Of a DNA stretch of 64,000 nt, positions 1 through 64,000 are shown one piece after another (positions within the stretch are counted from its first letter, which is position 1; every line of letters starts with the position of its first letter). Source of the DNA: Victivallis vadensis (GTDB lineage Bacteria > Verrucomicrobiota > Lentisphaeria > Victivallales > Victivallaceae); assembly GCF_003096415.1 (NCBI RefSeq), contig NZ_QEKH01000023.1, positions 1 through 64,000 on the forward strand. The letters run 5' to 3'. The notes under the pieces were generated by a model. That model was not told the origin of the DNA and searched no databases. It was given only the letters and a program-made list of their open reading frames with translations. A program made the position numbers and the translations under genes.

Positions 1-3000
1 AATGGCGAATTCTACAAAGTCGGCACGAACGCGTTCAGCACTCTCTCGGAAGCGGTCAGCGCCGCAGAGGAGAACAGCGTCCTGACCGTCGCGGGCGCAA
101 ACTACGGCAGCGCCGCGCTCAACATCAACGCGTCCCAGACCTGGAAGGCGGGCGACGATGCCGCCATCACCGGACTCGCTACAATCAACATCGCTGACGG
201 CGTCACGTGGAACAACCTCGCCGCGATCGACATCGCCGCCGGTTCCACCCTGAAGCTCAACGACCGCAACAACACCAATCCGGACAATGGCGGCATCTGG
301 CGCGAATACACGTTGAACGGCAGGATTACCGGCGGCGGCCGCCTGGAATACATGAGCAGCCAGACGAATGCGAACACCAGCCTGATTCTGGGCAACGGCC
401 TGTATGCCGGTGCGGCGGACGGCGCCGGCATCGCGGTTGGAGCGCGCCGTCTCTACCTGAACGGCAACGGCGCGAATGTCACGGTCGTCAGCTATGCTCC
501 CAACATGATTCTTGACGGAATCTGGGGCGGCAGTGCCGTGGCGGGAGCCGCGATCAATCAGGACCTGACGGTCAAGGTCGACGGAGTCGGCTTCTCCGGA
601 GTGACCGACGGGATTTACGGCGGCGGCCGGGATGCCGACATCATCGGCAATATCAGGGTCGAGCTTGCCAATATCCCCGGCGGCAATGCCAAAATTGACG
701 TATTCGGAGGCAATGTTCTGGACAGCGTCGCCGGAGACCGCGGCGTAATTACCGGCAATATCTCCATTACGATCACCGACAGCACCGTGGGCCGCGTGTT
801 CGGCGGCAGTGAAAGCGGCGGCAGCATGACCGGAAACACTTCCGTGACGCTGACCAACTCGACCGCCGGAGCGGTCTACGGCGGCGGCGGCGGCACCTTT
901 GCGGTGAACGGCAACACGTCGGTCACGCTGACCGGCTCCACCGTCGGCTCCGCGACCGGCGCCGGAACCGTCTATGCCGGAGCCATGCAGACAGACGGCA
1001 AGGTGACCGGGACCGCCATCCTGATCGTGACGGATTCCACTATTTACGGACGCGTCGGCGGCCCCAACGGCAGCGTCGGGCGCACCAGCATCACGTTGAA
1101 CGGCAACACCGTAGTCGGCGGCGACAAGGTGTATGTCGAAAGCATGGCCAGTTCGGTGTTCGGCGGCACGGTCGACGAACGCGGCGGCGCGGGTTCCACC
1201 TTTATCAGCGTCGGCGGCAACACCCGGCTGCTCGGCAGCGCCTTCCAGACCGGAACGGCCGGCGGCAATCTCTACGGCGGCAGCCGCCAGTATTCGTGGG
1301 TGACCGGCGACACCGAAGTCGAAATCAAGGATAACGCCTCAATCGCCGGTTCGGTGTTCGGCGGCGGCATCGGCAACGGCTACAAGGGCTATGACGGCGT
1401 CGGCGGCAATACGTCGATCACGGTTTCCGGCAGCGCCGAAGTCGTCGGCGACATCTACGGCGGCGGCGAAACGAGCAACGGCGACGACGGCGGCTACTCG
1501 GTCAAGGGCAATACCGAAATCACCATCCGGGACAACGCCGGTGTCCACAGCATCTACGCCGGAGGCAAGGCGGGCACGGTCGGCGGCACCGGCACGATCA
1601 CCGTCTGCGGCGGCACTTTCGCGGCCGGTTCGGTGATTGACGGCGCCAATGTTGCGGGCGGCACCACCCTGAACCTTGAAAACGTCGCTTCGGTCGCCGA
1701 TGTCACGTTCCGGAACCTGGCGCTGGTCAATGTGAAGCAGGATATGGCCTATTCCCTGAACCGGTTCGTGAACGTCGCGGAAATCTCGATCTCCGCCGGC
1801 AAGACCCTGACGCTGGATGCGGCCAACACCGATGTGACGCTCGGCTCGGACGTCACCGGCGACGGCAAATTCGCGGTAAACGCCCGTGATTTCTACGCCA
1901 ACGGCAAAAGCGTTACACTGAGCGACAGCACCATCACCGGCAAGGTGACCGGGGCGACTTACACGACTCCCGGCGGCAAGGACTTCACCTCCACCGACCT
2001 GACGTTGAACAATGCGGCGGTAACCGGGGATGTCTACGGCGGCTCTTATTACACCGGCCATGTCGGTTCGGCCAAGGTCACCATCAACGGCGGCACCTAC
2101 AACGGCCGCGTCTACGGCGGCAGCATCACCGACTATTACTACGATGAAATCACGGTGGACCATGCGGAAACCGTGATCACCGCCGGAACCTTCGCCAAGG
2201 AAGTCTACGGCGGCAGCGGGGCGGCTTCCTCCGTCAAGCTCGGTTCGAGCCTGACGATCTCCGGCGGCACCTTCTCCAATTCGGTGTTCGGCGGCGGGGG
2301 CGGCGGTTCCTTCGTCGGCGGTTACACGCTTGATGCCGGTAATATACCGGTGGAAGACGCCTCCCTGCCGAAAGCGGACAGCACCCTTACCATCACCGGC
2401 GGGACCTTCAACACCAAGTCCTCGAACAGCATCGGCGGCGTCTACGGCGGCAATGCCCACGGTTTCGTAACCGGCAACGCCTCCGTTGCAGTGACCGGAA
2501 CGGATACCGTCAGCATCACCGGTCCGGTTGTCGGCGGCAACAACGCCTCCAGTCCCTCCGGCCGGGCGGCCAACTACATCGGCGGCAACGCCTCCGTAAT
2601 CATCGGCAACGCCCATGCGGTGATTGCCGGAAACGTGGCCGGCGGTTCCAGCAGCCGGAAGTACGAGGGCGGCGGCTCCGCGACGCTGGTCAAGGGCAAC
2701 AGCTCCGTGACCATCTCGGCCGGAACGGTCAACGGCAATGTCTACGGCGGCGGCTTCGGGATTTCCGGCGGCATTTCGACCGTGAACGGCAATACCTCCG
2801 TGACAGTTTCGGGAGGCACGGTGAACGGCAACATCTATGCCGGAGGCAATGAGTTCAGTACGGTCGGCGGCAACGTCACCGTCACGGTCAGTGGCGGCAA
2901 TATCACCGCCGACCTGATCGACGGCTGCAACGTCTCGGTGGATGGGACCAGCACCTTCGTCTATGACGATGCCGCGACCTTCAGCGTCAGGACGGTCCGG

Positions 3001-4944
3001 AACTTCGACAAACTGGTCATCAACCGCAACGCCGACCTGACCGGAACCGAATTCAAGGAGATCGGCGCTCTGGAGCTCGGCGCCGGTGTCGATGATGTGA
3101 AGTTCGACAAACTCACATTCAGCGAGGATGCGTCATTGACGGTCGGAAAAAACACGACGCTGCGGGGCGAATTCACGCTCGGCAAGCGTAATTCGGAAGT
3201 CGTCCAGAAGGCCGATATTACCGGTACGATGACAGGCGCCGGCGGAGAATCCGTCCTGTACGTCAGCGGTAAGCGCGCGGAAGTGAATCTCTCCGGCGAT
3301 ATCAGCAATGCGGCTCACGGCATCAAATTCGGCGGCAACGAACTTATCGTCGATACGATCGGTTCAATGGACCTGAGCACCGGCAGCAGGCATACCTATT
3401 GCAACGGCATCTTCGCCAACAGCGATAATGGAGACCTGACGACTGTGGTCGGCCGTATGACCGGTCGAATTTCCGTCGAGGAATTCGGCGGCCAGTTCGC
3501 AAACGGCATTTTCATGGACGGCGGCGCCAGCAGCACCTTCAAATTGAATGAATTTGCAGCCGGCGCTTCCATCCGGGCTTACAGCGCCGGCGGTTTTGCC
3601 TCCGGTTTCAGCAACCAGGCGGATTTCGACGGTAATGCGCCTGCGGATGTCCGCGGTACGGCGGTCGCCCTGACGGAAATCGCCCCCCTGGCCGGTTCGA
3701 TCGAAGCATATGCCGATCAATATGCCGCAGTCGGCGTCAACGTCTCCGGTGAAGCCAGAGGCGATCTGACGGTCGGAACCCTCTCCGGCAGCATCTACGC
3801 CGAACTCTCGCAGAGCTCCAACTATCACGAAGGAGCATACGGCCTGATGACCGGCACGGAAAACGCAGACGGCACTTCCATCCTGACGGTCCGCGATCTC
3901 TCCGGCACGGTTGCTGCCAATGCCGTCTCCGCGAAGAATGACGACGGCCGGACGATGGCATACGGTCTTGTCGCCGGCACCAGCGTCAATGCGACGATTT
4001 CCGGTACGGTCTTCGCCGGCAGCTATCAGGGCAATGACCTGATGGCGAAGCTCGCCGGAGTCCGCAACGGCAGCGTCGCGGCCGATTCGCTTGCGGCTTA
4101 CGCAACCGGAATTGCGATTGTCGGCGGCAGCCGGAGCGATACGATCACGCTGAAGAGCGGCGCCATGATCTTCGGCGATATCGATCTTGGAACCGGTGAC
4201 GATACACTGACGATGGAAAACGGCGTCACCGTGAACGGGAAGATCAGCCTCGGCGACGGCAATGACAAGATCACCGTCAACGGAACTTTCTCCGGAACGA
4301 TCGATCTCGGCGGCGGCCAAAACACGCTGACGATTTCCGCTGCGACTGACCTGACGAACAGTACTCTCACCGGTACGCTTTCACGTCTGGAAGTGGCGGC
4401 CGGCAAGACCGGTACGGTAGCTGTCGATGACGCGCTCCTCGCCGCTTCGGGAGAACTCTGCATCAGTGTGGACGGCCGCAGCTACGACAGCACGGAAGCG
4501 GCGGTCAGCGTCACCGCCCCGCTGGATTCGAGCCTGTCGATTTCGATCGAAGTCCCGGCGGTCTGGGGCGGTGTGGAGAGTGCGAAAGAGATCATCCTGA
4601 TCAGGAACCTGACCGGTTCGACCGGCGGGCTCGGCATCGACGGCATGACGATCACCGTCTTCGGCAAGCTCGGCAAGGTTTCCGGCGAACTCGGTTCCGC
4701 GCAGGTCGGCGGAGCGGCCACGGTCGATTTCGGCATGGGAGCGAACTGGGGCCTCAAGCTCAATGCAAACGGCGACCTGGTGTTCTACAACGATATGCCC
4801 CGAACCATGGCGGCATTCAACGAACCGTCGATCGCCTCGGCGATGAACTGCCTCGCGACCGAAAACATCGTCTCCGGCTGCGGCAGCACGCTCGACGCGC
4901 TGAACCTCAACCTGGACGCCGACAACAAGAAACAGTTGGCGTAA
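1..4944 (+). CDS. Giant beta-helix repeat surface protein, 5' partial
   Basis: The frame is open from the first base, so the start lies upstream; the first in-window start-like codon (TTG at 313) is internal. At least 1647 residues are visible. Most is a degenerate repeat of about 25-35 residues built on GNTSVTVSGGTVNGNVYGGG-like units, rich in Gly, Asn, Thr and Ser, as expected of a right-handed parallel beta-helix or adhesin/autotransporter passenger. Near 4180-4320 the pattern changes to GTGDDTL and GDGNDKI, resembling RTX calcium-binding turns. No C-terminal beta-barrel, LPxTG or PEP-CTERM signal is present; it ends DADNKKQLA. A 35-codon peptide gene follows after 39 bp with no terminator between, so they are probably co-transcribed. 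The surface location is inferred from repeat type. The ligand is unknown. Confidence 0.85.
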   Translation, partial: NGEFYKVGTNAFSTLSEAVSAAEENSVLTVAGANYGSAALNINASQTWKAGDDAAITGLATINIADGVTWNNLAAIDIAAGSTLKLNDRNNTNPDNGGIWREYTLNGRITGGGRLEYMSSQTNANTSLILGNGLYAGAADGAGIAVGARRLYLNGNGANVTVVSYAPNMILDGIWGGSAVAGAAINQDLTVKVDGVGFSGVTDGIYGGGRDADIIGNIRVELANIPGGNAKIDVFGGNVLDSVAGDRGVITGNISITITDSTVGRVFGGSESGGSMTGNTSVTLTNSTAGAVYGGGGGTFAVNGNTSVTLTGSTVGSATGAGTVYAGAMQTDGKVTGTAILIVTDSTIYGRVGGPNGSVGRTSITLNGNTVVGGDKVYVESMASSVFGGTVDERGGAGSTFISVGGNTRLLGSAFQTGTAGGNLYGGSRQYSWVTGDTEVEIKDNASIAGSVFGGGIGNGYKGYDGVGGNTSITVSGSAEVVGDIYGGGETSNGDDGGYSVKGNTEITIRDNAGVHSIYAGGKAGTVGGTGTITVCGGTFAAGSVIDGANVAGGTTLNLENVASVADVTFRNLALVNVKQDMAYSLNRFVNVAEISISAGKTLTLDAANTDVTLGSDVTGDGKFAVNARDFYANGKSVTLSDSTITGKVTGATYTTPGGKDFTSTDLTLNNAAVTGDVYGGSYYTGHVGSAKVTINGGTYNGRVYGGSITDYYYDEITVDHAETVITAGTFAKEVYGGSGAASSVKLGSSLTISGGTFSNSVFGGGGGGSFVGGYTLDAGNIPVEDASLPKADSTLTITGGTFNTKSSNSIGGVYGGNAHGFVTGNASVAVTGTDTVSITGPVVGGNNASSPSGRAANYIGGNASVIIGNAHAVIAGNVAGGSSSRKYEGGGSATLVKGNSSVTISAGTVNGNVYGGGFGISGGISTVNGNTSVTVSGGTVNGNIYAGGNEFSTVGGNVTVTVSGGNITADLIDGCNVSVDGTSTFVYDDAATFSVRTVRNFDKLVINRNADLTGTEFKEIGALELGAGVDDVKFDKLTFSEDASLTVGKNTTLRGEFTLGKRNSEVVQKADITGTMTGAGGESVLYVSGKRAEVNLSGDISNAAHGIKFGGNELIVDTIGSMDLSTGSRHTYCNGIFANSDNGDLTTVVGRMTGRISVEEFGGQFANGIFMDGGASSTFKLNEFAAGASIRAYSAGGFASGFSNQADFDGNAPADVRGTAVALTEIAPLAGSIEAYADQYAAVGVNVSGEARGDLTVGTLSGSIYAELSQSSNYHEGAYGLMTGTENADGTSILTVRDLSGTVAANAVSAKNDDGRTMAYGLVAGTSVNATISGTVFAGSYQGNDLMAKLAGVRNGSVAADSLAAYATGIAIVGGSRSDTITLKSGAMIFGDIDLGTGDDTLTMENGVTVNGKISLGDGNDKITVNGTFSGTIDLGGGQNTLTISAATDLTNSTLTGTLSRLEVAAGKTGTVAVDDALLAASGELCISVDGRSYDSTEAAVSVTAPLDSSLSISIEVPAVWGGVESAKEIILIRNLTGSTGGLGIDGMTITVFGKLGKVSGELGSAQVGGAATVDFGMGANWGLKLNANGDLVFYNDMPRTMAAFNEPSIASAMNCLATENIVSGCGSTLDALNLNLDADNKKQLA

Positions 4945-4983
4945 ACAACAAATTCCAAACAACCAATAAGGATTGAGAGAAAA

Positions 4984-5091
4984 ATGGAAAAATTCGACTA
5001 CGAACGTCCTGAACTGATTGAGTTCAGTGATTGGAATGGCATTCAGGGAGCCGACAGCTCCGGCACCGGCGGAGAAGGCGGACAGCCCTGA
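4984..5091 (+). CDS. Candidate RiPP precursor peptide (35 aa)
   Basis: A short ORF with a purine-rich ribosome site (AGGATTGAGAG) before its ATG. The peptide has an acidic/aromatic leader with Y6-E-R-P9-E-L, which fits the YxxPxL motif that lasso-type leaders use to bind PqqD-like recognition proteins, and a Gly/Ser-rich tail GADSSGTGGEGGQP. There is no Cys. It sits directly after the giant repeat gene and just before a terminator, and the next operon encodes a PqqD-like protein, a kinase-like protein, an exporter and a peptidase. Leader/core boundaries cannot be read from the sequence. The precursor role is inference from motif plus context; the alternative is a small unmodified peptide or chance ORF. 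Confidence 0.6.
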   Translation: MEKFDYERPELIEFSDWNGIQGADSSGTGGEGGQP

Positions 5092-5108
5092 GCCCCCTCC
5101 CCCGCAAC

Positions 5109-5152
5109 TCCGGGCGGCGACAGTTTACCACTGCTGCCGCCCGGATATTTTT
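5109..5152 (+). terminator. Rho-independent terminator after the peptide gene
   Basis: TCCGGGCGGC pairs with GCCGCCCGGA, with an inner CAG/CTG stem and a 7-base loop, followed by TATTTTT. It closes the transcript carrying the repeat protein and the small peptide. Confidence 0.8.
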
Positions 5153-5173
5153 CCGCACAATTGCCGAAACCGC

Positions 5174-5207
5174 TTGACAAGAATACATTCATCCTGTAGT
5201 TTATAGT
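5174..5207 (+). promoter_or_regulatory. Promoter of the kinase/PqqD/ABC/peptidase operon
   Basis: TTGACA at 5174-5179, 17-bp spacer, TAGTTT at 5197-5202 (TATAGT at 5202 is an alternative -10). It lies between the terminator and the kinase-like gene, so the modification/export genes have their own promoter, separate from the precursor. Confidence 0.6.
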
Positions 5208-5233
5208 GATTATACAAGAATAAGCATTAAAGT

Positions 5234-6106
5234 GTGACAGTTCCTTTCATGGTCCGGTATCTGGATTTAAACAAGCGAGTACAATGGCAGGCGGAAAATG
5301 AGTCCACCGTGCTCCTGCTCGATAAGATGGGTGATATCGCCGGTCTATCCTTTACGGCCTCTCCGGAAAACGCTTCACCGCTTTTTGATTTTTCCCTGAT
5401 TCCCGAACCGGTTTCTCCGTCGGGGGAAATCAAATGGATGGATACGCTTTATTTCGCCTCCGACAGCGACTGCCGTCACCTGCGCGCCATTGGCAGAATC
5501 CGCAACCGGACGCCGGAGGAACTGGGTTTCCTTTACCGCCGTCTCTTTTTCTACGGGCTGCTTTCCGAACTATTGGCGGGGGAACTTTTTTACTTTCACG
5601 GCGGCCTGCTGGTTCACAATGGTTCCGGAACACTGTTTTCCGGTCCCAGCGGAGTCGGCAAGAGTACGTTTGCCCGGCGGATCACCCCGGATTTTGAAGT
5701 ACGCAGTGATGATCTGGTGCTGCTTTACCGCAAAACAGGCCAGTGGTTCGCCCATCCGGCCCCCACCTGGAGCATCTGGTTCGCCAATACGGCGCTGCCG
5801 CGCCGCTATCGGACGGCGGAACCGGTCCCGTTGCGGAATTTCATCCTGCTCGGCCGCGATCAGGTTGAATCCTTTTCCACCCGGCTGCCGCTTCCGCTCC
5901 GGCAGATCGGGCTTTCCCGGGCCTTGAATGACCTCGTCCATATCCTCGCCTCGCCGTGTCCGCCGGAGTTCCGCCGGCGTTTATCCCAAAATATCCTGCA
6001 CGGCGCCTCCGAATTATGCCGAAGCCTGCCGGGCGGCTATTTCAAGCTGAACCTGACCGATGATCCCCGGAGCAATCCGGACTTCCGGCGGTTCCTCGAC
6101 TCCTGA
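5234..6106 (+). CDS. HPr kinase-like P-loop protein of the RiPP-type cassette
   Basis: 290 residues. The C-terminal half resembles the HPr kinase/phosphorylase fold: Walker A GPSGVGKST at about residues 136-144 and the SDDLVLL segment at about 157-163, matching the conserved DD motif of that fold. The N-terminal half is not recognised. Stand-alone HprK relatives occur in some peptide clusters (for example paeninodin-type lasso clusters), where they phosphorylate a precursor Ser; a similar role on the Ser-containing 35-aa peptide is an inference. Gap to the PqqD-like gene is 26 bp. The start is uncertain: GTG at 5234 or ATG at 5249, neither with a strong ribosome site. Not a PTS regulator by context. 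Confidence 0.7.
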   Translation: MTVPFMVRYLDLNKRVQWQAENESTVLLLDKMGDIAGLSFTASPENASPLFDFSLIPEPVSPSGEIKWMDTLYFASDSDCRHLRAIGRIRNRTPEELGFLYRRLFFYGLLSELLAGELFYFHGGLLVHNGSGTLFSGPSGVGKSTFARRITPDFEVRSDDLVLLYRKTGQWFAHPAPTWSIWFANTALPRRYRTAEPVPLRNFILLGRDQVESFSTRLPLPLRQIGLSRALNDLVHILASPCPPEFRRRLSQNILHGASELCRSLPGGYFKLNLTDDPRSNPDFRRFLDS

Positions 6107-6132
6107 TCTAACAACCAACTCAAGGAAATACC

Positions 6133-6393
6133 ATGAAAGTCAATCCAGAAATCATTCTGCGTGAAGAGTTTGACGGCAGCGCATTTCTGTTCAATCCCGA
6201 CGACGGCCAGATCTTCGGCCTGAATCCGACCGCGAAGTTCATCTGGAAAAGCTTGGCCCGCGACGAAACGCCGGAGCAGATTCTGGCCGGCCTCGCCGAA
6301 CACAGCGCCTCCCCCCTCCCCCCGGAGGCGGAGAAAGACCTGAATGATTTTCTGCTCCAGCTGCAGGACAAAGGCTACCTGTCACGGAATTGA
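6133..6393 (+). CDS. PqqD-like RiPP recognition protein
   Basis: 86 residues with the PqqD family pattern: an N-terminal beta-rich part (LREEFDGSAFLFNPDDGQIFGLN) leading into NPTAKFIWKSLARDETPEQI and a C-terminal helix ending LQLQDKGYL. These winged-helix proteins bind leader peptides and deliver them to modifying enzymes. AAGGAAATACC precedes the ATG. It lies in the middle of the cassette and is the strongest single sign that a ribosomal peptide is processed here, with the YxxP peptide at 4984 as the obvious partner. Confidence 0.8.
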   Translation: MKVNPEIILREEFDGSAFLFNPDDGQIFGLNPTAKFIWKSLARDETPEQILAGLAEHSASPLPPEAEKDLNDFLLQLQDKGYLSRN

Positions 6394-6396
6394 ACC

Positions 6397-8091
6397 ATGC
6401 CCAGTTCTCCCGTCTGGTCCGCCTCCTCTCCTGAAAACTCCGGCTTTACCGGGGTATGGCGTCTCCTGCGCCCGGAGCTGATTCCGGAAAAACGGCGAAT
6501 CGCCCTGCTTGGGGCCATCGTGCTGATCTCCACCGCGATCAGCTACCTCTCTCCATGGCTTCAGCGCAAATGCATCAACGCACTGGAGATCCGGGTCTGG
6601 GAGCCGGCGGTCCAGTTCGCCGCCGCGGTCTTTTCCGCCATCGCCGCGGCCCGGCTGCTCGACGCGGCGGAGACCTATCTGGTCAATATCCTGAATACCC
6701 GGATCGGCCTCTCCCTGAAGCGGCGCATGCTCGGCAGCCTGCTCGGCCTTTCCGCCGCCAGCATTTCCCGGCTCGGCAGCGGTTATATCGCCGGGCGGCT
6801 GTTGAACGACCTCGATACGAGCAGCTATCTCTATTCCGGCGTGCTCTGTTCGGGGGTGCGCAATGCGCTGAAAATCATCGGCGGCTTCTGCTTCATCGCG
6901 CTGTTCGACTGGCGGATCGCCGCCGGATTGCTGCCCGCCCTCGCCTGTTACTGGCCGGTCGCCGCATTGTTCCGCCGCCGCCAATATCAGCTGGCGCTTG
7001 AAGTCTGCGAGCGCCGCGCCGAATCCAACCGCACCATCTATGACGCGCTGCGCAATATCACGCTGGTCAAGGCCGGGACGGCCGAACAACAGGCGAACGA
7101 CCGGTTCCACAGCGAATTGAACTCCATCGAGCAGCTCCAGCTGCGCCGTTTCAAGCTGGACAACCTGTTCCGGGCCGCTCTGCTGCTTCTGCCCGGCATC
7201 TGCTACGCCGGAGTCGCCGCGCTCGGCATTCACATGATTCTGGCCGAACGCTGGACGCTCGGTGAATTCTGGGCGTTGAATTGCTATCTGTCCTATCTCT
7301 TCAATCCGCTTCAGGCACTGTGTGCCTCCACGGTCCGGGTCCAGCAGGCGGTTGCGGCGGCAGGACGGCTGCTGCAATTGCAGCGCCTGATGCCGGAGCC
7401 GGGCGGCGGTTCAAGAAAGGCCGACCGCCTCACCGGAAAAATCACAATCCGGCGCCTGAATTTCTCCTATGATGCCGCCACTCCGGTTTTCCGCGATTTT
7501 TCTCTGGAAATCTCTCCGGGCGAAAAGGTGGTGATCACCGGAGAAAGCGGTTGCGGGAAAAGCACTCTCGCCGCCTTGCTGCTCAGTTTCTACCGCCCCA
7601 CTTCCGGGGAAATTCTTTTCGACGACCATCCGCAGCATGAGTACGAGCTTGCCACCCTGCGCCGCCGGATCGGTTACCTGAGCCAGGTCACCGAATTTTT
7701 CAACGGCACCATTCGGGATAATTTGAGCAGCGGACTCGATCGGGCTCCTGATGACGCCGAACTGCTTCAGGCCCTACGGACCGCCGGGGTCGACGAGCTT
7801 CTCCGCCATCTGCCGGACGGCCTGGACAGCCGGATTTTTGAAGGCGGAGCCAATTTTTCCGTCGGGGAACGGCTGCGGCTGGCGCTCGCCCGCGAGCTGT
7901 TGCGCGACAGCGATATCATCATTTTCGACGAATCCACCGCCAATCTGGACCCGGTGCACGAGCAGCAGCTGCTCGACGTGATCGACCGTCACTTCAGCAC
8001 GAAAACCATTCTGCTGATCTCGCACCGCGAAAGCAGCATCGCCCACTTCTCCCGCCGGATTCATCTGGAAAAACTCCGGGAGCGCTCATGA
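6397..8091 (+). CDS. ABC exporter, fused membrane and ATPase domains
   Basis: 564 residues. The N-terminal ~320 residues are a type-I exporter membrane domain with several hydrophobic helices; the C-terminal ATPase has Walker A GESGCGKST, Q-loop YLSQ, Walker B DIIIFDES and switch His in ISHRES. The signature is degenerate: SVGER in place of LSGGQ. There is no N-terminal C39 peptidase domain, so leader removal must be done by another protein, plausibly the peptidase encoded next. It starts 3 bp after the PqqD-like stop and overlaps the next gene by ATGA, so translation is coupled. The likely role is export of the mature peptide. Confidence 0.85.
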   Translation: MPSSPVWSASSPENSGFTGVWRLLRPELIPEKRRIALLGAIVLISTAISYLSPWLQRKCINALEIRVWEPAVQFAAAVFSAIAAARLLDAAETYLVNILNTRIGLSLKRRMLGSLLGLSAASISRLGSGYIAGRLLNDLDTSSYLYSGVLCSGVRNALKIIGGFCFIALFDWRIAAGLLPALACYWPVAALFRRRQYQLALEVCERRAESNRTIYDALRNITLVKAGTAEQQANDRFHSELNSIEQLQLRRFKLDNLFRAALLLLPGICYAGVAALGIHMILAERWTLGEFWALNCYLSYLFNPLQALCASTVRVQQAVAAAGRLLQLQRLMPEPGGGSRKADRLTGKITIRRLNFSYDAATPVFRDFSLEISPGEKVVITGESGCGKSTLAALLLSFYRPTSGEILFDDHPQHEYELATLRRRIGYLSQVTEFFNGTIRDNLSSGLDRAPDDAELLQALRTAGVDELLRHLPDGLDSRIFEGGANFSVGERLRLALARELLRDSDIIIFDESTANLDPVHEQQLLDVIDRHFSTKTILLISHRESSIAHFSRRIHLEKLRERS

Positions 8092-8642
8092 ACTACATCT
8101 ATCACGGCAACAGCATGAAGCGCGTTTTTCAGGCGGGCGACGTGCCGGAACTGCGGGAAATTCCGTTCCATGAGTTCCGGCGCGGCGATATCGTCTGCTT
8201 CCGCCGCCCGGATGGAGCAGAGGTGATTCACCGTGTGTATCACACCGCTCCGGAGGCGCTGACCACATGGGGAGACAACAACCTTCGGCCCGACCCGGAA
8301 CCGGTCCGTGCGGAGTGGAATCCCCGGCTGGCGGTCGGCTTTCGGCGCGGAGATAACCGTTTCCTTCTGCCGCGCGGACATGCCGGGATGCGGCAATTCC
8401 GGTTCAACCGCCTGCGATTCCATCTGCGCCGTCTGTGCGGCATTCCGTTCCGATTTCTCGCCCGCGGTGCGCGATGGTGGGGAATCCGGCAACTGGAGTA
8501 CGAAACCTTCGCTCGGGACCGCCATTATTTTTACCGCGGCAAACCGATTGCCCGGAAGCGCAAAAACGGCCCCCTCGAATATCGCCGCTGGTATTACCGG
8601 TTGTTTTTCTTCATTCAGGAAGACGATTCCGTCTCACGCTGA
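8088..8642 (+). CDS. S26 signal peptidase-like protein
   Basis: 184 residues. GNSMKRVF near residue 8 matches the catalytic-serine box of S26/S24 peptidases (SM), and RGDIVCF then VIHRVYH matches the downstream boxes with His in the general-base position, as in archaeal/eukaryotic-type (S26B) signal peptidases. GDNNLRPD follows the pattern of the next conserved box. No transmembrane helix is evident; the C-terminal 90 residues are very basic and unrecognised. It overlaps the ABC gene (ATGA). The inferred job is cleaving the leader of the cassette's peptide. Confidence 0.65.
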   Translation: MNYIYHGNSMKRVFQAGDVPELREIPFHEFRRGDIVCFRRPDGAEVIHRVYHTAPEALTTWGDNNLRPDPEPVRAEWNPRLAVGFRRGDNRFLLPRGHAGMRQFRFNRLRFHLRRLCGIPFRFLARGARWWGIRQLEYETFARDRHYFYRGKPIARKRKNGPLEYRRWYYRLFFFIQEDDSVSR

Positions 8643-8671
8643 AGAAACCGTTATTTTTTCCGCTCCAGCAC

Positions 8672-8699
8672 TTGCAAAATCAACTTTATGGATTATGTT
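8672..8699 (+). promoter_or_regulatory. Promoter of the initiator tRNA gene
   Basis: TTGCAA at 8672-8677, 16-bp spacer, TATGTT at 8694-8699, ending 19 bp before the tRNA. Confidence 0.45.
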
Positions 8700-8718
8700 A
8701 AGTAACAGTTCGGCATAT

Positions 8719-8793
8719 TGCGGGGTGGAGCAGTGGTAGCTCGTCAGGCTCATAACCTGAAGGCCAATGGTTCGATTCCATTCCCCGCTACCA
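8719..8793 (+). tRNA. tRNA-fMet (CAT anticodon)
   Basis: A full cloverleaf of 75 nt with encoded CCA. The anticodon loop CTCATAA in a TCAGG/CCTGA stem reads CAT. The acceptor 1:72 pair is a T-T mismatch, an initiator-tRNA trait, and the body closely follows bacterial tRNA-fMet. Its 3' part from 8744 onward is repeated at 27741, so this gene is the integration target of the island. It has no terminator immediately downstream: the apparent original one is at 27803. Confidence 0.95.
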
Positions 8794-8799
8794 TTTTTC
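8744..8799. repeat. Left attachment repeat (attL)
   Basis: 56 bp identical to 27741-27796, beginning in the tRNA anticodon stem (TCAGGCTCATAA) and ending six bases past the CCA. Confidence 0.9.
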
Positions 8800-8848
8800 C
8801 AGCTCAGAAATGCCGAGAGAGCAACTGAAAAATGGCAAAGTCACAAGT

Positions 8849-8869
8849 TTGTGTAAAATTTGTGCAAAT
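8849..8869. repeat. TTGTG-type arm repeat, left copy
   Basis: Two tandem TTGTGYAAAA-like units; 19 of 21 bases match the block at 27626-27646 near the other island end. It sits 50 bp inside the attachment repeat, a plausible integrase arm or excisionase site. Confidence 0.5.
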
Positions 8870-8946
8870 CCAGAGAGATGCAGCAACGACAGTCCTCCCT
8901 GTCAAATCACAACGGATCACAATGATCCAATCAGGGAGGAGTTGCC

Positions 8947-10386
8947 ATGTCAATCAAAATCCGAAGCAAAAAGTTCCATTACCGTTTCATGGTTGCCGGA
9001 GTCAGTTATTCCGGCATCTGTAAAGGCTGTGAAATTCCGCCGGGAGCTTCTGCGCGGGAAATTGCCACTTTCAAAAAGCGCGCAGAACACTTTGAGGCAT
9101 CCGAGCGTACCCGCATTCTTCGCGAAAATGAAGAGCAGAAAGAGATCGAACGGGATATCCGCCGCAACAAAACGGTCATCGCACTCGTCGAAAACTATAA
9201 GTATGAATTGACCGGCGGTCATCCTGTCCTCTTGGATGAAGCGTTTGAATTGGCCGCTCAGAAACCATCCAGACGTATCGCCCAACCCAGTTATGCCGGC
9301 TTGAAGAAAACTTACTGGCAGGATTTCTGTGCCTATATAGCGCACTTTTATCCCGATATCACGGAAATTTCCCATATCCAGCGTTTGCACTGCGAAGCCT
9401 ATGTCAAATATCTGACCGATAACGGACATTTCCGGAAAGAAATCCGGTATACTGTTCAAAATGGTCACATGTCACGCGAAGTCTGCTATCACAGCCGTTA
9501 TCGGATTTCGGCCAAGACGATCAAAGAAATCGTCTGCGTTTGCCGAGGGATCTTCACCCGCCTGATGGAAGATGCCGGGCTGATTGTCAATCCCTGGAAC
9601 GAAGTTATCCTGCCGGAAGAAGAGAGCACTCCCCGGAGAATCTACACTCAGGAGGAAATCGCAAGAATCGCCGAAGGGATATCCGAAGATCCGCAGCGAA
9701 TGTGAAACGTCTATCAAGGCCAATCCGATCAGTTTGATCTCTGGTGTCAATACGCCCGTTTCTGCCGTCCCCTCTTTCTGATCGGAGCTTCCGGTTGGCC
9801 TGAAGTCGATATCTGTACAATGACCTGGGATAATGTCGATTGGAAAGCGCGGGCCATCATACGTAACCGCAGCAAAACCGGAGCGAATATGGTTCTGTTT
9901 TTTACCCCCGATATAGAAAAACTGCTTCGGTTTTAGCCGCAAACCGGTCAATATGTCTTCCCGGAACATGCGGAAATGTATCTGCGCCATTCCGGTTGTG
10001 TTTCGTACCGTGTAATCAAATTCCTGAAAGGACTTGGCATCACGACTTCAATACAGATACCGGAACGCCGGGCCGCCAGCGTCAAAGATCATCACAGCCT
10101 TCGCCACTCTTATTGTACCCTGGCAAATAAAGCCAGAATTCCGGTCAGTGTCAGAATGAAGCTTGCCGGTCATAAAACGGTAGCGATGGCGGAACACTAC
10201 GCCAATCACAACGATCTGGATGATCTACGGGAAGCCGCACAACATCTTCCTACTCTTTTGCCAGCCGCCTCTTCCGACGCGTACCCAACAGTCCGGCGGA
10301 ACAGATTGGCTAATCTGGCATATACACTGCCACCGGAAACGATTGATTATATTCTTTCTCTTGCCATTCCTGCCAAATCAAGTTAA
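8947..10386 (+). pseudogene. Tyrosine integrase, broken by two in-frame stops
   Basis: One continuous frame from ATG 8947 (ribosome site AGGGAGGAG) to TAA 10386, interrupted by TGA at 9703-9705 and TAG at 9934-9936. The N-terminal part has the SAM-like core-binding region; the C-terminal part has HSLRHSY (H-x-x-R), LAGHKT and a candidate nucleophile Tyr in AEHYA. The first catalytic Arg box is degraded: GASGWPEVD where TGLRxGE is usual. Full length would be about 480 residues. Its position next to attL marks it as the island integrase. Stop-codon readthrough is unlikely given the lost Arg. Confidence 0.88.
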
Positions 10387-10485
10387 TTTCTCTCTTTTTT
10401 GATTCCCGGCGAGGTCCAAGTTGAAAATCTTCAAGAAGTTTTCAACTTGACCTTTTGAAAAACTCCTTTTTACTCAAAATTATTT

Positions 10486-11331
10486 ATGAAAGCAATGAAG
10501 ATAGGTTTGAAATCAAAGTTGCGTGGAAAGGCGGTTCGTCTGATCGATATCTATTATCTTGCCCTCGACACAATATCCGCATTGTTGAAAAACTCCCCAC
10601 CTCAAAACATCACGCTGGCAGACGGTGTGAAGAGTCTTCAAAAACATCTGCCCGCAGCCGAAGAAATTCTTCAAACAATGCCGGTTTCGGGAGTCAATGT
10701 GGAAAATCCACTTCAAGCCATGCAACTGTATGTTTCCACTGTAGAAACCGGAATCACTCGAAAGTTGCCGATTTATGCCAGAGTCCTCAAAAAATTAAAT
10801 GAGGCGGTAGAAAGTTCCGATTTTTCCGATTCACAAAAAGAAAAGTTATTGGAAATTGCGGTTGAATCATATCTGGCCGGCTGGCTGGCTCTGCTCACTC
10901 AGTTCGATCTTTTCTCTGAAAAACTGGATGATCTTCTTGTGCAGACCCGGTGTACAACGCGCGAAGAGATGATGCACGAACTCCGAGAAAAACGTTCCAT
11001 CGGTGAAATTCTACGGAGATTGGAAGAACTTCAGAAGGCCGACATTCAGGCGATAAAACCGAAGCATCCATTGACACTTGCAGAAAAAGTCGCCATCATC
11101 AATACAGCCTTTCGACGCCTTAGTGACCTTGGAATAAAACATTCGTTTACCGGAAGGACCATTCAAAATTGGGACAACGGCAGATGTCCCTATGAAGGAT
11201 ACAGTGCTTTGTTCAATGAGATTGAATTGGCTTCCTGGGCCCCAATAAGATCATCGGAGAGATTAGGAGCAAGCAGGCACTCCGCAATATTATTCCCGGT
11301 TTATCCGAAGAGGAGATGTCACGGCGGCTGA
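10486..11331 (+). CDS. Hypothetical helical protein, probably frameshifted near the 3' end
   Basis: 281 residues, mostly helical, not recognised. AT-rich codon use matches the broken integrase rather than the flanks. The last ~30 residues (from about 11245) look like wrong-frame sequence rich in Arg/Ser. The frame ending with TGA at 11340-11342 instead reads KIIGEIRSKQ...LSEEEMSRRLKKH, a coherent basic/acidic helix. A single indel between 11226 and 11247 would join them, so the intact protein would end at 11342. No clear ribosome site precedes ATG 10486. Likely an island accessory gene. Confidence 0.5.
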   Translation: MKAMKIGLKSKLRGKAVRLIDIYYLALDTISALLKNSPPQNITLADGVKSLQKHLPAAEEILQTMPVSGVNVENPLQAMQLYVSTVETGITRKLPIYARVLKKLNEAVESSDFSDSQKEKLLEIAVESYLAGWLALLTQFDLFSEKLDDLLVQTRCTTREEMMHELREKRSIGEILRRLEELQKADIQAIKPKHPLTLAEKVAIINTAFRRLSDLGIKHSFTGRTIQNWDNGRCPYEGYSALFNEIELASWAPIRSSERLGASRHSAILFPVYPKRRCHGG

Positions 11332-11370
11332 AGAAACACTGATTTTCTCATAATTCTTCAATGGTTTTAT

Positions 11371-11399
11371 GACGCTTCTACTTCTGGGGCGTCTTTTTT
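11371..11399 (+). terminator. Weak intrinsic terminator
   Basis: GACGC and GCGTC arms around a 13-base loop followed by TTTTTT. It lies 29 bp after the probable true stop of the preceding gene, inside the otherwise gene-free stretch 11343-11551. Confidence 0.5.
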
Positions 11400-11551
11400 C
11401 GTCTTAAAATCCGGAAACGATCCGGAAATGAAAACCAGAAGTATTGAACGTGATTTCGTGATTTTTCCTGAAGAAAACGGAAAAATCCGCTTCCCTGATG
11501 CAGGCGCGTTTGCAAACCGAAACGACAAACCAACATCAGGGAGAAAAATCA

Positions 11552-11899
11552 ATGAGAATTCAGAATCAATCTCATGCCATCGTATTGAACACGGCGGTTA
11601 ATCTGCTGCGCGAACACTATCCCGGCCTTACAAGCGAACAGTTGCATGCAACCTTGAGCCATTCGGAAATTCAGGGCAGCGTTCAGAAGAAGCTGACGCG
11701 CCGCGAATGCGCCGGGCTTCTGGGCGTGTCGGTCAACAGCGTGAACCGTTATATCAAAAACGGCAAACTGAAGGCGGTCAATATCAGTCCGCGACTGGTC
11801 CGCATTGATCCTGAAAGCGTTCGGGAGCTGTTGAACCATGGCATACCGGAGGATGAAATCATCGTTCCGCAATGCCATGGGAAGGAGGCGGCCAGATGA
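11552..11899 (+). CDS. Excisionase-like/MerR-type helix-turn-helix protein
   Basis: 115 residues from ATG 11552, chosen because AGGGAG precedes it at proper spacing; an upstream in-frame start at 11498 has none. The centre LTRRECAGLLGVSVNSVNRYIKN is a classic helix-turn-helix of the excisionase/MerR-like fold, followed by a wing (LVRIDPESVRELL). Such proteins commonly act as recombination directionality factors or repressors in integrative elements. It overlaps the next gene (ATGA). The control target is unknown; excision control is an inference from location. Confidence 0.65.
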   Translation: MRIQNQSHAIVLNTAVNLLREHYPGLTSEQLHATLSHSEIQGSVQKKLTRRECAGLLGVSVNSVNRYIKNGKLKAVNISPRLVRIDPESVRELLNHGIPEDEIIVPQCHGKEAAR

Positions 11900-12162
11900 A
11901 CACCGGTGCCGTCATTCCTGCGGAAATCCTGTCCCGGACGGATTTGCCCATCTACGTCAAACTCGTTTACGGCCGGATGAGCGTTCTGCTTGAACGGCAT
12001 GGTTCGCTGGTTCTGACCACGGAAGAACTTGCGAACCAATGCGGCATCACGCCGCGTCAGGCGGCGAAGTCGTTGCGGTATCTGGTGATGCTGGAACTGA
12101 TCCGGTTTCACCGCTCCCTTGATGACCGCAGATTGATCCATGTATTCCAGAAAATGAAGTAA
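11896..12162 (+). CDS. Small winged-helix DNA-binding protein
   Basis: 88 residues from ATG 11896, which overlaps the previous stop as ATGA and follows GGAGG. ELANQCGITPRQAAKSLRYLVMLELIRF is a winged-helix recognition segment like those of phage/plasmid replication organisers and MarR/GntR-type domains. No other domain. Probably element replication or regulation; the specific role cannot be read. Confidence 0.55.
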   Translation: MNTGAVIPAEILSRTDLPIYVKLVYGRMSVLLERHGSLVLTTEELANQCGITPRQAAKSLRYLVMLELIRFHRSLDDRRLIHVFQKMK

Positions 12163-12208
12163 ACATACGGCGGCGAACGGGCAGTACGACCGTTCGCCGC
12201 ATCCTGCC

Positions 12209-12619
12209 ATGGATATTTTGATTTCCACCGAAAAACTGAGTTTGTCCCCGGAAATGCTCCGCGAACTTGCCACCTGTCGCAAGAGCTCGGAGGCGGCTGT
12301 TTATGCTTGTCAGCAAAAGATCATCGATGATGCCGAAAAGTTCCACCACTTCCACCGGAAACGGCACGAGAAAGCATTACGGCGGAGCATACAATGGGGA
12401 GCGGAATACGATGTTTACCTGCAAAAGTATCTTGTGGCGGGCCTCAAACTGAAAACCGCCCGAACCGCCGCCCGAAGGGATTTCATAGCCGCCCATCCAC
12501 GTCCGAAAAACGCGGACGATCTCATCCGTACCGATGAATTTCCGGGACTCTCCGCTCCATCACTCCGCTATTATCATAGGGCGTATCAGACTTCATTACA
12601 ATCTACTCCCGCAGAGTAA
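12209..12619 (+). CDS. Hypothetical island protein
   Basis: 136 residues, basic and predicted helical, not recognised. The segment AEYDVYLQKYLVAGLKLKTARTAARRDF has a helix-turn-helix feel but no clear family. It follows the winged-helix gene by 46 bp on the same strand and is convergent with the GH78 gene. It ends the mobile-type block of the island's left end. Confidence 0.45.
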   Translation: MDILISTEKLSLSPEMLRELATCRKSSEAAVYACQQKIIDDAEKFHHFHRKRHEKALRRSIQWGAEYDVYLQKYLVAGLKLKTARTAARRDFIAAHPRPKNADDLIRTDEFPGLSAPSLRYYHRAYQTSLQSTPAE

Positions 12620-12697
12620 TCCTGCAGATAAATCTGTAAAAAATGAATGAAAAGTAACCCAGTTGGCTCTTTGATATTTCGCTTTTTCTATGAAACG

Positions 12698-14938
12698 TCA
12701 TGTAAGAAGTTCCGAATGCGACCGGAGGACCGGAGAAAACGTCAAATCGACGATACACCGAAATCGGGCTGAACCGGAGGAGAGTATATGACGGGAACCA
12801 TCCGGCATCACCAGCAACCCCGCACCACCTTGAGGAACCGTGATGTCGATCTCGAATTCATCGCCATTTATCCTCCAATCGGAGAGGTAGCGGCAATATT
12901 CAGAACGGCAGGCGGAAACGACCGGCATCGGTTGTATTTCCAGATACCGTTTGCCGGGCTGCTCCCAACTGTGCCGAAAACCACCAAGGTAACGAAACAT
13001 CCAGGCACTGATATCGCCGTACATGATGTGGTTACGTGATGAAGTTCCGTTCCACATTTCTCCGAGAGTAGTCATCCCCAGATCAATCCAGTGCGCCCAG
13101 CCGGGGAATTGGCGTTGTGTGAAAAAACGGAGCGCAAGATCAGCGCGGCCGTTTTCCGCCAGGACGCGCGGAATGTACTTTGCGCCGAGAATGCCGAAAT
13201 CACACGCGTACTCCGTCTTTTCAGCGTATTCAATCAGAAATTCGAGTGCACCAAATTTCTCTTTTTCCGGAACCAGTCCATGATAAAGTGCGCAGCCTGT
13301 TGCAGTGAATTCGCCGATGCCGTTGCCGGTTCCATAGCGACCGCCTCCGAGATGAAATCTGCGATGAAATGCCTGAGCAATCGAATCCGCAAGAACCGTA
13401 TAACGAATCTCGTCAGCCTTGTTGCCGAGCAGTTGGGCGAACTTCGCCAGATATTTTGCATCTCTGTAATAATAACCGGTCGAAGTGATTTGCGCCGGGC
13501 AGATTTTCTCCCAGTCAGGCGGGCACCAGTCGCCAAGACCGAAGAAAAGTATATGATCGGTTGCCATGAATTCGCAAAAACCAAGATACCGTTTCATTCC
13601 GTCATAATGTTCCCGAATCGCGCCGTCATCCCCGGTATGAAGATAAAGATCATACGGCAGGGAAAAGAGTACACTGTCCCAAGCCGGACCGCTTCCCCAG
13701 TTGAACCCGAAGCCCCCAGTCGGCGCGAGTGCAGGAAGCTGGCCGCTCCGGCGTTGGAGATCGCCAAGAATCCGTAACCAGCCGCGATAACCGGAAGCGG
13801 CTTCGAAGTTGAATAGTCCCGTTTCGGCAGCCAGCATCACATCGCAGGTCCACCCGCTTTTTTCACGGTGGGGACAGTCAGTCGGAATTCCTACATAGTT
13901 GGAACGGTAGGAATTGAGTGTCATGCTTTGAAGGCGGTTGAGCGTTGAATCAGATGTGACAATCTCTCCTGCCGTCTTGAATGCCGTACCGACCTCACGG
14001 GCTTCGATTTTGTGGATCTTTGCCCTGCCTCGGATTTTCGCCTCAATATACCGGAAACCGTGATAGGTGAAACGCGGTTCCCAAATTTCAGTCCCGCTGC
14101 CTTTCAAGATATAGCGATCGGTCTGGAATTCCCCGGAGTGGATATACATATCCTGATATTCCACGGAAAGCTCTCCAGCCGGAGTCAGCCGTTCAGCATA
14201 GCGGAGAATAATTTCCGCTCCTGCTTCCCCCTCGACAAAAATACGAGCCCAACCGGCAAGATTGCGTCCGGCATCATAAACATTGAATTTTTCAGTCGGC
14301 CGGGCGATGAATGTCGCCAGTACTTTGCATGGAGGCTGCAGTTCCTGCTCCAAGTCTCCTCCGGGAGGGGCGATCCGCATTGCCGGCGGCCATTTCGTAT
14401 CGTCGAAACCGTTGGTACACCAGCCGGGCATTTCCAGCCGGGCATCATAGAACTCACCATTACGCAGAGCATTGAAAGTGATCGGACTCTCGCCGACACG
14501 CCAACTCTCATCAGAACACAGAACTTCACGCCCGTCCAGCTCCAGCTTCAAGGTCATTTTAGGACAATCCCGCCATGAAGCCGCCCAAAAGCACCATTCA
14601 TCTTTTGTGTTAGGGTTGTACCAACCGTTGCCGAGAATTACGCCGACGGTATTCCGACCCGGCTTCAGATAAGCGGTCACATCATAAACCGCATAGTTAA
14701 TTCGAGTCAGATAGTTGCTTGGAACCGGATCAAGCACACGATCTCCAACCTTGTGTCCGTTGAGATATAGTTCGTAAAAACCGAGACCGCAGATCAGAAT
14801 ACGGCCATTTTGAAACGAATTGCTGACTTCGAACTCACGACGAAAAACAGGTGCGTTTTCCCGGGTATCCACCTCGTATCCACGTTTCTTTCCTGGAGCA
14901 GCAATCCAGAAACCGAGCCTGATATTACAATTTTGCAT
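12698..14938 (-). CDS. GH78 family alpha-L-rhamnosidase (island cargo)
   Basis: 746 residues, somewhat shorter than typical GH78. The N-terminal beta-sandwich (ELYLNGHKVGDRVLDP, then LKPGRNTVGVILGNGWYN) is followed by the (alpha/alpha)6 barrel with PTDCPHREKSGWTCDVMLAAE and TTLGEMWNG, holding the GH78 acidic residues. It hydrolyses terminal alpha-L-rhamnose from glycans. No signal peptide, so probably cytoplasmic or exported otherwise. ATG 14938 is preferred over an upstream GTG because GGAG lies 5 bp before it. It is the last gene of the minus-strand unit 18791-12698, 14 bp after the pseudopilin. Confidence 0.85.
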   Translation of the reverse strand: MQNCNIRLGFWIAAPGKKRGYEVDTRENAPVFRREFEVSNSFQNGRILICGLGFYELYLNGHKVGDRVLDPVPSNYLTRINYAVYDVTAYLKPGRNTVGVILGNGWYNPNTKDEWCFWAASWRDCPKMTLKLELDGREVLCSDESWRVGESPITFNALRNGEFYDARLEMPGWCTNGFDDTKWPPAMRIAPPGGDLEQELQPPCKVLATFIARPTEKFNVYDAGRNLAGWARIFVEGEAGAEIILRYAERLTPAGELSVEYQDMYIHSGEFQTDRYILKGSGTEIWEPRFTYHGFRYIEAKIRGRAKIHKIEAREVGTAFKTAGEIVTSDSTLNRLQSMTLNSYRSNYVGIPTDCPHREKSGWTCDVMLAAETGLFNFEAASGYRGWLRILGDLQRRSGQLPALAPTGGFGFNWGSGPAWDSVLFSLPYDLYLHTGDDGAIREHYDGMKRYLGFCEFMATDHILFFGLGDWCPPDWEKICPAQITSTGYYYRDAKYLAKFAQLLGNKADEIRYTVLADSIAQAFHRRFHLGGGRYGTGNGIGEFTATGCALYHGLVPEKEKFGALEFLIEYAEKTEYACDFGILGAKYIPRVLAENGRADLALRFFTQRQFPGWAHWIDLGMTTLGEMWNGTSSRNHIMYGDISAWMFRYLGGFRHSWEQPGKRYLEIQPMPVVSACRSEYCRYLSDWRINGDEFEIDITVPQGGAGLLVMPDGSRHILSSGSARFRCIVDLTFSPVLRSHSELLT

Positions 14939-14952
14939 GAGAACTCCAGACT

Positions 14953-15678
14953 TCACGGAATTGCGACTTTTGTACCGCCGATAAAAGCGACAGAAACATC
15001 GTCAGCCGTCAATTCCCGCAGATTCATGGAATCGACATGACCGTCCGCATAAGCAAGATTTGCCGTTTCATTATGGACAAGGCCGAGGCCGCCGCCGATA
15101 TCAACACGCGGTTCAAAACAATAGATACCTCGGGATTCATCCCCTTTTTTCTGCGTATCAGCAAAAACCGGTATTTTTGTCGGGGCTTTCATACGTCCGG
15201 TTACCATGCCGAAAAAAGAGGGAGAATTTCTAAGAAAAAAATCACCATACGTTTCTTTCTTCATTGCGTACCAGTTGCAGGTGGAACTATTCGGCTGGTA
15301 AGCCTGGTCCGGATGATTGATACCCAAAGAGGCATTGAAATTATTCGAGTCGTTATTGGTGGATTGCGGAGTTGTTTTCGGACAATAAACCATTTTCACA
15401 TCCAGATTAAGTACCTTGGTAATCCATCTGCCATCCCAAACATAATAAATGCCCTCATAATCGCCGGCATACAGAATCTGCGCTTTCATCAACTGATTCA
15501 ACTTGCCGGAGCAGGAGGTTTTCTTCGCAGTTTCCCGCGCCTTGTTCAGCGCCGGGAGCAACATGCCTGCCAAAACAGCAATGATAGCTATAACCACAAG
15601 CAACTCTATTAGCGTAAATTTTTTGCCGTTTTCCTGCCTGCCGATAGCTGCAACACTGAATCTGGAATGAAGTTTCAT
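14953..15678 (-). CDS. Pseudopilin-like protein with prepilin N-terminus
   Basis: 241 residues. [29 protein letters not shown] is interrupted by no break and starts at about residue 21, with the invariant Glu at position 5 of the mature form; the residue before Phe is Lys, not the usual Gly. The C-terminus has [14 protein letters not shown], the H-x(n)-DGH motif of the large Lentisphaerota/Planctomycetota pseudopilin family. ATG overlaps the stop of the upstream beta-helix gene, after AAGGAAAG. The function of these expanded pseudopilins is unknown; pairing with CAZyme genes suggests an envelope or glycan-related role. Confidence 0.8.
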
Positions 15679-18600
15679 TTGTCTTTCCTTTCCGTTGATT
15701 GGAGAATGAATTTCTTTACAACCGGGTCCTCAATAAAACTCCGGGCCATAACTTCGATACCACGAGTGTTAGGGTGGACACCACCTCCATATTCTTTTTT
15801 CATATTGCCGTTACCGTCATTCATAACCTCATACCAATCATGCAGTAAAATTTGCTCCTGCCTGCAATATTGCCGCAGCAGTTGATTCAACTTCACGGCT
15901 CGTTCCGGCTGCGGACGCGGCAGAATCGTGCAAACGATTACGTTGATTCGTGCCGAACGGAGACGTCTGATGATATATTTCAGGTCAGTCATTGCCTGAG
16001 TCGCAGAAGAATTGTTGGTCCCCAGTAAAAGCAACACCAAGTCAGGCCGAAGCGCAATTACATCGCTTTCAAGACGTTTTCTGGCGTTGATCGTGTCGTC
16101 ACACGCCATTCCGCCGTTGCCGATCTCAAGCCCGGCCAATTTCCCTACTGTATCCTGCCATCTGCAGTGATGCGTAATTGAATCTCCAAAAGCCAGAATC
16201 CCGCCTTGATGTCCACCGCCGGCAATCTCCAGTTTTTCCACCGATACGGGAGCATCGAACGCCACGAAGCCGGAACGAAACAGCGTCGGCAGCGGTGCGC
16301 CTCCTCTCCAAATTTCTTTCCCGTTCACCTTGACGACAACCGAGGTGAATTCAGAGAGGACTTCCAGACTGTTCACCGCTGCGGTTTCCAGCTGGCGCCG
16401 GAAGACAACCTGTTCCGGCTTCCATACCGTCCCCTCCCGCCTCCGGACGGAAACGGTAAACAAACCTGTTGCCCCATCCAGTAGAAAGTAATAGCCGTTA
16501 TCCGGTATGCCCACATGTTCCACCAGCCGCAGCCCCGCCTTGCCCTCCGGCTTCACAAAGCGGAAAGCAGTTTGAATTTTCACTTTTTTCAAAGCAGAGT
16601 ACTGAGCCGCATAAAGCGCCTCAAAGTCGCCGCCGGAGTTCTGAAGGCCCGCACCGACATGCCGCCAAGCTCCTTCCTTGCTCAGTTTCCCCTGCAAACT
16701 GGCCCGGACCGGCCAGACCGTTTTTCCGGCGATCTGCGGTGTATACGGTTTCCCGTTCACGGTATTTCCCTGAAAAGTCAGCTTTTCGGCATTGATAATT
16801 TTAAATGCTTCTTTTTGCGGATTTACAATCCGGTTGTTGATAAACTCAATTCCGGAGGAACTCGCAATCGTAAATGCAGGCTGATGGCAATTGACCAATT
16901 CATTGTTCTCGAAAGTTACATGACGAACGTGACGGCCTGTGGCGATTTCGTTATCTGGATTCAGAACATAAAACTCAGTCCGGAGACCACCGGAATTGCG
17001 GATTTTGCAGTTTCGCATCAAAACGTTGATCGGCGGCGGCCCTTCACGCCAGGTCGTAAAAGCACCGATTTTTGAGGCAAAGGACTCGATATTGGCAATT
17101 GTTACATTTTCCACCAGTGCGTTATCACACTGAATTACCGGACCGCAATTACGATTGTCGGCAAACACGCAGTCGGCAATGACTTCCCAGGCGCCGGCCC
17201 GAAACGGATTGAATGCGACATCCGGCATTTCCCGCCTGGACTTTCCGAAGTAAATTTCTCTTAACTCATCTTCCGCCGGCGGTTCGCTGTTCAGAGAATC
17301 AAAAGACTTGATTCGACTTGGAATCTGTTCTTTGACCATGGTTGCGCTTACGTTGTATTTACCCCAGTTCCGCCGTACTGTCGTTTCCGTCGCGGTGAGG
17401 CCGGCCCGGATTTCTCCCGTGGCGGAATCATAGACATAAGTGATATCGCCGGCAAGGGCTTCTCCGCCGTGTGTAAGCAGTTGATGATCCTGTACGGCGG
17501 CGACATACCAGCCCCGGTTATAAGTGTTGATCGGGTCGTCGCCCATTGCACGGAATTCGCAGTCGATTACAGTTGGTCCGATTCCGCTGTACAAACCGGA
17601 ATTAGCGGCATGGATACCATCGCCGTTGGTAGTAAAGCTCAGGCCCGGCAACGGAACAATTCGTACTTTTGAATAGGTGCTGGCGTGTGAAGCATGGTTG
17701 ACCAGCGCCAGATCCCAGGAATTGTGAATCGTAATCCGGTCCAACATACAGAAACGGCTGCAGGAAAATACCACCACCGAACCGCCTCGACGTCCCGGAC
17801 AGGCAATACGCATGCCCGATCGCACTTTATGAAACGGGCCGCGCCGAACTGCCATTCGGATTTTTCCTGAAGGCAACGTCACCAGACTGTCAGGTACGGG
17901 CCAAAGATCTCCCGTAACCAGTGAGCCGTCTCTCCTGAAGCACAACTTGGGGCCGCCGTACCCGGCAACCTGCGGCGCATCTGCCGGCAGGGAGGGAACG
18001 ATATGCCTTCCGGTTATCGTCTGTGCTTCCGGGTCTACCGATTCCACCTCCATTTCCATGAAAGGAACGGTGCGGTTCAACAGAACCAGATTTCGCAGTT
18101 GAATATTTTCCGATTTAAAAACGCGAACCCCATTTTTCTCATTCACACCAAAAATCAAAGTGGTATCGGGCGTTTCACCTTCAACAGTAATATTTTTCTG
18201 ATTGTGGAAAGCAAGATGGCTCTCCTCATTATCAACCCGGTGAACCTTATTGAGAAGATAACGTCCTTTGGGCAGGAATAGTTTCACCGGAACGCCATTC
18301 ATTCCGGCGATCTTTGCAAGTGCTGTCTGAAAAGCATCGGAATCATCGGTAACACCATCGCCTTGGGCACCGAAATCACGGATGGAAAGAACTATCTCCT
18401 TCTGTTCACAGAACAGCCGGGCGAGTTTCTCTTCATCCGATAGATAAGTACAGAGATTCTTAAGATGTAAAATAGCACGTTCCGCAAAGAAAATATCATC
18501 CTTGTCTGCTGATTTGAAAGCGGATTCGATATAAGCGGCAAGTCGCTCTGCCATTTCCAGACGCCGGGAAATCCGTTTCCGTTGAATCGGAGTGAACGCC

Positions 18601-18791
18601 TCGCCGAACCGGGTTTGAAACCCGGCAATCCATTCTCTCTGTGCGGCAAGCTCTACCGGCAACTTCCGATGCAGCTCTGCAGCACGCGCCTCCGAGAAAC
18701 CCTCCGGATCAAAACAACGAGCGGATTGCGCACTGACGGCTATCAGACTGCAACAACAGAAAAAAGCAGTCAGTAAGAACCTTTTCTTCAT
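15675..18791 (-). CDS. Secreted beta-helix protein fused to an SGNH hydrolase
   Basis: 1038 residues with signal peptide [21 protein letters not shown]. After a helical stretch, [20 protein letters not shown] opens a pectate-lyase-like right-handed beta-helix (about residues 145-690). A beta-sandwich follows, then a C-terminal SGNH/GDSL domain: [11 protein letters not shown] (Ser), NGGMACDD (Gly), LLGTNN (Asn), GVHPN (His). The usual Asp before the catalytic His is Gly here, so esterase activity may be altered. Polysaccharide binding/cleavage plus deacetylation is the natural inference. ATG 18800 is an alternative start; both have AAGGA upstream. First gene of the unit that also contains the pseudopilin and GH78. 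Confidence 0.75.
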
Positions 18792-18820
18792 CAAAATCAT
18801 TCCTTATCATTCCTTTCCGG

Positions 18821-19801
18821 TTATTTTCCCATGATGTCATGGACAAAATCATCTGCGACTTGATTCAAGTCGATATCCCAGTAATCCACAGGAAGAGAAC
18901 AGAAGTATTCCAGGCCCAAGTTACGATGCAGAAGCAGTCGCAAATCTTCCGGAACACGGATTCCGAGTTCCAACACTGCTTGAATCGCACCTTGCACAGC
19001 GGAATCCGGCATCACGATCAATAAATCCGGCCGCGTCGAGCGAGTCAATAATTCCCTTGTGAAGTCATAAACCGCCGCACCGCAATTTTGCGTAAAGCCA
19101 CCGCAGAGGGGGAATTGCCGTATATATTTCGGCATCAATTTGATTCCGATGCGCCGAAAGCGCTCTGGAAAATGTTCATAAATGTCTTCCGGTGCTATCA
19201 GAGCAACCCGCCTGGCTTCAAATTGTTTCACCAACCCGGCAACATGTTCCAAATGATAATCGATAGTGGGATAAAAGTACCGAATCGGAAAGTTACCGAA
19301 AAACTCACGCCAACTGATAACCGCAACAGCTTGAATTCTTCCGGCGGCAACTGCATCGGCCAAGTCCTGCGGCGGACTCTTCTGCTCGGAAAAGTCCCGA
19401 TAATCATTGAACACAATGCAGGAAGCACCTTTGGCAGTCAATTTCTGTTCAACCAGCGAAGCAAACATGTAAGTGTACATAATGTTGCCATTCTGCCGCA
19501 TGGAATGATCGATATAAATACCAATCCGGGTAAAGTCACCACGTTTGGGGGCAACAAATGTCCCATGCCCCTGCGAACGGGTCAGATACCCTTGAAGAAC
19601 CAGTTCGTTAATCGCAAGTTTCACGGAATAGGGATTCGTATTCCAATATGCTGCCATTTCTCGCAACGATGGAAAGCAATCTCCGGTCGAAAACTGATTC
19701 GATTCAAGCTTTTCGCGCAGATAACTCGCCAACTCGACATGAAACCCTACATTCCGCGGAGGAATAAAATCGCAAAATTCTTTGGCCGCTATCTTTTTCA
19801 T
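18821..19801 (-). CDS. GntR-type regulator with LacI-like sensor domain
   Basis: 326 residues from ATG 19801 (GGAG at 7 bp). The N-terminal winged helix is of the GntR family (FPSLREMAAYWNTNPYSVKLAINELVLQGYLTRSQGHGTFV) and is followed by a periplasmic-binding-like sensor (about residues 75-326), which would bind a sugar. It lies upstream of the beta-helix/pseudopilin/GH78 genes on the same strand, gap 29 bp, and probably controls them and itself. The effector is unknown; rhamnose or an oligosaccharide is likely from the cargo. Confidence 0.8.
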   Translation of the reverse strand: MKKIAAKEFCDFIPPRNVGFHVELASYLREKLESNQFSTGDCFPSLREMAAYWNTNPYSVKLAINELVLQGYLTRSQGHGTFVAPKRGDFTRIGIYIDHSMRQNGNIMYTYMFASLVEQKLTAKGASCIVFNDYRDFSEQKSPPQDLADAVAAGRIQAVAVISWREFFGNFPIRYFYPTIDYHLEHVAGLVKQFEARRVALIAPEDIYEHFPERFRRIGIKLMPKYIRQFPLCGGFTQNCGAAVYDFTRELLTRSTRPDLLIVMPDSAVQGAIQAVLELGIRVPEDLRLLLHRNLGLEYFCSLPVDYWDIDLNQVADDFVHDIMGK

Positions 19802-19835
19802 GAATATCTCCTGTACTTCTGTACCTGCGAAATTA

Positions 19836-19888
19836 ATTATACAACATTTTACAAAAAAAAGCAATACCAATATTGAAAAATATTCAAT
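19836..19888 (-). promoter_or_regulatory. Promoter and possible operator of the island GntR unit
   Basis: Read on the minus strand: TTGCTT (19864-19859), 17-bp spacer, TATAAT (19841-19836). Just upstream, ATTGAA and TTCAAT form an inverted repeat with a 5-base centre (19872-19888), a candidate operator. The remaining stretch to 20053 is AT-rich and shows no gene. Confidence 0.6.
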
Positions 19889-20053
19889 TTTATTGAAACA
19901 GTTATAACTTTAATCGGAAATACTGCCTGGAAAAAATATCTTGAATGCTAACAAGCCGATCAAATCGTTTTTTGTTCCAGAAGCAGAATATCAGGCATGA
20001 AGCTAAGGCCAGTAAACAGTTCTTCCAACAAGCCAGGTTTCATTCTTTGCAAG

Positions 20054-20326
20054 CTATTCCACCGGCATAATCCTACACGCGAGCAGTTCGCCGCGGATGC
20101 AGTATACGCGCTCCGTTTCCATGCTTTCGAATAACGCTTCCATCGACTCGTCGGAGGCGAGCTGTACCATTCCAATCTCACAGATAAATTGGAGTGACAG
20201 AAAATCCTTTGATGCTTCGATATGCGTAACCATCGCCCAGGAGAGCAGATAGTTCCTGTTCTCCGTAGTGAGTTTAAAGCGCGGAAGCAGCGCTTCCCCC
20301 ATACTTACGGTAAACCATTTTTTCAT
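20054..20326 (-). CDS. Hypothetical 90-residue island protein
   Basis: Not recognised. A small mixed alpha/beta protein with AAAAGGGG upstream of its ATG; it follows the truncated gene at 20371 by 44 bp and appears to be in the same operon. Probably part of a mobile-element backbone. Confidence 0.45.
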   Translation of the reverse strand: MKKWFTVSMGEALLPRFKLTTENRNYLLSWAMVTHIEASKDFLSLQFICEIGMVQLASDESMEALFESMETERVYCIRGELLACRIMPVE

Positions 20327-20370
20327 AATTTTTATGCCCCTTTTGATTGATTATTGGTGTTGAACTTTTA

Positions 20371-20868
20371 TTACAGATCGAGCCCGCCTCGGTCTCGCGG
20401 ATGCTCTCGCTCCCATTGTTCACGTCGGCGGTCGATTTCCTGTTGCTTTTCCATGATTACTTTCTGGAGTTTCCGGAACTCTCCGACGGTCATGCCGTCG
20501 AGATTTCTGCCTGCGGAGCTCGGGGGAAGCCCGCTTTCAATGTTTCGCCGGACAGCATTCTTCATCATCCAGCTGGCCGGATCGTGGAAGGTGATCCGGT
20601 CGATGAGTTCCGAGGCTTCGCGGCTGCTGATGTTCTCCGGAATCTTTTCAAGCCGTCCTTCTTCGTGAAGCTCCCGAAGCGTGCGCATCTGCCAATCCGC
20701 CATCGGGTTGCGGCGGCGCTCTTCGGCCAGCTTCTGCTGCCGTTCCTGCTCCCGGAGTTGTTCGAGCAGTTTTTCAGCGTCTTCCCGGTCCGGCTCCGCA
20801 GGCCACTCTTTCAGAAGTCCAGCCGTTGCAAACGACTTCAACTCATCCATCTGCCGGTCCGTGGCCGG
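20371..20868 (-). pseudogene. 5'-truncated mobile-element gene
   Basis: The C-terminal ~165 residues are coherent: ATDRQMDELKSFA...EWPAEPDREDAEKLLEQLREQ, then MADWQMRTLRELHEEG..., two copies of a short Q-M-x-x-L helical unit, and a basic, Glu-rich tail. Upstream of about 20868 the same frame becomes Arg/Pro/His-rich antisense of the glycosidase gene, so the 5' end has been lost. Exact break within ±15 bp. Family not recognised; the repeated unit resembles short helical modules of element-encoded proteins. Confidence 0.6.
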
Positions 20869-23800
20869 GCTATCAGTGTTATCTGCATTCCCTTGCGGGG
20901 ACGAAACTGCGCGGGGAATTCGCGCGTGCCGTGTATATCCGTGACGGGCGTTCGCCTGTCGTCCGGCCCGGTGCGGGAACCTATGCGGTCGGAGTGTTCG
21001 GATTTGAAGGCAGCTGGCACACGCTTCTTTGCACCAATACAACCGGGACATCGCTGTATGCGGACGCCGCCAACGATTTCCGTCCTTATGCGGACAGCGC
21101 GGACGGCTGGAACGTGTCGTTCGACATTCCGGGCATGACGCCCGCCGAAAGCAGCGTGGAGAGCGGTTCATGGACTCACTCCGTCCGGAAGTTTCAGTTC
21201 AAGGCTCTTGACGGCAGCCGGAAACATGATGTTACCGCATACTGGAGCGCGCCGGCGCCCGGAGTCCTTTATGATTTTCCCTCCGAAACCGTCGCCGTCT
21301 CCGACAACACGCTTCAATATCCTTGCGCTCCGGCCGGGATCATCGCGGAGTGTGACGGAAAGATCGGAATTTTTCCTGCGGAACACTTTGATCCGTCCCG
21401 GCTCAGCGCGAACTGGCTCGTCCTCTGCTGGGAGAATCCGGCAGCCAAGATGCCGGTTCTGCTGGTATTTGAAAAACGGCCGCACTCACTGCGCGTCACA
21501 GATGGAAGTCTGCGCATCGGGCGGAAAGGCGGCGTCGGCAAGTTCGCCGCGGCAACTCTGTACGGCGCGGCTCCGCAGGACCCCGCATGGGGCAGCTGGT
21601 CAACCGTTCCGGGAGAGGTGAAGGGACAGATCGCCGCAGTTGTTCCTCTGCTGACTTATTTTCCGCTTGAAATGGAGGAGTTTTACGAAAATGACCGGAA
21701 AGGGCGGATCACGGTCTGGAACCGTGTGATTTCCGCCGTGAAACTGGCTCCGCAGGCAAGTGAATATGTCCCTTTCCCCCCGCTTTTTTGCCAGGCTTTA
21801 TCGGGAAAGAGTTCGATTGCCGGATGTGACCCGCTGGAGAAAAGCCCGCTGATGACCAAATTCGGCCCTTTCCGTTTCCGAAAGGGGAAACTGCTGAGTT
21901 ACCGGCTGGAAGCTCCCGATCTGCTGGATCGCATCCCGCTGCGGCCCGACGGCGAGGAGGAGCTGATCGCCGAGTACAACCGCGTCATCAGCGAACGCTC
22001 CATCTCCGACGAGTGGCGGGAAAACCATCTCTCCGACCAGGCGCTCGGCCTGATGCACGGCTGGCTGCTGATGGATGAACGCAGCCGGAAAACGCTGAAT
22101 GTCTTTCAGACTCCGGGACAGCTCGACCGCATTGCAGAAGGTGAAGCCTTTTACGGCCGGGCCCGCGCCGACGCCAGCTGGCTGATTCCGACATTTCATG
22201 TCGAACCGGCGACCGGGAAAAGCGCATGGCTCGCCGGCTGGCGCGGTTTCCGTCACGGTTCCCCCATGAAAGGAGACATGACGGCATTCAACATGCAGCT
22301 GCTGCAGTTTCCGCTGGCGCAGGGCAAGTGGTTCGGCCGGTGGGACCTGGTGGAACGGCACTGGAACCGGCTGCGGGAGTATTACTCCGCCGTTCCGTTC
22401 TGCCAGACCTGGCGCGCTCCCGGCATGAACTGTACGAATACAGGCATCATCCTCTCCAGCGATATGTACGGGGACGGGTTCCGGTGTTACTCCATCATGT
22501 ACCGTCTGGCGCAGGCGATGAAAGATGAGGAACTGGAGGACAATGCGCTCTATCTTGCCGCCAAGCAGACCGCTTCGACAACCGCGCTTCTCAATCCCAA
22601 TATTCCGGTTGTCGCGCGGCATCTGCACAATACCGGCGGGAAAGAGGTGCCGGACGGCGACGGCGGCTGGCATTTCGGAGTGGACAACCGGGGAATTTTC
22701 ACGCTGGACTGGGAACCGGAAAATCCCAATGCGTGGAATGCGCCCTGGCAGCTGGCCGGATGCGTCAGCTATGACCACCCGTTCTTCGGCATGCTGACGC
22801 GTTTCCTGCCGGAAAGCACGCTGGCGATCCTGAACGAGCAGAAGCGGCGCGTGCCCGGCTTCTTCCTGCCGGATTATCTGGTGTCGCCCGCTTACGGCGC
22901 CCGCATCTGCAATGCGCACAATTCTTTGAAGCTCATGGCGTTTCTGCACGCTCCGAAAGCGGAAGTGCGCGAATTGTACCGTACCTTCGCCGTGGATTAT
23001 CTCGCCGATGAAGGCCCGTCTTCCGTTCCTGCCGAAGCATGGAAAAAATATCACGGCGGCAGTCACTTCTGGGATTGGCCGCTGCGGGTGAACTCACTCC
23101 CGCACATCATCGCGCAGAATGATCCGGTCTGGATCGGGGATTTCGGCAGAATGCGGCTCTATCAGGGCTCCTACGACCGGGGAACGCGCACGGCACGAAT
23201 TGAGCTCGGAGCGGAAACCGATGACACGCTGGTGATCGTTTCACAGGCGAAACCGGATGCCGTTTCGGTCAATCAGACTCCGGCGAAGTTTACCGCCGGC
23301 GCATGGGGATGCGACTATTCCATTCCGATTCCTAAAGGCGCGGCGGTCGTCCGCGTCGAACTGCCGGAACTGCCGGAACCGTCTCCTTTCAGTGGAACGA
23401 TTCAGCCGACAATTGCGCTGTCTTCCGCACCGGCTCCGGCCGGAAAGCCCGCCGTTCAGATACCGGCACGGCAGTTCAAAGTCGGCAGGTGCGTGCAGGT
23501 CGACCTGACGAAAGTGGTCAACCAGCCGCTGAACGACTCTCTGCCGGATGCGCGGCAGGATCGCTGGAAATTCCCGGCGGCTGGAAAGCCGGTTCAAATC
23601 TGCGGAGTTCCTTTCACCTTCAATGCCAAAGGGCTTGTCATGCTTCGCGGGCATGAGAGACCGCAGAAGCCGCAATCGGTCCGGATTCCGGTTCCCGGAG
23701 ACGGTTCGTTCCGCCGCATCTTCTTCCTGCACGGAAGCTGTTACAGCCGGAACGGTCGGGTGCTGACTTACCGTCTGCATTTCACGGACGGGCAGACGCG

Positions 23801-24095
23801 GGATATTGAGGTTTTCAATCGCGCACAGATCGGCGAGTGGAAAGCCAAGCCGGGAAGCGATTCTCTGGAATATCTTCCGGCGGCGCCGGCAAGCGGACTG
23901 TTTAAAGCCGCGGCTCCGGGACAGTGGGGCGAAGGGGTGGGCGGATATGTATTCGCCTGGGAGAACAATGTCCGGGCCAGAGGCATGACGGCGCAGGGCG
24001 TTGATCAGCAGGGGGCTGCTCGTCTGGAATCCATCGAAGCGTTTTCCGCGGGTGAAGGTGTTCCGCTCATTTTGGCCGTCACATTGGAGAAATGA
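20826..24095 (+). CDS. Large (alpha/alpha)-barrel-type glycan enzyme, 5'-truncated
   Basis: The open frame begins at 20826, but homologous-looking sequence starts only near 20868 (WPGYQCYLHSLAG); no signal peptide or ribosome site remains, so the true 5' end was deleted. About 1075 residues: N-terminal beta-sandwich, a helical barrel region with Trp/Asp/Glu-rich motifs (WRENHLSDQALGLMHGW, DGDGGWHFGVDN), and a C-terminal module (about 23500-24095) that also occurs in the proteins at 47387 and 59941. The precise glycosidase family is not recognised. It heads a plus-strand cargo unit with the GH36-like gene and may lack its own promoter now. Confidence 0.6.
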   Translation: MQTTSTHPSAGPWPGYQCYLHSLAGTKLRGEFARAVYIRDGRSPVVRPGAGTYAVGVFGFEGSWHTLLCTNTTGTSLYADAANDFRPYADSADGWNVSFDIPGMTPAESSVESGSWTHSVRKFQFKALDGSRKHDVTAYWSAPAPGVLYDFPSETVAVSDNTLQYPCAPAGIIAECDGKIGIFPAEHFDPSRLSANWLVLCWENPAAKMPVLLVFEKRPHSLRVTDGSLRIGRKGGVGKFAAATLYGAAPQDPAWGSWSTVPGEVKGQIAAVVPLLTYFPLEMEEFYENDRKGRITVWNRVISAVKLAPQASEYVPFPPLFCQALSGKSSIAGCDPLEKSPLMTKFGPFRFRKGKLLSYRLEAPDLLDRIPLRPDGEEELIAEYNRVISERSISDEWRENHLSDQALGLMHGWLLMDERSRKTLNVFQTPGQLDRIAEGEAFYGRARADASWLIPTFHVEPATGKSAWLAGWRGFRHGSPMKGDMTAFNMQLLQFPLAQGKWFGRWDLVERHWNRLREYYSAVPFCQTWRAPGMNCTNTGIILSSDMYGDGFRCYSIMYRLAQAMKDEELEDNALYLAAKQTASTTALLNPNIPVVARHLHNTGGKEVPDGDGGWHFGVDNRGIFTLDWEPENPNAWNAPWQLAGCVSYDHPFFGMLTRFLPESTLAILNEQKRRVPGFFLPDYLVSPAYGARICNAHNSLKLMAFLHAPKAEVRELYRTFAVDYLADEGPSSVPAEAWKKYHGGSHFWDWPLRVNSLPHIIAQNDPVWIGDFGRMRLYQGSYDRGTRTARIELGAETDDTLVIVSQAKPDAVSVNQTPAKFTAGAWGCDYSIPIPKGAAVVRVELPELPEPSPFSGTIQPTIALSSAPAPAGKPAVQIPARQFKVGRCVQVDLTKVVNQPLNDSLPDARQDRWKFPAAGKPVQICGVPFTFNAKGLVMLRGHERPQKPQSVRIPVPGDGSFRRIFFLHGSCYSRNGRVLTYRLHFTDGQTRDIEVFNRAQIGEWKAKPGSDSLEYLPAAPASGLFKAAAPGQWGEGVGGYVFAWENNVRARGMTAQGVDQQGAARLESIEAFSAGEGVPLILAVTLEK

Positions 24096-24099
24096 TCTT

Positions 24100-25893
24100 A
24101 TGGACTTTCAGACACCGTGGTTTGATTTCCGGCTCACCGGCCTGGCGGACGGTTGGACGTGCGATTACACATGCCGCCGTGAGACGGAGGACGTCTGCAT
24201 TGCCGGATTCCAGTTCCGCAACGTTCAGCCCGGCAGGCTTCCCGCCTGCCGTCTGGAGTTCCGGATCCCATGGCGGGACATGCAGATCAAGTGGATGCCC
24301 CGCAGAAACATGACCGACTGCCACCATTTTTTCCCCGGCTGGTGGAACGGCGGGAAATTTCCGTATGCCGTCACCCACAATCAGCTGCTTTACGTCTTTG
24401 CGAACGAAGCCGGACAAAACCGTCTGGCGTTCGCATGTTCCGAATGCTGCCGGGCGGTGCTGGCGACCTGCGGCGTGTCGGGAGAATATATCGAATGCGA
24501 ACTCTTTTTCAACACGACCGCTTCCGATCCGGCGTCAGGATTTTCGTTTGAATTGAAATTCGACCGCCGGGAACTGGCTTACGATCGTGTCCTTGCCGAT
24601 CTGGCGGAGTGGCAGGCCCGGCAGTATGCCCCGGCTCCGATTCCGGAAACGGCTTTTCTTCCGGTCTATTCCACCTGGTATCAGTTCCAGAAGGATGTGT
24701 CTCAGGCCGAATTGGAGAAGGAACTGCCGGAAGCGGCTGCCGCCGGATTGAAAAACATCATCATCGACGACGGCTGGCAGTGCGCCGGAAACGGCGGCGG
24801 CGATGACATGTCCTCCACGGGGGAATGGCTGCCGGATCAGACAAAATTTCCCGATCTTGCGGCCTTTTCAGAACGCTGCGGAGAGTATGGCGTCGGATGT
24901 CTTCTCTGGGTAGGGCTTCCGTTCGTCGGGAAAAAATGCGCCGCCGTTTACGAGAAATTCCGGGGGAAGTACCTGCTCGAAAACGATTCGTTTGCCATTC
25001 TCGATCCGCGTTTCCCGGAAGTCCGGCGGCACCTTGTCGGAGTCTGCCGGAGGCTGGTGTCGGATTACGGGCTGGCGGGCCTGAAACTGGATTTCATCGA
25101 TCAGGTCCACCTGCTGGGCAGGAAAGATCCGATGGGGGAAGATGCCGCCGGACGGGATTTCCGTTCTCTGGAAAAGGCGCTTGACCGGTTGCTTGATGAG
25201 ATCCATTCGGAATTGTGCAGCCTCCGGAAGGACGTGCTGATCGAGTTCCGGCAGTTTTACAGCGGGCCGTCCATCCGGCAGTATTGCAACATCCTCCGGG
25301 CGCAGGATTGCCCCGGCGATGAATTTCAGAACCGCATGCGTACCGTCGATCTGCGGTTGACTGCCGCCCCGGCGGCGGTTCACGCCGATATGATGACGTG
25401 GCATCCCGCGGAAAAAGTTCCGGTCATTCTGCGCCAGCTCCTGAATACGCTTTTCTCCGTGCCGCAGATTTCCGTCCGGCTCGCCGACGCGCCGGAGGAA
25501 GTCCGGCGGGCGCTGGCCGGTTATCTGAACTTTACGCAGGAATACCGTGAACTTCTGCAGAAAGGCCGTTTAAGCGCTTCGCATCCGGAGCATTGCTATC
25601 CTGTGGTGTCAAGCACGCTCGGCGATGAAATGCTGATCGCTGTTTATGCAGACGGACAGGTGATCGAGCCGCCGCGCGGCCTCGGGTGCGTGGTCGTCGT
25701 CAATGCAAGCTGGTGGGACGGTGTTTTTCTGCGGGTGCAATCCAGTGTGGCAGTGAAGATTTTCGACATATTCGGATCCCCCCTCCGGGAAGAAACGCTT
25801 TCACCGGGAATACGGGAAATCGCCGTCCCTTCGACCGGTTACGCATTGCTCACGCCGGACGGAGCCGACCGGCATTTTATTTCTGAACGCTGA
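24100..25893 (+). CDS. GH36/GH27-like alpha-galactosidase family enzyme
   Basis: 597 residues from ATG 24100, 4 bp after the previous stop. The TIM barrel starts at PVYSTWYQFQKDVSQ and LKNIIIDDGWQ (GH36 signature); nucleophile candidate Asp in GLKLDFID and acid/base candidate Asp in RAQDCPGDEFQNR. N-terminal beta-sandwich and C-terminal beta domain as in clan GH-D. No signal peptide, so likely cytoplasmic. Releases alpha-galactosyl or related residues; substrate not determinable. An upstream in-frame start at 24001 overlaps the preceding gene and is rejected. Confidence 0.75.
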   Translation: MDFQTPWFDFRLTGLADGWTCDYTCRRETEDVCIAGFQFRNVQPGRLPACRLEFRIPWRDMQIKWMPRRNMTDCHHFFPGWWNGGKFPYAVTHNQLLYVFANEAGQNRLAFACSECCRAVLATCGVSGEYIECELFFNTTASDPASGFSFELKFDRRELAYDRVLADLAEWQARQYAPAPIPETAFLPVYSTWYQFQKDVSQAELEKELPEAAAAGLKNIIIDDGWQCAGNGGGDDMSSTGEWLPDQTKFPDLAAFSERCGEYGVGCLLWVGLPFVGKKCAAVYEKFRGKYLLENDSFAILDPRFPEVRRHLVGVCRRLVSDYGLAGLKLDFIDQVHLLGRKDPMGEDAAGRDFRSLEKALDRLLDEIHSELCSLRKDVLIEFRQFYSGPSIRQYCNILRAQDCPGDEFQNRMRTVDLRLTAAPAAVHADMMTWHPAEKVPVILRQLLNTLFSVPQISVRLADAPEEVRRALAGYLNFTQEYRELLQKGRLSASHPEHCYPVVSSTLGDEMLIAVYADGQVIEPPRGLGCVVVVNASWWDGVFLRVQSSVAVKIFDIFGSPLREETLSPGIREIAVPSTGYALLTPDGADRHFISER

Positions 25894-25902
25894 AAGGGGA
25901 AA

Positions 25903-26787
25903 ATGATGTCATATATTTCAATTGCCGCCTCGCCGCAGTATTCCACCGTTACACTTCAGGTCGGCTTGAAGGAAAGATTGCGCTGTCTCCATATTTCGGA
26001 TACCCATCTGCTCTTTTCCGACGGGCGTGACTGCCAAGCAAAATACGATGTGGCGCTTCGGCGCTGGGGAGAATACGTTTACGCCAATGTAGGGCGCAAC
26101 GTCACTTATTTTCTGGATGCGCTCCTTTACGCGAAACGGAACGGTCTCCTGCTGCTCCACACCGGGGATCTGATCGACTTCTATTCTCCCGCCAATCTTG
26201 AGGCGGCGGAACGGCTTCTGGAGCTGGCCGGAGTGGACTGTTTCCTGTGTGCGGGAAATCACGAATACACCAATTATTCCGGCCAGCATCCGGAGAGCCC
26301 GGAGGAGCAGGAGGAAGCACGCCGGGAAGTTCCGAAAATTTTTGCCGACAGACTCGATTTTGCTTCCAGAATCATCGGCGGAGTCAACTTTATCGCCATT
26401 GACAACAGCTCGGGATTTTTCCCGAAGGAATCATTCGACTTCTTTAATGCGGAAGCCGCCAGGGGGCTGCCGATGATTCTGCTGATTCACATTCCGATCT
26501 ATACGCCCGGAGTGCTTGCGATGCTTCGGGACGAGGAAAACGTCAGGGATTTCAGCTTGTGCGCCATCCCGGAGAATCTTCCGGGTGCCGGTTGCAGATA
26601 TGCTCCGACGGATGCCGTGACACTGAAATTTGTCCGGCGGCTGAAAAGCGAACCTTTGCTGAAAGCAGTGCTGGCGGGACACGTCCACGCTCATCGCAAC
26701 CAGATGGATGAACTTGCTGCGAATCTTCCCCAGCTTGTGGCGGGCGGAGGATATTATGGCTGCGGCACGATTATTGAAATCAGTTGA
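25903..26787 (+). CDS. Calcineurin-type metallophosphoesterase
   Basis: 294 residues with all metal-binding boxes in order: DTHL (near residue 32), GDLID, GNHEY, LIHIP and GHVHAHR. Hydrolyses a phosphomonoester or diester; the substrate is unknown. AAGGGG precedes tandem ATGs (25903 or 25906). It follows the GH36-like gene by 9 bp. Its last 34 bases overlap the antisense integrase remnant, so its 3' end sits at an old junction, although the protein ends in a sensible GYYGCGTIIEIS. Confidence 0.8.
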   Translation: MMSYISIAASPQYSTVTLQVGLKERLRCLHISDTHLLFSDGRDCQAKYDVALRRWGEYVYANVGRNVTYFLDALLYAKRNGLLLLHTGDLIDFYSPANLEAAERLLELAGVDCFLCAGNHEYTNYSGQHPESPEEQEEARREVPKIFADRLDFASRIIGGVNFIAIDNSSGFFPKESFDFFNAEAARGLPMILLIHIPIYTPGVLAMLRDEENVRDFSLCAIPENLPGAGCRYAPTDAVTLKFVRRLKSEPLLKAVLAGHVHAHRNQMDELAANLPQLVAGGGYYGCGTIIEIS

Positions 26788-27491
26788 CCTGCCATCATCA
26801 CAAGCAATCCTGTATGATATGCCAATAGATTATAAAGCAGTGATGAATGCAGATCCTTGATGCTGATCGCCCGGCGGCCTTCCGGCTTTTTCGTCGTTTT
26901 GATTCCAAGTCCTTCCAGAAAACGCTTGATTCGGTACGAAACCAGCGAAGCATCGTGCAGATACATTTCGGCATGTACCGGAAATACATATCCTCCTCGT
27001 CGCGGAAGAGTTTTCAGATAATTCTCCAAAGCCGACAGAATCGGAATTGCCATATCGACGCCGGTTTTGCGGCGCTTGCGGAAGATCATCCGGGTTGCCC
27101 ATGAAATTTCATCCCATTTGAAAGTACAGATGTCGCCTTCGGTCAGACCGGTCACGGCGGCAACCAGAAACAGCGGACGGCAGAACTCCGAAAGTTCGTC
27201 ATCCCGGAAAATGGCCCGCTTGATGAGTGCAAGTTCCGGTTCGGAGAAAATCTCCCGGTCGGTCTGTTTCCACTCTGGAGTAATCACATTTGCCCACGGA
27301 TTCATGACGAGTCCGGCGTCTTCAGAAAGCTTTGTGAAAATGGTAATCTTCGGATAAGTCACTTTCATAAATGCCAGAAGATCATTCTCCAAACGCAGTT
27401 TCTGCCTGACGATATGTTCCGCCGGTATCTGCTTCGACGGTTTCTCCAGTGAAAGCGCAACGGTGTTCTTTGAGACGGAATTTGCCTTCAA
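26754..27491 (-). pseudogene. Second tyrosine integrase, truncated and frameshifted
   Basis: Closely parallels the integrase at 8947: SEDAGLVMNPWANVITPE, RPLFLVAAVTGLTEGDICTFKW, GYVFPVHAEMYLHDASLVSYRIKRFL. The usual Arg of TGLRxGE is Thr. After SIKDLHS the frame drifts (SLLYNLLAYHTG), destroying H-x-x-R, GH and Tyr boxes, and the N-terminal core-binding part is largely missing. It lies 250 bp inside the right attachment repeat. It is a relic of another integration at the same tRNA. Confidence 0.8.
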
Positions 27492-27625
27492 AAAAATGCA
27501 AACGAATTATATACTTGTTATTCATATAATTCACAATACCTTAACTTGCCTTATTTACAAGCTAAAGTTATCATGGGTCTTGAATAATATTTCAGAGTAA
27601 TGCCACCTCCTGCAAGAAGTAATTC

Positions 27626-27646
27626 TTGTGCAAAATTTGTGCAAAA
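27626..27646. repeat. TTGTG-type arm repeat, right copy
   Basis: TTGTGCAAAA then TTTGTGCAAAA, matching 8849-8869 at 19 of 21 bases and lying 94 bp inside the right attachment repeat. The rest of 27492-27740 is AT-rich and shows no gene. Confidence 0.5.
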
Positions 27647-27740
27647 TAACCTTGAAATGTTATGGCGAATCCTCTATATTTACAATAAATCACAAGGGAT
27701 GCTGTTTGAGCTCGCTTTGATGGATCTGTTGCGGGATTGT

Positions 27741-27796
27741 TCAGGCTCATAACCTGAAGGCCAATGGTTCGATTCCATTCCCCGCTACCATTTTTC
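27741..27796. repeat. Right attachment repeat (attR): tRNA-fMet 3' fragment
   Basis: 56 bp identical to 8744-8799. The preceding bases do not provide a tRNA 5' half, so it is not a functional tRNA; it is the displaced original 3' end. Confidence 0.9.
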
Positions 27797-27802
27797 AGTT
27801 TC

Positions 27803-27829
27803 AGCCAATCGAAAAGGATTGGCTTTTTT
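27803..27829 (+). terminator. Stranded original terminator of tRNA-fMet
   Basis: AGCCAATC, loop GAAAAG, GATTGGCT, then TTTTT. It follows the tRNA 3' fragment by 12 bp, the position expected before the island inserted. Confidence 0.8.
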
Positions 27830-27996
27830 CATTTGTGTTCAGTAGATTACGCCCCAAGTTCCCGCCATCGGGTTGATCGCCGCCTTGTTCTCTTGTTTTT
27901 CACCGAATACCATTTTGCAATCAAGTTGGATAAACATCACGATATACAAAAATGGTCGTGATACTGAAGATAGCTCCAGATTCAGATAATAACGAG

Positions 27997-28054
27997 TTTG
28001 GATGAAGCGTTTGAATTGGCCGCTCAGAAACCATCCAGACATATCGCCCGATCC
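27997..28054 (+). pseudogene. Integrase gene scrap outside the island
   Basis: Near-identical to 9232-9289 of the left integrase (first 46 bases unbroken, then a G-to-A change and two or three more near the end). It lies 200 bp beyond the right repeat, pointing to an older insertion. Confidence 0.7.
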
Positions 28055-28208
28055 AGGTGAGGTAAAGGAAAAATTGGAAGCCGAAATTGTATGTAATGGA
28101 GAAGCGTGGGAAACGCTGTGATTTTTACAGGGGGGTCTGACAATTTTTGACCGTTGTGAAAAAGCGGTGCGGGCCGGGAAATTCCCGTAACCGATTTCTC
28201 GGTTCAAC

Positions 28209-28240
28209 CGCTTCCCTGATACCCGGGTATCAGGGAAGCG
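28209..28240. repeat. Perfect 32-bp palindrome
   Basis: Arms CGCTTCCCTGATACCC and its exact complement with no spacer, centred on the GGGTAT/ATACCC junction (28224/28225). Function unknown. Confidence 0.8.
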
Positions 28241-28419
28241 CGTTTGATCGAATGATACCGACTCCCCGCCGGTCAGTTCGAACGCCTCGCCGCCGCCGTG
28301 AAGTTCGTGATATTGCTTGCGCTTTGGACCGTGCGCCTTCAAACACGCTCCATTGCGCCTCAAGTTCCCGTTTGAAGGCCAGCTTCAAAACTGTATGTCA
28401 CCAATGTAACGTATGATTA

Positions 28420-29685
28420 TTACTGAATTGTCTCCAATGTCGGGAGCTCATGAAGGTATTTTCTCAGTATCTCCTGCGAAAAGCCGTTGTTTTCAATGAT
28501 TTCGCGGTAAAATGCGGCACTCGGCTTCGGAGTCCGTTCAAAGGTCTTGAAGTCCACATTCACGAGACCGAAGCGGGGCAGGAAGGAACTCCATTCGTAG
28601 TTGTCCATCAGCGACCAGTAGAGATAGCCGCGTACATCCATGCCCCGCTTGAGCGCATCATGCACCGCAGAAAGGTAAAGCGCCAGGTAGACGATGCGGA
28701 AGCGGTCGTCATTGCAGCTGCAGCCGTTCTCCGTAATGTAAATCGGCTTGTCGCGGAAACGTTCCAGCATGGCGGTCATGCCTTCGGGATACATCTCCTC
28801 CAGATAAAAATCCTTGTCGATCATCCGCAGCTTCTTGTGCGGAAAACGGGAAGCGGACAGATCCTTCCGGCGGGAATCGATGAGTTCCCGCGTATAAAGG
28901 TTGACCGCCCAATAGTCCGCCGCCCCTTTGAGTTCCGGGCACTCCTCCGCTTCGCCGAACGGCGAAACCAGTTCTCCGGTGGCGATCGCGTGCAGGAAGC
29001 AGCCGTTGTACTGAAAATCCCGGTACGCCGCCATGATCCGGTCCAGCTCGTCATAATAGCGGTACGGAAAAGTCTGTGTCGCCATATGCGCCGAACTGAC
29101 CGGCACATCGCAAAGCGATTTGATCAGGCGGTAGGTTTTGGCATGGGCGACCAGATGGTTGAAGCCCAGCTGCGTGTCGATCCTGGTATGGGTGGATTCA
29201 TTGATGACCAGATAGAAGTCGGCCAATCCGGCCAAGGTTTTCACGACCTCTTCCGCATAGCGTAGAAAATACGGAAGATTCTCCCGCTTCCAGAAGCCGC
29301 CCTTCGCCGCGAACCATTGCGGCACGGTGAAGTGGTTCAGCGTAACGAACGTTTTGATGCCGAGCTGCTTGAACAGTTCGCTCATCTCCTTGTAATGATC
29401 GAGCGCCGACCGGTCGAAGCGGCCTTCCTCCGGTTCCACCCGGCTCCATTCGACGGAGTAGCGATAGGCATGATGCCCCAGCGAAGCGACCAGTTGCGCG
29501 TCTTCCCGGAAAAGCCGCCAGTTGTCGCAGGCTTTCCCGGAGGGTTCTTCCCTTTTATCCTTCTGTTCCTGATACCAGGCGTCGCTGTGGATATTGTCGC
29601 CCTCGACCTGATGGCCGGCGGAGGCGCTGCCCCACAGAAATCCTTTCGGGAAACTGAAATCCGGCAGGCTGAAAACATCGTACAT
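28420..29685 (-). CDS. GH1 beta-glycosidase
   Basis: 421 residues. GH1 features: FPKGFLWGSASAGHQVEG at the N-terminus, acid/base Glu in LVINEST (NES in place of the common NEP), nucleophile Glu in YITENG, and GYLYWSLMDNYEW near the C-terminus. Hydrolyses terminal beta-D-glucosides, galactosides or similar; substrate not determinable. No signal peptide, so cytoplasmic processing of imported glycosides. AAAGGAG precedes the ATG. Last gene of the minus-strand rhamnoglycan series, 27 bp after the GH106-like gene. Confidence 0.9.
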   Translation of the reverse strand: MYDVFSLPDFSFPKGFLWGSASAGHQVEGDNIHSDAWYQEQKDKREEPSGKACDNWRLFREDAQLVASLGHHAYRYSVEWSRVEPEEGRFDRSALDHYKEMSELFKQLGIKTFVTLNHFTVPQWFAAKGGFWKRENLPYFLRYAEEVVKTLAGLADFYLVINESTHTRIDTQLGFNHLVAHAKTYRLIKSLCDVPVSSAHMATQTFPYRYYDELDRIMAAYRDFQYNGCFLHAIATGELVSPFGEAEECPELKGAADYWAVNLYTRELIDSRRKDLSASRFPHKKLRMIDKDFYLEEMYPEGMTAMLERFRDKPIYITENGCSCNDDRFRIVYLALYLSAVHDALKRGMDVRGYLYWSLMDNYEWSSFLPRFGLVNVDFKTFERTPKPSAAFYREIIENNGFSQEILRKYLHELPTLETIQ

Positions 29686-29712
29686 GATAGGCTCCTTTTG
29701 CTGATAACCTTG

Positions 29713-32391
29713 TTATAGAATGAAAACGTTTCCGACGAACCCGTGTTTGCTCAGCGGCAAAGCCCGGCCGCACGGCACGCCGGAGCCGTCCGCCGGGCGG
29801 TCGGCATAGGCCGGATTGTCCGCTGTCCGGATCAGCAGCGTATTGCGGCCCGGTTTCAGCTTCCCGCCGATCTCAAAACGGCACTGCGGCCCGATTTCGG
29901 CGCCGCAATAACTGCCGTTCAGCCAGAGCTCCGCACAATCGCCGCATTCGGGAATCACCAGTGTTTCCGCGGAAACGCCGTCCCAGTCGAATTCGGCTTC
30001 ATAACGGATTTCTCCGCAGAAGCGGGTCAGGTTTTCCTCGACGGTGAGGTTGACCGCCGCTGAGTTTTCCCGGATGACCCGGAACGCCCCGGCGTCTCCG
30101 GCCTCGCGCAGGGAGATGCGGTAACGCAACGGCAGTTCGCGCATCGCTTTTTCCCCGGACCGGAAAAGCGGCAGTCCGGGTTCGTCCCGGTTGAAAATGA
30201 CGACGAGCAGTTCCTGCGGGCGCACCGCGAGCCGGATGCCCTCCGGTTCCGCGGCCAACCGGAAAAGCCGGTTCTTCCACGGGTCGTAGAGAACGGCGTT
30301 CTCCGTCGCGGCCACCTGAAACCGGGCGTCCGTCCGGCCTTCGTTGCAGAAGAAATAACAAATTGCGCCGTCTTCGCCGCGCATGCCGAAGTAACGCAGT
30401 TCCGGCATCGCGGGGGAGATCCGCAGCCGTCCGGGACAGATGCCGCCGAGCCGTTCCGCCAGCGCCGGAACCGGAACGGCATACAGATTGCCGGGTAAAG
30501 AAGCCATTGCGGGAGAATCCGGTTCTTCGGTGCGTTCCGGCATCATTCCGGCGAACAGCAGGGGAACGCCCTGCGCCGCCAGAACCTCAAACCGCTCCAG
30601 CAATTTTTCCGGCAGGACCGTCGAACCGGGAACGATCAGCGCACTGTAACTTGCCGGGCCGACCCGCAGCCGGGAGTTTTCCGCTTCGGCGTCGCGCAGC
30701 AGCGTGTCGGCCGGGAGGATATCGTAATCGAATCCGCCCCGCGTCAGCGCCGCGCAAACCTCGTCCAGGGATGTCACCGCCCCCTGATTGACCCAGTCGC
30801 CCTCCGCATTGTAATAGATTGCGACATCGGCCAGGTGTTCGCCGCCGGCGAGCAGATGGCAGACCCGCTGGGCATAACGCATCAGCTTGCAGAAAATCCC
30901 GTATTGCGGATTGAAACCGCCGGCGTAAAACGCCGGGGCGAGGTAGCTCATGCAATAGCCCGGCGGCGTGAAACCACCACCGTTCCTGTGTTCGTCCGCA
31001 TCCCCCCGGAACACTTCCGGCAGACACATCGAATAGGCGTGCGGAATATAGTGATTCACCCCGGAAGCGAGGTAAAAATTCAGGATCGCGCGCATGAACG
31101 ACAACCCGGCATTCCAGCCGTAGGCGCCGAAAATCTCGCAGACCGAACGGCCGCGCATCCTCGGATTGTGCCGGGCGAGCGAAACCGCCAGCTTCGGCAT
31201 GGTGTACTGATAGAAAAGCGTATTCTTGAGTTGAGTCCCCTGATTCAGCGCGTGGGGCATCGAGGTGATCCCCGGAATCGTCTGGCCGAGCACGGTGTCG
31301 ATGCCTGCCATGTGCTGCCCGGCCATCGCCCGGAAAAAGTGCCCGCATCCCCAGCCGGTGCGCATATGCGCGCCTTCGTCTTCAAGGACATGCCCGATAT
31401 ATTCGACGCCGTGACGTTCGCACCAGTCGCCCAGCCGGCAGCTGTAATTTTCGCGCCAGAGGCCGGTGATCAGGTCCATATAGGCGAGCCTCAGGGCGGT
31501 GTCGCCGGGGGATACCGCATCCCACAATGCGGGCAGCCGGAGCATCAGCTCGTCTTCGGTCATCCGGCACCTGGCCGCGAGGAGCCGCGCCATGTCGGCG
31601 CTCCACGGATAAAGCCGCCGGAGCTGGCCCATCCGGTGTTCGGCATAATCGTCTCCGTATTGGCCGTCGCAGTTGCCGAACGCCGGTTCGTCGGAGAAAA
31701 ATCCGGCAAAGACCGTGCCGAAATAAGCGGAAAAACGGTCATGGATCTTTTCATGCACCTCGTCGATCAGATGCCGGCAGGAGTTTGCCGAAACCATTGT
31801 GATATAGTTGGCGAACATCCCCTGCCGGGCGGGATCGGCGGTCATCACGAAATAGATGCGCCAGATGCCCTCCGGCAGGTCAAGCATGCAGAGGCCGTCT
31901 TTGATGCTGCCGCTCAGGTCGACCGGGTCGCCGGTGCACTCGCCGCTCCGTCCGTCGCGGCGATATGCCGCTATTGCGAGGATGGTTTCGGCGGCGGTAT
32001 GTTCCGGCAGGAAAGCGGCTCCGGCGGAAAGCGGCCCGACGACATCCATCAGCTCAATCCGCAGGCATTGCTGGCGGAACGGCGCATTTTCCGGGCGTTT
32101 CAGGGAGTCGTTCGCGCTGCCGGTATTCACATGCGAATCGTCGAGCAGCCAGACGCGCATCCGGCAGGCGGCGGCATATTGCAGGACTTCTTCAAAAAGC
32201 CGCATCCACGGTTCCGTGCAGAACCAGTCGCCGCCGCGGTTTTCAAAGATGAACTCCGAAATGCCCGCGCGGCGGATCGCATCCATCTCCTTTCTGACCT
32301 GTTCCGCACTCTCTCCTGTATACCAGAGCAGCGGGATCAGGTAGCTGCCGGTCCGGTCCGACAAACACTCCGAAATTTTTTGAGAAATCAT
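29713..32391 (-). CDS. GH106-like rhamnosidase/GH2-superfamily glycosidase
   Basis: 892 residues from ATG 32391 (GGAGA 5 bp upstream). TIM-barrel region (LIPLLWYTGESAEQVRKEMDAIRRAGISEFIFENRGGDWF, then FAGFFSDEPAFGN) and a C-terminal galactose-binding-like beta-sandwich (LWLNGSYCGAEIGP, LKPGRNTLLIRTADN). This layout fits the GH106-like 'glycosyl hydrolase with sugar-binding domain' group, many of which are alpha-L-rhamnosidases. DEP in FFSDEPAFG supplies a likely catalytic Glu. No signal peptide. Grouping with GH78 and GH1 suggests stepwise debranching of a rhamnose-containing glycan. Family assignment is tentative. Confidence 0.65.
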   Translation of the reverse strand: MISQKISECLSDRTGSYLIPLLWYTGESAEQVRKEMDAIRRAGISEFIFENRGGDWFCTEPWMRLFEEVLQYAAACRMRVWLLDDSHVNTGSANDSLKRPENAPFRQQCLRIELMDVVGPLSAGAAFLPEHTAAETILAIAAYRRDGRSGECTGDPVDLSGSIKDGLCMLDLPEGIWRIYFVMTADPARQGMFANYITMVSANSCRHLIDEVHEKIHDRFSAYFGTVFAGFFSDEPAFGNCDGQYGDDYAEHRMGQLRRLYPWSADMARLLAARCRMTEDELMLRLPALWDAVSPGDTALRLAYMDLITGLWRENYSCRLGDWCERHGVEYIGHVLEDEGAHMRTGWGCGHFFRAMAGQHMAGIDTVLGQTIPGITSMPHALNQGTQLKNTLFYQYTMPKLAVSLARHNPRMRGRSVCEIFGAYGWNAGLSFMRAILNFYLASGVNHYIPHAYSMCLPEVFRGDADEHRNGGGFTPPGYCMSYLAPAFYAGGFNPQYGIFCKLMRYAQRVCHLLAGGEHLADVAIYYNAEGDWVNQGAVTSLDEVCAALTRGGFDYDILPADTLLRDAEAENSRLRVGPASYSALIVPGSTVLPEKLLERFEVLAAQGVPLLFAGMMPERTEEPDSPAMASLPGNLYAVPVPALAERLGGICPGRLRISPAMPELRYFGMRGEDGAICYFFCNEGRTDARFQVAATENAVLYDPWKNRLFRLAAEPEGIRLAVRPQELLVVIFNRDEPGLPLFRSGEKAMRELPLRYRISLREAGDAGAFRVIRENSAAVNLTVEENLTRFCGEIRYEAEFDWDGVSAETLVIPECGDCAELWLNGSYCGAEIGPQCRFEIGGKLKPGRNTLLIRTADNPAYADRPADGSGVPCGRALPLSKHGFVGNVFIL

Positions 32392-32612
32392 ACTATCTCC
32401 TATGTACCCCAAAAAGTTGCCACCCTTCCTCCTTCGCCGAGGCTGCGGAGGACAAGTCGGGCTTGTCATCCACAGCGCTTGCGCGACGGATGATACTTTT
32501 CGGGGGCCCCGCTCTACAGTGTTCCGTGCGGCTCCGCCGTACCCACACCTTCGAGAAAGGAATCGTTAATACTTCGATGGTATTGACATACCATCTTCTT
32601 GCGGATCGTAAA
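32392..32612. other. Intergenic hairpin cluster
   Basis: No gene. Contains CCTCC...GGAGG (32429-32452), GACAAG-TCGGG-CTTGTC (32451-32467) and GATGGTAT-TGAC-ATACCATC (32576-32595). The last, a perfect 8-bp stem, is an operator or attenuator candidate ahead of the GH106-like gene; the former two look like a dispersed repeat. Confidence 0.5.
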
Positions 32613-35165
32613 TCAACATAAGATGTGCCTGCCCGGGGCAAGCGGCAGTTCGCGGCCGCCGGGCAGCCGGGCCGAAGCTGGGAGTCCGGGAGGAACTTCC
32701 GCTTCCCAGTACAGTTCTCCCTCCGGCGTCAGGCTCCAGGAACTGGCGATACGCCCGAAGGGGGAGTCGAACACCGCTTCCACCGGCGAGAAACGGCGGT
32801 CCGGAATGATTTCGAAAACCAGGCCGTCATGACGGTAGTGGATTCCGGCCAGCCAGCTTACCAGAAATTCGGAAACCGCTCCGTAGGCATAGTGATTGAA
32901 ACTGTTCATCGAAACGTCGCCGAACCCTTTTTCCCGCGAAAAGCTGTCCCACCGTTCCCAGAACGTCGTCGCCCCCTGCCTGACCTGAAAAAGCCATGAC
33001 GGACACTCCCGTTGCAGCAGCAGGTCGCAGGCGCACCGGGTGCGGCCGAAGCGCGCCAATGTCGGCAGGATCAGGGCGGTGCCGAGAAATCCGGTCGAAA
33101 GTTTCGTCCCGTTGCCGCGAATCCGCTGCTCGAGCAGGTCCAGATTGCCGGTGACGGCGCCGGGGGCGGCCAGCCCGAATGACAGCGCCAGCACCAGCGC
33201 GGTCTGGGTCGCGGGACGAACCAGGCCGGCGCCGTCGGTGAACTTCCGCCGGAACGCCCGTTTCACATTTTCGGCAAGTTTCAGGAAATGATCGCGGTCG
33301 CCGGGAATCTGCAGGATTCCGGCCGCCTCGGCGACGTTTTCCGCACAATGGGCGAAATAGGCGGTCGCCACCAGCTCAGGCGGAGTCTCCTCCGGCGCGA
33401 GCCAGTCGCCGAACTGCCCTTCGCCGCCGATGACGAAATCCTCCGAGCGGGAAAGCTGGTAATGCAAAGCGCGTTTCATCGCCTCATAATTTTCCGCCAG
33501 CACCGCCGTCGAACCGTAGTGGCGGTAAAGAGCGCAGGGGAGCAGGGTCACGGCATCCCCCCACCCCGCCGCGCCGTCGTTGATGTGCAGCACCGCCGGA
33601 GCGATCGAGGGGGCGGCGCCTTCCGGCGTGAAGCCGTCCCGGATATCGCGGAGATATTTCCGGAAAAAAGCCAGACAGTCCATATTCAGCATCGCCGCGG
33701 GAGCGAAAATCTGCGCGTCACCGGTCCAGCCGAGCCGCTCGTCACGCTGCGGGCAGTCGGTCGGAATCTCCAGAAAGTTGCTGCGCTGTCCCCAGAGAGC
33801 ATTGAGCCACAGCCGGTTGACGCCGGAGTCGCCGCATGAAAAGCGGCACCGATCCGGCATCGCGCTGTACATGACCAGCGCGGTAACGTCCAGCTCCTCC
33901 GGCGGAATCCGGTCGAACTGCCAGCCGTCTATCTGCAGATAGCGGAACCCGTGAAAAGTGAACTTCGGCACATATTCCGCGGCCTGTTCCACGGGACCTG
34001 CGCAGATGTAGCTGTCCTGCGAACGGGCTCCACGGTAATTCAGCGTGTAGAGCGAGCCGTCCGGCTCCAGAATCTCGGCGGTCGCAAAGGTGTACCGCCT
34101 GCCGGGAATCCCGCGCGGCCGCACCCGGAACGTGCCGGAGAAGTTCTGGCCGAAATCCCAGATGCAGACGTCTTTTTTCGGACGCAGCAGCCGGACCGGT
34201 TTCAACTCCCGCATATACCGGACCGGCGGGGCGCTTTTCTGAACGAGCCAGGGCGTCTCCGCAACTTCGCCGCTTTCGCGGGCGGCCTCCCACGCGCCGT
34301 CGTCGAAGCCGGGAGTATTCCAGCCGGGCATTTCCAGCCGGGCGTCGTAATCTTCCCCGTCATAGAGATCGGAGCCGAGGATCGGCCCGGTCGCCGTTTT
34401 CCAGCCGGAATCGGTGACCACGGATTCGCGCCGTCCGTCCCGGTAGACCAGCTCCAGATGCGCAAGCAGCTCCGGGTGCGGATGATAGACGTTGCGCATC
34501 CGCAGCACGGTGAGGTTGCCGCAGCACCAGCCTTCCGCCAGGATCACCCCGAGCGCGTGTCTGCCCGGCGGCAGGCGGTCGGAAAGATCATAGGAAAGAA
34601 ACTGAATCTGTTTCCTGAAATCGGTCCAGCCGGGGGCGAGAAGATCGCCGCCGATCCGGGTTCCGTCCAGAGACGGTTCAAAAACTCCGCGCGCCGTGAT
34701 CGAGAGCACCGCCCGGCGCAAACCGTCGCCGACGGTGAACTCGCGCCGGAAGTGCGGGGCCGGAGCCGCCGCCGCACAGCAGTTTCCGGCAAACCGGATC
34801 CAGCGCGCGCCGTGCCAGTCGCCGGGCGACAGCAACGCAACCTCAAACGTGTTTTCCACGGAAAAGGGCGACGGGCTGCCGTCCCGGTCGAAAACGCGGA
34901 TGCAAAAGCTGACCCGGTCGCCGGCTTTCAGCCCGGCGCCCCGCCACGGGACTCCCCGGCAGGCGGTCCCGACGACCCGGCCGGAATCCCAGAGCAACCG
35001 CCCGTCCGCGCCGGATGCCACGATCTGATAACCGCCTTGCCGGGAATCGGGAGAATCCGTTTCGATGCGCCAGGAGAACTCCACCTGCGGCGACGCGACG
35101 AAAAGAAGCTCCCCGGTGCAGTCGCGGTCGTTGACCTGCACCCCGGTTACAGCCAGAATACTCAT
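32613..35165 (-). CDS. GH78 alpha-L-rhamnosidase
   Basis: 850 residues. N-terminal fibronectin-like module (VEFSWRIETDSPDSRQGGYQIVAS), then Bac_rhamnosid_N-like sandwich, and the (alpha/alpha)6 barrel with the classical PTDCPQRDERLGWTGDAQIF and TTFWERWDSF, which carry the catalytic Asp/Glu pair of GH78. Removes terminal alpha-L-rhamnose. No signal peptide. It starts 14 bp after the stop of the large TIM-barrel gene, so co-transcribed. Complete, unlike the shorter GH78 on the island. Confidence 0.9.
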   Translation of the reverse strand: MSILAVTGVQVNDRDCTGELLFVASPQVEFSWRIETDSPDSRQGGYQIVASGADGRLLWDSGRVVGTACRGVPWRGAGLKAGDRVSFCIRVFDRDGSPSPFSVENTFEVALLSPGDWHGARWIRFAGNCCAAAAPAPHFRREFTVGDGLRRAVLSITARGVFEPSLDGTRIGGDLLAPGWTDFRKQIQFLSYDLSDRLPPGRHALGVILAEGWCCGNLTVLRMRNVYHPHPELLAHLELVYRDGRRESVVTDSGWKTATGPILGSDLYDGEDYDARLEMPGWNTPGFDDGAWEAARESGEVAETPWLVQKSAPPVRYMRELKPVRLLRPKKDVCIWDFGQNFSGTFRVRPRGIPGRRYTFATAEILEPDGSLYTLNYRGARSQDSYICAGPVEQAAEYVPKFTFHGFRYLQIDGWQFDRIPPEELDVTALVMYSAMPDRCRFSCGDSGVNRLWLNALWGQRSNFLEIPTDCPQRDERLGWTGDAQIFAPAAMLNMDCLAFFRKYLRDIRDGFTPEGAAPSIAPAVLHINDGAAGWGDAVTLLPCALYRHYGSTAVLAENYEAMKRALHYQLSRSEDFVIGGEGQFGDWLAPEETPPELVATAYFAHCAENVAEAAGILQIPGDRDHFLKLAENVKRAFRRKFTDGAGLVRPATQTALVLALSFGLAAPGAVTGNLDLLEQRIRGNGTKLSTGFLGTALILPTLARFGRTRCACDLLLQRECPSWLFQVRQGATTFWERWDSFSREKGFGDVSMNSFNHYAYGAVSEFLVSWLAGIHYRHDGLVFEIIPDRRFSPVEAVFDSPFGRIASSWSLTPEGELYWEAEVPPGLPASARLPGGRELPLAPGRHILC

Positions 35166-35179
35166 GGGGTCTTTTTACT

Positions 35180-38100
35180 TTACAGAGAATCCCGGTAACG
35201 GATGTCCAGCACAATCCCATCGGCATCAATGAGCTTGATCCGGTCGGTTCCGGCAAGTTCGGGCAGAGGGGCGCCGGGAACCAGTTCCACATTCTTCCGG
35301 CCGTCGGCGTCCGAAGCGACGAGTTTCGCTCCGGCAGGCATTTCCTTTGCCTGAAGTTTTCCGTCCTTCAGGGAGATGAGCCGGGGATATTCCGCGATGG
35401 CGATCGTCTTCTGCGGACGCACCCGGCAGCTGAGCATGCCGTCCTGCGGCGTCAGCTCCCGTCCGGTCGTCAGTTCGACGTAGTGGACGTCTTCGCGGGG
35501 GGCGACCTTCAGCAGCGGCTGATCGACGGTGTATCCGGTCGCGTTGAAAAGCGTCCAGATCCGCTTCCGGTCAGAGGCGAAGCGATTGGCGTAAACCCCT
35601 TTGGCGGCACTGTCGACCAGCGGCTCGATTTCGCCATAATCGAAAGCGTCGTTGTTGTCGAGCAGCAGCGACCGGATATGGTCGGGGTACTCGCCGGAGT
35701 TGTAAACGCCGACCGCATTCCACAGCCACAGATCGTGCGGAGCGGGCTTGTGGTCGCCCGCATCCTCGATGATTTCAAAGAGCTTGCAGTTCCGGAAATA
35801 GAAGCGCAGCAGATTGATCTGAGCCGGGCGGGCGAAGCTCCGGCGGGCGATGCCGTCGTAACTCAGCGCTCCGTCGAGCGTGGAAACCAGCATGTCGTAA
35901 CCCGGAAACTCGGTCAGCAGCAGCACTTCCTTGCCGGAGCGGCCGAGTTTCTCCCGGATGCCGCGCGTGATGTAGGCGACCGCCTGAAGCACCGGATTGC
36001 CCCAGCCTTCATTCGAAAAGAGATGCTCGTGCATGGTGCTGAAGCAGAGATGCCCGCCGCCGCCGAATTCATCGAGACGCACGCCGTCCGCGCCGGTTTC
36101 CTCGACGACCCGCACCACGTCGTCGATCGTGTAATCGGCGAACTTTCCGGCATTAACGCACATGGCGTACTGGTGAAATTTGGCGACGATTCCCGGAGGC
36201 ATGGTCGGATTGGCGACATCGTGCGCCGGAGCGCATTTGTACTGATGGTTTATGACCGCAAATTCGGGAACCATCTTCGCGTTTCTCGCGGAGGCGTCCA
36301 TCAGCACCGCGTCGTAATAGAGCAGCGCCACCTGACCGGCATTCTTGAGATCCTGAAGATGCTGCCGGAAAGCGGGCAGCCCGCCCCACTGCGGATTGTA
36401 GCCGTCGTAATCGCCGAGCGCATACGAAAGCACTTTTTCGCCGGTGGCCGGATCGCGCCAGACCAGCACTTTTTCCACCCACGGGTCTTTGGCGAATCTG
36501 CCGATTTCCTCAAACGGCAGCTTCCAGTAGAGCGATTTGGTGAGCGTCCACCAGCTGCACAGCTCCCAGATGTCGGCGGGGCGTTTGTGGTGTTTCCCCT
36601 GATACGAGGTGTCGTACTTGCCGTCTTTCCAGAGCGGGGAGCCGAGCCCCATGCCGGCGCGGTAGTTCCACCGGCCGGTAAGCTTGCCGGGGAAGGCCTG
36701 CCGGGGCCAGACGCCGGACGCCCAGTCGGCGTAACGCTGCATCGCCGCTTTCCAGTTGCCCGCATGGGTGCCGATCACGGCGTCCGGCAGGGAGACCTTC
36801 ACGCCGGGGGCGTAGGGGCGTTCGGCATAGTCGATCGCCATGCCCGCATACTCTCCCTCGGAAAGGGCGTGCGGCCAGTGGTGCTCCGACTCGAAAAATC
36901 CAGGCGTGGTGCCGGTGCAGAGGTGGTACAGATCGGGATGCTTCACCCCTTTTCCCTTGCGCAGGTTCAAAAACTTGTAGGAAGCCTCCGGGTCGTCGCC
37001 GCGCAGATAGACGCCGCCGCCGGAAGTGCGTGAAAAGAGATCGACCATCTGCCACCAGGCGTCGTTCTGGCCGTAGGCGCTGCGGAAGCGGCAGTTTTCG
37101 CCGCCGATGATGCCGCCGCCGAAGGGAAAGCAATAGAAATCGTCTTCCGGCTTTGCGGAGAGCGTGATCCCGTCCAGATGCGGAAAGGCCAGTGCAAAGT
37201 CGGCGCCGGACTCCCCGCGGTTCGTGACATCGAGCTTGAAACGCAGTTCATCCCGTTCCGCGATGACCGAAACAGTGCATTCCAGTCTGGGTTCTTCCAG
37301 AAAAACGACCGCCTGAAAACCGTTCGACAGCGACTTGACCGACGTCACTTTTCCGTCCCGGGCATCGTAGGTCCTGCCGCCGGCATGGATGCGGAAAATC
37401 CGGGTTTCATCTGCGGCTTTCAGGATGTTTCTATTGACTTCCGCACAGAACAGGCTCTTGAGCGCCAGTGCGGGAGCAAGCTGGAATTCCGCCCGAATCG
37501 CCTCATTTTCAAGGATGGCGGTCGAGTTGTCGATCCGGCAGGAGGGTGCGGCGCCGGTGCGCACGCCGGCGGGAGCGCTCACTTCGGGCGTCATATCGGG
37601 GCGGGCGACAGGCCACTCCAAGGCGGGGGCGAATGACGCCCTCACCGACCGCACCTTGCCGTTGCGGCACTCGACGGCGAACGGAACTCCCGTGTTGAAG
37701 CTCAGCGTATTGCCGCTGCGGGTGAAAGCGACCGCGGCGCCCTTTTCGTCAACTGCGGAAAATTCAGCACCCGGCTCCGTGGCAAACGCAAGGGTCAGCG
37801 GCCGGGATTCATCCCAGTGCCGCCGCAATTCCAGACGGAAAAGCTCCCCTTCGTCCGCCGCATAAGCGAACAGCTGTTCGGAGTCGCCGACGATGCCGTT
37901 CCCGGCCTTCCACTCCGCGCTCCCCTGCTCCCCGACGCTGGAGAGCCTGAGCCGCATCATGAATTCGCCGCACTCCTGATTCTGCTCGCGGTTCCAGTCA
38001 CGGCTCCAACTTTTCCCGCCGTCGCGGCTGACGGAGCTGGCGGTATTCTTCACGCTCCGGTCGATGCTGGGATAGATGAAATCGTCGCCGTCATCGACTT

Positions 38101-39196
38101 TGGCTACCGAAATCGAAATCTCCTCACGATTCAGCAGCAGCGACTTGTCGATCGGAATTTCGACCCAGTCGTTGAGTTTGTTGGAAGTCGCGCTGCGGGC
38201 GGGCAGCCGCGGATCGGCGGTATTGAGCACGATCTCCTTTCCGCCATCGAACCGGATGCGGAATTTTTCAGTCAGGCCGTTCGGTGCCTCTTGGTTGAGC
38301 GCCGTGCTGTAATCGAATACGCCGATGTGCAGCTTCAGATAGACCTTGTCCGCCTTTTCAAGGCTTCCGGCGGGGAGCTTCGTCAGCGGGAACACCTTCG
38401 CGGCGATATTGCCGGGACCGTTGCAGGGCAGGACGTCGAACGGATTCAACCCGCCCCAGCTGTTGTTGTCATTGGCCAGCTCCAGCACGCCGGGCCGGGG
38501 GGAATCCACCCGCCAGGAACCGGTCAACTTCTCCGAATCGACCAGCTTGAGCCGCATCATGAATTCGCCACTGCGTTGATGCGTGGCGCGATTCCAGTCA
38601 CGACTCCAGGTTTTACCTCCGTCGCGGCTGACGAAACTGGCGGTATTGTTCACATTCCGATCGACGCTGGGATAGATGAAATCGTCTCCGTCATCGACCT
38701 TGGCGACCGATATAGCGATCCTGTCGCGGTTGAGCAGCAGCGACTTGTCAATCGGAATCTCGACCCAGTCATTGAGTCTGTTGGAAGTCGCGCTGCGGGC
38801 CGGCAGCCGCGGATCGGAGGTGTTGAGCACGATCTCCTCGCCGCCATCGAACTGGATTCGGAATTTTTCAGTCAGACCATTCGGAGCTTCTTTATTAAGA
38901 TCCTTGCTGTAATCCAACACACCGATATGGAGCCTCAGATAGACCTTGTCCGCTTTCGCGAGGCTCCCGGCAGGCAGCTTATCCAGCGGAAACTCTTTTC
39001 TTGCAATGCAGTTGGAACCATTGCACGGCAGAACATCGAAGCCGTTCAGCCCGCCCCAGCGATTGCTGTCGTTGGCCAGCTCCAGCACGCCGGGCAGGGG
39101 GGAGTCCACCCGCCACTCCGCGCCGATCAGCGGCAGTAATGCGACAGAAGCAATTGCGGAGGCGGTAATTCTTTTCAATTCATTGTACATCATCAT
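35180..39196 (-). CDS. Secreted TIM-barrel glycosidase-like protein with duplicated N-terminal module
   Basis: 1338 residues. Signal peptide to about residue 26 (ASVALLPLIGA). Then two tandem copies of a ~200-residue beta module (WRVDSPLPGVLELANDSNRWGG and WRVDSPRPGVLELANDNNSWGG), followed by a beta-sandwich and a large barrel with GADGVRLDEFGGGG, VLLLTEFPGYD and LLYYDAVLMDAS. The C-terminal part resembles DUF6259-type proteins (tentative); Asp/Glu in RLDEFG and TEFPG are candidate catalytic residues. Likely acts on the outside on the same rhamnose-rich glycan. AGGA precedes three tandem ATGs. Follows the pseudopilin gene by 22 bp. Confidence 0.7.
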   Translation of the reverse strand: MMMYNELKRITASAIASVALLPLIGAEWRVDSPLPGVLELANDSNRWGGLNGFDVLPCNGSNCIARKEFPLDKLPAGSLAKADKVYLRLHIGVLDYSKDLNKEAPNGLTEKFRIQFDGGEEIVLNTSDPRLPARSATSNRLNDWVEIPIDKSLLLNRDRIAISVAKVDDGDDFIYPSVDRNVNNTASFVSRDGGKTWSRDWNRATHQRSGEFMMRLKLVDSEKLTGSWRVDSPRPGVLELANDNNSWGGLNPFDVLPCNGPGNIAAKVFPLTKLPAGSLEKADKVYLKLHIGVFDYSTALNQEAPNGLTEKFRIRFDGGKEIVLNTADPRLPARSATSNKLNDWVEIPIDKSLLLNREEISISVAKVDDGDDFIYPSIDRSVKNTASSVSRDGGKSWSRDWNREQNQECGEFMMRLRLSSVGEQGSAEWKAGNGIVGDSEQLFAYAADEGELFRLELRRHWDESRPLTLAFATEPGAEFSAVDEKGAAVAFTRSGNTLSFNTGVPFAVECRNGKVRSVRASFAPALEWPVARPDMTPEVSAPAGVRTGAAPSCRIDNSTAILENEAIRAEFQLAPALALKSLFCAEVNRNILKAADETRIFRIHAGGRTYDARDGKVTSVKSLSNGFQAVVFLEEPRLECTVSVIAERDELRFKLDVTNRGESGADFALAFPHLDGITLSAKPEDDFYCFPFGGGIIGGENCRFRSAYGQNDAWWQMVDLFSRTSGGGVYLRGDDPEASYKFLNLRKGKGVKHPDLYHLCTGTTPGFFESEHHWPHALSEGEYAGMAIDYAERPYAPGVKVSLPDAVIGTHAGNWKAAMQRYADWASGVWPRQAFPGKLTGRWNYRAGMGLGSPLWKDGKYDTSYQGKHHKRPADIWELCSWWTLTKSLYWKLPFEEIGRFAKDPWVEKVLVWRDPATGEKVLSYALGDYDGYNPQWGGLPAFRQHLQDLKNAGQVALLYYDAVLMDASARNAKMVPEFAVINHQYKCAPAHDVANPTMPPGIVAKFHQYAMCVNAGKFADYTIDDVVRVVEETGADGVRLDEFGGGGHLCFSTMHEHLFSNEGWGNPVLQAVAYITRGIREKLGRSGKEVLLLTEFPGYDMLVSTLDGALSYDGIARRSFARPAQINLLRFYFRNCKLFEIIEDAGDHKPAPHDLWLWNAVGVYNSGEYPDHIRSLLLDNNDAFDYGEIEPLVDSAAKGVYANRFASDRKRIWTLFNATGYTVDQPLLKVAPREDVHYVELTTGRELTPQDGMLSCRVRPQKTIAIAEYPRLISLKDGKLQAKEMPAGAKLVASDADGRKNVELVPGAPLPELAGTDRIKLIDADGIVLDIRYRDSL
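37937..39115. repeat. 600-bp tandem intragenic duplication
   Basis: The codon for the first Trp of each module lies at 39115 and 38515, an exact 600-bp period. The two copies are mostly identical at protein and DNA level, including long shared runs, so the duplication is recent or kept uniform by conversion. Confidence 0.85.
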
Positions 39197-39218
39197 TTTT
39201 TCCTGCAGATAGTTTGAT

Positions 39219-40016
39219 TCAGGGAAGCACGACCTTCACGGACGTGCTGTTGAGGATATATGCTCCCGGCCAGACTTTTCCATCGTTTCTCCACTGCTGG
39301 ATGTCACCGGCTGAAATAGCGGAAACGTGGCCGTCGGCCCAGCCGATGTTGGCTTTCTGGTTATGCCGCAAATCAATGCCGGAAGCGCCGGTGGTAAGGG
39401 AGAAAGAGTAAGCCTGCATCATAGTGGAGGTCTCCCAGGTATCGGCATAAATCAGGAACTGGGAAGCGTTTTTGATTTTGGGGAAAGAGATAATCGTCCC
39501 CTCCCCCAGTCCCACGGTACTGGGATGCACAAACGCCTGCGGATTCTCGTTGTAGTTCGGCGTATGCGCCGGCCCCTGCTCGCCATCCGTCGCATTGCCG
39601 GGCACACCGTAGATCGCCCCGAACTTTGTGCTCTCCTCATCTGAATTCGGCTCGGGAATCGCAGCAGCAGGCACAGCCGGACAACTGGCCACCTTGAAAG
39701 AGGGAAGACGGCGCGGATAAAGACCCGCCTGCCCCCAGGCAGTCACATACGTGCCGCGAACCATGCAGTTCAGGAGTGTATGCCAGGCCGCTCCATTTCC
39801 TTTCAGGAACGCAATGCCGTTATAGTCATCGGCATACTGTTGCGTCGCGAGCATGCACTGCTTGAGGTTGTTTGTGCAGCTGATTGCTTTCGCGCTGTCG
39901 CGAGCGCGGTTGAGGGCCGGCAGCAGCATGCCCGCCAGAATCGCAATGATCGCTATTACAACGAGCAGCTCAATAAGGGTGAAATTGTGTTTTTCCGTAC
40001 TTACCGTCGTTTTCAT
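39219..40016 (-). CDS. Pseudopilin-like protein
   Basis: 265 residues from ATG 40016 (AAGGAAC upstream); the upstream open frame overlaps the promoter and is rejected. [18 protein letters not shown] starts at residue 12 with Glu5; the residue before Phe is Asn instead of Gly. C-terminal [16 protein letters not shown] gives the H-x(n)-DGH motif. It has its own promoter with an AraC box (40087-40143) and precedes the large TIM-barrel gene, so it heads that sub-operon. Confidence 0.85.
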
Positions 40017-40086
40017 AATGGAATGTTCCTTTCTGACTTCCTGCAAAAGTCGCTTGAGTTTACGGATAAATTGTTCCGTCAACAAT

Positions 40087-40143
40087 ATTATACTATGAGA
40101 CTGCTTGTTCAACAAGTGCAATTCTCTTATAAATATGGATTTT
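40087..40143 (-). promoter_or_regulatory. Promoter with AraC box A (pseudopilin/GH operon)
   Basis: Minus strand: box AAAATCCATA-TTTA-TAAGAG (40143-40124), 8 bp, TTGTTG (40115-40110), 17-bp spacer, TATAAT (40092-40087). Same geometry as 42356-42412 and 45029-45085. Confidence 0.85.
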
Positions 40144-40195
40144 TCTATCAAACCAACGCTACCGTTCCGGTTTCGGTGCCCCGCCGGAAACACCG

Positions 40196-42256
40196 TCAAT
40201 CCCCGGATGGATCCGTTACCGGCTCCGCAGATTCTTCGCCGGCGTTCCGGCCGTTGACCACCCGCCCGTCGTCCGCGTCATTGCGTTTCCGGGTGCGCAG
40301 CGCCCGGAACAGCTTCACCACATCGGCGGCGCCTCCGATCAGGAACCAGATGGTCGTGCCGATGCCGAGCCCGAATCCCAGCATCACATAGCCCCGCCAC
40401 AGCCGGAGCCAGTGCAGCGGCTGCCAGCCCAGCACGAAGTGTCCGAGCGTACCTGCGACGAAGGCGACTGTCCAGAGCAAAGTCCACAGGAGCGACGCGA
40501 AAAAGAGCAGGCGGTCAAACCGTGTGAATTCATCAGTCAACCCGAAGATCCTCCAGATTTTACCGGCGGACCATACCTCCCGGTGTTCGCCGGAGATGTC
40601 GTACTTGCCGCGATGAAGCATTTTTTCGAGGTTGAAATTTTCCGTGCCGTGCACCTTGCGGTCGATATACGAAACGATGAAATAGCTTGCGAACCCGGTC
40701 AGGGTGATCGCAAACGCGAGGACCTGGCTGTTGACCGGGAAGCGTTCCCGGCGGGCGAGCAGCCACTGTGCAGCGGATTCCGGCGCATGTTCGGCCAGCA
40801 CCGGAGCGAGGGCCGGCCAGCACTGCTGCAGCGCGATGCTGCCGAGCGCCAGTCCCGAACCGAGGATCATCGCCACCCAGGCGCCGAGCGTCGAACCGCT
40901 CCGGCTGTACAGGCCGCCGATCAGCACCGCGCCCGCGCCGCCCGTGAAAATCGCACCGGTGATCTGGAAGAAAAGCAGAATGTATTCGGTCTGCTTGAAG
41001 AGCCAGCTGAAGAAGAAAGCAAAAACTCCGACGAAGACGATCGACAGCCGCAGCAGCAGGATATGCTGTTTTTCGGTGAACGGTTTCTTGCGGAAGGGCA
41101 TGATCACATCCTGCACGAAGATGGACCCCCAGCTGTGCATGTAGGAGTCATCGGTCGAGAGCATCGCCGCCAGCATCAGCGCCGCGAACAATCCGAGCAG
41201 TCCGGGCGGCAGGATGTGGGAGAGAAACAGCGGCACGCGCGCCTGGCTGACCTCCTGCCCGTGAAGCGTGCCGAGCGTTTCCGCAACCGTCTGTGCGCTG
41301 TCGGCATATTGCGGGCTGTTGAAGAAAGTAAAGGCGCAGATCGGGATGAAAAGCAGCAAGGCCCACTGCACCAGCTGCCGCCATACTCCGAGAAAACGCG
41401 CCATTTTCGCTTCATGCGCACTTTTGGCGGCGGCCGCATAACCCGACTGCCCCTGCCAGGTGCCGCTGGTCAGCACCACCAGCACAATGCCCATCAGGAA
41501 GAACCAGATGTTGAAATCCCGGATTCCGGTCGTGTCGAAAGGGTTGAAAAGCGATTGTCCCGGATTCTCCGCCGCATGCACGGTCAGCGTCTCGAAAATC
41601 GTCTCCCAGTCGAACCGCATCACCATGAAGATCATCAGGATCAGGAACACGATATTGCAGAAGGTTCCCTGGATGAAGTCGGTCAGCATGATCGCAAGCT
41701 GTCCGCCGCAGATCGCGAACGTGACGCCGAGCGAAATCACGAAAAGGAGCAGACATACGTAGGTGCTGAACACGAAGGGAATCCCGGCGATCTGGAAGCT
41801 GTCGGGCAGCTTGCAGAAAAACATGAAGAATTTGACCGAAACCGACGGGAAAATCCCGTAGTTCAGCACGCCGGAGAGCCATCCCAGCATTCCGCTGAAC
41901 ACCCGGAAGCGGCGGCTGTAGCGCACCTCGAAAAACTGCGCCATCGTAAAGCAGCGCGTCTCCCTGAAGCGGTAATAGACCCAGCCGCAGATCGACATGA
42001 GCAAAGCGATCGGCCCGGAAAGGAATCCCCACCAGACCGGGGAAAATCCCGCGATATAGTACTGTTCAAACGTCGCGATGATCGAAATCGCGCCGATGCC
42101 GGCGATGCCGTCGGTGACGGCCAGCAGATACCGGCCCGCGCAACGGTTGGCGGCAAGAAAATCCGCCGTGCTTTTGACCTGGCGCTGGCTGATGATCAGT
42201 GTGGCCGTCAGTATGAGCAGCAAAGCTCCGACAATTCCCCAGTCGAGCAGTTGCAT
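40196..42256 (-). CDS. Sodium:solute symporter (SSS family)
   Basis: 686 residues from ATG 42256. Around 13-14 hydrophobic helices with the SSS pattern: [34 protein letters not shown] near the N-terminus, [52 protein letters not shown]. The C-terminal tail is long and charged. It imports a sugar, rhamnose or an oligosaccharide by context, with sodium. First gene of the minus-strand series and divergent from the AraC regulator; its promoter has AraC box B. Confidence 0.88.
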
Positions 42257-42329
42257 GGAGGAGGTTCCTTTCCGATTTGTTTTTCCGCCGTTCCGGTCTT
42301 CCGGCCGGATGACGTGTTTGTGAAACTGT

Positions 42330-42358
42330 TTGCAATTGGTTTGATTACGGGCTATATT
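42330..42358 (+). promoter_or_regulatory. AraC regulator promoter, overlapping the divergent one
   Basis: TTGCAA (42330-42335), 17-bp spacer, TATATT (42353-42358). Its -10 shares three bases with the symporter -10 on the other strand, so the two promoters should exclude each other. Confidence 0.6.
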
Positions 42359-42412
42359 GTACCGTAAAACCAGAAGAAACACAAACACGATACTCTTAAA
42401 AATATGGATTTT
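42356..42412 (-). promoter_or_regulatory. Symporter promoter with AraC box B
   Basis: Minus strand: box AAAATCCATA-TTTT-TAAGAG (42412-42393), 8 bp, TTGTGT (42384-42379), 17-bp spacer, TACAAT (42361-42356). The box overlaps the first codons of the AraC gene. Confidence 0.85.
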
Positions 42413-43351
42413 CCGGGCAAAACCAGAAAACGCGCCTCGTCGATTTACTGCCTGAAACTCAAAGGTTATTCCGGTGGCTATCACGCCACGGCGCTGAAAT
42501 CGGTTCATTTCATGAATGACTGGGAAAAGGAGCTGTCCCACACGCAGTATCACAAGCATAATTTTTATGAGCTTGCGGTCGTTCTGCGCGGCGCCGGGAC
42601 CCATCTGACCGACAGCCAGAAACTGCCGCTGCGCCCCGGCAGCGTTTTCCTGCTCCATCCGGGCGAAAGCCATGCCTACGAGTATTCCGAGCCGCTGACA
42701 TTGATGAATTTCATGTTCGACTCGCAGATTCTGCGCCCCTACCGGAAATCCCTGAGCGGGCTCGCAGGCTACCCGTTGCTCTTCTGCCCGGCGGAGGAAC
42801 GCCGTGAACTCTGCGTGGATTCCGCCACGCTCGCGGAACTCGATATCCTGTTGCACGCGATGGCGATGGAAAGCCGGCAGCGAAGTGCCGGCGCGGAGCT
42901 GCTGCTGATTTCACACCTGCTGAATCTGCTGGTGCTGGTGCTACGCAAATCCTGCAGTTATGTGGAAAGGGAGCGCTTCAACAGCGACATCGGAATTGCG
43001 GTCGCGTTCATGCGCCGCAATTATCAGGAGGAGATCAGCCTGCCCAAACTGGCGCGGCTGGCCAATTTGTCGGAAAGTTCGTTTTTCAGGAAATTCCGCG
43101 AGGAGATGAAAACTTCCCCGATGCAGTGGCTGCTCAATCTGCGGATCCGCAAGGCGATGGAGTTCCTGATCCGCTCCGACATGAACATCGGAGAAATCGC
43201 GGCGGCGACCGGCTTTTCCGACTCGCTCTATTTTTCGCGGCAATTCCGCAGGCAGGTCGGAGTCTCCCCGAAAAATTATCGAAGCCAGGCGCACGGCCCC
43301 CGCCAAATCATTCACGGGCTGCAGACTCTGGAGGAAATCGGCGACATCTAG
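42404..43351 (+). CDS. AraC-family activator of the glycan locus
   Basis: 315 residues. N-terminal cupin sensing domain (HTQYHKHNFYELAVVLRGAGTHL, LRPGSVFLLHPGESHAY) as in RhaS/RhaR-type regulators; C-terminal double helix-turn-helix with ISLPKLARLANLSESSFFRKFREEM and IGEIAAATGFSDSLYFSRQFRRQVGVSPKNYR. ATG 42404 has no ribosome site and lies inside box B, so the start is uncertain, though about 40 nt of leader fits the mapped promoter. It probably activates the three promoters carrying the shared box in response to a sugar released by the locus. Confidence 0.85.
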   Translation: MDFPGKTRKRASSIYCLKLKGYSGGYHATALKSVHFMNDWEKELSHTQYHKHNFYELAVVLRGAGTHLTDSQKLPLRPGSVFLLHPGESHAYEYSEPLTLMNFMFDSQILRPYRKSLSGLAGYPLLFCPAEERRELCVDSATLAELDILLHAMAMESRQRSAGAELLLISHLLNLLVLVLRKSCSYVERERFNSDIGIAVAFMRRNYQEEISLPKLARLANLSESSFFRKFREEMKTSPMQWLLNLRIRKAMEFLIRSDMNIGEIAAATGFSDSLYFSRQFRRQVGVSPKNYRSQAHGPRQIIHGLQTLEEIGDI

Positions 43352-43389
43352 CGCGCCGTTTTCCTGCGAGTTCATCACCCCGAAGCGTC

Positions 43390-44964
43390 TTATTTCTGTC
43401 GCCGCTCCGTCGCGGGCGCCGGAACGGCTGCGACCAGTACGGAAGTATTCGGCGTTTCACCGGAATAATATGCCAGATAATGCTTCCTCCCGATGGCGGT
43501 GGCGTTCACATTGCCTGCGTCAACCGTGGCGGAGTCGCCGAAAACGATGATTTCAGGATCAGGCCACGCCAGAGGCTTGCCCCAGATCTCGTCGATTTTC
43601 GCTACTCTCCGTTTGAGCATCCCCCGGCCCCTCTGGTAATAATAATTGCTGACCAGCCCGGTTTCCCGGTCATAGATCAGACTCGGCGTCGACATCATAA
43701 CATCGGTGATATTCGTCTTGCTGCGTTTCCACGTCTTGCCGTAATCATCGGATTCCATCTGAAACTGCGCCCGCTCCGCACTGTCGGGAGAGTATTCAAT
43801 CCTCCCGACGGCGAAAATTCTGCCGTCTCCCAGATAAACCGCTGACGGCTCCGTCATCCACTCTTTGTGCGGCAGGGCATCTTCAACGGTATATTGCGTC
43901 CAGGTATTGCCGTTGTCCCGACTGACCAGCGTGCCCCATGCGTTCAATTTTTCCGCACCGTAGTTGCCGGTGAACCAGAGCGCCATCAGGCCGACCGTCG
44001 GCACATGAAACACATCGGTGATCTGCATCGGCACCGGATCAAGATCCGGCATGACGACGTATTCGAAATGGACCCCGTCCGCAGTCCGGTAGAGATCGTG
44101 CCGCCGTTCGCCAATCCCCTGCCGCCTGACCCAGAACAGCAATTTTCCGTTTTCATCCAATCCCTTGCCGATGGGAACCTCCCCGTAAACGGTATCCGCC
44201 GTCACGATTGCTTCGGGAGACCAGGTTTTGCCGAAATCGACGGAACTTCTCACATAGACATTCCTTTTCGGCTCACTGGTGACATGTGCGCTGCCGCGCG
44301 AATAGGTGCAGACAAGTTTATTGCCGTCGGCCTGCATCATCGGCCATGAATTGTAACCGGGACGGCTTTCGACCGTGAATGGTATAATGCTTTCCCGGAC
44401 GGGAGTGAACGTTGCCGAAACCAGGCCGGTATCGTGCTTGAAGGTATCGCCGAAATCGCCTGCGCAGCGTTCGATGGAAAAACTGATCGGCAAATCCGGT
44501 TTTACCGGACAACAGGATTCCAGAAGAATGGTTCTGGATTCCATCGGCCTGCCGGTGAGCCGGGTCCTGACCGGCGGGCCGGAAAATTTCGTAACGACCT
44601 CTCCGGATTCCGGATGTTTCTGCACCAGGCGGACTCTGTAGACATCTTCAAAATCCGAAACCGTTTCATCAGCAACGGAGAGTACGGCTATTTCAACCTG
44701 CATGCCCTTGTATCCCGCCGGAATTCCCTCGCACTTTCCCGAAACGGCTGTTTTACCGCGCTTTCCATCAAAAATCCAGACCGGAGTTTTCCGGGAACCG
44801 GCTTCAACACTCTTTTTCGTCATTCCCGCATTTGCCGCCGCTAATTCATCTGCCTGAAAAGTAAACGAAGTACGGGATGGCTCTCCTGCATTGCAACCTA
44901 TAGCCAAGCCGATTCCAATTGCAACTTGCCAGATTTTTTTCTTCCGGATCGTTTTCAACAACAT
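43390..44964 (-). CDS. Sialidase-type six-bladed propeller exo-glycosidase
   Basis: 524 residues from ATG 44964 (GGAGGT 6 bp upstream, better than 44985). Signal sequence ending AIGLAIGC-like (GLAIGCNAG), possibly a lipoprotein. Asp-boxes VDFGKTWS, SRDNGNTWT and DDYGKTWK, with an early Arg in RPGYNSWPMM. N-terminal ~170 residues form a separate beta domain. Could be an exo-sialidase or related rhamnogalacturonan/glycan-binding propeller; the substrate is not determinable. Single gene, convergent with the AraC gene and controlled by box C. Confidence 0.7.
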   Translation of the reverse strand: MLLKTIRKKKIWQVAIGIGLAIGCNAGEPSRTSFTFQADELAAANAGMTKKSVEAGSRKTPVWIFDGKRGKTAVSGKCEGIPAGYKGMQVEIAVLSVADETVSDFEDVYRVRLVQKHPESGEVVTKFSGPPVRTRLTGRPMESRTILLESCCPVKPDLPISFSIERCAGDFGDTFKHDTGLVSATFTPVRESIIPFTVESRPGYNSWPMMQADGNKLVCTYSRGSAHVTSEPKRNVYVRSSVDFGKTWSPEAIVTADTVYGEVPIGKGLDENGKLLFWVRRQGIGERRHDLYRTADGVHFEYVVMPDLDPVPMQITDVFHVPTVGLMALWFTGNYGAEKLNAWGTLVSRDNGNTWTQYTVEDALPHKEWMTEPSAVYLGDGRIFAVGRIEYSPDSAERAQFQMESDDYGKTWKRSKTNITDVMMSTPSLIYDRETGLVSNYYYQRGRGMLKRRVAKIDEIWGKPLAWPDPEIIVFGDSATVDAGNVNATAIGRKHYLAYYSGETPNTSVLVAAVPAPATERRQK

Positions 44965-45028
44965 GCACCTACCTCCATTTTTCATTTTCTGCCGTCAGAT
45001 ACCAGATATATCTCCCAGCTTAGGTCAT

Positions 45029-45085
45029 ATAATAAATCAGAAAGCCCGGCACACCAAGTATGATACTCTTAAATTTATGGATTTT
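45029..45085 (-). promoter_or_regulatory. Sialidase-like gene promoter with AraC box C
   Basis: Minus strand: box AAAATCCATA-AATT-TAAGAG (45085-45066), 8 bp, TTGGTG (45057-45052), 17-bp spacer, TATTAT (45034-45029). Confidence 0.85.
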
Positions 45086-45395
45086 CAAGGCAAAGATAGC
45101 TTTTCCGGCGCAACGGTTCGGTATCAGGGCGGCGTTGTTTGATTTCCCGTGCAGAACAAATATTCTTTCACTCTGCAAGCACAAGTCGAAAGAACGGAGC
45201 AGTAGTGATACTTAAAAATAAAATGACATGGTGTTTTCTCTGTCACGGCAGGAAATGGGACAGTCCGGGACGCCAGCCTCCTCGCCCTCCCCGCCTTTTT
45301 TTGGCAAACTAAATGCAACTGGTCCGACTCAAGGGGGTGCGTTTACTTTTTCAATTCCCAGAATAACTTTTTCCATTCTTTTTTGCACTCCCCTC
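45086..45395. other. Intergenic stretch without supported gene
   Basis: Contains a loose resemblance to the AraC box near 45205 (GATACTTAAAAATAAAATG) with no promoter beside it. Short open frames here lack ribosome sites and domains. Confidence 0.4.
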
Positions 45396-45439
45396 TTGAC
45401 AATCGCGGGCAATTGATTCATAATATATCATGTTAACAT
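45396..45439 (+). promoter_or_regulatory. Promoter and operator of the GntR gene at 45471
   Basis: TTGACA (45396-45401), 17-bp spacer, CATAAT (45419-45424), then the palindrome ATGTTAACAT (45430-45439) and tandem TAACATAA units. The palindrome sits over the start region, as for an autorepressor. Confidence 0.65.
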
Positions 45440-45470
45440 AATAACATAACAACTCATGAAGGGCTCTTTC

Positions 45471-46568
45471 ATGCCGACCGTTGCCAAACCCGTCAAATAC
45501 AGACAGATTTACGAGGAGCTGAGCCACCGCATCCGCTGCGGCGCCCTGAAGCCCGGCGAGCAGCTGCCCTCCACGCAGGAACTGGCCGAATATTACAGCA
45601 CGTCCATCCTGACTATCCGGCAGGCGATCACCCACCTGACGCGGGATGGCTTCACCACCGCGATTCAAGGCAAGGGAACGTTTGTTTCGGCACATGAAAA
45701 GGCCAAGGCGGAAGTTCCGGCCATCCAGTTTTTCAGCGGCTCCTTCCACGGCGACCTCAGCCGCGATCCCTTTGTGGGGCCGCTGCTGCTCAACCTCTGT
45801 TCACAGGCGGCCCGTCAGGGGGCCAGCGTCAATGTGACCGTGCTGCCGCCGCATCAGACCCTGAGCGGGTACGTGCGCGAATACGGTGTCACCCCCGCCA
45901 TGAGGAACGGGACGATTCTCAACCTTTCTTCGGAGCTGCTGCAGACCAACCGTGAAGCCGAGCTGGAACTGCTGCGCCGCGAACGGGTTCCGTATGTGGT
46001 GATCCCGCTGGACGACGCCGCGACGGACATTCCGCAGGTACGTTCGGACGGGCGGAACGCCTGGGGGTTCGCCCTCCGCCGGCTGCTCGATTACGGACAC
46101 CGCGACATCATGCTGCTGCCGGGACACAACTCCTATGCCGACGTGCAGGAAGCCTGCCGCAGTCTCGATCTGCCGGTCACCCCGGAGCGGTTCCAACTGA
46201 TCACCCCGTGGGAGGAGGAGTCGGGCCGGGCGGCCGCCTGGCGGCTGCTGCAGGGCGGGCCCGACTTCTCCGCCGTGCTGGTGGCGGGCGACCGCGCGAC
46301 GATGGGAGCGATCCGGGCCATTCAGGAAAGCGGCCGGAGGATTCCCGACGACATCTCGCTCTTTTCCTACGACCGTTATGCCTGGATGGACGCCGCCTCC
46401 CCGATGAAGATCACCGGAATGCAGCAGGATATCGATGCGATGGCGCAGGCGCTGCTCCATTTGCTCGAGGAACAGCGCCTGAGCGGCAGCGAAGTTCCCC
46501 GCAGTATCTCAATCCCGATGCAGTTCGTCGCCGGCGAAAGCTGTATCCTCAAAGCGGAAAACCTTTAG
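45471..46568 (+). CDS. GntR/LacI hybrid transcriptional regulator
   Basis: 365 residues from ATG 45471 (AGGG 7 bp upstream; ATG 45456 has none). GntR winged helix ([51 protein letters not shown]) and a LacI-like sugar-binding domain from about residue 80 ([49 protein letters not shown]). Likely represses itself and the following pseudopilin/glycosidase genes through ATGTTAACAT. Effector unknown. Confidence 0.85.
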
Positions 46569-46602
46569 AATGAACCCAAATACATCGAAAGGAACCATCC
46601 CA

Positions 46603-47367
46603 ATGAAGACTTTCCGTCGTTACTCATTTACATTGATTGAGTTGCTGGTTGTAATAGCCATCATCGCAATTCTCGCCGGAATGCTGTTGCCCGCGCTGAA
46701 TAAGGCGCGCGACACCGCACAGGGAGCCAAATGCCTCAGTTCCATCAAGCAGGTCTGGAATTTCGGGCTGCTCTACTCCAGCGACTACGACGACTGGTTC
46801 GTGCCGTGGGAGGTGCGCAGCACTGAAAAAAATGAAAACCTCCGCTGGCACCGCAATCCGGCTTTCCGTTCCTATGCCGGTCTGGCCAAGCGGGAGTGGG
46901 ACGACGCACTCTACCCGCGTACTTTCGCCTGCCCGCTCGCCACAGTCGGCGAACAGAACGGTTTCATCGATCTTGCCTATGTGTACGGCATGGTTCACTT
47001 CGGCGGCGATCCGTGTTGGCCGGGAAATACCAATTCCGCCTCCACCATGTTCAAGCTGACCAAAGTCAAGCGCCACGCCGAAAAAGTCTGCATGGCGGAT
47101 GTCACCGCCTCCGCGCAGCTCAGCTTGTACAACAATACTCCGGAACCCTTCTGGCAGAAGGGCAATGAAATGGGCCTAGAAAATCCCCCGGGAGAAAATG
47201 TAGCCTACCGCCACGGCAGTCAACAGAACGCCAATGTCGCCTTTTTCGACGGCCATGCTTCTCCCCGGCGACATTATACTCTGAATTGGAAAATGAATTC
47301 CACAACCAATCCGACTTGGACCATCTGGTTTCCCTATGCCCTCACGAACAACGATGTTATCTGGTAA
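46603..47367 (+). CDS. Pseudopilin-like protein
   Basis: 254 residues from ATG 46603 (AAAGGAACC upstream). [18 protein letters not shown] begins at residue 8, preceded by Ser, with Glu5. C-terminal [17 protein letters not shown] carries the H-x(n)-DGH motif. Located between the GntR regulator and a secreted GH-A enzyme, 34 and 19 bp from its neighbours, so one operon. Confidence 0.85.
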
Positions 47368-47386
47368 ATTCAGGAGCAATCATAGT

Positions 47387-50300
47387 ATGAACAAACTGTT
47401 GCAATACACGGCCGGCGCACTTGCCGGAATCGCGTTCACCGCCTCGGCGGAAGTCGTTTTCCAGTGCGGTTTCCGGAATCCGGAGGATCTGAAATCATTC
47501 TCCGCCTGGCAGGTGGAGCCGGAAATCCGTCAGGACGGCGTCGTGCTCTCCGTTCCGCAGCGCGTCAATAACGCCAGTCTCACCCTGAAACTGAATCCGG
47601 CCGATATTGCCGGACAGCGATTGAACTTCAGCGTCGAAGCCCGCGGCACCGGCATCGCCCCGGCCCGCGAACCGTGGAATGGCGGCAAATTCCAGTCCAA
47701 CATCGAAGCTCCCGGCCACCACTCATGGCCCAGTGCCAAGATCAAGCTCGGGAACTTCGACTGGGAAACGCTCGCTTTTTCCGCCGATATTCCCGCCGAT
47801 GTGACCAACGCCCAACTTACACTTGGTTTTCAGGATTCCTATGGGAAGCTTGAATTCCGCAACTTGAAAATCGAGACGGCCGCCACATTGCTCGACCTGC
47901 GCCGCGCCGCCAATATGGGCTTCGCGGACCCGGTCGCCGGAGACGGCAAAGGCGGCTGGTCCGATCAGGGGCCGGACAACGACGCGCGCAATTTCAAATG
48001 GCGCTCCCCGGCCACTTTCGCCAACGTGCCGTTTGCGGTCATCGATCCCGCGAAGAACAATGGCCGCTCCGTCCTTACCATGCGTGCGGCGAATTTTCCC
48101 GCCGGACTGGAAGAAGCGGAAATCCCTGCCCCCGCCGGAACCGTCGGCAACCATCTTTATTTGCTGCACACCCTCTGCTACAACGTCCCCGGCGCCGTCG
48201 GGAGCGTGGAGGTGACCGGCAACTCCGGCAAACGCCAGACTTTCGAGGTTCAATCCGGCCGCGATATCGGCGACTGGTGGAACCCCAAGCCGCTGGCCAA
48301 CGCTTTCCCGGGGGCACTCTGGCCGAACAACTCCGGCGGCCGTGTGGGACTGTACGTGTCGCACTTCGAGCTTGATCCGGAGCTGAAAGGCGTGAAAAGC
48401 CTGCGTTTCCGCAGCGCAAACCGTTCCATGATCTGGATCATCGCGGCGGCGACGGTCTCCGGGCACCGCTACGATCCCCCGTCCACCGAACGCGTCGTGA
48501 CCCGCGCCGACGGCCGCTGGCAGGAGCTTGCCCGTCCCGCCACGCCGGGAATCGTGCCGGGATCGGCGCTCGACCGCTCCTTCCTGTCGCAGGAGAACGC
48601 TCCGCAGGACCGGATCATCGTCAATGCCGACGGCCTGTTCGCCCGCGAAAGCGCCCCGGAGACGCCGGTCCGTTTCCTGACCGCCGCCGAGGCGCACGAC
48701 ACCATCTTCAAGGAGTGCGCCACGAAGGAGAAAACCCGCGAATACGTGCGCCAGTTGAAACTTCACGGCTACAATATGACCCGGCTGCACTACTTCGACG
48801 AGATGCTCATGCGCGATGCCAAGGAGCCGCTGCAGTTCAACGCCGAAGTGCTCGACCGGTTCGACTACTATGTCCACTGCCTGAAACAGGAGGGGATTTA
48901 CCTCAATATGGATGTGATGTCCAGCCCGGTCGGCTACACGCCGGGTTATGCGTGGGCGCCTGACCCGCAGGGCCGCAGCTTCAACTTCGACCTCTACTTC
49001 GATGAAGGAGTGCGCCGCAACTGGGCGGAAGGGGCGAAAAAACTCTTCACCCATGTCAATCCCTACACCGGCAAAAGTCTGGTCGACGATCCGGTGCTGG
49101 CGGTGCTGACCTGTTACAATGAACAGGAGTTCGCGTTCTTCCGCAACTATCGCAACTGGCCGAAGATGGCCCCGGCATGGCGGAAGTTCCTGCAGAAAAA
49201 ATACGGCACGGTCGAACAGCTTCGCGCCTCCTGGGGTGAAAAGCTGCCCGCAGGCGTGACCGGCTGGGATCAGGTGCCGCTGTTCAAGGCCGAGGAGATC
49301 CGCGACTCCGGCAACCGGGGAATCGACATCGCCCGCTTCCTGACCTCCCTCGAACAGAATCTCTACCGCTGGTATGCCGCCGAATTGAAAAAAATCGGCT
49401 ACTCCGGGATTCTCGCCAACTACGACATGGGACAGGAGCAGCGTTACCATCTGGTCCGGCAGGAGATGCCGGCGGTCTTCATGCACTCCTATCACGCCCA
49501 CCCGTCGGCGTTCATTTCGGAAGGCTCCGCCATGCCCCAGACCAGTTCAATCGCCAACGCGGGCGGCGTCATCCGCGGCCTCAACAGCATGCGCCAGTAC
49601 CGCAAGCCTCTGCTGATCACCGAACATGGCCATGTATTCTGGAACAACTACCGCTACGAGCAGGCGTTCGTGACCGGGGCCTACGCCGCGTTCCAGAACG
49701 TCTCCGGGCTGACCTGCCATGCGAAGCCGGTCTCCGTCATTCCGGCCAAGCTCTACCAGATCCGGCCGTTTTCCCTGATGTTCGACCCGGTGATCGGCGC
49801 GTCGGAATTCCTGACCGCTTTCCTGCTGCGGCGCGGCGACGTCCGCCCGGCCGACGGCCGGGTGCGGATCACGCTCGACCCGGAAGAACTCTACCGGGCG
49901 CGGACCTTCAACGACGGCATGAATTCCGCCCACTCCCGGCTGACGCTGCTGACCGGCGTTGCCACCGAGGTGCTCAAGCCGGGCGCGCAGCCCCTGCCCC
50001 CCGAAACGGATGAAGTCGTGCTGAAAACCTCCGGCGGAACCGCGGTCGTCAACAATCTGGCCGGATTCTCGCAGGTCGTCGACCAGCCGGGCAATCCCTT
50101 CGACCTCAACACCTTCGTCGCGGAGCTGAAAAAGCAGAAACTGCTGCCGGAAAATAACCGCAGCAACCCCAACGACGAAGTCTTTGAAAGCTCCACCGGC
50201 GAACTTCTGATGGATTGCCGCCGCAACTATATGAGTGTAGACACGCCCCGGCTGCAGGGAATCTGCGCCGAAGCCGGCTCCAAAGCACAGCTCTCCGATC

Positions 50301-50677
50301 TCGGCGTCGATGAGCTGACCACCCGCGGCAATCTCGCCGTGGTCAGCGTCGACGGCGACCGCCCGCTCCGGCAGGCGAAGCGGCTGGTGGCGGTCTACGC
50401 GACCAATGCCCTCAACTCCGGCATGGAATTCGATGAAAAGGAGCGGGTCACGCTGCGCAAGATCGGCCAGGAGCCGACGCTGGTGGAAACCGGGCGTTTC
50501 CGGCTCCGGCTCCGCCACGACCGCGCGGACCGATTCAAATGTTTCGCGCTGGGCATCGACGGAACCCGCCGCGCCGAACTGCCGGTGACGGCCAAAGACG
50601 GTGAACTGATGCTCGATATCGACACCGCCAGGCTGCCCGGCGGCCCCGCCCTTTACTTTGAACTGGCGGAAAAATAA
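47387..50677 (+). CDS. Secreted GH-A clan glycosidase (GH5/GH42-like)
   Basis: 1096 residues from ATG 47387 (AGGAG upstream). Signal peptide to about residue 23 (GIAFTASA). N-terminal beta-sandwich, then a module (about 47880-48470, LLDLRRAANMGFADP...IIAAATVSG) shared with two other enzymes of the window. TIM barrel from PVRFLTAAEAHDTIF: RLHYFDEML, acid/base Glu in CYNEQEF, nucleophile Glu in LITEHGHVFWN. C-terminal beta domains. Endo- or exo-beta-glycanase by clan; substrate unknown. Encoded with the upstream pseudopilin and GntR regulator. Confidence 0.75.
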   Translation: MNKLLQYTAGALAGIAFTASAEVVFQCGFRNPEDLKSFSAWQVEPEIRQDGVVLSVPQRVNNASLTLKLNPADIAGQRLNFSVEARGTGIAPAREPWNGGKFQSNIEAPGHHSWPSAKIKLGNFDWETLAFSADIPADVTNAQLTLGFQDSYGKLEFRNLKIETAATLLDLRRAANMGFADPVAGDGKGGWSDQGPDNDARNFKWRSPATFANVPFAVIDPAKNNGRSVLTMRAANFPAGLEEAEIPAPAGTVGNHLYLLHTLCYNVPGAVGSVEVTGNSGKRQTFEVQSGRDIGDWWNPKPLANAFPGALWPNNSGGRVGLYVSHFELDPELKGVKSLRFRSANRSMIWIIAAATVSGHRYDPPSTERVVTRADGRWQELARPATPGIVPGSALDRSFLSQENAPQDRIIVNADGLFARESAPETPVRFLTAAEAHDTIFKECATKEKTREYVRQLKLHGYNMTRLHYFDEMLMRDAKEPLQFNAEVLDRFDYYVHCLKQEGIYLNMDVMSSPVGYTPGYAWAPDPQGRSFNFDLYFDEGVRRNWAEGAKKLFTHVNPYTGKSLVDDPVLAVLTCYNEQEFAFFRNYRNWPKMAPAWRKFLQKKYGTVEQLRASWGEKLPAGVTGWDQVPLFKAEEIRDSGNRGIDIARFLTSLEQNLYRWYAAELKKIGYSGILANYDMGQEQRYHLVRQEMPAVFMHSYHAHPSAFISEGSAMPQTSSIANAGGVIRGLNSMRQYRKPLLITEHGHVFWNNYRYEQAFVTGAYAAFQNVSGLTCHAKPVSVIPAKLYQIRPFSLMFDPVIGASEFLTAFLLRRGDVRPADGRVRITLDPEELYRARTFNDGMNSAHSRLTLLTGVATEVLKPGAQPLPPETDEVVLKTSGGTAVVNNLAGFSQVVDQPGNPFDLNTFVAELKKQKLLPENNRSNPNDEVFESSTGELLMDCRRNYMSVDTPRLQGICAEAGSKAQLSDLGVDELTTRGNLAVVSVDGDRPLRQAKRLVAVYATNALNSGMEFDEKERVTLRKIGQEPTLVETGRFRLRLRHDRADRFKCFALGIDGTRRAELPVTAKDGELMLDIDTARLPGGPALYFELAEK

Positions 50678-50725
50678 GCAGTCAGAGACGATTTCAGGCC
50701 GCCGCCCGGTTCTCCGGCGGTTCCC

Positions 50726-51739
50726 CTACCGGAACCGGGCTTCGAGGAACAGCGATTTTGCGGAACGCTTTTCGCGGATGGCGGCGAGCAGCCGGCGGGC
50801 CGCCTCCCGGCCGCACTCCGACAGCGGGGCGGCGACGGTATGCCGATCCGGCGGCAGGCCGGCCAGCTTCAGCCCGTCGCAGCCGATCACCGGAATCGAC
50901 AGCCGCCTTTCCTCCAGCCAGGCAAGCATTTCCGGCAGCTGATGGTCGTAAGCCGCAATCACCGCATCGGGAACCGAACGTTTCAGCAGCGCCGCAAGCG
51001 CCGGTGCGCCGAGACCGGAGAGCGGGCGCACATCTTCGATCAGTTCAGGATCGACCTGCCGGTGGTGCTGGACGGCTTTCAAATACGCATGGAACTTGCC
51101 GAGCTGCGCCGGGGAGATGAAAGAACGGGTCTGCCCGATAAACGCGATTCTGCGGCAGCCGAGCTGCTCCAGATGGTCCACCGCCTGCCGGATTCCCCGG
51201 GTAAAGTCGAATGCGACCTGCGGAACCGCCGGGTCCTCCACCGGATCGCCCGCCGCCAGAAAGGGCACGCCGGAGCTTCGCACCGCCTCAAACAGGCGCG
51301 GTTCGGCGATACCGAGCACGATCTTCCCGGCGGAGGGGCACATCGTGAAACCGGCGAGCTTCAGCAGCCCGGTCGCCCGGTCGGCTTCAAGCATGTTCAG
51401 CACCGGCCGGAACGCCTCCCGGGAGAGTTCCCCCACGATGCCCGACCAGATTTCGCCCCAGAACGGATGGGTGAATATACTGGTGTATCCTTCAAAGATG
51501 ATTTCGATCAGCTCCGCACCGTTCCGCTTCTCCTGAACCGGTAGCCGGGTGCCGCTGTGCCTTCGCCTTTCGAGCCGCCCTTCCGCGACGAGCCTTGCAA
51601 TCGCCTTGCCCATCGTCTTGACGTTGACGCCGAATTCCGCCGCCAGCTCCGCTGTGGTCGGCAGCAGACTTGTGTAAATCCCTTCCTGAATCCGCCGCCG
51701 CAGTTCCGCCACGATGGCAGGCTGTTTATACTCGATCAT
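50726..51739 (-). CDS. GntR/LacI hybrid repressor
   Basis: 337 residues from ATG 51739 (AAGGGATG upstream). GntR winged helix (IVAELRRRIQEGIYTSLLPTTAELAAEFGVNVKTMGKAIARLVAEGRLERRRHSGTRL) with LacI-type ligand domain (YTSIFTHPFWGEIWSGIVGELSR; IAFIGQTRSF; IPVIGCDGLKLAGLPPDRHTV). Divergent from the MDR dehydrogenase operon; TATAACCATA repeats lie between and cover the operon's promoter, so it probably represses both directions until a sugar acid or sugar binds. Confidence 0.85.
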   Translation of the reverse strand: MIEYKQPAIVAELRRRIQEGIYTSLLPTTAELAAEFGVNVKTMGKAIARLVAEGRLERRRHSGTRLPVQEKRNGAELIEIIFEGYTSIFTHPFWGEIWSGIVGELSREAFRPVLNMLEADRATGLLKLAGFTMCPSAGKIVLGIAEPRLFEAVRSSGVPFLAAGDPVEDPAVPQVAFDFTRGIRQAVDHLEQLGCRRIAFIGQTRSFISPAQLGKFHAYLKAVQHHRQVDPELIEDVRPLSGLGAPALAALLKRSVPDAVIAAYDHQLPEMLAWLEERRLSIPVIGCDGLKLAGLPPDRHTVAAPLSECGREAARRLLAAIREKRSAKSLFLEARFR

Positions 51740-51760
51740 GACATCCCTTTCCGGTTGTTT

Positions 51761-51885
51761 TATTATAACCATACACCCGTAATTCCCGAAGTCAATATAA
51801 AACCATATTAAACGCATATTATTTCAATATTTTTTATAAGAAACACTTGTTTCAAAATCCTATAACCATATATTATAACCATACA
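51761..51885. promoter_or_regulatory. Operator cluster TATAACCATA and MDR operon promoter
   Basis: TATTATAACCATACA at 51761-51775 and 51871-51885, TATAACCATA at 51861-51870, and a weaker ATAAAACCATA at 51797-51807. Plus-strand promoter: TTGTTT (51847-51852), 18-bp spacer, TATTAT (51871-51876), so two operators cover spacer and -10. The 51761 copy includes TATAAT on the minus strand, the regulator's likely -10. Confidence 0.7.
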
Positions 51886-51908
51886 GAAACCCAAGAAAGG
51901 AGCGGTTC

Positions 51909-52961
51909 ATGGCACATCACGCAAAGACACCCGCAACGGTAATCGAGCGCCCCGGAGAAGCTTCATTCCGGGAGGTCACGCTGACCCCGAAGCGGGAAGA
52001 CACCGTCGTCTGCAGGACGCTGATGAGTGCGATCAGCACCGGCACCGACATGAAAACCTACCACGGCATGCAGCACCCCGAACAGTGCTATTACCCGCTG
52101 GTTCCCGGCTATGAGAATATGGGAGTGGTCGTCGAGGAGGGCTCCTATGCGCCCGGCTTCAAAAAAGGCGACCGGGTGATGATCAACGAATGCCGCAAAT
52201 ATCTGGACTGCTGTGCGGCCTGGGGCGGCGGTACACTGCTGGTCCACAAGGACTCCGACAACGCCGGAGGCGCGGGCGATCCGCTCTGCCGGATACCGGA
52301 CAATGTGACCGATGAGCAGGCGGTGCTGGCCTATTTGTTCTGCGTCTCACTCAAAGGAGTTCAGCGGCTCGGACTTACGGGTGATTTCAACGGCTCGGTG
52401 CTGGTATTCGGCGCGGGCATGAACGGAATCGGCGCGGCCCAGATCATCCGGCTCCAATCCCCGAACGCCACGGTCGTCATCGCGGAGCCGCACCCGTATC
52501 GCCGGGAGATCGCCCGCCGCTATGCGGATTATGTGATCACTCCCGACGACGCCGGGCTTAAACAGCTTGAGGAGATCACCGGCGGCAGGAAGGCCGACAA
52601 AATCATCGAATGCTCCGGCAACCCGGCCGTTCCCGGGATGCTGTACCGGTTCATCAAGGACGGCGGCTGGAAGGATGACGACGAGCCGGGGCACATCCAC
52701 CTGAACGGCGACTATCCGGAAAAGCTGCTCTTCGACCACTATCACCGCTGGTTTGTGAAAAACGTCAATCTGTCGATGACCTGCGCGATGAAGTGGAGCG
52801 GCAAAAGCCAAGTCCTGCAATGGATCAGCGAAGGCAAGCTCGACACCTCGCACCTGCCCTGTGAAATCTGGCCCGCCGGAAAAGCCAGGGAAGCGTTCGC
52901 CTATCAGTCCCGGAAAGGGATGGAGTGCTTCAAGATTCTTTTCGACTGGAGGGAACTGTAA
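51909..52961 (+). CDS. MDR-family (zinc-type fold) sugar/polyol dehydrogenase
   Basis: 350 residues; AAAGGAG before ATG. Medium-chain dehydrogenase fold: GroES-like N-terminal domain with VPGYENMGVVVEEG, Rossmann motif VLVFGAGMNGIGAAQI. The usual zinc ligands are largely missing: Ser/Thr in AISTGTDM where Cys is usual and GYE in place of GHE, so it may be zinc-independent like BchC-type members. Oxidises a sugar or polyol with NAD(P). First gene of the operon; overlaps the next by one base (TAATG). Confidence 0.75.
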   Translation: MAHHAKTPATVIERPGEASFREVTLTPKREDTVVCRTLMSAISTGTDMKTYHGMQHPEQCYYPLVPGYENMGVVVEEGSYAPGFKKGDRVMINECRKYLDCCAAWGGGTLLVHKDSDNAGGAGDPLCRIPDNVTDEQAVLAYLFCVSLKGVQRLGLTGDFNGSVLVFGAGMNGIGAAQIIRLQSPNATVVIAEPHPYRREIARRYADYVITPDDAGLKQLEEITGGRKADKIIECSGNPAVPGMLYRFIKDGGWKDDDEPGHIHLNGDYPEKLLFDHYHRWFVKNVNLSMTCAMKWSGKSQVLQWISEGKLDTSHLPCEIWPAGKAREAFAYQSRKGMECFKILFDWREL

Positions 52962-53770
52962 TGCAGTACGGTCTCGCCGCCTGGGGGCTTCGCGAGGAGC
53001 CTCTTGAATCCCAGCTCGCCATCACATCCGGGTTCGGCCTCGACCTGCTGGAATTCTCCATCGCCAACTACGACAGGGATGTTCTCCGCCCCGGCGCGAC
53101 CGACGGCGAAATCGAACGGGTCAAGACGCTGTTCAGACAACATGGCGTCCGCCTCGAATGCGGCTGCACCGGCAACGATTTCACCGGCGACGATGTGGAA
53201 GAACAGGTTGGAAAGGTTATCGGAGTTGTCGATATCGCCGCCCGGCTCGGAATCCGTTACCTGCGCATCTTCGCCGGATTCAGTTCCGACAGCGTCATGT
53301 ACGGCGAGCGTCTGGACCGGATGCTCGCCGCACTGAAAACGGTCAACGCCCACGCCGCCGCGAAAAACGTCGTTCTCTGTGTGGAAACACATGGCGGCGT
53401 GACGGCTTCTCCCGGCGGCGCGCAGGTCCATTTCAACAGCGTCAGCACCCGTGTCGACCGCTGGCGCGAACTACTGGAAACCGGTGTCGCCGTCACCTAC
53501 GACCCGGCGAATCTGGCGGCGGCGGGCCAGGGAGAGCCGGCCGCATTTTTCCGGCGCTTCCGGGAACATATTCCGTACATCCACCTGAAGGATTTCCGGG
53601 ATGTACCCGGCGGCGTGCTGCCCGCGGCCTGCGGCGAGGGACGGCTGGACTGGCCGGAACTGATGGCCGCACTGAAGGAGTTTGACGGCCCGGCGATGAT
53701 CGAATACGAGCTGACCGGCGACGTCCGGGACGGCATGCGCCGAAGCCTCGATTTCCTGAAACGTTTTTAA
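52961..53770 (+). CDS. Xylose isomerase-like TIM barrel (sugar epimerase/isomerase)
   Basis: 269 residues from ATG 52961. AP-endonuclease-2 family barrel with metal-binding residues in LCVETHGG, VTYDPAN, YIHLKDFRD and MIEYEL. Converts keto-sugars or inositol derivatives by isomerisation/epimerisation. Together with the MDR dehydrogenase upstream it forms an oxidise-then-isomerise pair common in inositol and rare-sugar catabolism; the exact substrate is unknown. Confidence 0.8.
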   Translation: MQYGLAAWGLREEPLESQLAITSGFGLDLLEFSIANYDRDVLRPGATDGEIERVKTLFRQHGVRLECGCTGNDFTGDDVEEQVGKVIGVVDIAARLGIRYLRIFAGFSSDSVMYGERLDRMLAALKTVNAHAAAKNVVLCVETHGGVTASPGGAQVHFNSVSTRVDRWRELLETGVAVTYDPANLAAAGQGEPAAFFRRFREHIPYIHLKDFRDVPGGVLPAACGEGRLDWPELMAALKEFDGPAMIEYELTGDVRDGMRRSLDFLKRF

Positions 53771-53791
53771 CTGCATATAAAGGAATTTACG

Positions 53792-55168
53792 ATGTCTCAA
53801 AAGATTATTTTCATGCCCCATGCCAACATCCAGTATTCGCAGCTTGACCCGGCGCGCCGCGCCTGGGTATGCGAACACTGCTACCGGCCGCTTTTCGAAC
53901 TGGTCCGAGACGGAGAATACCGCATTGCCTTCGAGGCTTCCGGCCGCACCCTTGAAGTGATGGCCGGGGAAACTCCGGAAGTGCTGGCGCTGCTGAAAGA
54001 ACTGATCGCCGACGGCAGGATCGAGCCGGTCGGCTCCCCGTTCATCCATGTGATGCTCGCCAATATCCCGCCCGAGGTTGCACTGCATTCACTGAAGCGC
54101 GGACTCGACGCCTGGGAAGCCTATACCGGCGTGCGTCCCGAAACCGGCTGGAACCCGGAATGCGGCTGGGCCGGCAGCCTGCCGGAGCTTTACAAGGAGG
54201 CCGGTTTCAACAATCTGGTCATGGATGCCGACAGCTTCTTCCTCTCTTTCCCGGAAATCCGCGAAGCGACCGGCCTTGCTTACGATGTCCAGGGACACAG
54301 CAACAAAAACCATCTTTTCAAAATCGAGGAGTATATCAGGAACAGGCCGGAATACCTCCGGTTTCTGACCAATCCGTCGGTCGCTCCGAACGGATTGAAC
54401 ATGATCTTCCGAAGCGACTGCATGGCCAACCCGATGCTGTGGTATCTGATGGGAGCCACCGAGGGATGCCGCGAAACTCCGGTCGGGCTGGATGAAATCC
54501 AGTCGATGCTTGAAACATGGCGCGGGCGGATCGGCCATTCCGGCAGTTTCATCATGCCTTATGCGGAAGATGCCGAATATATCGGCTCCTCCGCCTACTT
54601 CTACGTCAAGCAGTTCAATCAGGCGCGCTTTTTCGAACCGGAACCGGGTTCAGTCACGCGGTTCAGGCAGCTGCTCGACCTCGCCCGCAATACCGGTTAC
54701 GAGCTCTCCACACCCTCCGATGTGATCGCCTCCGCCGCGACTCCGATCGTCAACGACCGGGTCGACTGCATCGAAAACGGTGCGGCATGGCACGGCGGCA
54801 CCAGCAAGGCATGGGCGAACACCAGTTATTCCCGCATTCTCGACCCGGTCTGCCGTTCACTCTACGACGGCGTCGTCGCACTGCGGCAGATGCTCGGCAA
54901 TGTCCCGGAACTGGAAGAGGCGATGAATGCAATCGAATCCAGCTATGTTTCGGATTCGCGCTGGCCTCCGCTGCCGACCTCGCCGGGCAGGTTCAACGTT
55001 CAGGAGACCATTGATGATCTCTACGCCGCGAACGACCTGCTCGGCAAGGCGATGGCAAACGGCGGCATAGCCGAAAAGCGCGCCGTTTATTCCGCGCCAT
55101 TGATGAAAACCCAGATCGCCGCCATCGAAACGCTCCTGATGAAGCAGGATTACTTCGGCGAAAAATAA
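53792..55168 (+). CDS. GH57-like glycoside hydrolase
   Basis: 458 residues. (beta/alpha)7 barrel of the GH57/GH38-like type: N-terminal MPHANIQYSQLD (metal/substrate His), LEVMAGETPEVLALLKELIADGRIEPVGSPFIH, and nucleophile candidate Glu in GWNPECGWAG. Cytoplasmic. GH57 members act on alpha-glucans or alpha-galactosides; the presence in this dehydrogenase/isomerase operon suggests processing of an imported oligosaccharide. AAAGGA precedes ATG, 21 bp after the isomerase. Confidence 0.7.
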   Translation: MSQKIIFMPHANIQYSQLDPARRAWVCEHCYRPLFELVRDGEYRIAFEASGRTLEVMAGETPEVLALLKELIADGRIEPVGSPFIHVMLANIPPEVALHSLKRGLDAWEAYTGVRPETGWNPECGWAGSLPELYKEAGFNNLVMDADSFFLSFPEIREATGLAYDVQGHSNKNHLFKIEEYIRNRPEYLRFLTNPSVAPNGLNMIFRSDCMANPMLWYLMGATEGCRETPVGLDEIQSMLETWRGRIGHSGSFIMPYAEDAEYIGSSAYFYVKQFNQARFFEPEPGSVTRFRQLLDLARNTGYELSTPSDVIASAATPIVNDRVDCIENGAAWHGGTSKAWANTSYSRILDPVCRSLYDGVVALRQMLGNVPELEEAMNAIESSYVSDSRWPPLPTSPGRFNVQETIDDLYAANDLLGKAMANGGIAEKRAVYSAPLMKTQIAAIETLLMKQDYFGEK

Positions 55169-55229
55169 GAATCCCTGATTCAACGTCAGGCGAGAAGTTC
55201 AGGAAAAAGCTGTTGCTTTGAGGACTGGT

Positions 55230-56207
55230 ATGGCTGAGACAATGTTACTGCGCGGCGCGCACTTTCAATTGACCGGACGCTGCAATCTTCACTGCCGTTT
55301 CTGCGGACAGTCGAAGGGAATGCTGGCGGCGGGAGAATCCGAACTTCCCGTGGAAACGTGGCTGCGGCTCGCCCGCGAAGTCAGGGCGCTGGCCGACACC
55401 CCGGAACCGGAAATCACCCTCTGGGGCGGCGAACCGCTGCTCTATTCCGGTTTCCCCCGGCTGGCCCGGCGGCTCAAGGAGGAGGGATTCCGGGTCGCGG
55501 CGGTCACCAACGGCACTCTGATCGACCGGATGCCGGAGCTGCTGTGCGAATATCCGGACGTGATCCATCTCTCCATCGACGGCTTCGGCGCGGTGCATGA
55601 CGCGGTGCGCGGTTCCGGCGTGTTCGACCGGGTGCGGCGGAATCTGGAGCTGATTCGGGAACGCAGAGGCAAACTGATTTTCCTGACCACCGTTTCGGAT
55701 GCGAACGTCGCGGAGCTGGCGGAGCTGCCGGAACAACTGGCGGAGCTGGGCCCCGACGAAATCGTATTGCAGCAGCTGATGTACCTGACCCCGGCGGAGA
55801 TCGCCGCCTACCGGAAGTTCAGCGCGGAAAACTTCGGCTGCGACTATCCCGAACTGAAAGCGTGGCGGCGGGAGGATGATGCGGCCTATCTGGCCATGCT
55901 GAGACGGCAGCTTGCCACGCTGGCGAAACGGAGCCATCCGGTTCCGGTCCGCTTCACGCCGCACAGTTATCCGGACCGGCTGCCGGATGCGCCGGCTTGT
56001 CAGGCGCCGTTCCGCCGGGTGCATATCCGGCACGACGGAGCGGTCGGCTTCTGCACGGATTACTTCGGCTTCTCCGCCGGCAACGTCAAAGAGCTGCCGC
56101 TGGAAGCGATCTGCCGAAGCCCGGCTGCGGAGCGTTACCGGGCAGCCGTCCGAAGCGGCGAACTGCCCATCTGCGACCACTGCCCGTGGAGATTGCAGCA
56201 ACTCTGA
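55230..56207 (+). CDS. Radical SAM/SPASM protein
   Basis: 325 residues from ATG 55230 (GAGG 6 bp upstream; TTG 55218 has no ribosome site). CNLHCRFC is the [4Fe-4S] CX3CX2C motif, followed by LWGGEPLLYSGF and LSIDGFGAVHD. The C-terminal SPASM-type auxiliary cluster is shortened: CQAPFRRVHIRHDGAVGFC and CDHC. Such proteins modify peptides or proteins or act as anaerobic sulfatase maturases. No PqqD-like domain and no peptide gene or sulfatase nearby, so the target in this sugar operon is unclear; the RiPP cassette at 5-8.6 kb lacks its own radical SAM. Confidence 0.8.
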   Translation: MAETMLLRGAHFQLTGRCNLHCRFCGQSKGMLAAGESELPVETWLRLAREVRALADTPEPEITLWGGEPLLYSGFPRLARRLKEEGFRVAAVTNGTLIDRMPELLCEYPDVIHLSIDGFGAVHDAVRGSGVFDRVRRNLELIRERRGKLIFLTTVSDANVAELAELPEQLAELGPDEIVLQQLMYLTPAEIAAYRKFSAENFGCDYPELKAWRREDDAAYLAMLRRQLATLAKRSHPVPVRFTPHSYPDRLPDAPACQAPFRRVHIRHDGAVGFCTDYFGFSAGNVKELPLEAICRSPAAERYRAAVRSGELPICDHCPWRLQQL

Positions 56208-56209
56208 TT

Positions 56210-56226
56210 TGCCGCAGAGAGCGGCA
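56210..56226 (+). terminator. Hairpin after the radical SAM gene
   Basis: TGCCGC-AGAGA-GCGGCA directly after the stop, without a T-run; a possible weak terminator. Confidence 0.3.
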
Positions 56227-56310
56227 GCCCCCCCTTCGCCAGATATCAGGGATCTCGCCTTCTGCGTACGGCCGGGGCGAAATCCCATTTTAGAAAATTT
56301 TCACATGGCG

Positions 56311-56409
56311 TTAATTCATATTTGATCCTAAATAGATATGAAATCAGGATAAAAAAATACAATTTATTTTATTTTTGGTCTTGACTTTTGTTTTCATTTG
56401 GCCCATAAT
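56311..56409 (+). promoter_or_regulatory. ThuA-like gene promoter with ROK-type box
   Basis: Box TTAATTCATATTTGATC-C-TAAATA at 56311-56334; TTGACT (56381-56386), 17-bp spacer, CATAAT (56404-56409). Box-to--35 distance 46 bp, nearly the same as at 57180. Confidence 0.75.
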
Positions 56410-56448
56410 TAAAATGTGCAAACAAAAATGTACAGATTGGAGCCCCAA

Positions 56449-57183
56449 ATGATCAAAACCAACGTCACAGTCTGGAATGAGTTCCGCCACGAAAAAAACG
56501 ATCCGCTGGTGCGGAGCGTCTATCCGGAGGGCATCCATGCGGCGATCGCCGCCGGAATCGCCGCCGATGACCTCGAAATCCGGCTTGCGTCGCTTGATGA
56601 ACCCGACCACGGACTGCCGGATGCGGTGATCGCTTCGACCGATGTGCTGATCTGGTGGGGGCATGCGGTCCATCATGAGGTCCGGGACGACATCGTCGCG
56701 AAGCTCCATCGGCGCGTGCTGGAGGGAATGGGCCTGATCGTACTGCACTCCGGGCATTTTTCAAAGATTTTCCGGGCCGTCACCGGCACGAGCTGCTCGC
56801 TGAAGTGGCGGGAGGCCGGCGAGAAGGAACGGCTCTGGAATGTCGCTCCGACTCATCCGATCACGCAGGGAATCGGCGATTATTTCGAGCTTCCCCACGA
56901 GGAGATGTACGGCGAACGCTTCGACATCCCGGAGGACGGCAAGCCGATATTCCTGGGCTGGTTCGAAGGCGGCAACGTCTTCCGCAGCGGGATCACCTTC
57001 GAGCGCGGCTACGGCAAAGTCTTTTACTTCCAGCCCGGACACGAATCCCACCCGACCTACCGCGATCCGAATGTTCTCCGGGTGATCGGCAATGCGGTGC
57101 GCTGGGCGAAACCGGTGTTTTTCCGCGAGTTGGGCGGAGTGCGTTATCCGGCGCTCGAAGAGCTTCGTTCCGCCGCACATTAA
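56449..57183 (+). CDS. ThuA-like trehalose-utilisation family protein
   Basis: 244 residues from ATG 56449 (GGAG upstream). Class-I glutamine amidotransferase-like fold of the ThuA family: [55 protein letters not shown]. ThuA members are linked to keto-trehalose/keto-sugar metabolism, which fits the dehydrogenase/isomerase operon before it. Own promoter with a box shared with the ROK gene, so probably under that regulator. Confidence 0.8.
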
Positions 57184-57277
57184 TTCATATTTGATCATAA
57201 ATAATGAAAATACCACAATGGGAACCCGGAATTACGCCAATATTTCTCTTGACAACGAGCTCTTTCGGCCTCATAGT
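57180..57277 (+). promoter_or_regulatory. ROK gene promoter with shared box
   Basis: Box TTAATTCATATTTGATC-A-TAAATA at 57180-57203, overlapping the ThuA-like stop codon; TTGACA (57249-57254), 17-bp spacer, CATAGT (57272-57277). Box-to--35 distance 45 bp. Confidence 0.75.
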
Positions 57278-57310
57278 AGGAGAGAAACCAACCAAAACGC
57301 AGGGGTGCCC

Positions 57311-58564
57311 ATGTCTTTGAAGGATGTCGTCGAGAAAAGCCGTGAATTGCGGCAGAACAATAAGATGCTGAAACTGTTGGAACTGATCTGGAAAAATCCG
57401 GGAATCGCCCGGCGGGACCTCGGACCTCTGGCCAGGTTGAGCCGCGGCGCGGTCACCTCCAACATCACCCAGCTGATTGAAGAACAATATGTGGTCGAAG
57501 GAGAATCCGACCCGGAAAATGAAAACCGCCTCGGCCGCGGTTCCATCGGTCTGTACGTCGCGCCGGATTTCTTTTATACGATCGGCATCCTGATCCTGTC
57601 GGATTTCACCGCAGTGCTGTACGACGCCTCCGGCAAAGCGGTCAAGGTCTATCATGAACCGTTCAAAATGCAAAAAGAGGGAGCCTACCGACAGACTCTG
57701 GAAGCCCTGCAACGGGCGATTCCGCAACTGATGGGAGAGGCCCGGACTGAAGTGGTCGCGCTCGGCATCGCCTGCACCGGCATCATTGATTTCGACAGCG
57801 GCGAAGTGTTCTCCTCAAGCAGCTTCCCCGGAATCGGCCCGTTCAATCTTAAAAATTTCATCCGCGAACTGTGCGGGCTTGATCCATTCCTGATCAACAT
57901 CTCCCACTTGAATCCGATCATGGAGAAGCTCTGGGGAGCGGCGAAAAACATCGATAATTTCATCACGGTGGACGACTCCTGCACGGCCGGTTTTTTCCTG
58001 AACGGCGAATTGTTCCGGGGCTGGCAGAAGCACGCCGGGGAACTGGGATACATGAAAGTGACGGAGACGGCGGAAATCGCCAACGACGGCCGGGGGGGAG
58101 TGGTGGCGCTCAAAGCCCTCTCCCACGTCCTGTCCGACCAGCTTCGGAGCATGATCGCCAACGGCGGCCGCCCGAAAATTCTTGAATACATGGATTCGCC
58201 GGATCAGGAGATCACCACCGAACTTCTGGTACAGGCCATCGAAGGCGGCGACAAATACGTCGAGCAGAAGATGGCCGAACGCTACGAGGTGATCGGCGAG
58301 GCCATCGTGAACACCGCCTATATGCTGAATCCCGAGGCGATCTTCCTCGAAGCATGGACGGCGCGCTGTCCGCAGTGCACCCTAGATATCGTCGAACGCA
58401 AAATGGGCAGCTACGGATTGAGCAACTGGCATCTGAGCACCCGGATCCGCAGCTGCAAATGCACGATGAAAACGGCGCCGCGCGCGGTGGCGTATCTCGC
58501 CGCCGAGGTGGTGTTCCGCAACTCCGATTCCCGCAGGGCGGAGCAGGAAACCGAAGTCGAGTAA
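57311..58564 (+). CDS. ROK-family transcriptional regulator
   Basis: 417 residues from ATG 57311, chosen because AGGGG precedes it and the promoter at 57249-57277 lies downstream of the in-frame alternatives at 57092 and 57218. N-terminal winged helix (KLLELIWKNPGIARRDLGPLARLSRGAVTSNITQLIEEQYV) and a ROK sugar-kinase-like domain (VALGIACTGIIDF; KHAGELGYMKV). The usual zinc-binding CxCGxxGC motif is absent at its place, so sensing may differ from NagC/Mlc. Probably autoregulates and controls the ThuA-like gene via the shared box. Confidence 0.85.
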   Translation: MSLKDVVEKSRELRQNNKMLKLLELIWKNPGIARRDLGPLARLSRGAVTSNITQLIEEQYVVEGESDPENENRLGRGSIGLYVAPDFFYTIGILILSDFTAVLYDASGKAVKVYHEPFKMQKEGAYRQTLEALQRAIPQLMGEARTEVVALGIACTGIIDFDSGEVFSSSSFPGIGPFNLKNFIRELCGLDPFLINISHLNPIMEKLWGAAKNIDNFITVDDSCTAGFFLNGELFRGWQKHAGELGYMKVTETAEIANDGRGGVVALKALSHVLSDQLRSMIANGGRPKILEYMDSPDQEITTELLVQAIEGGDKYVEQKMAERYEVIGEAIVNTAYMLNPEAIFLEAWTARCPQCTLDIVERKMGSYGLSNWHLSTRIRSCKCTMKTAPRAVAYLAAEVVFRNSDSRRAEQETEVE

Positions 58565-58605
58565 CGGACGGAAAACGCCAAAATATAAGGAAATGAGGTG
58601 AAACC

Positions 58606-59919
58606 ATGAAAAAGAAAATTATCACACTGATCAAATTTCTGATGAGTTTTTCTTATCGCCTCCGGCCTCCCGTCTCTTCGCCAGCTCCCGCTCTGCGCAA
58701 AAGAGAGGCGGCAAGGTGCCGCTGCCGGGTAACGGGATGTGTGTCGTCACTACGTTCCTCCTACTTATCCCGCTGGGGAGCGCTGCTCCCCCGGCCCCTC
58801 GTTCCCGCTCTGCGTAGAAGAGAGGGGTTCGGGGGAGAGAAAGCGGCGACCAGCGCCGCGTCTCTCCCCGTACCAAACAATCTCAGCATCTCCCTTATTT
58901 CCAGCAAGCTCTCACGCCTCCGCCAATGCTCTGCAAGCGGCAAGCCGGAGCAAAAACGTGAAGTCGTCTTTCCGCAGAAAAGCGGGAAGACAACTTCACG
59001 TTATTGCGGATCTTCCTTCCCCGCCGGCCGACCGCTGCTCCGCCTGTCGACCGTCCCGTACCCGGCACCGGCACCTTGCCGGTCGTGGTCCAGCGGCGAA
59101 AGCGCTGGTCGCTCCGACAGGAGCGAAATCCTCCGTCGGAGACTATCCCGCTACAGTTTTACGCTGATTGAGCTGCTTATCGTGATAGCTATTATCGCGA
59201 TTCTGGCGGCGCTGCTGCTGCCGTCACTGCAGAAAGCGCGCCGGAAAGCGCAACAGGCGGGCTGCGCGTCCAATCTGAAACAGGTGGGCGTGCTGTTCCA
59301 GGGATACGGCGACTCGTTCAAGGGCTACCTGCCGGTCACCTATCAATGCGAATGCGGCCGGTACTGGTCCAACATCCTTTATGTGACGATGCAGCTCAAT
59401 ACGACGCTGATCGGAGAATTCGGAAACTGCTATCTGGGACATCCGGGCTACAATAACCCGCTCGGTTACTGCAATGAGGGATGCACGGCAGAAAAGGGAA
59501 CGGTGTTTCACTGTCCTTCACAGATTTCCGGGGCGGAGGGGAACAATGCAGGCGGGAACATGAAATATCCGGTCTCCTACGGGATGAACCCCTTCGGTTA
59601 CACGGCGGGCTGGACCACGGTCAACTCGCGCAAGATGAGCTGGGTGCGCCATCCTTCGGAGGCGATGCTGGCGATGGATGCGGGACACCTGCTGCTGGAA
59701 TTCTGGACTTTACGGGACATGCTCACATTGGCGCAACGCGGCGCTCCGACTCCTTTCCTGTCCAACAACGGCGATGTGCATAACGGCGGCGCGAATGTGC
59801 TGTATGTGGACGGCCATGTCGGGTATGCGAACTATTCGCGGTTGTTCAACGACCAGCCGACCACGACGATCTGGTCCACGCGCTTCTGGTCGTGCAATCC
59901 CACTCATAACGCAATGTGA
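58606..59919 (+). CDS. Pseudopilin-like protein with a ~185-residue N-terminal insertion
   Basis: 437 residues. A good ribosome site (GAGGTGAAACC) places the start at 58606, [13 protein letters not shown]. The prepilin motif [22 protein letters not shown] appears only near residue 185, preceded by Ser. Between them lies low-complexity Arg/Ser/Pro-rich sequence whose DNA is full of hairpins and short repeats but has no stop codon. No alternative ATG lies close to the motif. C-terminal [15 protein letters not shown] gives the H-x(n)-DGH motif. Encoded between the ROK regulator and a secreted GH2 enzyme, 21 bp before the latter. Confidence 0.75.
58955..59002. repeat. Long hairpin inside the pseudopilin insertion
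   Basis: AACGTGAAGT-C-GTCTT-T-CCGC pairs with GCGG-G-AAGAC-A-ACTTCACGTT around AGAAAA, 19 of 21 or so positions paired. A further hairpin lies at 59111-59142 (CTCCGAC/GTCGGAG), and a block CCCGCTCTGCG-YARA-AGAGAGG occurs twice (about 58686 and 58806). Confidence 0.75.
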
Positions 59920-59940
59920 TTTCAGAAAGGATCCCGCAAC

Positions 59941-62900
59941 ATGAAACTGCTGCTGATCAGCGCGTTGTGCCTGCCGCTCGTGTCGGGGGCGGCCGAACTG
60001 ACGATTCCGGAGGAACCGGCGTTCACGGAACCGGCTCCGCTGCCGCCCGCGCAATTGCCGGAGGGACGGCTGCACAAGCCGGTTTCACCGGAATGGGGGT
60101 GCCGGTCCCTTGACGGAGAGTGGCGTTTCCGGAAAGTTCCGTTCGTGAAAGGACGCGACGAACGGAACGACGAAGGCATCCGCGACCGGCTGTTCGCGGC
60201 GGGCGTCGACGATGCGGGGTGGGAGAGGATCACGGTGCCGGGCAGCTGGTGGCTGCACAACGGCTGGGACGCCTCACCGGGCAAGCTCGGTTATTACCGC
60301 CGCACCTTTGAAATAAAGCCGGAAGAGACCGGCCCGAACCGGCGGGTCATCCTCGACTTCCGGCGGGTTTCGGACCGCGCCGACGTATGGGTCAACGGCA
60401 AAAGCGCCGGGGAACCGCATTTCGGGCGTGCCGCGAGTTTCCAATATGACATCGGCGCACTGGTGAAACCGGGAAAGAACGAGCTGGCGGTGCGCGTATA
60501 CGACTATCAGGGCGGCTCTACCGGCTGGCGGGCGCATATCGGCGGCATCTGCGACGGCGTGCGGCTGCTGACGCTGCCGGGCGGCTGTTTCGTCTCCGGG
60601 GCGATGATCACGCCGGACCTGAAAAGCGGGACAGTGGCGATCCAGGTCCGGACGATCGCGCCGCAACCCGGTCGCGGGCTGACCGCCGAAATCGTGGACC
60701 CCGAAAGCGATACCGTGGTCGCTTCGCGGCAATTCGGCGGCTTTGCGGTTCCGGCCGGAACCGGCTGGAGCGAGCTCGGTACGGTCGCGATCCCGTCGCC
60801 CCGGCTGTGGACTCCCGGGGACCCGTTCCGTTACGTGCTGCGGCTGCGCGACCCGGCGGGCAACACGGTCGGTTTCGAGCCCTTCGGTTTCCGTGAATTC
60901 AAAGCCGAAGGGGAGTGGCTGATGCTGAACGGCAGGAAATTCAAGCCGCGGATGTTCACGTATACGACCCAGTGGGTCCGCCGCGTCCATAACAACATCG
61001 GCCATTCGTCGGAACGGCTGCTGCGGATGATGAAGGATCAGCTGCATGTGAATATGATCCGGCCGCACAGCATGGACGGCACGCCGTTCGAGGGCCTGTA
61101 CGAAATCTGCGACCGGATCGGAATGCTGGTCTACTTCGACTGGAGCGGTCCCGGCGGACATCAGGCCTATGACAAAAAGTGGAACGACAGCATTCTCGAA
61201 GCCGCGCCGGAACTGGAGGCGTTCATCCGCGACAACTACAACCGCCCCTGTCTGGCGATGTGGTCGCTCGGCAATGAAATCTACGAGGGGCACTACAACC
61301 TCTATTTCTCGCAGAATCTGGATAAGCTCTACGGCATGGTCAAAAAGCTGGACCGCCAGAACCGGCCGGTGTGCAGCTCCTCCGGGCGGCAGTCGATCGA
61401 GGCGTTGCAGTCCGGACTGCTCAAGGAGCGCACCGACGTCGCGGACGATCACCAGTATCGCGGCTCCTACTGCGGCTCGTGGCAGGAAAATATCGGCCAT
61501 ATCACTTATTATGCGCAGGTTGCGCGACATCACTTCAACCGTCCGATCCCGAAAATCGACGCTGAATACGGCGTACCGGGAGATTGCGCCCGCTACCGGG
61601 GCGACCTGACGCAGCAGGCGGTCGCGGCGGTCCTCGCCATGCCGCGCGACACGGCGGCGTTCAAGGAGGCTTATGCGAAAATGCTGCGCGATCCGCGTCC
61701 CGAAGTCGGCGGTTACCTGCGCCTGCTCAGCAACTATGCGACGCCGGACGACTACGCGGCCAAGAAGCCGCTCTACCGGAAATACGGTTTCCGCTACGCG
61801 AAGCGCCCGATCGAAATCTACCGCCGGGCGGGCGTGGAGTGTCTCGGCGGCCACACCAATATCCAGTGGTACGATCTGGTCCGGGAGTTTCCCGACGGCT
61901 ATCACGTCGCGGACCTGCCGCAGGCGCCGCCGGAGGAGTGGCGGGTGATGCCGCCCTTCTACTGGATCGCCCGCTGCTACAATCCGACGCTGGTTTCCGC
62001 CGGGGTGTTCAACCAGCAGCCCTACGCGGGGCGGGACGAAAAAGCCGAGGTGTTCGTGACCAACGACCTGAATGAGGACGGCGATTTCGAAGTCGTGTCG
62101 CAGTTCCGGCTGGAAAGCGGCACGGTCATCACGCTTCCCGCGCTGAAATTCGGCACGGTTCCGGCGATGGGGCAGAAGAGCCTGATCCTGGAATACCGCA
62201 CCCCGGACTGCCGCCGGATCGAGCGCGGCCGGCTCGAACTCTATTTGTTCCGCGACGGCAGACGCGTCGGCGACAACTGTTACGATCTCTCGATCTTTCC
62301 GGCCCGCAAGACCGGGCTGCCCGCCCGCTGCGCCCTCTACGACAGCGCCGGAGCCAAATTCCGCGGCCTGCTGAAAACCCCGACCACAACCGGCGTGTTG
62401 CGGCAGCTCGGCTGCCGGGCGCAGGCGATCAGGAACTTCGACCGGCTGGATGAATTCACACATCTGATCATCGGCGGCAACTGCTTCGACCAGATCGTGT
62501 TGGACAATGGCGACCGGCTGTTCCGCTGGGTGAAGAGCGGCGGCAAGCTGCTGGTGATGGAGCAGAGCCTCTGCGGCAAGGTGCCGTTCCTCGCGAATTA
62601 CAGCGTCGTCTCCGGCAATCCGGGCACGCTCGCGACCTTGGTGGACCCGGCCCATCCGGTGTTCAAGTCGCTGCGTCAGGAGGAGATGGACAGCTGGATC
62701 GGCAATCAGGGCCGGATGAGCCGTTTCGCCCTGGCTCCGCTGGATGCGGGCATGGTGGCGGTCTCGCCGCTGGCGGCCAGCGGCGACCCGGAGTGTTACA
62801 AGGCAATCCTGTGCGACGTGAAGGTCGGGCGCGGCGAGGTGATCCTGTCCCAGCTGGCCGCTTCGGAGCGGATGCGCGAAAGCGGCGCGGCCGGGGAGTA

Positions 62901-63606
62901 CCTGTGCAGCCTGCTGGAATACTTCGCCGCGCCGGACGTTTCAAAATTCGCGATGGCGGTCCCGGACGCCGCCTCCGGGCGGGTCCGTTATCTGGCGGAC
63001 AAAGACGCATTCCATTTTGACCTCTCCCGAGCAGTGAACCGCTCCTTCTCCGACGACAAAGCCGGGGACCGGCAGGGCGGCTGGACCGATTTCGGCGCGA
63101 GCGCGGATTTCCGTTCGATTCCGACCGGAGTTACACGGCTGCAGGGCGGAGTGCCGTTCCGCATTCTCGACCCGGCGAAAAACAACAGCAGTTCCTGCAT
63201 TGTGCTGAAAGGAGAAAAACGGCCGTACTTCCCGGAACGCGCCGATATCCCGGTCAACGCGCTGCTGAACACGATCTACGTGCTGCATACCGCGATGTAT
63301 GCGAATGAGCCCGGCCCGGCGGTGCGCTATATCCTGCGCTACGAGGACGGCAAAACCCATGAATTCGCGGCGGACACCCGTTACGACCTGCCGGACTGGT
63401 GGGAGGCGAAGAGCCGCCGCAACGCCGAGGTGGTGTTCCGCGACGGCGAAAAGGGGCTGTTCGTCAGCGAGTTCGTCAACCCGCGTCCCAATGTGAAAAT
63501 CACCGGCCTGGAGATCGTGTCGGCGGGGAAAGCGATTCCGGTGGTAGTCGCCGTAACCGGCCGTATCCGGCTGTCTTCGACCATCTCGGGGGTTGGTGAA
63601 AAATGA
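59941..63606 (+). CDS. Secreted GH2-family glycosidase
   Basis: 1221 residues, signal peptide MKLLLISALCLPLVSGAA, AAGGA before ATG. GH2 layout: jelly-roll (ITVPGSWWLHNGWD, ADVWVNGKSAGE), immunoglobulin-like domain, TIM barrel with acid/base Glu in MWSLGNEIYEG and nucleophile Glu in KIDAEYGVP. A glutamine-amidotransferase-like or beta region follows (LIIGGNCFDQ), and the C-terminal ~205 residues are the module shared with 20826 and 47387. Hydrolyses beta-galactosides, mannosides or glucuronides; specificity not determinable. Operon with the preceding pseudopilin. Confidence 0.85.
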   Translation: MKLLLISALCLPLVSGAAELTIPEEPAFTEPAPLPPAQLPEGRLHKPVSPEWGCRSLDGEWRFRKVPFVKGRDERNDEGIRDRLFAAGVDDAGWERITVPGSWWLHNGWDASPGKLGYYRRTFEIKPEETGPNRRVILDFRRVSDRADVWVNGKSAGEPHFGRAASFQYDIGALVKPGKNELAVRVYDYQGGSTGWRAHIGGICDGVRLLTLPGGCFVSGAMITPDLKSGTVAIQVRTIAPQPGRGLTAEIVDPESDTVVASRQFGGFAVPAGTGWSELGTVAIPSPRLWTPGDPFRYVLRLRDPAGNTVGFEPFGFREFKAEGEWLMLNGRKFKPRMFTYTTQWVRRVHNNIGHSSERLLRMMKDQLHVNMIRPHSMDGTPFEGLYEICDRIGMLVYFDWSGPGGHQAYDKKWNDSILEAAPELEAFIRDNYNRPCLAMWSLGNEIYEGHYNLYFSQNLDKLYGMVKKLDRQNRPVCSSSGRQSIEALQSGLLKERTDVADDHQYRGSYCGSWQENIGHITYYAQVARHHFNRPIPKIDAEYGVPGDCARYRGDLTQQAVAAVLAMPRDTAAFKEAYAKMLRDPRPEVGGYLRLLSNYATPDDYAAKKPLYRKYGFRYAKRPIEIYRRAGVECLGGHTNIQWYDLVREFPDGYHVADLPQAPPEEWRVMPPFYWIARCYNPTLVSAGVFNQQPYAGRDEKAEVFVTNDLNEDGDFEVVSQFRLESGTVITLPALKFGTVPAMGQKSLILEYRTPDCRRIERGRLELYLFRDGRRVGDNCYDLSIFPARKTGLPARCALYDSAGAKFRGLLKTPTTTGVLRQLGCRAQAIRNFDRLDEFTHLIIGGNCFDQIVLDNGDRLFRWVKSGGKLLVMEQSLCGKVPFLANYSVVSGNPGTLATLVDPAHPVFKSLRQEEMDSWIGNQGRMSRFALAPLDAGMVAVSPLAASGDPECYKAILCDVKVGRGEVILSQLAASERMRESGAAGEYLCSLLEYFAAPDVSKFAMAVPDAASGRVRYLADKDAFHFDLSRAVNRSFSDDKAGDRQGGWTDFGASADFRSIPTGVTRLQGGVPFRILDPAKNNSSSCIVLKGEKRPYFPERADIPVNALLNTIYVLHTAMYANEPGPAVRYILRYEDGKTHEFAADTRYDLPDWWEAKSRRNAEVVFRDGEKGLFVSEFVNPRPNVKITGLEIVSAGKAIPVVVAVTGRIRLSSTISGVGEK

Positions 63607-63623
63607 TTGAAAGGAGTATCGCC

Positions 63624-64000
63624 ATGTGGTTCAAACCGTTATTGTCGGCCGGAATCTGCGCCGTGCTTTGCACCGGGGCCGCCGCCGGCGCCCTGACCAA
63701 GCCCTTCAACTACCGCGGAACGCAATACCGATTGACCGTGTCGCCGTCGGGCAGGCTGGAGAACTGTTTCACCGGCAAGGAGAAGTTCTTCTCATCTCTC
63801 GAACTCTACGGCAGTTACGAGCATCCGGGCGAATCCTACGACGACCGGATGTTTCAGGGAAATGCGTCGCCGGTTTCGACCGCAGTGGAAAAGCGGGACG
63901 GAAACCGGGTCCGGCTGGTCTCCACCGGCATGCTCGGCAACGCGAAGGTACGGCAGGCCGCCGCGTTCGAGCAGACGGTCGACCTGGAACCATCCGGCTT
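63624..64000 (+). CDS. Secreted protein, 3' partial
   Basis: ATG 63624 follows AAAGGAG at 7 bp and the frame is open to the window end (125 codons). Signal peptide MWFKPLLSAGICAVLCTGAAAGA, then a beta-rich region (YRGTQYRLTVSPSGRLENCF, VRLVSTGMLGNAKV) like the N-terminal sandwich of glycan-active enzymes. Starts 17 bp after the GH2 gene, so the same operon. Family cannot be assigned from the fragment. Confidence 0.75.
   Translation, partial: MWFKPLLSAGICAVLCTGAAAGALTKPFNYRGTQYRLTVSPSGRLENCFTGKEKFFSSLELYGSYEHPGESYDDRMFQGNASPVSTAVEKRDGNRVRLVSTGMLGNAKVRQAAAFEQTVDLEPSG

Follow-up and report, generated by a model that had tools for sequence, protein, structure and literature searches.

The five genes at positions 4984–8642 of the 64,000-nt stretch analysed here (hereafter, the window) probably form a RiPP cassette without a radical SAM enzyme, which works in the manner of the Linear Polyphosphorylated Peptides (LPP) by releasing and exporting a phosphopeptide. 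This reading starts from the genes, folds and motifs found in the window, and from a gene order, a peptide and a Ser/Thr position that are conserved in relatives. By analogy with LPP, the discrete RRE (B) would bind the precursor (A) at the YxxPxL of its leader, the kinase (K) would phosphorylate Ser25 and/or Ser26, which lie three to four residues beyond the cleavage site, and the peptidase (S), guided by B, would cut after Gly22 to give the acidic 13-residue phosphopeptide, which the exporter (D) would then carry out of the cell.

The source genome, of the order Victivallales, is 5.2 Mb long and 99.5% complete, and the window belongs to its contig C23. All the genes of the cassette lie on the plus strand: A, a YxxP precursor of 35 aa (4984–5091), in which the predicted cut separates the leader MEKFDYERPELIEFSDWNGIQG from the core ADSSGTGGEGGQP; K, an HprK/PEPCK-fold kinase and predicted peptide Ser kinase (5234–6106); B, a PqqD-type RRE (6133–6393); D, an MsbA-like ABC exporter (6397–8091); and S, a soluble SipW/Sec11-type peptidase and predicted leader peptidase (8088–8642). 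K and B are 26 nt apart, B and D 3 nt, and D and S overlap by ATGA. The original prediction had claimed the order YxxP peptide, HprK-like, PqqD-like, ABC exporter without C39 domain and S26-like peptidase, and all five ORFs were found as placed, with B over its Pfam cut-off and K and S backed by their predicted folds; family searches of the cassette likewise agreed with the claimed absence of radical SAM and lasso B2 or C genes, and found no NTP transferase (NTase) in it either. Between A and K, on the plus strand, there is a hairpin followed by a U-run (5109–5145), terminator- or attenuator-like when its folding was compared with shuffled sequences: the fold of 5088–5165 reaches -30.1 kcal/mol (z -5.2) and no shuffle was equally good. 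The position of this strong hairpin and U-run suggests that A is produced in excess over the cassette enzymes. Simple promoter and terminator scans gave signals at chance level.

In order to find relatives, genome contigs were scanned with an RRE alignment (A5), which was closer than the kinase alignment. An RRE of the cassette type was present in 46 of the 137 genomes of the order Victivallales, and in the about 60 loci that we read K, B and S are mostly close together, often with D. LPP-like sets thus occur across Victivallales, and the gene order, whose conservation elsewhere the original prediction had proposed as a check together with the presence of the small ORF beside homologous cassettes, recurs across these loci. 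As for the small ORF, a YxxP ORF with an ATG start was found in 15 of 18 gaps between a kinase gene and the gene of a giant protein upstream of it (window included; the giants are described below), against a mean of 0.07 and a maximum of 1 in 200 dinucleotide shuffles of the same gaps and none on their antisense strand. The small ORF of the window is therefore more than a chance ORF.

Most of the gap peptides have in common Y-E-x-P, then a hydrophobic-x-Gly site 16–20 residues from the Tyr, and after it an acidic core in which Lys and Arg are almost absent. A Ser or Thr lies within the first four core residues in 14 of the 15 peptides having hydrophobic-x-Gly, compared to 6.8 for shuffled cores (p = 0.0001, a post hoc value, because we chose the core boundary from the alignment); the site is absent from the peptides of loci L033, L034, L059 and L074. 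In the window peptide, counting from the predicted core boundary, Ser25 and Ser26 occupy core positions 3 and 4, and the predicted core of 13 residues is acidic and has no Cys. The [M+H]+ calculated for this core is 1119.45, and would be 1199.42 with one phosphate and 1279.39 with two. In another locus (L083, 1255–1928) four tandem paralogous YVAP peptides of 26–27 aa stand upstream of the kinase and the RRE.

The kinase matches the Pfam HprK family weakly (E = 0.0012, under cut-off), and its structure model resembles PEPCK (E about 1e-6) and HprK/P (E about 1e-5). On this model K is an HprK/PEPCK-fold kinase; it carries the active-site motifs P-loop, His and Asp-Asp and, at an identity to other cassette kinases of at most 27%, keeps 12 of the 12 residues invariant among 15 cassette kinases, including those of the P-loop, DD and PTWS. 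Its best NCBIfam match is ScmC of the SynChlorMet (SCM) systems, at 52.4 of the 125 bits required, and its exact place in the kinase tree is unsure because of its long branch.

The assignment of B is firmer, with 55.9 bits against Pfam PqqD (cut-off 23.4). The RRE profile matches LppB, the RRE of LPP (9x8z; E = 9.7e-6), and in the alignment to 9x8z_B Asn31 and Asp69 of B align with Asn33 and Asp70 of LppB, the pair that holds the YxxP motif and that many RREs of lasso and PQQ systems have too (PMC13381572). In the RRE tree LppB, entered as a fragment of only 70 residues, forms a long branch; a search with the LppB fragment against plasmids gave no match. The best NCBIfam match of B is ScmD, under cut-off at 71.2 of 100 bits. 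D combines an ABC membrane domain with an ATPase domain and lacks C39, and its best NCBIfam match is MsbA (E = 6.7e-78), under that family's own cut-off. S scores 51.8 bits against the archaeal-type signal peptidase family TIGR02228, whose cut-off is 51.85. A PDB sequence search with S gave no match and Foldseek alone no significant one; structural re-alignment of the model did, both with E. coli signal peptidase (Z 9.4, 2.2 Å over 93 residues) and with human SPC-C (Z 8.2), so that S, as modelled, has the signal peptidase fold. Its Ser9, His48 and Asp63/Asp69 are invariant in 13 relatives.

The LPP family was described and partly reconstituted in Nat Commun in May 2026 (PMC13381572). It is defined by a SipW-like peptidase, a discrete RRE, an HprK-like kinase, an NTase, an MsbA-like exporter and a YxxP precursor; its kinase phosphorylates Ser3 of the core, its Ser-His-Asp SipW-like peptidase removes the leader in an RRE-dependent manner, and the family was termed restricted to Bacillota (PMC13381572). 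The window set resembles the cluster of Paenibacillus alginolyticus (lppAKBSDN) in the YxxP leader and the Ser at core position 3, in the HprK-like kinase, the discrete RRE with its Asn/Asp pair and the MsbA-like exporter, in a SipW-like peptidase with 39 residues from Ser to His (Ser29/His68 in LppS), and in having neither cyclase nor radical SAM; this likeness was judged from the published description and LppB. The two sets also differ. LPP clusters contain an NTase (PF14907), which is absent from the window set and present in some of its relatives. Of the LPP leader motif, YxxPxVLxHQxIxFETxxS (PMC13381572), the window leader has YxxP, the hydrophobic residue at -3 and the Ser at +3, but not the middle part VLxHQxIxFET. 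The core is of 45 residues in LPP and of 13 (predicted) in the window; LppS docks on LppB through an N-terminal helix (PMC13381572) that S does not have; the neighbours are capsule genes in LPP and a giant-protein gene in the window; and Victivallales belong to a phylum other than Bacillota. Since the NTase and the full leader motif were looked for and not found, the window set is LPP-like, a variant and not a member of the family. The original prediction had seen in the kinase the possible sole tailoring enzyme of a phosphorylated or otherwise novel peptide; the kinase stands as the likely tailoring enzyme, and the novelty does not, the LPP gene set having been described already (PMC13381572).

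The NTase PF14907 is found in part of the Victivallales loci, among them L046, whose gene order A-K-B-S-N is the LPP order. S and the NTase are fused in one protein in L033 (1661–3322) and L034 (6268–7929), suggesting that they act together. The source genome has one NTase on another contig, C34, in a neighbourhood of polysaccharide-type genes, and we did not retain it as a distant partner of the cassette.

Other relatives add radical SAM enzymes to the same core, and they bear on the likeliest alternative, namely that the window holds a reduced or trans-complemented SCM cassette, in which a radical SAM encoded elsewhere modifies the peptide, with kinase and peptidase as accessories. SCM systems (ScmC/D/E/F, TIGR04248–TIGR04251) share with the window a related kinase and RRE, ScmC and ScmD being the best NCBIfam matches of K and B, and the S-type peptidase and the NTase are likewise present at SCM loci in Victivallales, Omnitrophica and Saganbacteria. 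Among the relatives, L042 has two radical SAMs, which pass the cut-offs of ScmE and ScmF, and in L039 (8695–9863) and L057 (8613–9868) the gene of a single ScmE-like radical SAM stands between those of peptide and kinase. The window itself encodes a 329-aa radical SAM at 55218–56207, about 47 kb from the cassette, but this protein is under every NCBIfam cut-off. The window cassette also has neither ScmE nor ScmF, stays under the thresholds of ScmC and ScmD, and stands outside the two-radical-SAM loci, which form single clades in the K tree and in the RRE tree (100/99 and 100/95); membership in SCM fails on these grounds. The precursors point the same way: those of the two-radical-SAM cassettes have Cys repeats and those of L039 and L057 two core Cys, in contrast to the radical-SAM-free sets, the window included, whose predicted cores are free of Cys (the peptide of L059, without a hydrophobic-x-Gly site, has one). 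We therefore consider a reduced or trans-complemented SCM cassette unlikely. Our literature search found no paper on SynChlorMet, nor on HprK with PqqD and a lasso peptide; cassettes extended by a single ScmE-like radical SAM or by the SCM pair, with Cys-bearing precursors, are new here.

Directly upstream of A the window contains a Gly/Thr/Ser/Asn-rich repeat protein on the plus strand (1–4944), truncated by the contig start, which ends in KKQLA 39 nt before the A gene. With its 5′ end lost, it measures 1543 aa when counted from position 313, where its first start codon lies, and 44% of it is Gly, Thr, Ser and Asn. Such a giant gene lies directly before A or K in 18 of the 26 radical-SAM-free loci having at least 1.5 kb upstream, counts that are not independent because many loci share genera, and in none of the five two-radical-SAM loci with as much upstream sequence. 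The 18 giants are ORFs of 565–2287 aa with 35–44% Gly+Thr+Ser+Asn (background mean 22%), and 14 of them, the window giant included, end in Leu-Ala. The window giant matched neither Pfam nor the C-terminal domain common to other cassette-linked giants, and is tied to these by composition, position and Leu-Ala end only. That domain has one copy in the source genome, adjoining a second cassette on contig C5 (L031/L111) made of the peptide MEKDKFEYETPALEPMTEKVTAVQGATGVDPDPEHPGID, K and B; in four congeners lacking a cassette the search found no copy. The giant of L034 carries RTX repeats, and the cassette there is prolonged by genes for HlyD and a C39-like type I exporter; an exporter 67% identical to this one, with HlyD, is present on contig C32 of the source genome. 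The giants would then be secreted by a type I route of this kind. Judging from co-localisation only, secretion of the window giant is probable, and so is a role of the peptide in the same surface structure. The giant neighbour of radical-SAM-free cassettes is new here; the original prediction had overlooked it, as well as the second and a third cassette of the genome and the graded relation to SCM cassettes.

This recurrent neighbour raises another possibility, in which the peptide serves only as an adaptor for recruitment and the giant protein is the true substrate of K and S. In L054, K indeed follows the giant gene at once and no peptide was found between them. Against this, the peptide is kept in most of the gaps with a Ser/Thr site of its own, sets without a giant neighbour exist, and the substrate in LPP is the peptide (PMC13381572), so that we regard the adaptor role as rather improbable. 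Even less credible is a lasso peptide that relies on B2 and C from elsewhere in the genome: paeninodin-type phosphorylated lasso clusters do share with the window a discrete RRE, a YxxP/WxxP leader, an ABC exporter and an HprK-like kinase whose target is a Ser of the core, and Ala1 and Glu9 of the core would permit a nine-residue ring, but the B2 peptidase and C cyclase are missing and a SipW-like peptidase stands instead, PF13471 (B2) has no match above cut-off anywhere in the 99.5% complete genome, the single full-length Asn-synthase-type protein (PF00733) is on another contig, the predicted core is only 13 residues long, relatives have no acid at a fixed ring position, and PbaB1 has Gly42 and Gln79 at the places of Asn and Asp in the window RRE, so that lasso membership fails.

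Returning to the LPP-like cassette and its probable phosphopeptide, we tentatively propose, as a possibility rather short of an even chance, that in Victivallales the cassette is a dedicated partner of type I-exported giants, with peptide and giant protein belonging to one surface system, and that the same enzyme core has been joined by no radical SAM, by one or by two. If this is true, LPP-like and SCM cassettes are the ends of one series. For the role of LPPs, capsule genes have been the sole hint (PMC13381572), and a second lineage with a different, strongly recurrent neighbour, the giant, gives an independent hint at the function of LPP-like peptides. The series of zero, one and two radical SAMs, with Cys-free and Cys-bearing precursors, offers a natural test of the addition of tailoring enzymes to a fixed RRE-kinase-peptidase core, and the precursors of the window type are a very short, easily synthesised set.

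The third cassette of the source genome (L109, 7408–9348 on contig C4) is divergent and has no radical SAM. Its two YQKPVLEVIDF peptides differ little from each other and are accompanied by a short kinase, an RRE and a SipW-like peptidase; the cassette may stand closer to LPP-type leaders from other phyla.

Downstream of the window cassette, a perfect 56-bp direct repeat (8744–8799 and 27741–27796) covers the 3′ part of a tRNA-Met gene (8719–8793). It bounds a stretch of 18,997 bp with integrase-like ORFs at both ends (8947–10386, broken into frames, and 26754–27491 on the minus strand), which is probably a genomic island inserted at the tRNA; the cassette sits just outside this putative island.

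Follow-up and report, generated by a model that had tools for sequence, protein, structure and literature searches.

A candidate phosphopeptide-type precursor gene behind a giant repeat gene in Victivallis vadensis, with an adjacent cassette resembling LPP clusters

Genes and features at the locus

The window (the whole 64,000-nucleotide stretch of V. vadensis contig NZ_QEKH01000023.1 that was analysed) opens inside a large gene for an adhesin-like, Gly-rich repeat protein, hereafter the giant, which ends 39 bp upstream of a 35-aa ORF (Table 1). The ORF heads a cassette (positions 4984-8642) in which it is followed by genes for an HPrK-like kinase, a discrete PqqD-type RRE, an MsbA-like exporter and an archaeal-type signal peptidase; the same order of these last four genes (K-B-D-S) was found at another locus (G083:C36). 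The original prediction had described a Cys-free peptide with Y6, P9 and L11 and a Gly/Ser-rich tail, all of which is present as described, and had placed it next to a PqqD-like gene, which does occur in the cassette but lies one gene further on, the kinase gene being the immediate 3' neighbour of the peptide; the giant gene upstream had been overlooked. The leader reads Y6ERP9EL11IEF..W and is followed by a conserved G22, and Ser25 and Ser26 are candidate phosphorylation sites.

Table 1. Position and annotation of the features around the peptide gene.
Feature	Position	Strand	Remarks
Large Gly-rich repeat protein (giant)	1..4944	+	1647 codons present, 5' end beyond contig start; C-terminus ..NLNLDADNKKQLA
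LppA-like RiPP-type precursor peptide	4984..5091	+	35 aa, MEKFDYERPELIEFSDWNGIQGADSSGTGGEGGQP
Terminator-like hairpin, then ATATTTTT	5109..5145	+	Fold -28.5 kcal/mol, z -5.35
HPrK-like peptide kinase (LppK/ScmC-like)	5234..6106	+	TIGR04249 ScmC 4.9e-14, below cut-off; alternative ATG 5249
Discrete RRE, PqqD/LppB/B1-like	6133..6393	+	Pfam PqqD 5.6e-15; TIGR04248 ScmD 6e-20, below cut-off
MsbA-like (LppD-like) ABC exporter, no C39 peptidase domain	6397..8091	+	ABC_membrane 1.1e-29, ABC_tran 1.9e-29
Archaeal-type signal peptidase I, LppS-like leader peptidase candidate	8088..8642	+	S9, H48, D63/D69

Pfam and NCBIfam searches with the giant returned no match. The kinase kept H122, GxGKST, D159-D160 and PxPTWS in 27 relatives, and its predicted fold matched HPrK/P (2qmh, 4.2e-5) and PEPCK, with a model of only fair to mediocre quality (pLDDT 62); the resemblance to HPrK is remote, but the catalytic motifs are present. 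The AF2 model of the RRE (pLDDT 91.8) was closest among PDB entries to the TbiB1-leader complex (5v1u/5v1v; TM 0.87 for 5v1u), followed by 6jx3 (TM 0.79), in keeping with the predicted role of the unannotated peptide as a YxxP leader for a PqqD/B1-type RRE; a single-protein PqqD search of the genome contigs gave no match. The exporter matched the MsbA family of NCBIfam at 6.7e-78, below the cut-off, and the signal peptidase matched TIGR02228 at 8.1e-14 (51.8 bits; cut-off 51.85). Among 21 relatives of the signal peptidase, S9, GD33-34, R49, D63 and D69 were invariant and H48 was kept in 20, and the spacing from Ser to His (39) equals that of S29-H68 in LppS (PMC13381572).

The peptide gene is probably the last cistron of the transcript of the giant, because a strong hairpin with a T-run lies behind it (Table 1); this hairpin, which was not listed by the pattern scanner, probably also keeps the peptide gene and the cassette on different transcripts. 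A promoter scan of the + strand produced nothing convincing. Downstream of the cassette, positions 8719-10386 hold a tRNA-Met and then an integrase-like frame broken by in-frame stops, which looks like a decayed integrated element directly behind the cassette. A phage search gave no match. Two further loci with kinase and PqqD genes occur in the same genome (G000:C4:137367 and G000:C5:172668) and have YxxP peptides of their own, namely two of the form MEKE[IL]YQKPVLEVIDFSVRDVITTSG.. and MEKDKFEYETPALEPMTEKVTAVQGATG.., the latter located behind a giant of ~3000 aa.

The peptide family and its pairing with giant repeat genes

The YxxP-type motif proves nothing by itself: one early YxxPx[hydrophobic] motif was observed in the short ORFs of the window against about 1.5 expected (order-1 Markov model of the same composition), which is chance level. 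That the ORF is a real gene follows instead from its divergence, family and placement. The genome carries the gene a second time (G000:C4:193493-193597), with 33 of 35 residues identical; nine codons have changed, seven synonymously and two nonsynonymously (both replacements near the C-terminus), while the upstream spacer and the 3' DNA of the two copies align poorly. A profile search of 137 genomes from the order detected relatives in 14, a broader profile detected them in 20 of the 387 genomes in a phylum sample, and 69 distinct peptides with the consensus Y.KPEL..F.......G.S were collected from the retrieved loci. In an alignment of 36 members the Tyr was invariant and the Pro and downstream Gly were kept in at least 90%; the Ser reached at least 90% in a core group, and most of the family had a Ser or Thr after the Gly, a few members having neither. 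Of the conservation that the original prediction had proposed as a check, the part concerning Tyr, Pro and the Ser region was thus borne out. The rival reading of a spurious frame in the 3' part of the giant gene, which the chance level of the motif taken alone would allow, is refuted by the synonymous bias between the two copies and by the 69-member family with its conserved placement, and we regard it as extremely improbable.

The placement concerns the giants. Of 63 scorable peptide relatives, 48 had a large Gly-rich repeat protein encoded immediately upstream, usually one ending in KLA or similar, compared to 23 of 843 control genes (p 1e-48, relatedness not corrected), and the remaining 15 had no giant; the second copy in V. 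vadensis is adjoined at the same place by a paralogous giant. In the opposite direction, a profile built on the C-terminal ends of giants had 27 matches in 42 genomes, 19 of which were followed by a peptide (10 of 18 for matches outside the profile seed); the initial proportion of 17 of 19 weakened to this value as more genomes were included, and six of the eight matches lacking a peptide came from a single genome (G073). The profile matched 9 of 14 PqqD-bearing and 0 of 28 PqqD-less genomes (p 4.5e-6), a difference that is suggestive only, since the seed giants were peptide-linked and came from PqqD-bearing genomes. Assemblies often break inside giant genes just upstream of a peptide (as at position 1 of the window, at the end of G000:C4 and at many contig ends in relatives), and giants and peptides are therefore probably under-counted.

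Peptide copies are often scattered away from any cassette. Two genomes carried about 6 and 11 peptides (G064 and G080, respectively), most of them following a giant or located where a contig ends, and had only two PqqD matches each, which implies processing in trans. Both the pairing of precursor and giant and the copies outside cassettes are new here; a literature search found no report of a phosphopeptide-type precursor paired with a giant repeat protein.

The peptide could also serve chiefly the giant, as a tag for export or assembly or as a signal or ligand secreted with it; the RRE, kinase and peptidase would then prepare it for that role instead of producing a free natural product. The position of most relatives directly behind giants, the 19 of 27 C-terminus matches followed by a peptide, the restriction of profile matches to PqqD-bearing genomes and the genome with about 11 peptides speak for such a partnership. 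Against it stand the giants lacking a peptide, the giant-free peptides, the origin of the profile seed and the far wider distribution of type I secretion systems than of the peptide, and we consider it possible but less likely than not. In its extended form, each giant would carry a leader-bearing peptide as its tail cistron, a central cassette of RRE, kinase and signal peptidase would phosphorylate and trim the peptide in trans, and the product would act with the giant (in export, in surface assembly or as a ligand) instead of being an independent natural product; this is a tentative proposal that we would not yet favour. Of all parts of the analysis, the link between peptide and giant is both the least certain and the one of greatest interest.

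A candidate exporter of the giants is an HlyB-like/HlyD system (an 851-aa HlyB-like ABC protein with HlyD, G000:C32:4847-8742), whose exporter shares 84% identity with its closest named relatives, from uncultured Victivallis, and has homologues also in Akkermansia and Desulfovibrio-type MAGs. It was rejected as a part of the cassette: PqqD lay near only 4 of 80 named relatives in the fetched flanks, and the system is for that reason probably general export machinery.

Maturation of the peptide and the class of the cassette

The best explanation of the locus, to which we assign a probability of roughly two in three, is that the ORF encodes an LPP-like RiPP precursor matured by the cassette. Judging from fold and motif, the RRE would bind the leader through Y6-x-x-P9-x-L11 and present the peptide to the kinase, which by analogy to LppK and from the conserved Ser would phosphorylate a Ser just after Gly22, most likely Ser25 or Ser26. 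The distance from Tyr to these Ser residues is 19-20, compared to 18 in LppA (Y-16 to S3). The signal peptidase may then remove the leader at or next to Gly22, leaving a short acidic, Gly-rich core that the MsbA-like protein would export. The precursor would be transcribed as the tail cistron of the giant, and the copies beside other giants would probably be served in trans by the same cassette. In favour of this explanation are the agreement of the gene set with the LPP cluster studied experimentally, the similarity of the RRE fold to B1-leader complexes, the preserved catalytic residues of kinase and peptidase, the conservation within the peptide family, the Tyr-Ser spacing, the co-occurrence of the LppN-type family with PqqD and the pairing with giants. 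The lack of an NTP transferase in the cassette, the absence of the LPP-specific leader residues, the sub-cut-off Scm scores of kinase and RRE, the hairpin between peptide and kinase genes and the few family members with neither Ser nor Thr after the Gly count against it.

The original prediction had called the leader lasso-type, and this class assignment did not hold: the B2 peptidase family (PF13471) was not found in the genome, and the kinase, the signal peptidase and the exporter of MsbA type point to LPP instead. A true lasso precursor would need the B1-type RRE of the cassette to work with a leader peptidase and a cyclase encoded elsewhere. The YxxP motif and the RRE do resemble lasso B1 systems, HPrK-like kinases are known in paeninodin-type lasso clusters (PMC13381572), and a core starting at A23 would put E31 at position 9, so that the core alone permits a ring. 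However, this Glu varies among members of the peptide family, a signal-peptidase-type enzyme occupies the place of the leader peptidase, and no macrolactam cyclase was found among the cassette proteins (Pfam and NCBIfam searches of the cassette only). The combination of YxxP leader and B1-type RRE, present by motif and predicted fold, is not specific to lasso peptides. The lasso reading was rejected because B2 (Transglut_core3) had no match in the 99.5%-complete genome, whereas 4 of 100 related genomes carry it, each time beside PqqD, and the search can therefore detect likely true lasso loci; we consider this reading very unlikely.

A radical-SAM RiPP of the SynChlorMet (Scm) type, with its maturase acting from elsewhere in the genome, is less improbable, but still unlikely. 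The best NCBIfam matches of the kinase and RRE were ScmC and ScmD, and ScmE-like radical SAM genes adjoin the peptide in related loci, but the cassette itself has no radical SAM gene and every score fell under its cut-off (52.4 of 125 bits for ScmC, 71.2 of 100 bits for ScmD). As a candidate maturase, the radical SAM gene at 55 kb in the window was rejected, since its SPASM match is only generic and no RRE gene adjoins it. Several relatives (L076, L080 and L107) have ScmE-like radical SAM/SPASM genes next to either the peptide gene or PqqD, which suggests that the peptide family includes a radical-SAM branch.

Comparison with LPP and other YxxP systems

The YxxP motif is common to lasso, PQQ and LPP leaders (PMC13381572), and the cassette shares parts with each of these systems. 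Paeninodin-type phosphorylated lasso peptides have an RRE reading [Y/W]xxP and a Ser-phosphorylating HPrK-like kinase, as here, whereas the cassette lacks a B2 peptidase and a macrolactam cyclase and has a signal-peptidase-type enzyme in the position of the leader peptidase. With PQQ (PqqA/PqqD) it has in common the PqqD fold and the lasso-like leader motif, but its precursor is different, it lacks a PqqE-type radical SAM gene, and TIGR03859 matched only at E 0.078. SynChlorMet systems (TIGR04248 ScmD, TIGR04249 ScmC, TIGR04250 ScmE), for whose cassette the literature search found no publication, differ in that ScmE and ScmF are absent here, ScmE-like enzymes occurring in some related loci.

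The linear polyphosphorylated peptides (LPP) are RiPPs that were reported as restricted to Bacillota, with a cluster studied experimentally in Paenibacillus alginolyticus (Popov et al. 2026, PMC13381572). There, LppA is the YxxP precursor, LppK an HPrK-like kinase placing several phosphates on Ser3 of the core, LppB the RRE, LppD an MsbA-like exporter, LppN an NTP transferase and LppS a SipW-like peptidase (S29/H68/D93); no role of LPP is known according to that report (PMC13381572). The cassette matches this cluster gene for gene (A-K-B-D-S) except for the NTP transferase: it has a short YxxP precursor, an HPrK-like kinase, a discrete RRE, an archaeal-type signal peptidase and an MsbA-like exporter, and no cyclase. 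The leaders differ (YxxPxVLxHQxIxFETxxS in LPP, Y.[KR]PEL..F..W....G.S in the Victivallis-type peptides), the peptide sharing with LPP no more than YxxPx[hydrophobic] and a similarly spaced Ser, without the LPP-specific VLxHQ and FET residues.

No NTP transferase of the LppN type is encoded in the cassette. We take PF14907 (NTP_transf_5), an uncharacterised nucleotidyltransferase family, to be of this type; the best such gene of the genome lies in a polysaccharide biosynthesis locus (G000:C34), a location reminiscent of the capsule-locus context in which Bacilli have their LPP clusters. Across 100 related genomes PF14907 scored above the cut-off in 38, all among the 41 with PqqD (Fisher 1.9e-24, relatedness not corrected), and in relatives' cassettes it is encoded either next to the signal peptidase (L106) or as a fusion with it (L066). 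Fusions of signal peptidase and PF14907 (L066:8268-9929 on the - strand and L114:1661-3322 on the + strand) physically tie LppS-like and LppN-like functions.

The Victivallis-type systems probably function in the manner of LPP, but because the LPP leader consensus and a local NTP transferase are missing, the cassette is a variant of LPP and not a member. The upstream giant gene and the stray precursors away from cassettes are likewise features of the Victivallis-type system that set it apart from LPP, and the frequent placement behind giants, with some copies scattered in one genome, offers a concrete hint at the purpose of LPP-type phosphopeptides. The hosts differ as well, Bacillota for LPP and a Victivallis-type lineage here, and the presence of much the same machinery in this lineage widens the LPP-type family beyond Bacillota.

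Follow-up and report, generated by a model that had tools for sequence, protein, structure and literature searches.

Three minus-strand sites in one gene cluster of the gut bacterium Victivallis vadensis share a box, AAAATCCATAnnTnTAAGAG (n = 3), and the locus raises the question of which protein reads this box and how the site is built. The window, that is, the whole stretch of DNA analyzed, comprised 64,000 nucleotides of contig NZ_QEKH01000023.1. From the evidence below, the box looks like a docking site at which a regulator encoded within the cluster turns the cluster on and holds down expression of its own gene.

The box, its promoters and the genes behind them

The box is a 20-mer on the minus strand with the form AAAATCCATA-N2-T-N-TAAGAG. 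It lies at 40143–40124, 42412–42393 and 45085–45066, and the corresponding operators are termed s1, s2 and s3. The first-pass annotation had described these three copies with 17 of 20 bases common to all, and this was borne out. When as many as 3 mismatches were allowed, exactly these three boxes were found in the window, while dinucleotide-shuffled windows gave a mean of 0.05 matches and none of 100 shuffles reached three. The genome scan proposed in that annotation was carried out on the whole assembly (87 contigs, 5.2 Mb), and frequent matches away from promoters were absent. With 0–2 mismatches only these three boxes were found, with no fourth copy, and all three stood at promoters of the regulator's own cluster, consistent with a cluster-specific regulon. 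At 3 mismatches, four further matches were found in the whole genome versus three for a reversed-pattern control, which is the chance level. The box is private to the cluster because the genome holds no other match below 3 mismatches.

The promoter geometry described earlier was exact at 3/3 sites: 8 bp separate the box from a TTGnnn hexamer, and a 17-bp spacer leads to the −10. Predicted promoter 1 (pseudopilin gene; 40087–40115, minus strand) has TTGTTG (40115–40110) and TATAAT (40092–40087). Predicted promoter 2 (symporter gene; 42356–42384, minus strand) has TTGTGT (42384–42379) and TACAAT (42361–42356). Promoters 1 and 2 are kept in the congeners G127 and G131. Predicted promoter 3 (sialidase-like gene; 45029–45057, minus strand) has TTGGTG (45057–45052) and TATTAT (45034–45029) and is kept in G131. 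In the 45 bp after the box, 13/45 columns were invariant versus 3.9 in shuffles (0/5000 reached 13). In the 45 bp before it there were 6 versus 2.6 (239/5000 reached 6), mostly a TTTG that the earlier description lacked. A consensus promoter scan missed the three box-linked promoters because they have no good −35, as would be expected of activator-dependent promoters; the same scan detected a promoter of the AraC gene.

Two other explanations of the box were rejected. It is not a promoter itself, as a TTGAAA-17-TATCAT match overlaps s3 only and not s1 or s2. A terminator-like stem (42431–42408) occurs at s2 only and precedes the position where the symporter transcript is presumed to begin.

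Pfam matches agreed with the gene identities given in the first-pass annotation (pseudopilin, SSF symporter, BNR_2 sialidase-like protein, and AraC_binding plus HTH_18 regulator). Behind s1 lies a closely spaced minus-strand operon. Its first gene encodes the pseudopilin (39219–40016; N_methyl and DUF1559), followed by a 1338-aa DUF6259 protein (35180–39196; previously called a TIM barrel), a GH78-type α-L-rhamnosidase (32613–35165; Bac_rhamnosid domains), a GH106-like α-L-rhamnosidase (29713–32469; weak match, below the Pfam cut-off) and a family 1 glycoside hydrolase (28420–29685). About 143 bp separate the two rhamnosidase genes, so the GH106-like and GH1 genes may have their own promoter. 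The SSF sodium:solute symporter gene (40196–42256, minus strand) lies behind s2, and the BNR/sialidase-like gene (43390–44985, minus strand; BNR_2) behind s3. A GntR/LacI-type gene at 45456 shares the intergenic region that holds s3.

It is barely conceivable that the three sites resemble each other merely as duplicated promoter DNA or by chance, with no function. Chance is excluded by the shuffles. s2 and s3 do share a few flanking bases as well, as duplication would predict, but the likeness stays within the operator and promoter elements, unrelated genes follow the three sites, and the elements persist in congeners in which the surrounding DNA has altered. Close orthologs of the regulator were found in 3 of 9 genomes of the genus: the window genome (G000), G127 (97%) and G131 (95%; interrupted by a contig end). 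The full set of three sites is present in G131, and two of them in G127 (1 and 2 mismatches). In the alignments with both congeners, the boxes and most hexamer bases were stable and the intervening bases changed. Conservation between congeners is in part plain orthology. G127 has no sialidase-like gene at the locus, its best relative (53% identical) being on a different contig; this gene was not found in G131, whose contig ends just past promoter 3. In the other 6/9 genus genomes, no close ortholog, no box (1 mismatch) and no extended-pattern match was found.

Proposed half-site structure of the operator

Comparison with other genera among 137 genomes of the order suggested that the 20-bp box is probably not a unit, but the junction of two half-sites spaced by 21 bp. 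In G099, a different genus, a regulator gene (46% identity) is followed by ATTG-N7-AATCCATA, 18 bases, TTGCTA, 17 bp, TATATT and a pseudopilin gene. The arrangement TTG-N7-AATCCATA, 8-bp gap, TTG, 17 bp and TATATT is repeated exactly there between regulator and pseudopilin. In G080 (regulator 47% identical), the gap between the regulator and pseudopilin genes contains TTTGAAAAGATAATCTATGTT directly followed by ATTGAAAATATAATCCATTGA; TTGACA overlaps the second copy, and TATAGT lies 17 bp further. This tandem of TTTG-N7-AATCYAT matched itself at 16/19 positions at period 21, which 0/3000 shuffles did at that period and 3/3000 at any period of 17–25.

A tandem search followed, in which two copies of TTG-N7-AATC-N-AT had to lie 21 bp apart with ≤1 mismatch, whether or not a promoter was present. 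Fifteen matches were obtained in 14 of the 137 genomes, versus 2 for the reversed control. Six were promoter-placed. Three of these stood directly beside AraC-like genes (G080, G061 and G062), and the other three (G056, G057 and G058) preceded the same conserved gene, which in G057 is followed by an AraC-like ORF. The remaining matches lay within ORFs (7/15) or, in G021 and G034, outside called ORFs and without an AraC-like neighbor. A −10 match was present in all six promoter-placed tandems, at the window offset in G056, G057, G058 and G062 and one base further in G080 and G061; G061 has an equally good match 3 bases nearer. The two copies agreed at 15–18/21 positions in the promoter-placed tandems (15–16 in G080, G061 and G062; 16–18 in G056, G057 and G058) and at 10–12 in the other nine.

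Given the 21-bp period of these tandems, the most fitting reading of the 20-bp box is that AATCCATA belongs to half-site 1 and the remainder begins half-site 2. In s1, half-site 1 (TTTG-N7-AATCCATA) occupies 40132–40152, and the putative, degenerate half-site 2, placed by the period in G080, G061 and G062, occupies 40111–40131. The corresponding minus-strand positions are 42401–42421, over the AraC start codon at 42404, and 42380–42400 in s2, and 45074–45094 and 45053–45073 in s3; each putative half-site 2 overlaps the −35. With the −10 set at −12 to −7, the upstream half-site (TTTG-N7-AATCCAT, about −72 to −52) appears well conserved, and the downstream one (about −51 to −31) would be degenerate and overlap a poor −35. 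The two match at only 8–11/21 positions in the Victivallis window sites, and the tandem reading there therefore rests on the relatives. The −10 offset is fixed in 3/3 window sites, G099, G062 and G056/G057/G058, and one base greater in G080 and G061. The class II assignment is one of position, in which the predicted half-site 2 overlaps the −35. The earlier proposal of a class II AraC operator thus kept its support from position, congeners and ortholog sites, but its 20-bp box is probably not a single unit.

Alternatively, the adjacent AraC protein could bind a single 20–23-bp site (about −63 to −41) and act as a class I activator via polymerase alpha, or as a repressor. This would fit an invariant block that stops 8 bp before the −35 and a half-site 2 that is hardly recognizable in Victivallis (8–11/21). 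G080, G061 and G062, however, are clear tandems with the second copy over the −35 and the same −10 distance within ±1 bp, the upstream TTG is present in 10/10 aligned sites, and the poor −35 hexamers suggest activation and not repression. A single site was considered unlikely.

Looser searches of the 137 genomes added little. A geometry-only pattern gave 27 matches in 20 genomes (reversed control: 4); eight were the Victivallis and G099 sites, and the other 19 had no AraC-like neighbor within about 1.5 kb. The box at 1 mismatch gave 17 matches in 9 genomes, 10 of them outside the three Victivallis genomes. Seven of these 10 were examined and rejected as all lay inside ORFs; three (G001 and G016) were left out. 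The extended pattern occurred without mismatch once in G038, with no AraC neighbor, and no AraC homolog was found in the stretches read around near-matches in G083 and G081. A search for 21-bp periodicity across the upstream regions of the 82 AraC-type genes of the V. vadensis genome gave a peak of 0.58–0.63 versus 0.54–0.60 in 200 control regions, themselves shaped by codon periodicity. The AraC regions of this genome thus showed no general 21-bp period above the control, and the tandem reading gained nothing from this search.

The regulator and probable control of its own gene

The gene at 42404–43351 (plus strand) encodes a 315-aa protein with an N-terminal AraC_binding/cupin domain (PF02311, E 8.5e-19) and a C-terminal HTH_18 domain (PF12833, E 3.2e-24). 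Both matches are above the cut-off and place it among AraC/XylS regulators. Its start at 42404 fits homolog alignments that begin at about residue 8. The exact half-site was found upstream of 1 of the 82 AraC genes in the genome, namely that of the window; none of the other upstream regions had a half-site below 2 mismatches, and they resembled shuffles. The segments that we take, from the AraC family, to be the recognition helices are nearly the same in the window protein and in G099 (SESSFFRKF and SESSFYRKF, with YFSRQF in both). It is quite probable from these data that the boxes are operators of this adjacent protein, with tandem half-sites serving activation and self-repression.

Another protein might bind the boxes, either the GntR/LacI-type protein at 45456, in whose shared intergenic region s3 lies, or another of the 82 AraC-type proteins in the genome. 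With a 45-aa N-terminal piece of the GntR/LacI-type protein as query, the former fits poorly with G127, which has the regulator and two sites but no close GntR copy (best match 61% over 33 residues, on other contigs), and with G099 and G080, which gave no match at the threshold used, yet carry the site beside the AraC ortholog. The latter is opposed by the rest of the 82 upstream regions, which have no half-site below 2 mismatches. Binding by another regulator is thus very improbable.

For the adjacent regulator, the middle site is of particular interest. The box of s2 spans the start codon of the AraC gene, a point absent from the first-pass annotation. The predicted AraC gene promoter from the consensus scan (TTGCAA-17-TATATT, 42330–42358, plus strand) is convergent with promoter 2, and its −10 overlaps that of the symporter (42356–42361). 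Both hexamers are unchanged in G127 and G131, and the spacer is altered in G131. A transcript from this promoter must cross both s2 half-sites. The AraC gene itself is thus a probable negatively controlled target. The site over the start codon and the head-on promoter overlap would couple target activation to negative autoregulation, which we infer to act by roadblock and promoter exclusion. A distant AraC relative in G062 also has its gene start next to its operator.

The mechanism proposed begins with a glycan breakdown product that would bind the N-terminal cupin-type domain of the regulator; a rhamnoside is the candidate ligand, a guess from the two rhamnosidases of the operon. The ligand-bound dimer would occupy both half-sites and recruit RNA polymerase at all three promoters, which would turn on the pseudopilin-DUF6259-rhamnosidase-GH1 operon, the symporter gene and the sialidase-like gene. 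At s2, the same dimer would cover the regulator start codon and block the path of the regulator transcript. With the dimer over the start codon and the promoters head-on, activation of the symporter gene should repress the regulator gene.

Genome setting and comparison with known systems

The genome contains 82 HTH_18 (AraC-type) matches. For prepilin-type N_methyl the count is at least 150, with 150 of 308 candidates scored. A scored N_methyl match was found no more than 5 kb away from at least 33 of the 82 HTH_18 matches, and the window locus is one such AraC/pseudopilin pair with a readable operator. A search for repeated boxes in AraC loci (30 others and the window) gave 25/414 within-locus pairs at ≥16/20 versus 100/3000 between loci. 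Private repeated boxes at the 30 other loci were rejected, since the excess was mild and several of the 25 pairs were hairpins or repeats; a weaker variant of the search missed the window's own pair. In the titles and abstract openings of the open-access papers searched, no mapped operator was found for Victivallis or Lentisphaerae.

Here the regulator, its operator, three target promoters and the probable self-control can be named, and they are testable with a few DNA fragments. A pseudopilin gene stands at the head of this regulated rhamnosidase operon. The genome has 82 AraC-type matches and no fewer than 150 of pseudopilin type, and the question of why its pseudopilin genes are so numerous thereby opens to experiment. 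Tentatively, one tandem operator may both activate a head-on target promoter and cover the start codon of its regulator, and the Victivallis pseudopilins may be many substrate-specific parts with private regulators and their own operator codes, not one secretion machine. A pseudopilin-led cluster would then make the large pseudopilin set a set of such parts; this wider reading is possible, though more doubtful than that of the operator itself.

Among known systems, MarA, SoxS and Rob bind boxes of about 20 bp as monomers (class I and II); MarA and SoxS lack a ligand domain. Their boxes resemble those of the window in being asymmetric, AraC-type and at a fixed distance from the −35. RhaS binds inverted half-sites of 17 bp that are separated by 16 bp. 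RhaS/RhaR of E. coli are similar in AraC-family control next to the −35 and in rhamnose-related genes; the window sites, in contrast, are read as direct repeats with a 21-bp period, and rhamnose as the ligand is conjecture.

The araI1/araI2 shift of E. coli AraC at the araBAD promoter is described in PMC6018408. Sequence similarity between the window regulator and the solved AraC is limited to the C-terminal domain. Both systems have an adjacent regulator gene, autoregulated in E. coli and presumably so in the window, and a cupin-type ligand domain with HTH_18. The araI1–araI2 half-sites are direct, with a 21-bp period; the downstream one is weaker and overlaps the −35, and the upstream one lies at about −70 to −53. 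The window half-sites as read here would lie close to these positions in a class II layout, and the putative, degenerate half-site 2 would resemble araI2, which is weaker than araI1. The half-site sequence differs from that of E. coli, three promoters in one cluster are served, and the operator sits over the regulator's own start codon.

Candidate tandem operators in related genomes

A conserved tandem operator of the AATCCAT type, composed of two direct half-sites with a 21-bp period, was observed in three relatives (loci L211, L214, and L215 on G056:C167, G057:C66, and G058:C200). TATATT occurred in all three at the same offset, that is, at the distance of the -10 from the window sites. The gene behind the operator encoded about 890 aa in each genome, and in G057 the next downstream gene was an AraC-like ORF. 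The three genes look orthologous to one another.

A near-identical pair of sites was present in G083 (L204, G083:C14:312-376; L205, G083:C42:26909-26973). Both contained TTGATACGATAATCCAAATAT, followed at 21 bp by a second TGATA-type copy and downstream by a promoter-like stretch. No AraC homolog was found in the stretches read around the two loci.

A second candidate operator in the source genome

At L063 in the source genome (G000:C4:7500-21500, minus strand), CTGTTGACTTnnAGTAACTC was present twice, upstream of a pseudopilin gene and of a second ORF, with 18 of 20 bases identical between copies. The candidate -35 was TTGACT, and AGTAACTC was located within the -35/-10 spacer. The repeat is possibly another private operator, in a position suited to repression.

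Regulator and pilin genes

A weak phage-integrase match, below the Pfam cut-off, lay beside the end of the cluster served by the AraC-family gene (window 26754-27491). A GntR/LacI-type regulator, directly followed by another pseudopilin and then a GH42-like protein of 1113 aa, forms a second regulator-pilin-hydrolase module adjoining the cluster (window 45456-50677). Across the whole source genome, the AraC-type HTH domain gave 82 matches. For the prepilin-type N_methyl domain, 150 of 308 first-look candidates were scored, and matches numbered at least 150; 33 of the 82 AraC-type matches had a scored pilin match within 5 kb.
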